A stretch of 23,788 nt of DNA, taken from IMG/VR virus record IMGVR_UViG_3300036399_000685, positions 1 to 23,788 of that record; one strand, given 5' to 3'. The first letter of the stretch is position 1, and each line of letters starts with the position of its first letter. The DNA is from a virus. Of the stretch, positions 1 through 23,788 are shown one piece after another. Position numbers and translations under genes: made by a program. The notes beneath the pieces are model-generated. The model was not told where the DNA came from. It was given only the letters and a program-made list of their open reading frames with translations, and ran no database searches.

Positions 1-48
1 TATATTACTCGCTAAAAGGGCTCCTCTATTGTCTCTAATTAATGCCAT
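1..48 (-). CDS. N-terminus of a gene cut by the window edge, probably structural
   Basis: An ATG at 48 opens a frame that stays open to the edge and gives 16 residues, MALIRDNRGALLASNI. It lies 8 bases after the stop of the 207-residue structural gene, the tight spacing seen throughout the tail operon, so it is probably the next late gene. Too little is visible to name a family. Being a real start rather than chance is supported by spacing and direction only. Confidence 0.5.
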   Translation of the reverse strand, partial: MALIRDNRGALLASNI

Positions 49-56
49 AGTTTATT

Positions 57-680
57 TTATTGAACGTAAGTTACAGTTACTGGTATTGTTTGCGAACCAC
101 CAGTTTCGTTACCATAAACCGTAATTGTAGTTTTGATGGTCGAAGTTAATGATGGGTTTGGAATAAATTTAAATGTTAATCCTTTAGCAATTGCTGCAGT
201 TGCAGATATATCATCACCGATAAAAATAGGCACTGAACCTACATCCGATGTTACACCTTCTCCTACAATATCTCCTGCATTTTTGTTAGATAATACAATA
301 GTGTATCCTAAACTTCTATTTCCAGCTGGAGATGTAGTTGGTGATAATGAAACTTCACCACTTCTTTGATTAACTGAAATGGTTGGTATACCAAATTCTA
401 CAACAGGAATACGAGTTGTATTTTTAGGTAGTGTTACCAATTTATATTTCATTACTTGCGTTTCATCAGGATTGGCTTCCAATACTGGCATATTCTTAAT
501 TGCCGCATCATAATATGCAGAACCAAGTGGATGTGCCGGTTCGTATAGTGTGTAATCAATCTCATCATCTGCTAACGCAAATTGAGTAATGTTTAATCCT
601 TGTCCTGATGCTAATTTTTCTCTACCTTTTTTAGTAAGAATTGCATCAACGGTTAATTCGCTATTACTTAAATATCCCAT
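57..680 (-). CDS. Phage structural (tail/baseplate-associated) protein, 207 aa
   Basis: The N-terminal ~45 residues (DAILTKKGREKLASGQG, then ITQFALADDEIDY) match a conserved head segment that I recognise from predicted tail or virion proteins of T4-like aquatic phages. The C-terminal half (about 100-207) is rich in Thr, Ser, Val and Gly, has no cysteine, and looks like a beta-sandwich or Ig-like domain, ending in repeated Thr-Val strands. There is no signal peptide or membrane segment. It follows the giant 1671-residue protein after a 48-base gap that carries a conserved promoter-like motif, so it may have its own late promoter. The ATG at 680 has an A-rich leader and no Shine-Dalgarno. The exact role is unknown; a tail-fibre accessory, whisker or neck protein are all possible. 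Confidence 0.7.
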   Translation of the reverse strand: MGYLSNSELTVDAILTKKGREKLASGQGLNITQFALADDEIDYTLYEPAHPLGSAYYDAAIKNMPVLEANPDETQVMKYKLVTLPKNTTRIPVVEFGIPTISVNQRSGEVSLSPTTSPAGNRSLGYTIVLSNKNAGDIVGEGVTSDVGSVPIFIGDDISATAAIAKGLTFKFIPNPSLTSTIKTTITVYGNETGGSQTIPVTVTYVQ

Positions 681-694
681 AATGTTTTATTATT

Positions 695-715
695 CTTTGT
701 TTATAAATATAATAA
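695..715 (-). promoter_or_regulatory. Candidate late promoter upstream of the 207-aa gene
   Basis: Read on the minus strand, this gap contains TTATTATATTTATAAACAAA, which equals a site at 12328-12348 except for one base. The TATATTTA core is at 704-711, 23 bases before the ATG. The core resembles the Bacteroidota -7 element TAnnTTTG, and no TTG/TTTG box lies about 20 bases further upstream, as expected if a gp55-type sigma factor lacking region 4 recognises only the -10 zone. The function is inferred from conservation and position. Confidence 0.5.
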
Positions 716-728
716 TTTTTAAATTTCG

Positions 729-3700
729 TTATTCTACTTCCAAAATAGGTTCGGAAGAATCTCTACCAGTCTTATTTACTCTTAATGTATTTGGATTAGA
801 AGCAAATGTTTCAATAGGTGAACTCCCATCTAATGTAGTTGCCGCAGTATTTTTAGAACCCTTAAAGAAACTATTTTGTAATCCCCTAGTTAAATCGGAA
901 GTAAATTTATTATGCGTTGGTAAATATCCATTTACATTTGTTACTTCTATTACATTACCTTTAACAATAGGTACAACAGAACCACTAAATGGTTGAATAT
1001 TTAATCTTGTTTCAGTATAAGTTTGAATATCTGAAATGTATCCACCGCGTGGGTCACCCAATCCGTTAGCCGAAGCAGTTATTGCGAATTTTTGTACAAT
1101 TCTTTCTTTTTGTTCGGTAATTAATTGTACTCTAACTCTTTCTTTAACAACTCTATTATCTTTATTAAAATATGTTCTAATTGCAGAACCACTCTGTGCA
1201 TAAATACCAAACCCAATTGTTTCAAATTCAGTTTGTCCTATAATTTGATTTGAATCTGTACTATCAATTTCACTTACAAGTGTAGGTTCTCCCAATTCTG
1301 CATTTATTATTACTTCTTTTTGATAAGAATCCGAATTAAAAACAAAATTAGAATTCATATCAATAATAGAATCTTGCTGATAATTTTCAGCAAATAAACT
1401 ATTTACTGATGCAGTTGAAATCAATGCTTCATACTGATTATTTTCTATCGTTAAATTTTCGGATAGATTAGCATCTATTAATGTTTCTTTTTGAATATTT
1501 TCAAATGTAATAACGCTAGTATCAGATAATTTTATTTCAGTTTCTTTCTGATAATCATCTGCCGTAGGTTTTTTGTGAACAACTTTACTTCTTTCTAAAA
1601 AGTGTGGTTCTATTAATAAACCAGTAGTTGCCTTAACCCTCGCAGGCAACATCTTCTTTAAATCTTCAAACATAGATTTCTCATATAGTTTGATTAGATT
1701 TATGTAAGCATATATATCTCTATTATCAAATCTTTGGAAATAATAATTTCTTAAATTATCCAATGATTTGTAATTTGGTTTATAATCATCTGAAGGGTCA
1801 CCTATATAGTTATCAATATTTAACCCACCAAAAGTTTTAGCAATATCCATATTTAACTCCTTTGTAGGAGAGAAAAATAAACCAACTCTGTTAGAATCAG
1901 TTGGAGATTGGTCAAATGCTTTTTTAGTTGCTCTACTTTTTGAAGATAAATCTACACCAACACTTCCAGATATTTTTTGATTAGTTAAAGTATATTGGTC
2001 TTCAAATCTAACTTTATTAGTTGAGAATCTACTCGCTCCACCATCTGGATAATCCATTACAATTGTTCTATCGATTACTTCGAATTGATATGGATATTCA
2101 CTTACAGATGGGAAACTAAACGCCGATGCTGATAATAATGGTGTAGTGTTTACCGAATATAGTGAAGCAGTAGTTCCATTTTCATAATCATTTCTAGTCA
2201 AACCATTTTCAAAATAAATGTTAGTATCAACATTTATTAATGAAGATGTTCCAGATGTACCATATAAGTTTTTAGGATATTCAAAATCCAAACGGAAATA
2301 TAAATCATCGGTTGATGATGTAACACTATTTCCATTAATCATTTCAGGAAATGAAACGTGTTCATAAAATCTTTCAGTATCCAATACTTCAGACCATAAA
2401 CGGAATTCATCTAAAGAACCAACATAATTACCTCCAATTTGTAATATAGAACCAGTGTTCCATAGAGTTGTTACAGAACTTGCAGATACGGATTGTTGAA
2501 ATATAGTTCTTTCTTTGTTAGATTGTCTTACATCTAATTTTAATCCATTAGAACCACTACTTACCGAAATACCAAAAAAGTTTCCATTAAATATTGGTAA
2601 TAACGATGAAGATATTGTGTTTAGTAATTGGTCTGAACCAGAATATGTGAATTTAACTTCACCATAATTACTATCAGTTGAACCACTTAAATTTACATTC
2701 CACCCGCTACCACTTATTAAAGTATATTGAGATGAATCTGATGGTTTTACAAATAACTCAATTGTATTTGGTTTTCTACCTTTTTCAGTAGTTTTCCATT
2801 CCATTTGGATATTAGAACCACTCGTCATTGTAAGTCCCGTAGTAATATTATCTATTACCAACTTACTTTTAGATGTATCGTTTATTTCAGGACCTCCAAA
2901 TTCTAAAATTGAAAGATTAGATGATGGAATACCATAACACGCCATTAAAGCATGTATACCTCTTCTAGTACCCTTATGTTTTAATAGATATGGTAAATTA
3001 TTTACAATTCTTCTCCAAACTTCGTTAGTTCTTTGTTTTGCTGGGTTTGATTCTGTATCATTACCTTCTTTATCTTTACCAAATACATAACTCCACAAAT
3101 CAGCATCAGCTGCTAAATTTTTAGCATCCCAACTAAATGATTTTAAAGTATCGAAAAGTAATTTATCAGAAATACCATCTTTGGCTCTGTACCCTAACCC
3201 TCTACTTTTTTCAATAGATTTTGTGTGAAAATAAATATTATCAAAATGATGTCCAATCATTGAGAAAAATAATATTAAACTTTCATTTTCATCACAATTT
3301 ACTATGTATTGTGGTATATTATTTAATACATAATTTGAATTATTAGCATCATATATATTTGCAAGTTCTTCTATATTAGAATACCAATTAGAAACTTCAT
3401 TAGATGTACTTAATCTTCTATTCGTACCGTTGTATGGCCAACTTAAAGAAGATGATTCGTATAAAAATTTCTCGAATCCATCGAAACCATTTATTAATTG
3501 ATTCTTTTTAGATTGTTGTCTTTCTCTTTCTTGAACGGCTGATAATGAGCCTGTATGTGAACCTGATGTTGGGCTTGAGCCAGTATAATATGATGATGAA
3601 TACGAAGTTTCATATACTTCAATAAGTTGAACTTTATAAACAAAGTTAGCAATACGTTCAGCCGCAGAACTAAAATGAACAAAATTTTCCCACAAATAAG

Positions 3701-5744
3701 TAGAACCAGATGAATATTCGATATTTAATTCATCTGTAGTTATCAATGATGAACTTAAATATAATGATACTAATTCGTTAGAAGATGTGGAACCACTTAA
3801 TATTATATTATCTAATGATTCGTAATTAGTAGATTGTCCTTTTACAAAGTCTACATCAATTGTAAAATTTGGTCCTTTTATTGGTGGACAACTTACATCA
3901 TTATTTTCTGTTAATACAACCGTTTCAATTAAAGGATTACTCATTAATTTTGTAATCCAGAATGTTGAATTATTCTGTATATTAGCAGGTAACGGTGAAT
4001 ATAGTTTTAAAATAATTGAATTAACAACATCATTTGGAGCAACAAATGTATTACCTAAATTATCTGTAGACTTTTTAGATAATGTAAAATCATCAGTTTC
4101 CCAAGATGAAATTATAATTTGCTCATCGTTTCCAAAATTAGCAAGGTGTGTTAGATACTTACTTTCTTTTGAAGGTTCATCGATTTTTAATTTTTCAGAA
4201 AAAGCATTAAATAAAGCGTTAGTAATTATATCTTCATTTAATGAAATGGACGGTATAGATAATTTTGTTAATACCTGATAATCATTTCCAATTAATTCTT
4301 CTGCTCCACTTCTGTTGTATGGTTTTAATACTAATGATACACTATCACTACCAACCCAATTTGGATAATTTTCTCTTAATTTTTTAAGATTTATTTTTAT
4401 CGAACCATTTGGTGGTTGATTGCTAAATAATCCAATACTACTACCATCTTTTTGTTTTAAAAAAATATCTACCGATGAAACTGCAAATGATGAGTATGAA
4501 ACATCGTACTCAATATTGTAATCGGAAAATGATGGTATATCGATTGATTCCGCATATATGACTTCCGTAATAGATGGAAAATCATTTATAGCACTAAATG
4601 TTACAATCGTTTCAACCCTAGTTCCTGTTCCAAATGTTGTACTACGTGGAACAAAGAATATTTTTTTAGAACCGTAAATTTCTTTAAAATCTTTTTGAAA
4701 AAATAAAGTTACTTCTTTATCATTAGCTGGAACTTCTAAAACTATATCTGCTGAAATATATACTAAAACTGAATCAGCAAATTTGGTATTAAACGGAATT
4801 ACTATTGACTTTTCTGTATCGGAATCCTTTACACTTACATTGTATTGTGTTTGATTCAATATTACAATTGGTGATTGGGATTTAATTTCTTTTTCAGCTT
4901 CAATTATAACACCTATTCCAGAATTTAATAACGATGCCGGTAATTGAAAAGCGTAATTTTGTTTTGTTAATCTACTATAATTAACAGCATCCGAACCAAA
5001 CTGTTGAGATGTTCCGGAATATATATTTTTTATAAAAATACCATCGGGTAAATTGCCTTTAATTTCAAAATTAACAACACCACCATCCAATATCTTTTTA
5101 GGTATTTTTCCAAATGTATTTTCATACAATTTATTTACACCAGATGCAACTATATCATCTTCGAATACAATTTGATATCCTAAAGTTAAGGAACTTAATT
5201 CTTTTATATTTGAATTAAATAAAACTTCCCATACAACTTCCGGATTAGTATCAGTTACTACTTCCGCAGATTCTTGAGCCACTGGGATTGGATTTCGTTG
5301 TAATACTTCTGTTTTAAATCTTAAAGTTATAGTTCCGAAATTAAAATTTTGAGTTTGTTGTTCTTCCCATACATCATCTATTAATGTATATTCCGTAACA
5401 CCAATTCCTTCAACAATTTCAGTTGCAAATTGTAATTGTTTAGTGTTAACTACGAATTTAGATAATACTTTTCCATTATCTAAATTTGCAGTATAAGTTT
5501 TAGGACCATTAAATTGTAAAGATGAGTTATAAATAATATCAACAGATTTACCATATCCAACCGATACTTCTTCTTCAAAAAATTCTAAATCAGTATCTTC
5601 ACTTATTAAATAAATTTTTAATGAAGATGGCGGATTAGTTGGCCTATATGTGGGAGCGTTATAGGGGCCGGTTGGGCCTGTATTCCCAGTGCTTCCGTTA
5701 TTATTAGAATATGGATAAGTGTAAAGGCTGTCTTGTTCTGCCAT
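729..5744 (-). CDS. Giant baseplate/tail-fibre structural protein with P2 gpI-like and LamG-like segments, 1671 aa
   Basis: Residues ~17-40 form a short collagen-like, Pro-rich stretch (GSTGNTGPTGP). About 40-800 are beta-rich and Ser/Asn-rich, without recognised domains. About 800-940 are helical and end in WRRIVNNLPYLLKHKGTRRG (to ~929), which resembles the KGT-containing helix of Tail_P2_I/gpI-type baseplate proteins. About 955-1150 resemble a LamG/concanavalin-like jellyroll (GGNYVGSLDEFRLWSEVLD), a fold used for glycan binding. Near 1380 comes LIEPHFLERSKV, then five ~19-residue repeats (1398-1490) and a Ser/Thr-rich tail. It is much longer than T4 gp7 (about 1030 aa) and fills the slot after gp6 where wedge and fibre genes usually lie. 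It is probably a wedge component that carries or connects to receptor-binding parts. The gpI and LamG assignments are by eye and tentative. The ATG at 5744 follows an A-rich leader. Confidence 0.75.
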   Translation of the reverse strand: MAEQDSLYTYPYSNNNGSTGNTGPTGPYNAPTYRPTNPPSSLKIYLISEDTDLEFFEEEVSVGYGKSVDIIYNSSLQFNGPKTYTANLDNGKVLSKFVVNTKQLQFATEIVEGIGVTEYTLIDDVWEEQQTQNFNFGTITLRFKTEVLQRNPIPVAQESAEVVTDTNPEVVWEVLFNSNIKELSSLTLGYQIVFEDDIVASGVNKLYENTFGKIPKKILDGGVVNFEIKGNLPDGIFIKNIYSGTSQQFGSDAVNYSRLTKQNYAFQLPASLLNSGIGVIIEAEKEIKSQSPIVILNQTQYNVSVKDSDTEKSIVIPFNTKFADSVLVYISADIVLEVPANDKEVTLFFQKDFKEIYGSKKIFFVPRSTTFGTGTRVETIVTFSAINDFPSITEVIYAESIDIPSFSDYNIEYDVSYSSFAVSSVDIFLKQKDGSSIGLFSNQPPNGSIKINLKKLRENYPNWVGSDSVSLVLKPYNRSGAEELIGNDYQVLTKLSIPSISLNEDIITNALFNAFSEKLKIDEPSKESKYLTHLANFGNDEQIIISSWETDDFTLSKKSTDNLGNTFVAPNDVVNSIILKLYSPLPANIQNNSTFWITKLMSNPLIETVVLTENNDVSCPPIKGPNFTIDVDFVKGQSTNYESLDNIILSGSTSSNELVSLYLSSSLITTDELNIEYSSGSTYLWENFVHFSSAAERIANFVYKVQLIEVYETSYSSSYYTGSSPTSGSHTGSLSAVQERERQQSKKNQLINGFDGFEKFLYESSSLSWPYNGTNRRLSTSNEVSNWYSNIEELANIYDANNSNYVLNNIPQYIVNCDENESLILFFSMIGHHFDNIYFHTKSIEKSRGLGYRAKDGISDKLLFDTLKSFSWDAKNLAADADLWSYVFGKDKEGNDTESNPAKQRTNEVWRRIVNNLPYLLKHKGTRRGIHALMACYGIPSSNLSILEFGGPEINDTSKSKLVIDNITTGLTMTSGSNIQMEWKTTEKGRKPNTIELFVKPSDSSQYTLISGSGWNVNLSGSTDSNYGEVKFTYSGSDQLLNTISSSLLPIFNGNFFGISVSSGSNGLKLDVRQSNKERTIFQQSVSASSVTTLWNTGSILQIGGNYVGSLDEFRLWSEVLDTERFYEHVSFPEMINGNSVTSSTDDLYFRLDFEYPKNLYGTSGTSSLINVDTNIYFENGLTRNDYENGTTASLYSVNTTPLLSASAFSFPSVSEYPYQFEVIDRTIVMDYPDGGASRFSTNKVRFEDQYTLTNQKISGSVGVDLSSKSRATKKAFDQSPTDSNRVGLFFSPTKELNMDIAKTFGGLNIDNYIGDPSDDYKPNYKSLDNLRNYYFQRFDNRDIYAYINLIKLYEKSMFEDLKKMLPARVKATTGLLIEPHFLERSKVVHKKPTADDYQKETEIKLSDTSVITFENIQKETLIDANLSENLTIENNQYEALISTASVNSLFAENYQQDSIIDMNSNFVFNSDSYQKEVIINAELGEPTLVSEIDSTDSNQIIGQTEFETIGFGIYAQSGSAIRTYFNKDNRVVKERVRVQLITEQKERIVQKFAITASANGLGDPRGGYISDIQTYTETRLNIQPFSGSVVPIVKGNVIEVTNVNGYLPTHNKFTSDLTRGLQNSFFKGSKNTAATTLDGSSPIETFASNPNTLRVNKTGRDSSEPILEVE
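1281..1553 (-). repeat. Five imperfect ~19-residue repeats in the giant structural protein
   Basis: Repeats begin at residues about 1398, 1417, 1437, 1455 and 1474. They start YQKETEIKLS, IQKETLIDAN, QYEALISTAS, YQQDSIIDMN and YQKEVIINAE. The pattern is aromatic/Ile-Gln-x-Glu, then Ile, then a polar stretch ending in Asn or Ser. Unit lengths are 19, 20, 18 and 19 residues. The DNA has diverged much more than the protein pattern, so the repeats are old. A beta-solenoid or stacked-hairpin spacer is a reasonable guess. Confidence 0.65.
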
Positions 5745-5761
5745 TATTTATTTTTATTTTA

Positions 5762-5769
5762 TATAAATA
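5762..5769 (-). promoter_or_regulatory. Weak promoter-like element before the giant structural gene
   Basis: The 38-base gap between the 433-aa and 1671-aa genes contains TATTTATA on the minus strand, 17 bases before the ATG. It resembles part of the two stronger late-type sites but lacks the AACAAA extension and the exact TATATTTA core. Its palindromic partner on the plus strand equals the T4 late box TATAAATA, but no plus-strand gene follows it. Confidence 0.2.
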
Positions 5770-5782
5770 CTTTAATATTATT

Positions 5783-7084
5783 TTATTCTACACCTCGGTT
5801 TGTATTTTTATCTCTTACTTGTACTCCCGTTGCGTACCCTCGGTTTGTTCCATCTGCGGTTAAAGCATCAAGAAATTCTTGTTGAGCTATTTCTTCAGGG
5901 GTCATACCACCAACTAAACCTACATTATTAGTAGGTGGTATAGTTGTAGTTGTGGTTGTTGCAGGTGCCGCAGTTGTAGTTGTGGTAGTTGTAGGTAGTG
6001 GAACTTTTGGCGGTAAGTTAGATACATTTTCGGTTCCAGTAGGTGGGTCTTTATCAGTAACACCTTGGAATGATACTGCAGCTAATTCTGGTGAATACAC
6101 ATTTCGTATAATTTCCACTTTGGTATCATACAATTCTAATAAATTTTGAACTTGTTTTTTAACTTCTTCTACTGCAAATTCAACTGGTAATGTTTCATAT
6201 TTTATAACTCTTCTGGACAATGTTTTTATATTAAATGTTATAGAAGCATTTAATATATTTTTTATTTCATTTAATAGGTAATTAAAATCATATTGGTCAC
6301 AATCATCAAATCGTTTTTCGGATGGAGACCCGAATGTAGATTGAGTAATATCATAATTTTTATTTGTTAACCAATAGGTAACACTATTTCTAAAATCTAT
6401 AAATATCTTCTTTTTAAATTCGTTAAAATTACTCAATCCAAAATCTTTTTTAAGAATTGCTTGAAAATCGTTTCCAAATTTTGCTACCAATGTATCATCT
6501 ATGGATTGTAACGATGTTGTTTCAAATGAATCTAATCCATCTAATATATTTTTTTTATAAAACTTAAAATCTCTATTTAAATTATTTAAGTTTAAGAATT
6601 GTTTAGTATTATTTATATTTAGTTGAGGATTATTAGTTTTTAATGGTATAATACGAAGTTCTTCTCTCGATGGAGATATTTCGTGTATCCAAACTCTTTC
6701 CAATTCATTTTCACTACCAACTCTACTACGAACGAAATTAATATTAACTTTAAGAATACCGTTTGTAAACCCTAAATCATTTAATAATTTTTCAATATTA
6801 ATAGCAAGTTCTTTTTTCCCCAATGTATTAGTAAGTGAATACATATATGAACCTATGCTATTTTTTTTTATGTATGCAACATTTTTTCCTGATTTTTGGG
6901 GTAAAAGTATATTATTAATATCGTATACAGATACTTCCATCACATCATACTTACACTCACCAAATTCGGTTTCTTGTTTTTCGTTTTTTGTAACAATAAA
7001 CAAATCTTCTGCAAGGAGAAACTGCCCTTCATTGGTTGAATTTGAATTTATGCTATCAAAATTTGTATATTTTCTAATACTCAT
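5783..7084 (-). CDS. Conserved-type phage structural protein with polythreonine linker, 433 aa
   Basis: Residues 1-150 are mixed alpha/beta and include WIHEISPSREELRIIPL, a phrase I recognise from tail or baseplate-associated proteins of T4-like phages. About 160-345 are helical and Asn/Lys-rich. About 360-388 form a low-complexity linker of two Thr runs separated by AAPA and flanked by Pro. The last ~45 residues are a short Gly/Thr-containing tail. No transmembrane segment or enzyme motif is visible. It lies 10 bases downstream of the coiled-coil gene and 38 bases upstream of the giant structural gene. The linker suggests two parts held flexibly, for instance a virion anchor and an exposed tip. 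The precise role is unknown. Confidence 0.65.
   Translation of the reverse strand: MSIRKYTNFDSINSNSTNEGQFLLAEDLFIVTKNEKQETEFGECKYDVMEVSVYDINNILLPQKSGKNVAYIKKNSIGSYMYSLTNTLGKKELAINIEKLLNDLGFTNGILKVNINFVRSRVGSENELERVWIHEISPSREELRIIPLKTNNPQLNINNTKQFLNLNNLNRDFKFYKKNILDGLDSFETTSLQSIDDTLVAKFGNDFQAILKKDFGLSNFNEFKKKIFIDFRNSVTYWLTNKNYDITQSTFGSPSEKRFDDCDQYDFNYLLNEIKNILNASITFNIKTLSRRVIKYETLPVEFAVEEVKKQVQNLLELYDTKVEIIRNVYSPELAAVSFQGVTDKDPPTGTENVSNLPPKVPLPTTTTTTTAAPATTTTTTIPPTNNVGLVGGMTPEEIAQQEFLDALTADGTNRGYATGVQVRDKNTNRGVE
5942..5996 (-). repeat. Tandem duplication encoding the Thr-rich linker
   Basis: Two 25-base copies (5942-5966 and 5972-5996) match at 23 positions and are offset by 30 bases, or ten codons. 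Each encodes a run of Thr. The five bases between them are GC-rich (gccgc) and, with the flanking bases, encode the Ala-Pro spacer. Such a unit could expand or contract by slippage and so change linker length in frame. Confidence 0.7.
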
Positions 7085-7094
7085 ATTTTATATA

Positions 7095-8249
7095 TTAATA
7101 CGAATTTGGGTGAGATTTGTTTATGTTGCATGGATACTCTTTAAATTCAGTTGTACCATCTGGTTTAGTAGCAATCACTCTAATAGTACCTGTATATAAT
7201 TTACCTGCCGAATATCCAGCAAAAGGTGCAATGTCTCTCGAATCAGCACTTTTTGGTATCGCGCTAGTTTTTATTTTAAAATCAATAGTTTCATTACCAT
7301 TAGCAGGAATATCAAAGTTATTCTTTGGTACGGTTACCCAACTCCAATTATTGGCCAATTTAAGTTGAAATGTTATGTTTACAGGTTGAGTATCGTTATT
7401 TGTTATAGCCAATTGTCCGTTTGAAATCCATTTGTTTGCGGCATAATCTTTCGCATTCAATTTAGCAGATAATCCTTTTAATACTTGATTATCTTCTTTA
7501 GGACCATCCCATTTAATAATTGTAGTTTTAACTAAAATATCCCCACCACTTGCTAATGCAGTATTGGATGCCGATTGTTGTATAGCTTGTTGTTGTTGAA
7601 CTGCCCCTAATTGAGATTGTAAACCTTCTATAATTGAGTTTAGTGAATCTATTTGTTTTATTAATGCTTCTATTTGTGCTTTAAATCCTGCGTTTTGAGA
7701 TTGTAAAGATGCTCTTAAAATAGATTCATCTACTGATTTTTGCACTGCAGATTGTATCTGTGTTGCAAATTGTTCGATTACTTTTGATAATGCATCCAAT
7801 TGATTAACTAATACATCATTAGTTTGCTCTATTGATAATCGTTTATTAGTTTCAGATAATACTCTAGATGTTAAAGTATTGATTTCAGAATTTAAAACTT
7901 CAATATCTGTTGTTAATTTTTCGACTTGTTTTCTTAAATCTGTATTAGTAATAACTTCATCATCGTATAATGGTTTAGGTACTAAATTAAGATTTACTTC
8001 AGGAATGTTTGGTTTTAATTCTTTAACTTCGGTATCAATTGCTTTTAAAAGTTCAACATTATCTATTTTGGATATAACTAAAGGTTTAAATACTAAAGAT
8101 GATGCTAAATTATTTTCATTAACTACGGTTACACCATATTCATTTTTAGAAACAGCGGCAGAACCTGATACTTTTAGAATATTTTCTAAATCAGTAGTTC
8201 TTTTTTCTTGTAATTTTAATGCAATTGCTTCTAATGATGTTAATGCCAT
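7095..8249 (-). CDS. Coiled-coil tail/baseplate protein with C-terminal beta domain, 384 aa
   Basis: Residues 1-95 are mixed, with Lys/Leu-rich helices at the start. About 103-225 show strong heptad character (LRKQVEKLTTDIEVLNSEI and onward, ending in a Gln-rich stretch), so a long coiled coil is likely, perhaps trimeric as in many phage fibres. About 236-378 look like an all-beta domain with alternating hydrophobics (PVNITFQLKLANNWSWVTVP) and a repeated Asn/Thr pattern, compatible with an Ig-like sandwich. It sits two bases after the DNRLRE-like gene and ten bases before the polythreonine-linker gene, within the baseplate operon. No family name is assigned; a fibre, whisker or wedge-periphery protein fits shape and context. 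Confidence 0.65.
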   Translation of the reverse strand: MALTSLEAIALKLQEKRTTDLENILKVSGSAAVSKNEYGVTVVNENNLASSLVFKPLVISKIDNVELLKAIDTEVKELKPNIPEVNLNLVPKPLYDDEVITNTDLRKQVEKLTTDIEVLNSEINTLTSRVLSETNKRLSIEQTNDVLVNQLDALSKVIEQFATQIQSAVQKSVDESILRASLQSQNAGFKAQIEALIKQIDSLNSIIEGLQSQLGAVQQQQAIQQSASNTALASGGDILVKTTIIKWDGPKEDNQVLKGLSAKLNAKDYAANKWISNGQLAITNNDTQPVNITFQLKLANNWSWVTVPKNNFDIPANGNETIDFKIKTSAIPKSADSRDIAPFAGYSAGKLYTGTIRVIATKPDGTTEFKEYPCNINKSHPNSY

Positions 8250-8251
8250 TA

Positions 8252-9313
8252 TTATACTATTTGAAATGTTAATTTATCATCAATTATGGTAGATATTTCA
8301 CCATCAATTATTTTTAATTTTAATCTATATGTCCTATACAATGGTAGTGTATTTAAATCTAAAATAAAATAATTGGATGTATTATCACATGAAATTTTAG
8401 TGTATTCTCCAAATGGATATATAACATCATCTGTTATATAATCTTCCAATTGATAATATGATGTTGTAGGTAAATACTTTGATTGGTCATATTCAAATGT
8501 TGTTGAAAATGACTTTAAAGGAAACATATCTCTACCTTTAATTCTAATTTTTATCTTACTATCTTTACTATATTCCGTTTTTAAATTGGTAATAATTACT
8601 TTATAATCATCTTGAGCAGAACCAGTAACTGGTAATAAACTGCCTGTTACAAATGATACATCATTCCAAACTATTTCTAATTTTGGCTCATATATAGTAG
8701 TAGTTTCTTTAGAAAAGAATTTCAATACACCATAATCTAATGTATTTTCTTCGTTTTCTAACCCATGGTGTATAATAAACCCATTATTTGGTATGGAGCC
8801 ACTTAACCATCTATTAACGATACCTGTCACATTAATTCTGATATCAGCATCTTCATAGTTATAAGATTGAGATGCTTGAGATGCAGTATACCACGTTCCA
8901 CCTTCCGCGTTTGCAGAACCAGTTGTTCCTGGCGTAAATACCGCAGTTCCTGCAGTAACATTATCTTGCCAAGTATCAACACCATTTCGGTATTTCCAAC
9001 TTACACCATCCGATGTAATATTATCAAATTTAGTACCAGTACCCATTGACCAACTCTGTGATACTGCATTAGCATGGATTGTATATTCCAATGGAATTTC
9101 TTCTGCTTGAGAAGATTTTAGATTTAAATAAACAATAGAGCCACTTGGGATTCCCATATTAGCTACATCAAATTTTATTAAGGTTCTAGCTATGTCTTTA
9201 GTGGAACCATAATATAATTTACCAACCTCTAATATCTCATCTCTACCTGCATTTTGGTCTGGTTGTTGTAAGTAGATACTGGCATCGAACGATGATGTGA
9301 ATAATTTATGCAT
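8252..9313 (-). CDS. DNRLRE-like domain structural protein, 353 aa
   Basis: Residues ~1-215 resemble the DNRLRE/CBM96-like beta-sandwich found in secreted and surface proteins: DASIYLQQPDQNAG near the start, then RTLIKFDV near 43-50, a Trp-rich middle (SWKYRNGVDTWQDN) and INVTGIVNRWLSG followed by NNGFIIHHG. The remainder (~220-353) is a second beta-rich segment. These domains are usually carbohydrate-associated or serve as stalk modules. The gene lies one base after gp6 and two bases before the coiled-coil gene, so a virion location is very likely. It occupies the position where T4 has wedge proteins gp7/gp8. I infer a peripheral baseplate or adhesion role; the domain call is by pattern only. 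Confidence 0.65.
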   Translation of the reverse strand: MHKLFTSSFDASIYLQQPDQNAGRDEILEVGKLYYGSTKDIARTLIKFDVANMGIPSGSIVYLNLKSSQAEEIPLEYTIHANAVSQSWSMGTGTKFDNITSDGVSWKYRNGVDTWQDNVTAGTAVFTPGTTGSANAEGGTWYTASQASQSYNYEDADIRINVTGIVNRWLSGSIPNNGFIIHHGLENEENTLDYGVLKFFSKETTTIYEPKLEIVWNDVSFVTGSLLPVTGSAQDDYKVIITNLKTEYSKDSKIKIRIKGRDMFPLKSFSTTFEYDQSKYLPTTSYYQLEDYITDDVIYPFGEYTKISCDNTSNYFILDLNTLPLYRTYRLKLKIIDGEISTIIDDKLTFQIV

Positions 9314-9314
9314 A

Positions 9315-11345
9315 TTATAAAGCTCTTCCTTTTATATCTTTGTTAGGGTATTTTACTTCGAAAATGCAAGGGTCTAAAGATGGATATACTATCTTACCTC
9401 GAGTTGCTTCATCGATGTTATATTTATTTGGTGAATAATTTCCATCTCCACCACATAAATTTGATATCTTTACGGATGGTACACTCATTACTCCTTCTAC
9501 GTTTGCAAGTATTAATTCTAATTCAGAAATGTTTATTGGTTTATTAAATGTCCAATTATCTATATTAAAGTAATCTTGTACTTTAACTAAACAATTGGTA
9601 ACAACTTCTCTTTTATTGTAGTTTGAATAACATATTACATCAAAGTCAACACCTATATTTACAACAAATCCATCAATCATATTCACCGCATCTGTAATCA
9701 TTCGATACTCTCCTAAATATGTTTTTAGGTTCTGTTTAACTGCCTGATTTATTGGAGTTAAATGTTTATTAACATCATACCCTAAAACATACATATTAAT
9801 TGCAAATGGGTTATTTACTTCATTCAATGATGATTTTTTAGTTGAAAGATATTTAATTAATTCACCTTGGATATCAGATTTACTCATACCCTTAAATCCG
9901 TCTACTAAATTAGTAAATTCTGCGATAGATGCTGGACTAGATAAAATAGATGCGGGTGAATTATTATCTATCTCACCATCTTGTGATACATACACTTTCG
10001 CAACACTTCCATATCTTTCTGGCAATGATAATGCTCTTACTATATAATCCTGTTTAGTTACTGCTCTGTTTTGTGAACCAAATGTTGCTAAAGCATTTTG
10101 TCTAATTTCTTCAATACTTTCTGCTCCTCTACCCCCTATTGCAGGTTCCAAATTTTCTACTGCAATTGATGATTTAAATGAGTTATACATTCCAACAATT
10201 CCAGATGGTATAGCTAACAAATCATCATCAAATTCAACTTTTTGAATTTTTGTTAAATCACCAACATTCACATTTGATGCAATTCCACCACCTGTTAAAT
10301 ACTTTATAGTTAATGTTTGTCCAGCAGGTGCTATACCAAATGTATTAGTTTTTAAAAAATTAGATGGGTCAATTCCGTGATTTAATCTATTAACAGAATT
10401 TGCCAAACCTAATCCTATATTTTTTGTATTGGGTAATATTTGCTCATCTCTTAAATTAACATCACCACTTCCAAATTGTATTTCGGTTGTATTATCCGAA
10501 TTAATTTTTACAGAAAATCTACGAGGTACTTTTTGTACTTCTAAAATATATGGAACTGAACCAGAATAGTATGATAATTCATTCACATTAGGTTGTTCTA
10601 CAAATATACTTTCTTGAGCCAAATATGGAACTTCGTAATATTTGTTATTATTTGAATCTGCTATTGATACTATTTGTATAATGTTAGTTTCGGATAATTG
10701 GATAGTTGGATAATCCGTATCACTACCTAATGTAATACCAGTAGTATTTTCTCTAGCTGATATGGCTTTAATTTTTTTAGATACTAAATATTGAGTAGGA
10801 GTACCTGTCGTAGCATCCCTCTCATATACTTCAATTGTCCTATCAGTTGGGCTTGCAAAATCAATTGCATCAGTTGTTATAAACGATACATTACTATTTG
10901 TAGATGATTGTACCTCAAATCCAGCTTTTATTTTAAAGTAGAATCTAGAATCAGCTTCATAATTTGTACCACTGTTGTTTTGCGCATTATACACCGATGG
11001 TATTAATTGATAAACGGTTAATGTAGTTATAGCAGGTGAAGTTACTTTGGGCTTATACCCCATAGATTGTGCCAATGATACCACATTTTTACGTTCCGTA
11101 GCGTGTGATAACATTGATTCTTTTAATTGAGTATCTTGGTAAAATGAAAGAACATCTCCAATTGCTGCAGCTTGTTCAATAAACACCATACCAGGTGATG
11201 CTTCATTAAAATCTGAATATGTATTTGGGAAATAGGTTTTAGTAAAATCTATCAAATTTTGCTTAAACGTAGCAAAATCTTTACCAATGTAATTGATGTT
11301 TTTTGTATCACTACCCCAACTTTTATTTGATGGATTAATTGCCAT
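9315..11345 (-). CDS. 6: Baseplate wedge protein gp6-like (Baseplate_J-like), 676 aa
   Basis: The length is close to T4 gp6 (660 aa). The N-terminus carries the characteristic block IGKDFATFKQNLIDFTKTYF (about 20-39) and then EASPGMVFIEQAAAIGDVLS (about 48-67). The middle contains a Baseplate_J-like segment around the GGRGAESIEEIRQNALATFG stretch and RAVTKQDYIVRALSLP. In T4, gp6 dimers join neighbouring wedges into the baseplate ring, and the protein is conserved across contractile injection systems. Here gp25 lies just upstream (two-base gap) and a DNRLRE-like structural gene just downstream (one-base gap), matching the conserved gp25-gp6 pairing. No odd features were seen. Identification is firm at family level. 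Confidence 0.93.
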   Translation of the reverse strand: MAINPSNKSWGSDTKNINYIGKDFATFKQNLIDFTKTYFPNTYSDFNEASPGMVFIEQAAAIGDVLSFYQDTQLKESMLSHATERKNVVSLAQSMGYKPKVTSPAITTLTVYQLIPSVYNAQNNSGTNYEADSRFYFKIKAGFEVQSSTNSNVSFITTDAIDFASPTDRTIEVYERDATTGTPTQYLVSKKIKAISARENTTGITLGSDTDYPTIQLSETNIIQIVSIADSNNNKYYEVPYLAQESIFVEQPNVNELSYYSGSVPYILEVQKVPRRFSVKINSDNTTEIQFGSGDVNLRDEQILPNTKNIGLGLANSVNRLNHGIDPSNFLKTNTFGIAPAGQTLTIKYLTGGGIASNVNVGDLTKIQKVEFDDDLLAIPSGIVGMYNSFKSSIAVENLEPAIGGRGAESIEEIRQNALATFGSQNRAVTKQDYIVRALSLPERYGSVAKVYVSQDGEIDNNSPASILSSPASIAEFTNLVDGFKGMSKSDIQGELIKYLSTKKSSLNEVNNPFAINMYVLGYDVNKHLTPINQAVKQNLKTYLGEYRMITDAVNMIDGFVVNIGVDFDVICYSNYNKREVVTNCLVKVQDYFNIDNWTFNKPINISELELILANVEGVMSVPSVKISNLCGGDGNYSPNKYNIDEATRGKIVYPSLDPCIFEVKYPNKDIKGRAL

Positions 11346-11347
11346 TA

Positions 11348-11785
11348 CTAATTATTTATATTTATTTGTACTGATTCTGTTAAATTTGGATTTGATGCTA
11401 ACGCAAATTGAATGTCTAACGATATTCTGTTTGTATCAATATCATTATCATCGTAATCAAATACTATTGAAGTTAAACTTAAATATGGTAGCCAAGTATC
11501 AACTGCATCTACAATAGATGTTTCAATTCTTGATTCAATTGTAGCACCATCCATCTGTTCAAATAACACCAACCAAACATCACACCCAAAATCAGGATTC
11601 ATTAATCTTTCTCCCTTTTTTGTTAGTATTAGGTTTTTTAAATTATCTTTTGCTTGAGTTAGAGTAGTGTAGTTTGTAGAAAATACACCATTAGAATTTG
11701 AAGATTTGCATATCCCAATTCCTAATATCTTATAATCATTTTCCGCTAAATCTGCTACTTTTACGTTACCTAACTCTATTGCCAT
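11348..11785 (-). CDS. 25: Baseplate wedge protein gp25-like (GPW/gp25 family), 145 aa
   Basis: The hallmark of the family is present: NLILTKKGERLMNPDFGCDV at about 51-70, including the Arg and Asn-Pro-Asp-Phe-Gly that precede a helix (LFEQMDG, then a helix to ~95), followed by the beta-strand region ISLDIQFAL at 121-129. T4 gp25 is 132 aa, so the size fits. In contractile tails gp25 contacts gp6 and the sheath initiator and is needed to trigger sheath contraction. The ATG overlaps by one base the stop of the 175-residue gene (TAATG), and gp6 follows two bases later. The tail end encodes several Ile-Asn codons with an accidental TATAAATA. Confidence 0.92.
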   Translation of the reverse strand: MAIELGNVKVADLAENDYKILGIGICKSSNSNGVFSTNYTTLTQAKDNLKNLILTKKGERLMNPDFGCDVWLVLFEQMDGATIESRIETSIVDAVDTWLPYLSLTSIVFDYDDNDIDTNRISLDIQFALASNPNLTESVQININN

Positions 11786-12312
11786 TATTTAAATCGTTTT
11801 ACTAATTCTGAATAATCTCTTGTTAATGCTTTTATTGTAGCATCTTGTAACCCATCACCAGTTGATTCCAATTGTTGTGGAATGTTTTGAGGAATATTTG
11901 ATTCTCTAAAATCCATAGTTTCCCAATCACTATCATCAACCCTTAATTCTGGTTTAATCATATCCAATACACTACTTACCGATTGAGCACCTTCTTTACG
12001 TTGCTCTGCTGAAAATGGTTGAGTCATATTAAGAATCTCATTAATCATCGGGTCTTTGGAAAATTCCTTTTTGATTTGAGGTTTTGGTTGAGGTTGTACT
12101 ACTTTTCTACTTTGTTGTAACGCGGAATTTGCAGCTTCAAATGGGTCTGTAGATTTAATTGCTTCTTTTAATGTAGGCGTAACTGATTTTTTAGGTTGAT
12201 TTAAAGTAACCACACCAGATTTGATAAGTTTAGCAACTTCTTCTTTCACTTGTGCTTTTACTTCATTCTTAACCACTTCTTTAATTAGTGATAATAAAAT
12301 ATCTGATTTCAT
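11785..12312 (-). CDS. Uncharacterised protein of the baseplate operon, 175 aa
   Basis: Not recognised. Residues 1-35 form a Lys/Glu/Val-rich amphipathic helix (SLIKEVVKNEVKAQVKEEVA). The middle (~36-140) is Pro/Gln/Lys-rich, probably disordered, with NEILNMTQPFSAEQR near 90-105. The last ~20 residues are helical and basic (KALTRDYSELVKRFK). No membrane segment or catalytic motif is seen. It overlaps gp25 by one base and is preceded by a gap with the conserved late-type promoter motif, so it heads the gp25-gp6 run. Its charge and disorder suggest an assembly factor, chaperone or adaptor for the baseplate, which is inference. Confidence 0.6.
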   Translation of the reverse strand: MKSDILLSLIKEVVKNEVKAQVKEEVAKLIKSGVVTLNQPKKSVTPTLKEAIKSTDPFEAANSALQQSRKVVQPQPKPQIKKEFSKDPMINEILNMTQPFSAEQRKEGAQSVSSVLDMIKPELRVDDSDWETMDFRESNIPQNIPQQLESTGDGLQDATIKALTRDYSELVKRFK

Positions 12313-12327
12313 AAAAATTATTGTTCT

Positions 12328-12348
12328 ATTTGTTAATAAATATAATAA
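12328..12348 (-). promoter_or_regulatory. Candidate late promoter before the 175-aa/gp25/gp6 run
   Basis: On the minus strand the gap reads TTATTATATTTATTAACAAA, differing at one base from the site at 695-715. The TATATTTA core is at 12337-12344, 24 bases before the ATG at 12312. The two sites are otherwise in unrelated intergenic sequence, so conservation suggests function. It would give the gp25-gp6 group an extra transcription start. Start-site mapping has not been done; the assignment rests on sequence and position. Confidence 0.5.
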
Positions 12349-12366
12349 GTTAAAATTTACACCGAT

Positions 12367-13362
12367 TTACCTTGCAATTGAAATAAAATTATCCGTTGAT
12401 AGTAATGTAGATGATTCTGCCATCCCTGCCTCATCTCCATATATTATAGATTTTATAGCAGCTGCAATTTGCGGTTCTTGGGTTTCTTCACCTTCTATAA
12501 ATCCTTTAGCTATAGTTGTTGCAAGTTGAGAAACTACGTCGGTTTCAGTTTCATTTTGAGTTATGGTATTTGTAACACCAGATAACGTATCTGCTGTAAC
12601 TAATAGTGCAAGGTTTCTCATATCTTTAAAATCTAAAGAACTTAATGGGTTACCGCTAAATGGTTTAACAAAATAACCTGCCCAAGGTAATACTCCAGGT
12701 GCAGGTGGTGCTGGTGGTGGGTATGTACAATTACAGATAAATAGTCCACCTACAGTTAGTAAATGTACTGATGCGGATATTATAAAATTTAATAAAAAAG
12801 GAGAAATACTTCCGTTGGCATTCACAATAATTGGTGTCCATATTCCAGGAGATAAATTAAATCCAACATTTGTTGTTAAATTTGCAACTGCACCAGCACA
12901 TGGTATATTTGGGACGGGTATTTTAGCTGATTGAGCCCCCAGCCAATATGCCTGAATTGCTGGTCCGATATCCCTTAATAAATCTCCCGTTTTACTTACT
13001 GTAGTGTTATTTAAAATTAAAAATAAAGTTCTTTCCATTGCTTCAACATTTCCTTCAAATGGAACACCACCTATCAGAGTTTTACCACCTTTTATAACTT
13101 TATCGTATTCTTCAGTTAAAGATTGAGCAAACCAATAATTATTAATTGTATTATTTAATTCTGTTTCTGATACATTATCACTAATAACACCAAGGTCACC
13201 AACGATGGAAGTTCCTCCTAAAACGGAAGCACCTATTGCAACTCCTTTAGCTTTAAGGTAATTTTCTGACATTTCTAATGCCATATTTAAATAAAAATCC
13301 GTCCAACTATTAGAGATTCCTCCTTTAAAAATTTGTTTCGCTTTATTTAAATTTATAGCCAT
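12367..13362 (-). CDS. Uncharacterised protein of the baseplate operon, 331 aa
   Basis: Not recognised. The N-terminal ~40 residues are helical (SWTDFYLNMALEMSENYLKA), then come Gly-rich segments. A hydrophobic stretch at ~189-209 (LLNFIISASVHLLTVGGLFI) could be a membrane segment or a buried core helix. It is followed by two cysteines (CNC) and a Pro-rich PPPAPPAPG at 215-223. The C-terminal ~80 residues are helical. It starts in a one-base overlap with the stop of the gp5-like spike gene (TAATG), so it is translated with the spike and is probably a tail hub or tip protein. Nothing in it resembles gp27, gp26 or a tape-measure protein clearly enough to name it. Confidence 0.6.
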   Translation of the reverse strand: MAINLNKAKQIFKGGISNSWTDFYLNMALEMSENYLKAKGVAIGASVLGGTSIVGDLGVISDNVSETELNNTINNYWFAQSLTEEYDKVIKGGKTLIGGVPFEGNVEAMERTLFLILNNTTVSKTGDLLRDIGPAIQAYWLGAQSAKIPVPNIPCAGAVANLTTNVGFNLSPGIWTPIIVNANGSISPFLLNFIISASVHLLTVGGLFICNCTYPPPAPPAPGVLPWAGYFVKPFSGNPLSSLDFKDMRNLALLVTADTLSGVTNTITQNETETDVVSQLATTIAKGFIEGEETQEPQIAAAIKSIIYGDEAGMAESSTLLSTDNFISIAR

Positions 13363-14606
13363 TAGGTTTTACTTAAATAATTATTAGCAGATAATATAGT
13401 TTTTAATTGTGAGTTTATTGATTGAAATGCAGCTGCGTTTTCAGGACTAACCTTGGATGGTCCAGATGGAGTTAAATATTGTTGTTCTAAAATAGCACTT
13501 ATTAAATCTTTTAATATCTTAACAAGTTCTCCTCCCAACACCATTTGTTGTACATCTGCACCTTCTTGTCCTACTCCAATGTTCTTTCCTATAAATACTT
13601 TACCACTATCGGAATTAAGGAATATTTGATTAGAACCTTTTGAGTGTATTGTTATATTTTTATTGTTGTGAACATATACTTCTTTTTCTGCATCAATTGT
13701 AAAATTACCATCAGTTAATATACCAGTGTTTCCTTTACCAAATATAATAAATTCACTTGCTTTCGAAGAAAGAATTATTCTATCCGAATTTATAAATAAT
13801 TGGTCACCTTTTAATTTATCAGATGCGGGATATTCTTTGAATGCAGTTTTAGTTTTGGCTACGGTTTCTTTAAATGGTATTTTTACTTTACCAGAAGTTA
13901 TATAAATTGATGTACCATCTTTGTTAATATCCTCATCTACTAATTCACCTATTTTTTTTGAATCCAATTCTGGATTCTGTTTATTACGAATAAAAATAGA
14001 TGGAGATGATGTTTTACTATCTTCAGTTAAAAAAAACTCGCTAAAACGAATTGTGTTACCAACTCTACCACTTATAATAGTATCACCGTTTGATGGTTTT
14101 AAAAATTTAATTTTTTCATTTACTACATATTCGTTTTTATCTTTAGTTTTAGTTTTTGCATTTGTTTTACCACCAGTAGCAGCAGTATTAGCCATAGAAC
14201 CACCACCCTGTTTTCCAGCAGGTACTTCTACATCTTCCTCTAACGTAGCATAATAAGTTGTATAATCTCTTCTATAATTTGAATAAGGAGTATTTGTATA
14301 TGGTAAATAAAATGATTGATTATGTAGTTTTACTATAACTACCGTTTCTCCTTTGATTGGAAATGTAAAATTATTTTTATCAAATGGGAATGCGTAATCA
14401 TCTACTTTAATATTACTTTCTCTTCTGTATGTAATTGCACCATACATTCTAGCATCTTTATCCGAAAATGTTTTATTATCATTGTATATTGAAATAGAAT
14501 CAAGTCCTGCTTCACCTTGTTCTTTGGTTAACAATTCAGTTGTTGTACCGTATACATTATCTACGGTTGCTAAAAATCCAAATATATTACTTTGGGTATC
14601 TGCCAT
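13362..14606 (-). CDS. 5: gp5-like baseplate central spike (OB fold plus beta-helix), no lysozyme domain, 414 aa
   Basis: Residues ~10-110 look like the gp5/VgrG OB-fold region (AYGAITYRR-like strand near 53-62, then PIKGETVVIVKLHN near 83-96). Residues 174-188, GDTIISGRVGNTIRF, match the block seen in gp5 proteins of aquatic T4-like phages. About 265-345 have short periodic strands (INSDRIILSS, FTIDAEKEVYVHN, IFLNSDSGKVFIG), as expected for a triple beta-helix. T4 gp5 is 575 aa and holds a lysozyme domain between OB fold and helix. Here that interval is a Gly/Lys/Thr-rich linker (~128-160), so no muralytic activity is evident. It overlaps by one base with the genes on both sides. The identification is good; the lack of lysozyme is read from length and linker composition. 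Confidence 0.82.
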   Translation of the reverse strand: MADTQSNIFGFLATVDNVYGTTTELLTKEQGEAGLDSISIYNDNKTFSDKDARMYGAITYRRESNIKVDDYAFPFDKNNFTFPIKGETVVIVKLHNQSFYLPYTNTPYSNYRRDYTTYYATLEEDVEVPAGKQGGGSMANTAATGGKTNAKTKTKDKNEYVVNEKIKFLKPSNGDTIISGRVGNTIRFSEFFLTEDSKTSSPSIFIRNKQNPELDSKKIGELVDEDINKDGTSIYITSGKVKIPFKETVAKTKTAFKEYPASDKLKGDQLFINSDRIILSSKASEFIIFGKGNTGILTDGNFTIDAEKEVYVHNNKNITIHSKGSNQIFLNSDSGKVFIGKNIGVGQEGADVQQMVLGGELVKILKDLISAILEQQYLTPSGPSKVSPENAAAFQSINSQLKTILSANNYLSKT

Positions 14607-15010
14607 TATAATTTAGTTTTTATTTCTTCAATTTCAACCTGAATATCTAATAACTTTTCATCTGATTTTTTTTCTACTTCATTTATAGTATCTTCTAATT
14701 CGTTTAGTAATTGTGCTTTTTCAGTTTCACTTAACCAACCATCTTCACCAATGCCTTTAGCTTCAGCTTGAGCCAATCGTTGTGCAATTGTAGCCAACTT
14801 AATTAAATGGTCATCATTCTTAATGGATGAATCGATTAAGTCTCTAATAATTGGAGCTATGACAGTTGCTTCACCTACACTCTTAATTAATTTACGAAGT
14901 GATTCAATCATTTCTGAAATGTTCTTCTTCTTTACTTGCTGATTATCGTAAATATCTTTAAATAGTGATGATAAATTTTTACCATCAAATAATTGAAATT
15001 CTGTGCTCAT
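14606..15010 (-). CDS. Small helical protein upstream of the spike gene, 134 aa
   Basis: Not assigned to a named family. It is nearly all helical: ISEMIESLRKLIKSVGEATV (31-50), an internal segment RDLIDSSIKNDDHLIKLATI followed by AQRLAQAEAKG (to ~96), and a C-terminal Glu/Lys-rich coiled coil (about 100-134). No signal peptide is seen. The general look recalls small conserved proteins next to baseplate hub genes in T4-like phages, but I cannot name it. Its start overlaps the SGNH gene by four bases (ATGA) and its stop overlaps the gp5-like start by one base (TAATG), so it is probably made together with the spike. A role in hub assembly is likely but inferred. Confidence 0.6.
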   Translation of the reverse strand: MSTEFQLFDGKNLSSLFKDIYDNQQVKKKNISEMIESLRKLIKSVGEATVIAPIIRDLIDSSIKNDDHLIKLATIAQRLAQAEAKGIGEDGWLSETEKAQLLNELEDTINEVEKKSDEKLLDIQVEIEEIKTKL

Positions 15011-15774
15011 AATATATTCTTATTTACTATATAATTATAGATTTCTTCACTTATTAGATTATACCCAATTTCATTAGGATGTTGTGCGGGGTTTTTTTCT
15101 ATCATTTCATTTGATTCAAAACAATCTGTATTGGTTTGCTTTAAATAATCTTTTAAAGTTTTTTTAGAAAAATAATAATAATTATTTTTATTAATTAAAT
15201 GAGATATATCATCTTTAATATCTAAATCTACAATCATTTTATCAAACGCATCTCCCATAAAATAGTTTACACCATAACATTCAAAAAGTTTTTGTAAAAA
15301 AATAATATAATTCTGATTTACTATATTATAGTAATTTTGACTAAACATTTGATTAAGAAAAAAAGACTTATATTCCGAAAGAAATTTATCATAAACAGAA
15401 TCATTACTTTTGTATGAGTGTGTAAATTTTTCAGGTAAATTGAGTAAGTGCTTTACAGACCAACTAACCCATTGTTGACGTGGTAAAAATGCGGCATAAT
15501 CTCTTAAAGATGAACTCCAAAGAATTACTACCAAATCTCCCTCTTTTATTCTACCATTAACTACATCATCAATTATTGAATTAAAAATAACAGCATTTGG
15601 ATTACCACTTTTACCATTATTAATCCATTTTAATTCTAATTTTTCTGCTAAATTTTTTACCCAAGAATGCTGATTTCTATAAACTATAAGGTCTTGGTTT
15701 TTTAAACTTTTCTCTATTTCTAAATTACAACCTTCACCTTCGGTCCAAGAATCACCGTATGCATGTAATATCAT
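15007..15774 (-). CDS. SGNH/GDSL-like hydrolase, 255 aa
   Basis: The N-terminus has a block I signature, AYGDSWTEGEG (5-15), with Ser9 as the presumed nucleophile. A block II-like glycine and Asn follow in NNGKSGNPN (about 52-60), then a hydrophobic strand with VVILWSSSLRD (about 81-92). Near the C-terminus, HPNEIGYNLISEEI supplies the block V His. The usual Asp three residues before that His is replaced (NPAQH), so the triad is incomplete or the acid comes from elsewhere. The family hydrolyses or transfers acyl groups, often on sugars. The gene is extremely AT-rich. It is coupled by ATGA overlaps to the carbamoyltransferase upstream and the 134-residue gene downstream. A joint role in surface-glycan or nucleotide modification is inferred; the substrate is unknown. 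Confidence 0.7.
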   Translation of the reverse strand: MILHAYGDSWTEGEGCNLEIEKSLKNQDLIVYRNQHSWVKNLAEKLELKWINNGKSGNPNAVIFNSIIDDVVNGRIKEGDLVVILWSSSLRDYAAFLPRQQWVSWSVKHLLNLPEKFTHSYKSNDSVYDKFLSEYKSFFLNQMFSQNYYNIVNQNYIIFLQKLFECYGVNYFMGDAFDKMIVDLDIKDDISHLINKNNYYYFSKKTLKDYLKQTNTDCFESNEMIEKNPAQHPNEIGYNLISEEIYNYIVNKNIL

Positions 15775-17468
15775 ATTTTACTTACTATATAATTTCCAAT
15801 AACTAAATAATCCATATCACAATTATTAAATGTTTTAACTGCGGTAGCAGGGTCATTAACCATAGTTTGACCTCTCAAATTGAAAGATGTATTTAGTAAA
15901 ATTGGTGTTCCTGTTATTTTTTCAAATTCTTTTAATAAACTATAATATAAGGGATTTTGTTCATTTGTTACAGTCTGTATTCTAGCACTATTATCAACAT
16001 GCGTTACTGATGGAATTGATGTTTCTGAAATAACCTGAACTACTTGATTCATATACGGAACATCTTCTTCCGATTTAAAATAATTTTGATAATCTTCATG
16101 TGTTACTGATGGAGCAAATGGTCTAAACATTTCTCTCTTTTTGACAACCTTATTAATTCTATCTCTTACATCTGATAAATGTGGATTAGCTAATATAGAA
16201 CGATTACCTAATGCTCTTGCACCAAATTCGGTTCTACCTTGAAACCAACCAATTATATTTCCTTCTTTAATTAAATTGGCAGTTTTACTTAATAATGTAT
16301 CAGTATTTTTATAGTATTTGAAAGATATATCTCCTATCCCATCTATAATATTTAATACATATTCTTTACTAAATTCGGGTCCTAAATATGGAGATTGATT
16401 ATCACCACCTTTTACTTTAGGATTTCCAATTACATCATGCCATACATATAAACAGGCTCCAATTGCAGAACCCGCATCAGATGGTGAGTAGGGAATCCAT
16501 ACATTCTTAATACCACAATGTTTTTTTATTTTACCATTAGCAGTTCCATTATACGCGCATCCTCCTCCTAATACTAAATTTGAATTATCAGAATAACTAC
16601 ATGAGTTATTAATGATGTAATATAAACACCGCTCATACCACCTTTGTAAAGCAGCTGCTAAATCCATGTGATGTTGTTCTAATTTAGATTCAGGTTCGCG
16701 TGGTTCAAATCCTATCAGTTTAATTAAATCCAATGTAAACATATCTGTATTAGAATATTCCCATGTGAAATACTTCTGATTTATATTAATTAAATTAACT
16801 GTATCCAACGATACGAATGTATCAAATAATTCGTTATATTTTGAAGAATCTCCGTATGGGGCCAAACCCATTACTTTATACTCACCACTATTTGGTTTAA
16901 ATCCTAAATATGAAGTTATAGTTGAATATACTAACCCCAATGAATTTGGGAATTTTACTGTTTTAATTTCATTAATACCATTTGAATTACATTCCGCAAT
17001 TGAGATAGTATCCCATTCACCGACTCCATCAATTGAAATTCCAATAGCTTCATCAAACGGTGATGTGTAAAAAGATAAAGCTAAATGAGATAAATGATGT
17101 TTTGTAAATGTAATTACACTATCATACCCAATAGTATCTTTTATATATTGTTTTAAATTTCCCTCTGTTGCTTTAAATTCTTTTTTAAATTTATTCCAAG
17201 TTTTGAAATATTTAATCCATCTTTTTCCTAATGTTTTACTAACTCTGTCATATTTGATATTTGGTACTTCATACCAACAAAGGATATCAACTTCATCTAT
17301 TGTAATTTGAGCGTGTGATAAACATGCTTCTATAGCTTTTAATGGAAACGAATTATCATGTTTTATACCAGATAATTTTTCTTCTTCTATTGCAAATACT
17401 ACCTTACCATCTATAAGCAATGCAGCTGCTGAATCGTGGTAAAATGCGGATATTCCTAATTGAATCAT
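15771..17468 (-). CDS. Carbamoyltransferase of the NodU/TobZ family, 565 aa
   Basis: The protein has the full two-domain layout. The N-terminal Kae1-like half begins LGISAFYHDSAAALL (4-18), with KHHLSH (123-128) for metal binding, a nucleotide-site strand SIDGVGEWDT (145-154) and GGGCAYNGTANG (301-312). The C-terminal domain has GRTEFGARALGNRSIL (411-426), RPFAPS (449-454) and LLNTSFN (524-530). Known members use carbamoyl phosphate and ATP to carbamoylate hydroxyls of sugars such as Nod factors and tobramycin. Phage relatives have also been linked to making 5-carbamoyloxymethylcytosine from hydroxymethylcytosine. Length and motifs look intact. It lies four bases after the gp55-like gene and overlaps the SGNH gene by ATGA. 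No hydroxymethylase is seen in this window, so sugar and DNA targets both remain open. Confidence 0.92.
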   Translation of the reverse strand: MIQLGISAFYHDSAAALLIDGKVVFAIEEEKLSGIKHDNSFPLKAIEACLSHAQITIDEVDILCWYEVPNIKYDRVSKTLGKRWIKYFKTWNKFKKEFKATEGNLKQYIKDTIGYDSVITFTKHHLSHLALSFYTSPFDEAIGISIDGVGEWDTISIAECNSNGINEIKTVKFPNSLGLVYSTITSYLGFKPNSGEYKVMGLAPYGDSSKYNELFDTFVSLDTVNLININQKYFTWEYSNTDMFTLDLIKLIGFEPREPESKLEQHHMDLAAALQRWYERCLYYIINNSCSYSDNSNLVLGGGCAYNGTANGKIKKHCGIKNVWIPYSPSDAGSAIGACLYVWHDVIGNPKVKGGDNQSPYLGPEFSKEYVLNIIDGIGDISFKYYKNTDTLLSKTANLIKEGNIIGWFQGRTEFGARALGNRSILANPHLSDVRDRINKVVKKREMFRPFAPSVTHEDYQNYFKSEEDVPYMNQVVQVISETSIPSVTHVDNSARIQTVTNEQNPLYYSLLKEFEKITGTPILLNTSFNLRGQTMVNDPATAVKTFNNCDMDYLVIGNYIVSKI

Positions 17469-17472
17469 AATA

Positions 17473-18162
17473 TTAAATTTTTATATCACCATCTCTTTCA
17501 AACTCATTATATAGTTCCATTTGTCTTTCTCTCATCTTATTAACAACTTTAGTAATATAATGAGTTGGGTGACCGGTCATCTCTCTAATAAGTAGATAAA
17601 GAGATTTTTTATTGAAATTTTCTATGTATTCTGCTCTTCTAAATAATTCTAAAACCGAATCTGCTATTTGTAAATCTCGTTTTTTAGGAAAGAAATTTTC
17701 TAAATGTTTATCCCAATAATTCAACATTACTACATTAAAAGTTCTATGGTCATCATTACGGACTTCTTCTGTAAAATTATTTTCAGTATCCCAATGGTCT
17801 GGCATTGCAGACATTATATCTGTATCTTTATATCTTTTATAATTTGCGTTGTTATTTAAAATCAAATAGTTTCTCGCAACAATTGTGAAATAAGAAAAGG
17901 CTTTACCTTTTCCATTTTTATACATGTGAATTTTTTCAATCATAAAAGCAACAACTTCACACATCACATCTTGTGGGTCATCATCAAAATATGAAAACTT
18001 CCATTTGTTGTAAACTATTTCTGCTAGTTTATCAAATGCAGGCTTAATTCTATCTCTATATAATAAATCTTTAATACGTTGATTATCCGATAGATTGTAT
18101 TCTATAATTGCGTCTTCAGTATCTTTTGTGAAGTATTGTTTACTTTTTGCTTTTCTTGGCAT
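17473..18162 (-). CDS. 55: gp55-like late-transcription sigma factor, 229 aa
   Basis: Sequence features match the gp55 family. An N-terminal YFTKDTEDAIIEYNLSDN (10-27) leads into a region 2-like helix set, with GKGKAFSYFTIVARNYLI (84-101), the RNA polymerase and -10 binding core of sigma-70-type factors. A C-terminal part of ~110 residues contains basic helices. T4 gp55 is 185 aa, so this one is somewhat longer. gp55 replaces host sigma on core polymerase and directs transcription from late promoters that have only a -10-type box, aided by the sliding clamp and gp33. The gene lies between an 80-residue membrane protein (one base gap) and the carbamoyltransferase (four bases). It is the natural candidate to read the TATATTTA-containing sites upstream of the tail genes. 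Confidence 0.8.
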   Translation of the reverse strand: MPRKAKSKQYFTKDTEDAIIEYNLSDNQRIKDLLYRDRIKPAFDKLAEIVYNKWKFSYFDDDPQDVMCEVVAFMIEKIHMYKNGKGKAFSYFTIVARNYLILNNNANYKRYKDTDIMSAMPDHWDTENNFTEEVRNDDHRTFNVVMLNYWDKHLENFFPKKRDLQIADSVLELFRRAEYIENFNKKSLYLLIREMTGHPTHYITKVVNKMRERQMELYNEFERDGDIKI

Positions 18163-18163
18163 T

Positions 18164-18406
18164 TTAATTAAATTGTTTGAATCTTTCGATAGTTTCTTTT
18201 ATTTGATAAAATATAGAACCTACTTCATCATCCTTCTCAAACATTTGACGATTATCAATCTGTCTCAATGCCTCCAGTAATGCTTGGTTTCTTTGAGTTT
18301 CTTTTTCTATAAACTCTTCGTATTTTTCTAATTTTGTTAAAAGATTCCTAACTATATATAATGCAGTTAAGAATAGTACAATTATTATTCCTAATAAAAT
18401 TTCCAT
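18164..18406 (-). CDS. Small membrane-anchored coiled-coil protein, 80 aa
   Basis: Residues 2-22 (EILLGIIIVLFLTALYIV) form one clear transmembrane segment at the N-terminus. It is followed by a basic residue and an amphipathic helix rich in Glu, Lys and Gln (about 26-55), then a short acidic link (EKDDEVGSIF) and a final helix. The likely topology has a short outer N-terminus and a cytoplasmic coiled coil, though orientation is a guess. It lies one base from the gp55-like gene and one base from peptide deformylase. Small genes of this look occur in many T4-like phages, but no function is known to me. Confidence 0.7.
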   Translation of the reverse strand: MEILLGIIIVLFLTALYIVRNLLTKLEKYEEFIEKETQRNQALLEALRQIDNRQMFEKDDEVGSIFYQIKETIERFKQFN

Positions 18407-18407
18407 A

Positions 18408-19055
18408 TTAAACTATTTCGTATCCTTTTAAAAAATAATCATTTGCTTTTTTGTATTTAACCTCAACTAATTCACCTGTTGGTGATTTCATTACAATTTT
18501 GTCATTTCTACCATAATTGTTTTTCTTTGTGATAGTTGTGGAATAAATTCTATCTTTAATAGTTATCCCATCTAAATGGTCAATTTCATGTTGTACAATA
18601 ACTGTCATCATTGTTTCCATTGAAACTCTTTCATCTACTTTATCTCCTTCTGGATTAATTTCAAATTCTAATTCTCCCAAATTATCAGTTTGAACTTTAA
18701 TTTTACAAGACCTAATAGTTCGTAATGGTTTTTCAATTGTTTTTGGAATAGATAAACATCCTTCATAAAAAAGAAACCCTTCTTTAGACCGGTCTGTAAT
18801 AACTGGATTTACTAAAAATAGTTCTCTACTATCTTCTTCATCACCAAATTTAATATAACAGGCTCTTTTTTTAATTCCTAATTGAGTTGCCGAAATACCT
18901 AAACCTGGATAATTTTTTAATCCATCTTTCAAAGTTTGTTCTAATTCATCCGCTTCAATAGCAGTAAATTCTGTTTTGGGAACGCGTGTTAACAAAAACT
19001 CGCTAAATTCGTTAGATTGTAATCCGTTTGATGCTTTGTCTGTAATTAATTTCAT
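18408..19055 (-). CDS. def: Peptide deformylase, 215 aa
   Basis: All three family motifs are present: GLGISATQ (51-58), EGCLS (98-102) and QHEIDH (155-160). Cys100, His156 and His160 bind the metal and Glu157 is the catalytic residue. The enzyme removes formyl groups from N-terminal Met of nascent proteins. Phage-encoded deformylases are well known in marine T4-like phages. Compared with E. coli (169 aa) this protein has extra residues between motifs 2 and 3 (about 130-150). It also has a ~50-residue C-terminal extension, including SPTGELVEVKYKKANDYFLK (to ~209), that looks like a separate small module. It lies in a close-packed cluster between the DUF2061 gene and the 80-residue gene. The start at 19055 has an A-rich leader. 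Confidence 0.93.
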   Translation of the reverse strand: MKLITDKASNGLQSNEFSEFLLTRVPKTEFTAIEADELEQTLKDGLKNYPGLGISATQLGIKKRACYIKFGDEEDSRELFLVNPVITDRSKEGFLFYEGCLSIPKTIEKPLRTIRSCKIKVQTDNLGELEFEINPEGDKVDERVSMETMMTVIVQHEIDHLDGITIKDRIYSTTITKKNNYGRNDKIVMKSPTGELVEVKYKKANDYFLKGYEIV

Positions 19056-19059
19056 ATTT

Positions 19060-19272
19060 TTATTTATTTTTTAATCCGTATTTTATAAATTTATACCATA
19101 CTCTTTCATGAATATAATATTGAACTGGTTTATACACTAATTCTACAACTCCAAATGCAGCTCCTATCTGAATTGAACCACTTATCCACCACATTATTAA
19201 AAACCCTATGATGGTACTTAAAACACGATATGAGATGGCTTTAGCAATATGTCTTTTACGCTCTACTATCAT
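19060..19272 (-). CDS. DUF2061 family membrane protein, 70 aa
   Basis: The compact sequence matches the DUF2061 pattern: a basic N-terminus (VERKRHIAKAISYRVLST), a first hydrophobic segment about 20-33 (IIGFLIMWWISGS), a second about 36-52 (GAAFGVVELVYKPVQYY), then IHERVWYKFIKYG. The family has two transmembrane helices and an unknown function; members occur in bacteria and in some large phages. The start overlaps the oxygenase stop by four bases (ATGA), and peptide deformylase follows four bases after its stop. It may alter the host membrane, but nothing in the sequence specifies how. Confidence 0.85.
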   Translation of the reverse strand: MIVERKRHIAKAISYRVLSTIIGFLIMWWISGSIQIGAAFGVVELVYKPVQYYIHERVWYKFIKYGLKNK

Positions 19273-19790
19273 ATTAATGTTTTATTTATTTTTTTATTAA
19301 AATCATAAAAAAATACCATACTATATCGTTCACCTTCTAAAACAGGATTTACTCTATGTTTAATGGTTTTATCGGTTATAATACTTAAATATTTTTTTGG
19401 TTTTAATTTTTCTTTCTTTTTATTTTCCGGTTCAATATATTCATATTCTCCTCCTGTAAATTCATCATTTAGATACATTAGAAATGTTATATCCGATGCG
19501 TCTTGGTGAAATTCATCGTTTCTATTCGTTTGGTTTGTTATTTTATTAATCCAAGCCATTTGAAACGTAATTTTAGTTTTTAGTTTTTCATTTAAGTAAT
19601 TATTTATCTTTATAATAATTGATTTCATATCTTCATCAACATTTGAGATATATTGTCTTACATAATAGTTTCTAGATTTTCCACTTAATTCAGTAGGAGT
19701 ATCATCAACTTTAAACGATACACATCTTTTTTTTAAAATTTTTTTTTCTTTTAAACTAAATAAATTTATATTATCTTCTATTAGTATCAT
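19269..19790 (-). CDS. 2OG-Fe(II) oxygenase (prolyl 4-hydroxylase-like), 173 aa
   Basis: The iron site HxD is EFHQDASD, with His95 and Asp97. The distal His is His145 in IKHRVNPVLEGERY, and Arg155 is the expected 2-oxoglutarate ligand. The phrase FTGGEYEY (111-118) is typical of the prolyl hydroxylase-type fold. All four key residues are therefore present, and activity is likely. The substrate cannot be read from the sequence; protein, nucleic-acid or small-molecule hydroxylation are all known in the superfamily. Such genes are common in T4-like cyanophages. It is very AT-rich, far more than the nucleotidyltransferase and UvsE genes just upstream. It overlaps the nucleotidyltransferase stop by one base and the DUF2061 start by four bases. 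Confidence 0.85.
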   Translation of the reverse strand: MILIEDNINLFSLKEKKILKKRCVSFKVDDTPTELSGKSRNYYVRQYISNVDEDMKSIIIKINNYLNEKLKTKITFQMAWINKITNQTNRNDEFHQDASDITFLMYLNDEFTGGEYEYIEPENKKKEKLKPKKYLSIITDKTIKHRVNPVLEGERYSMVFFYDFNKKINKTLI

Positions 19791-20167
19791 TATCCTTTGG
19801 TTTCATCATAGGTAATAGTTCCATTTGGTGTCATACGGCCTGTTCTAATAGCAGTTCCACTAATTGCTGCTACATCGGTTGGTGGTTCATGATATATTAC
19901 ATCATATCCTACACCTCTACCATAGTTTACTGATTCAATATCAGGAATAATAGATATATGAATTTGATTCCAATTTTCTTGAAAGAATGGTTCTTTTGTT
20001 AATTCAATCATTACCTGTTGGGCAGTTTTTGGGTTGTTTTCATCTACATCCACATCTCTAATTGCCACCCAAACATTCTTTCCCTTTTCAAGTTGTTGAT
20101 TGATTAACCATTCATGTCCTTTGTGCCAATTCTGCCATCTTCCGATGTATAGTGCGTACTTTTTCAT
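19790..20167 (-). CDS. HxGH nucleotidyltransferase (cytidylyltransferase/NMNAT-like), 125 aa
   Basis: The N-terminus has a full HxGH signature, GRWQNWHKGH (9-18), and the C-terminus the ISGTAIR element (102-108) equivalent to ISxTxxR, which binds the nucleotide triphosphate. The strand after it (NVWVAIRDVDV, about 31-41) fits the Rossmann-like nucleotidyltransferase fold. Members attach AMP or CMP to phosphorylated substrates such as NMN, phosphopantetheine or glycerol phosphate. At 125 aa it is shorter than typical NadM/NMNAT, so the substrate is left open. It shares four bases with the UvsE stop and one with the oxygenase start. Its GC content is similar to UvsE, so the two may have moved together. 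Confidence 0.82.
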   Translation of the reverse strand: MKKYALYIGRWQNWHKGHEWLINQQLEKGKNVWVAIRDVDVDENNPKTAQQVMIELTKEPFFQENWNQIHISIIPDIESVNYGRGVGYDVIYHEPPTDVAAISGTAIRTGRMTPNGTITYDETKG

Positions 20168-21063
20168 AACATTGTTTTTATAAATGGTAATATTGCTAAT
20201 TCTTTTCCTTTTGCTTCAACCATAATGTCCACATCCAACTCGTATGTATTGGGGAGGGCATTAATATACACCGAATGGGCTTGTGGTTTTTCTTTTGGAT
20301 TGTTTTCATGTAATGCTTTAGATTCTGAATAGTGAACTTCTTGTGTAATACTTTTTGGCCAAGTTGTGGCAGCAAGTTTAAGAGCTTCTTCTTCGGTTAA
20401 CCCACCTGTGCAAAATTGATGGTGATGATAGTCAAATACAATAGGAATACCTGTTCGTTCGTAGATATACATCAAATCTTTTACTGAATACATAGAAGCC
20501 TTATCATCATTCTCCAATGTCAATCGTTTTTGTACGCTTGGAGAGAGTCTTTTGAAGTTTGTAATCAATCTATCCATTGCCGCTTGTTTATCTCCGTAGA
20601 CCCCATTACAATGGATATTAATATTGTTATAATGGGTTTTAGATAACCCCATCATATCAAATATCTTACCATGTAATTCTAAATCAGCAAAAGTTTTCTG
20701 AATAACTTCTTCGTTAGGGGAAGGTAACACATTAAATGGACCAGGATGAGAATTAATACGGATATTATGGAATTTAGCGTAATCACCTGCTTTCTTTAGC
20801 TCCGATTTAATCTCTGTGTAATCTTTGAGTTGAGTTAAATCCAATGCATCACCCCACGGAATAATAGCGGATGATAAACGAAAAAAATTGATATTATGGA
20901 TACGATTCCATTCCAATATCTTAATAATATCTTTGGCATTTGCTAACGCCAACTCCGAAACGTAATCCAAGCCTTTGGCATTGAATGTTTTCTTCACCAT
21001 TGAACGATTTGTGGTAACCTTGTTACCCATCGACATATTAATACACGCATATCCTATATTCAT
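20164..21063 (-). CDS. uvsE: UV damage endonuclease UvsE (UVDE family), 299 aa
   Basis: The conserved opening IGYACIN (3-9) and the TIM-barrel metal-site segments are all present: RLSSAIIPWGD (62-72), HPGPFNVL (106-113), the His in NIHCNG (149-154), LENDD (183-187), VFDYHHH (209-215), VHYSES (243-248), AHS (262-264) and DVDIMVEAKGKE (277-288). The enzyme nicks DNA 5' to cyclobutane dimers and other lesions in an excision-repair route independent of UvrABC. The length is typical and no catalytic residue seems missing. GC content is visibly higher than in the AT-rich neighbours. The -10-like element ends four bases before the ATG, so the message may be nearly leaderless. The annotated start matches the family N-terminus. 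Confidence 0.95.
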   Translation of the reverse strand: MNIGYACINMSMGNKVTTNRSMVKKTFNAKGLDYVSELALANAKDIIKILEWNRIHNINFFRLSSAIIPWGDALDLTQLKDYTEIKSELKKAGDYAKFHNIRINSHPGPFNVLPSPNEEVIQKTFADLELHGKIFDMMGLSKTHYNNINIHCNGVYGDKQAAMDRLITNFKRLSPSVQKRLTLENDDKASMYSVKDLMYIYERTGIPIVFDYHHHQFCTGGLTEEEALKLAATTWPKSITQEVHYSESKALHENNPKEKPQAHSVYINALPNTYELDVDIMVEAKGKELAILPFIKTML

Positions 21064-21067
21064 ACTT

Positions 21068-21098
21068 TAAATATAAGAAAAATATTTCGTATTTACAA
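21068..21098 (-). promoter_or_regulatory. Promoter-like element before uvsE
   Basis: On the minus strand the gap reads TTG (21096-21098), 20 bases, then TATATTTA (21068-21075), close to the Bacteroidota TTTG/TAnnTTTG pair at normal spacing. The segment AAATATTTTTCT just before the core is shared with two other gaps (22374-22393 and 23588-23607). The core ends only four bases from the ATG, implying a very short or absent 5' leader. Prediction from sequence only. Confidence 0.5.
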
Positions 21099-21102
21099 GC
21101 GG

Positions 21103-22143
21103 TTAGTAAGTTTTGATGTTTTCTTCTTCGTTACGGAATTTAGCCAAATCCCTAACACTTCCTTTTTTGGTGTTTAACCAATAATTTACAGCTTTTGGAT
21201 TATTTATCCACAATTTACGATTATTCCATGGAAATTCTGGATGCATGTATTCTTCCCATTTTAAATTTGAAGTTTCTTCTTCCTCTTCTTGAATTTTTTC
21301 AATGTTAGAAGCAGTTTCGTCAGCTACATCCTCTGTTTTATCACCATAAATTTCATATAACCCCAATTTTTCATCATTTTCTATCATTTCAACCAATTTT
21401 TCTTTTTGTTGGAGTTTTTTGTTAGAAATTAAGCCATTAAATGCAATAATTAGAGCAACTGCGAGAGGGTCGAACACTATTACAATCAAAAATATGAAGA
21501 ATTTTACAACATTTTTCAATTCGATACCAAATGCTTCAGCTACAAATCGAAATCCACCTACTTCCTTCTCTAAATCTAGATTAGCAATCTTAATTTGATT
21601 GATTTTTTCTGTTTCAGTTGCGTTTTCTGCTTGTAAATTAGAAATTTTATCGTTAATTTTACTAATTTCCTTATCTCTAGCATCAAGTGAACGTAATAAA
21701 CGTGAATTTAATGTACCTCCATCAATAATTTTACCTTGATTGGAGTTAAATTCGGTAATTTGAGTAGAAAGTTGAGTAATTTGTTCTGTGTTTTGGTCAA
21801 TTTTTGTTTGATGAACCTCAATTTCTCTATCTACTTGTTGTAATTGGAGTGACTGTGCTTGAAATGCATTAGAAAGGTATCCAAAAATACCCGCGGAAGT
21901 GATTAACATAAGAACTCCTACTGAAATAGTAAGATACCATTTGTTAAATCCACCAATTTCATTCCACTTTTGTTTTAAATATGTGGCAACAACCAATTTA
22001 GCTAACTCCAAAGAGGAAGCCATTACTATAACTGATGTAGATGCTCCCGCAAAGAGAACACCTAAACCAGTTACAGAGAAATAAGCCGCACATCCGGCTA
22101 CAATAATAGCAGATAATCCTACTAATACTTTTAGCCAATTCAT
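21103..22143 (-). CDS. Membrane protein with long coiled coil, 346 aa
   Basis: Residues ~4-23 and ~24-50 form hydrophobic segments (LVGLSAIIVAGCAAYFSVTG onward), about 69-90 a further one (WYLTISVGVLMLITSAGIFG) and 212-237 a last one containing VIVFDPLAVALIIA. Between the last two, about 92-195, is a Gln/Glu/Lys-rich coiled coil (LQQVDREIEVHQTKIDQNTE and onward). The C-terminal ~110 residues are acidic, then Trp-rich (MHPEFPWNNRKLWINNPKAV). The FDPLAVAL phrase and layout recall conserved membrane proteins of T4-like aquatic phages, function unknown. A role at the inner membrane, such as superinfection exclusion or lysis control, is possible but not shown. It follows the 58-residue gene by one base. 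Confidence 0.75.
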   Translation of the reverse strand: MNWLKVLVGLSAIIVAGCAAYFSVTGLGVLFAGASTSVIVMASSLELAKLVVATYLKQKWNEIGGFNKWYLTISVGVLMLITSAGIFGYLSNAFQAQSLQLQQVDREIEVHQTKIDQNTEQITQLSTQITEFNSNQGKIIDGGTLNSRLLRSLDARDKEISKINDKISNLQAENATETEKINQIKIANLDLEKEVGGFRFVAEAFGIELKNVVKFFIFLIVIVFDPLAVALIIAFNGLISNKKLQQKEKLVEMIENDEKLGLYEIYGDKTEDVADETASNIEKIQEEEEETSNLKWEEYMHPEFPWNNRKLWINNPKAVNYWLNTKKGSVRDLAKFRNEEENIKTY

Positions 22144-22144
22144 A

Positions 22145-22321
22145 TTATCGATTGATTCTAGCTAACTCTCCTACACGTTCTATTAATGCTCGGGCGTCTG
22201 CTAATGTAGTATGTGCTTCAGAAGGTGATAAGTTCTGCGCACCTGAAATTCCATTTTGTAAAATTCTCAATTTACCATCAATGGCCTCTAATAAGTTTTT
22301 TATTTTTTCGTCGTATATCAT
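22145..22321 (-). CDS. Small helical protein, 58 aa
   Basis: ATG at 22321 opens a 58-codon frame ending TAA at 22147-22145, one base before the ATG of the 346-residue membrane protein. The translation begins MIYDEKIKNLLEAIDGKLRI, has a Gly/Asn/Ser-containing turn (QNGISGAQNLSPSEAHTTLA) and ends in an amphipathic helix with RALIERVGELARINR. Two helices joined by a turn are likely, perhaps a hairpin. It has no membrane segment. Tight coupling to the membrane protein suggests a partner role. It is preceded by a hairpin and a promoter-like element. The frame and spacing support a real gene; the family is unknown to me. Confidence 0.7.
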   Translation of the reverse strand: MIYDEKIKNLLEAIDGKLRILQNGISGAQNLSPSEAHTTLADARALIERVGELARINR

Positions 22322-22341
22322 ACTAATAAGTATTTTTAAAT

Positions 22342-22371
22342 AAAAAAAGGTGATAAGTTATTCTTACCACC
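22342..22371 (-). terminator. Rho-independent terminator-like hairpin after Hsp20
   Basis: On the minus strand a 9-bp stem (GGTGGTAAG with CTTATCACC, one G-T pair) encloses a five-base AATAA loop and is followed at once by seven T residues. It begins 25 bases after the hsp20 stop and ends 20 bases before the ATG of the 58-residue gene. The structure is textbook for termination of the hsp20 message; it could also act as an attenuator or 5' hairpin of the next unit. Confidence 0.8.
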
Positions 22372-22373
22372 CA

Positions 22374-22393
22374 TAAATATAGAAAAAATATTT
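22374..22393 (-). promoter_or_regulatory. Promoter-like element before the 58-aa gene
   Basis: On the minus strand, AAATATTTTTTCTATATTTA differs from the uvsE element (AAATATTTTTCTTATATTTA) at two positions. It lies directly before the terminator-like hairpin, 52 bases before the ATG at 22321. If it is used, the transcript would begin just before or within the hairpin, a possible control arrangement. Evidence is similarity to two other gaps; activity is not shown. Confidence 0.4.
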
Positions 22394-22396
22394 GAA

Positions 22397-22777
22397 TTAA
22401 TCAACCGTAATTGAAATTGATTTAGACTTTCTTTCTTCTTTTTTATCAATTGTTAAAATAAGTAATCCATTAGAGAATTTAGCTTTAGTTTTAGTTCCAT
22501 CATAATCTTTACTTACCGTAAAGGTAACATCAATTTCCTTAACCAATGGAGAGCTTCCTTCTTCTTTTTTTGCTTTAATTTTAATTTTATCATCCGTAAC
22601 ATCTAATTTAATGTTTTTAGCATCATGCCCTAAAACATTCAAAGTTAGTTGTTGTTGACCATCTTCCAATTGAGATACATCATAATCCGCTACAAATGAA
22701 GAGTGGTTTGATGATGTAGTATTCCATTTTGGATAATCAAATAAATCTAGTAGTTTTGTTAAATCTGTAGTGTACAT
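22397..22777 (-). CDS. hsp20: Hsp20/alpha-crystallin family small heat-shock protein, ~126 aa
   Basis: An alpha-crystallin domain is recognisable from ADYDVSQLEDGQQQLTLNVL to the signature FSNGLLILTIDKKEE, the A-x-x-x-NG-x-L element, with a short C-terminal tail SISITVD that carries the IxI-type motif used in oligomer contacts. Small heat-shock proteins bind unfolding proteins without ATP and are almost standard in T4-like aquatic phages, where they may aid virion assembly. I chose the ATG at 22777 because of its AAATAAAAAAACT leader and natural N-terminus (MYTTDLTKLLDLF). In-frame alternatives are ATG at 22825 and TTG at 22840. Upstream are twin palindromic repeats, downstream a hairpin terminator, so it is probably a one-gene unit under its own control. 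Confidence 0.85.
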   Translation of the reverse strand: MYTTDLTKLLDLFDYPKWNTTSSNHSSFVADYDVSQLEDGQQQLTLNVLGHDAKNIKLDVTDDKIKIKAKKEEGSSPLVKEIDVTFTVSKDYDGTKTKAKFSNGLLILTIDKKEERKSKSISITVD

Positions 22778-22845
22778 AGTTTTTTTATTTAAGTTTTTGA
22801 AATAATTTAAACTGATAGTTTCCATTTTTATACCAATCAAATTAT

Positions 22846-22902
22846 TATGACAAATTGTCAGTGTTATTTAAATAAAATATGACAAAGTGTCTGTATTATT
22901 TA
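22846..22902. promoter_or_regulatory. Twin operator-like repeats upstream of hsp20
   Basis: Two 25-base direct repeats (22846-22870 and 22878-22902) match at 22 positions, each starting TATGACAAA and ending TTATTTA. Each contains a palindrome: TGACAAATTGTCA (22848-22860, six-base arms) and GACAAAGTGTC (22881-22891). Their centres are 32 bases apart, about three helical turns, so two protein dimers could sit on the same face. The second copy overlaps the HD gene stop. They do not match the CIRCE heat-shock element. Confidence 0.6.
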
Positions 22903-23549
22903 GATTTAATGTAATTTTGTCTTTCAATAATAGTACTCATGTGGTCTGCCCAATGCATTATGTACTGAATGTTTGATTTAAGATATTTGGATAAATCAAA
23001 TGTTTTATAATATTTTACATTATCTTCATCATACATTCCATCTGTAAGTTTAATACCAAAATATTCATTTTCATTATACTGAATACCATAGCTATTAAGT
23101 AAGAAGAAAGTTCTGTCAGTAATCGCCATATATGAGTTATTACTATTTCTAGTATATACTTCACCTTTATTTTTTACATGCCAATCTGATTCATTAGGTG
23201 CGTAATGTAATTCTTCTTTAGTTCCTAACTTTCCTAAATCATGATGTAGTGCTACAAATATTAATTCTTCATCTGTAAAATCAGGTACACCTCCCTGTGA
23301 TACAAATACATTTTTCATAGCAATTGCGTTCTTACAAACATTAAAAATATGGTCAATATAACCACCAGGATACGCGTTATGAAAATTTAAATTACCTGAA
23401 GCTGGTGATATCATAAGGTTACCACCTAATTCTGATTCAGAGTACATATAAAGGAGTTTTTCTAATCTTTCTCCTGTGAAGTACTTTTCTAGGATTTTAA
23501 GAAACTTTTCGTAATTTGTTTTTAATTCTTGTTCTGTTTTTTGTTTCAT
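22896..23549 (-). CDS. HD-domain phosphohydrolase-like protein, 217 aa
   Basis: The key residues are His67 in AYPGGYIDHIFNV (59-71), the His-Asp pair in ALHHDLGK (100-107; His103-Asp104) and a distal Asp202 in IMHWADHMST (197-206). These are in the order of the HD superfamily metal site, so hydrolysis of a phosphoester is the probable reaction, with nucleotides, cyclic nucleotides or nucleic acid as possible substrates. Similar proteins are common in T4-like aquatic phages without established roles. A promoter-like element lies 38 bases upstream of the ATG, and the hsp20 operator region overlaps the stop. There is no membrane segment. The family call is good; the substrate is open. Confidence 0.78.
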   Translation of the reverse strand: MKQKTEQELKTNYEKFLKILEKYFTGERLEKLLYMYSESELGGNLMISPASGNLNFHNAYPGGYIDHIFNVCKNAIAMKNVFVSQGGVPDFTDEELIFVALHHDLGKLGTKEELHYAPNESDWHVKNKGEVYTRNSNNSYMAITDRTFFLLNSYGIQYNENEYFGIKLTDGMYDEDNVKYYKTFDLSKYLKSNIQYIMHWADHMSTIIERQNYIKSK

Positions 23550-23587
23550 TTTCTTGAGTAGTAAAGAGTTTAACTATTAATAATACC

Positions 23588-23607
23588 CAAACATACGAAA
23601 AATTTTC
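23588..23607 (-). promoter_or_regulatory. Promoter-like element before the HD-domain gene
   Basis: The minus strand reads GAAAATTTTTCGTATGTTTG. TATGTTTG (23588-23595) is an exact match to TAnnTTTG, and the A/T block before it lines up with the uvsE and 58-aa gene elements (15 of 20 positions with uvsE). The spacing to the ATG at 23549 is 38 bases. No TTTG box is seen about 20 bases upstream, so it may need a phage activator or sigma factor. Confidence 0.45.
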
Positions 23608-23622
23608 AACTTTTCCTAGTCA

Positions 23623-23788
23623 TCAGATAAAAAGTTTTTTCTTTGTTAAAATTTCATATAGAATTTCAACCTCTTCTTCAGTAGTTAATTCAGGCAAATC
23701 ATCATCAAACAATCGAAGAGTGTAGACGGTATTACCTTTTTCATCAAAAAATTCATCAGATTCAGAACTGAATAATGCGGGAGTATAT
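23623..23788 (-). CDS. C-terminal part of an acidic protein, cut by the window edge
   Basis: An open frame runs from the window edge to TGA at 23625-23623, giving 54 residues. It is highly acidic in the middle (SSESDEFFDEKG, LFDDDLPELTTEEEVE) and ends in a Lys-rich helix (YEILTKKKLFI). No motif is recognised and the N-terminus is missing, so no family can be named. It lies 73 bases upstream of the HD-domain gene, on the same strand. Confidence 0.6.
   Translation of the reverse strand, partial: YTPALFSSESDEFFDEKGNTVYTLRLFDDDLPELTTEEEVEILYEILTKKKLFI

Follow-up and report, generated by a model that had tools for sequence, protein, structure and literature searches.

The sigma factor gp55 of bacteriophage T4 has a C-terminal part that is not known to include sigma region 4, and it works with coupling to the sliding clamp (gp45) and with the co-activator gp33. 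In the part of PMC1524935 available here, the T4 late box is placed at −13 to −6 from the start and is used late in infection, and phage Aeh1 is described as having the late promoter CTAAATA together with a diverged gp55 (PMC1524935). For Bacteroidota, the accessible portion of PMC6847099 gives the primary promoter consensus TTTG / TAnnTTTG, with a nearly invariant G at −5 in Flavobacterium johnsoniae. In the literature searched, which lies outside most subscription journals, late promoters of T4-like phages of Bacteroidota were not described. A review of jumbo phages treats phage sigma factors, and the part of it at hand gives no box of the kind reported below (PMC7824862).

Here, we analyzed a 23.8-kb virus record (the whole stretch is called the window) in which a 20-base element stands before two genes. 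Both sites are very probably late promoters of a T4-like phage of a Bacteroidota host, with a changed box that would be read by a phage gp55-like sigma factor. The features concerned are as follows.

696-715, minus strand: site 1, 20-mer TTATTATATTTATAAACAAA, with the predicted late-promoter core TATATTTATA at 702-711 and a predicted start near 698
12329-12348, minus strand: site 2, 20-mer TTATTATATTTATTAACAAA, with the core TATATTTATT at 12335-12344 and a predicted start near 12331
57-680, minus strand: gene behind site 1, 207 aa, without a PHROG family
11785-12312, minus strand: gene behind site 2, 175 aa, without a PHROG family, directly upstream of the baseplate wedge genes
9315-11345 and 11348-11785: baseplate wedge genes, assigned by PHROG families
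17473-18162, minus strand: predicted sigma factor, 229 aa, with a gp55-like region 2 and a C-terminal helix-turn-helix-like domain; candidate reader of the box

The two 20-mers differ by 1 base. This minus-strand pair, reported in a first-pass annotation of the same DNA, is present above chance: at a tolerance of 3 mismatches, 3 matches occur in the window where 0.23 would be expected, and 0 of 100 shuffles gave as many. The third match, at 15159-15178, has 3 mismatches. The start coordinates first given for the pair (695 and 12328) were one base too low and are corrected here to 696 and 12329, and the distance of 22-24 bases to the ATG comes to 15 and 16 bases for sites 1 and 2 when counted from the 3′ end of the 20-mer. 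Site 1 lies within the gap 681-728 and site 2 within the gap 12313-12366, both short and both before ATG-started ORFs; the baseplate wedge families listed above bear out the earlier placement of both copies in short gaps of the tail-gene region. The 10-base core was not clearly enriched inside the window alone, where gaps held 4 copies with up to 1 mismatch on the coding strand vs 2 on the opposite strand. A scan of positions 1-20000 for the sigma-70 consensus was uninformative, with 128 found vs 133.5 expected. The window alone is too small and shows little, and the case was therefore built on relatives.

Relatives were taken from the matches of the putative sigma factor (the best 80 of 331 confirmed stretches) and of the baseplate wedge protein (the best 80 of 526). 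The named relatives are Flavobacterium phage immuto, whose host is Flavobacterium sp. LMO8, and Microcystis phage Mel-JY01. Records read whole were G001 (201,940 bases), G002 (145,144), G003 (238,219), G004 (245,436), G006 (102,380), and G007 (57,253). The GC content is 30-32%, and the coding strand of these records is nearly uniform, with 200 of 204 genes on one strand in G001. Both exact sites are kept in G001, G002, and G005, spaced 11.58-11.59 kb apart. The exact 20-mer occurred in 72 IMG/VR stretches; in 51 of these it preceded, by no more than 60 nt, orthologues of the two window genes (31 and 21 for the two genes, one stretch with both), and in the remaining 21 it lay elsewhere.

To rank 8-mers by strand bias, the coding strand of intergenic gaps was compared with its own reverse complement. 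In the pooled gaps of G001, G003, G004, and G006 (102-245 kb), the three most strand-biased 8-mers were ATATTTAT (99 gaps in sense, 9 in antisense), TATATTTA (74 and 3), and TATTTATA (80 and 10), which are shifts of the single core TATATTTATA. G001 alone carried TATTTATA in sense in 26 of 82 gaps and in antisense in 1 of 82. Counted in gaps/genes, the exact core was found on the coding strand 19/4 times in G001, 11/2 in G002, 14/2 in G003, 13/1 in G004, 4/4 in G006, and 1/0 in G007, and on the opposite strand 0/0, 0/0, 0/1, 0/0, 0/1, and 0/0 times, respectively. Across these six records, the density of the exact 10-mer in coding-strand gaps was 22-152 times that inside genes, the ratio for G007 being computed with a pseudocount. 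The whole-genome check suggested in the first-pass annotation thus found the motif neither equally dense inside genes nor on the wrong strand, with no antisense gap copy in any of the six. Gaps with the sense core numbered 16 of 82 in G001, 10 of 105 in G003, 13 of 120 in G004, and 3 of 33 in G006, with 0 in antisense; dinucleotide shuffles of the same gaps gave means of 0.11-0.41 and maxima of 2-3.

Further loci showed the same bias. Across 202 gaps from 34 loci, picked out of 80 and with sigma factors 44-80% identical, TATTTATA was sense in 51 and antisense in 5. The stretches of Mel-JY01 and LR756508 held 2 sense and 0 antisense and 1 sense and 0 antisense copies, respectively, and with so few sites box membership is weak there. 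An unsupervised motif search over 80 nt upstream was swamped by upstream coding sequence, except in G004 (TATATTTata), and gaps were used thereafter. A seeded EM fit was dropped as antisense evidence because its near-palindromic seed slides to the reverse complement, which makes the antisense control worthless; the same fit on G001 gaps gave A in 81% at the final −7 position.

The core began a median of 31 nt before the ATG (IQR 27-40, range 10-74, n = 77) and a median of 15 nt past the preceding stop (n = 68). Over 89 sites, bases 7 to 3 before the box were almost exclusively A/T, the region downstream was A-rich, and no base exceeded 64% at any of 35 positions upstream of the box. At 13 bases past the first base of the box, G occurred in 26 of 89 sites and C in none (binomial p = 6e-9 vs 8.1%, for a column picked post hoc from some 50 free columns). 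The purine/G enrichment downstream of the box is a hint of the start site.

Of 25 distinct sequences upstream of orthologues of gene 57-680, 24 carried ATATTTAT on the coding strand and 0 on the opposite one; upstream of orthologues of gene 11785-12312, the numbers were 81 of 82 and 1. The core-ATG spacing took 6 values for the former gene; for the latter it took 13, which lie between 22 and 35 nt. The spacing is variable and the core constant, so the box rather than the spacing is kept. Core-bearing orthologues extended down to 44% protein identity for gene 57-680 (immuto and Mel-JY01; the immuto orthologue, at 44%, also stands behind the core) and down to 30% for gene 11785-12312. The orthologues without a core were those of LR756508 (42%, aligned start not ATG) and L339 (27%). 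The AACAAA suggested earlier as a phage extension of the box largely persists in site-1 orthologues (75-96% at each base). At site 2 it is kept less well, two of its bases standing at 44-47%, and it is absent from the genome-wide consensus, which is only A-rich there.

A second class of sites, TTTG-N20-TAnnTTT[GA], was found in G003 and G004. In these two records, an upstream TTTG at a distance of 19-21 nt accompanied 25 of 54 TAnnTTTG gap sites and 24 of 80 other TAnnTTTA sites, but 0 of 27 TATATTTATA sites (Fisher, p = 4.9e-6 vs TAnnTTTG sites and p = 4e-4 vs other TAnnTTTA). Exceptions with TTTG at 19-21 nt were 1 of 19 exact gap sites in G001 (at 19 nt) and 2 of 23 immuto sites. One of the two TTTG-bearing immuto sites stands before the tail tube gene. 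The host-type class was nearly absent from G001, G002, and immuto, and immuto gaps held 0 TTTG-N19-21-TAnnTTTG sites; the two-class picture is therefore shown only for G003 and G004. In G003, host-type sites lie immediately before tmRNA and tRNA-Met, and in G004 before tRNA-Met. The resemblance of this class to the published Bacteroidota consensus, as given in the accessible portion of PMC6847099, suggests that the host of these phages is a member of the Bacteroidota.

The late-type box shares the TAtaTTT of that primary promoter, and likely the same RNA polymerase core. Measured against the consensus as available, it differs in usually having no −33 element, in an additional TA, and in the final −7 base, which is A by core definition in place of the nearly invariant G. 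The resemblance to the host −7 element TAnnTTTG noted in the first-pass annotation lies in TAtaTTT and stops short of that final base.

Genes behind the two classes also differed. A PHROG scan of 20 of the 24 genes behind late-type sites in G001 named a head-tail adaptor, a tail fibre, a fibre/baseplate protein, the tail sheath, and the tail tube, as well as one cytidyltransferase; the others had no family or a family of no known function. Behind host-type sites G004 has 22 genes; the same scan, applied to 20 of them, named DNA polymerase, SSB, exonuclease, endonuclease, epimerase, phosphohydrolase, GroES, and GroEL, and also the portal, which goes against the pattern. The contrast of 5:1 in G001 with 1:8 in G004 gave p = 0.011 (Fisher), in a test that is small (6 vs 9 named genes) because many late-site genes are without known function. 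In the isolate immuto, gaps held ATATTTAT 23 times in sense vs 1 in antisense and the exact TATATTTATA 6 times vs 1. After one site inside an annotated CDS was dropped, 21 genes followed the remaining sites, and a site preceded 8 of 20 virion-named CDS vs 13 of 219 others (p = 5.8e-5). The 8 encode the tail sheath, tail tube, baseplate hub, tail spike, two fibre proteins, a virion structural protein, and the terminase large subunit. Contrary to the pattern, GroES and PhoH are among the 13.

These sites are like T4 late promoters in having a single box with no upstream hexamer or −35, in their position before virion genes (the immuto contrast above; sheath, tube, adaptor, and fibres in G001), and in the accompanying gp55-like sigma factor. 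They differ in the orientation of the box relative to the genes, which is opposite, TATATTTATA being the reverse complement of TATAAATA(TA). A search of the coding strand up to 70 nt before each of the 204 G001 genes found TATAAATA at 2 of them and its reverse complement at 29. The earlier supposition of a late box other than TATAAATA is supported by the whole-genome data, which show a changed box before late genes. Aeh1, as described in the available part of PMC1524935, offers a precedent for a changed late box alongside a diverged gp55; it differs in keeping TAAATA, whereas the present core is ATATTTAT.

The protein encoded at 17473-18162 is predicted to be a sigma factor with a sigma region 2 fold. 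Phage-family and Pfam sequence scans gave no significant match to known sigma families, a PDB sequence search gave no sigma match, and phrog_234 ("late sigma") matched 1 of 10 members, at E = 0.3. Its AlphaFold model (40 sequences, pLDDT 81.4, pTM 0.46) placed T4 gp55 (7d7c_F) at the top of 990 aligned chains (Z 10.1, rmsd 5.2, 120 residues), with other sigma factors tied within 1 Z unit. The best 50 listed structure titles were all sigma factors or RNA polymerase initiation complexes. Helical proteins easily give misleading middling Z scores, and we therefore relied on the agreement among the aligned structures. Foldseek with the same model gave a best E of 0.011 in the PDB (gp55 at rank 26, E = 1.1) and 3.5e-4 among viral models. 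Over 7 whole records, Sigma70_r2 matched a single stretch each in G003, G004, and G006, on the sigma gene (E 0.006-0.028, below cut-off), and none in the other four. The phrog_234 profile, which also matches in 7 of 14 control genomes, found over 7 records an immuto stretch on the sigma gene, which lies at 78174-78872 of that record (E 0.008), and a G001 stretch away from the sigma gene (E 0.011, two stops inside). As modelled, the C-terminal 99 residues (pLDDT 89.6) form four helices with a helix-turn-helix-like arrangement; among structures, sigma region 4 came first (Z 5.3) but level with SRP and further matches, and the best Foldseek match (E 1.8) was not a sigma factor. Clamp matches to PF02916 at E ≤ 1 were found in 0 of 7 records. 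The gp55-like sigma gene announced in the first-pass annotation is thus supported by the predicted fold and weakly by sequence.

In the mechanism that we propose, one essential box TATATTTATA (core ATATTTAT, final base A or T) beside an AT-only stretch, usually with no −33 element, would be read by the putative gp55-like sigma factor (17473-18162) together with the host RNA polymerase core. Transcription would be expected to start 12-13 bases past the first base of the box, leaving a leader of ~18 nt, and the box would activate virion genes. In at least two relatives, the second class, TTTG-N20-TAnnTTTG, would follow the host consensus and serve replication, chaperone, and tRNA genes. We infer promoter activity, start site, late timing, and the reading of the box by this sigma factor from these patterns. 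The simplest account of the box change would be adaptation to a host polymerase whose promoter language is TAnnTTT. A wider reading, which we hold only tentatively and regard as less likely than its opposite, is a clade-wide mode of late transcription in which a sigma factor with a gp55-like region 2 and a C-terminal DNA-binding domain would act with no T4-type clamp coupling, and in which adaptation to the −7 element of Bacteroidota would have turned the T4 box TATAAATA into its reverse complement, TATATTTATA.

Ordinary host primary-sigma promoters with a degenerate −7 element, and no phage-specific late class, are an unlikely source of these sites. TATATTTA fits 5 of the 6 defined bases of TAnnTTTG, and host-type sites tolerate TTTA, as the 24 of 80 with an upstream TTTG show. 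However, the TATATTTATA sites of G003 and G004 are without the −33 TTTG (0 of 27), the G at −5 is nearly invariant in F. johnsoniae in the portion of PMC6847099 available, conservation extends beyond the −7 element (TTTATA), and the named genes are mostly virion genes. It is still less probable that the element acts in RNA, as a translation enhancer or a processing or decay site in the leader. Its place in the leader region close to the ATG would suit such a role, as would the favouring of certain A-containing leaders in Bacteroidota translation initiation, reported in the same part of PMC6847099; against it, the distance to the ATG varies (22-35 nt at one gene, 10-74 nt over 77 sites) while the core stays constant, the core lies a median of 15 nt past the preceding stop (n = 68), and most genes lack it.

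The plus strand at 702-711 reads TATAAATATA, which includes an exact T4 late box, and T4-type TATAAATA promoters on the opposite strand could in principle drive antisense RNA. We regard this as very improbable: the plus strand at site 2 reads AATAAATA, not TATAAATA, and in T4 itself, taken as a control, the late block on the plus strand (gene 53 to 23) holds TATAAATA 11 times in sense vs 1 in antisense and TATTTATA 1 vs 11. Nearly all genes in these phages lie on one strand, so opposite-strand promoters would face away from genes. A GC content of 30-32%, together with the little seen in the window alone, might suggest chance resemblance in AT-rich DNA. Shuffles and antisense gaps near zero, and a core in 81 of 82 orthologous leaders, refute this reading, to which we give next to no weight. 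Late promoters with a changed box remain the reading that we prefer.

With a defined box, late operons could be assigned across hundreds of uncultured contigs. Such a box would also give a direct test, in an isolate whose host is known, of how the box of a gp55-type sigma factor changes under a different host promoter language. For annotation, caution is warranted, as a naive T4 late-promoter scan places these sites in the wrong direction. The window also holds further candidate sites.

22372-22381, minus strand: further candidate TATATTTATG, 60 nt upstream of a 58-aa ORF (22145-22321)
15030-15039, minus strand: weak candidate TATAATTATA, 29 nt upstream of gene 14606-15010
5760-5771, minus strand: weak candidate AGTATTTATATA, 2 mismatches, ~27 nt upstream of gene 729-5744

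The weak candidate at 15030-15039 lies inside the 3′ end of the preceding gene, and G001 has the same variant. The candidate at 22372-22381 is 238 nt upstream of gene 21103-22143, and in G001 an exact TATATTTATA likewise lies 238 nt upstream of the corresponding gene.

An AATTT-like short stretch lies approximately 11-15 bases 5' of the proposed late-promoter core at both minus-strand sites (696-715 and 12329-12348) and at their orthologues. This stretch is conserved in both gene families and may represent an upstream contact.

A host-type promoter-like site, resembling the Bacteroidota primary promoter (TTTG-N20-TAnnTTTG), was found at the portal gene (L257:1836-3578) of the related virus record G004. 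At the equivalent place, the related record G001 carries TATCTTTATA, which was not scored as host-type. Host-type promoter-like sites also directly precede tRNA-Met in G004 and in a further relative, G003, as well as the G003 tmRNA gene. Both G004 and G003 possess almost full tRNA sets plus a tmRNA gene, located on the following DNA stretches:
G004, L262:15902-16275 and 19707-19778; L263 (22 tRNAs): tmRNA gene and tRNA set
G003, L269:18753-19123 and 19322-19395; L270 (25 tRNAs): tmRNA gene and tRNA set

Microcystis phage Mel-JY01 (L231, PP395634.1) carries orthologues of the clade genes for the baseplate wedge (42%), the predicted gp55-like sigma factor (37%), and the site-1 gene (44%). Microcystis is its recorded host, whereas other named relatives have Flavobacterium as host; the Mel-JY01 host record may be worth checking.

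Within the window, auxiliary genes are interspersed with late genes at 15771-21063, and an Hsp20-like gene was also detected:
15771-21063: carbamoyltransferase, peptide deformylase, 2OG-Fe(II) oxygenase, kinase-like protein, and endonuclease-like protein (phrog_8420)
22397-22840: Hsp20-like gene (phrog_432, E 1.6e-7)
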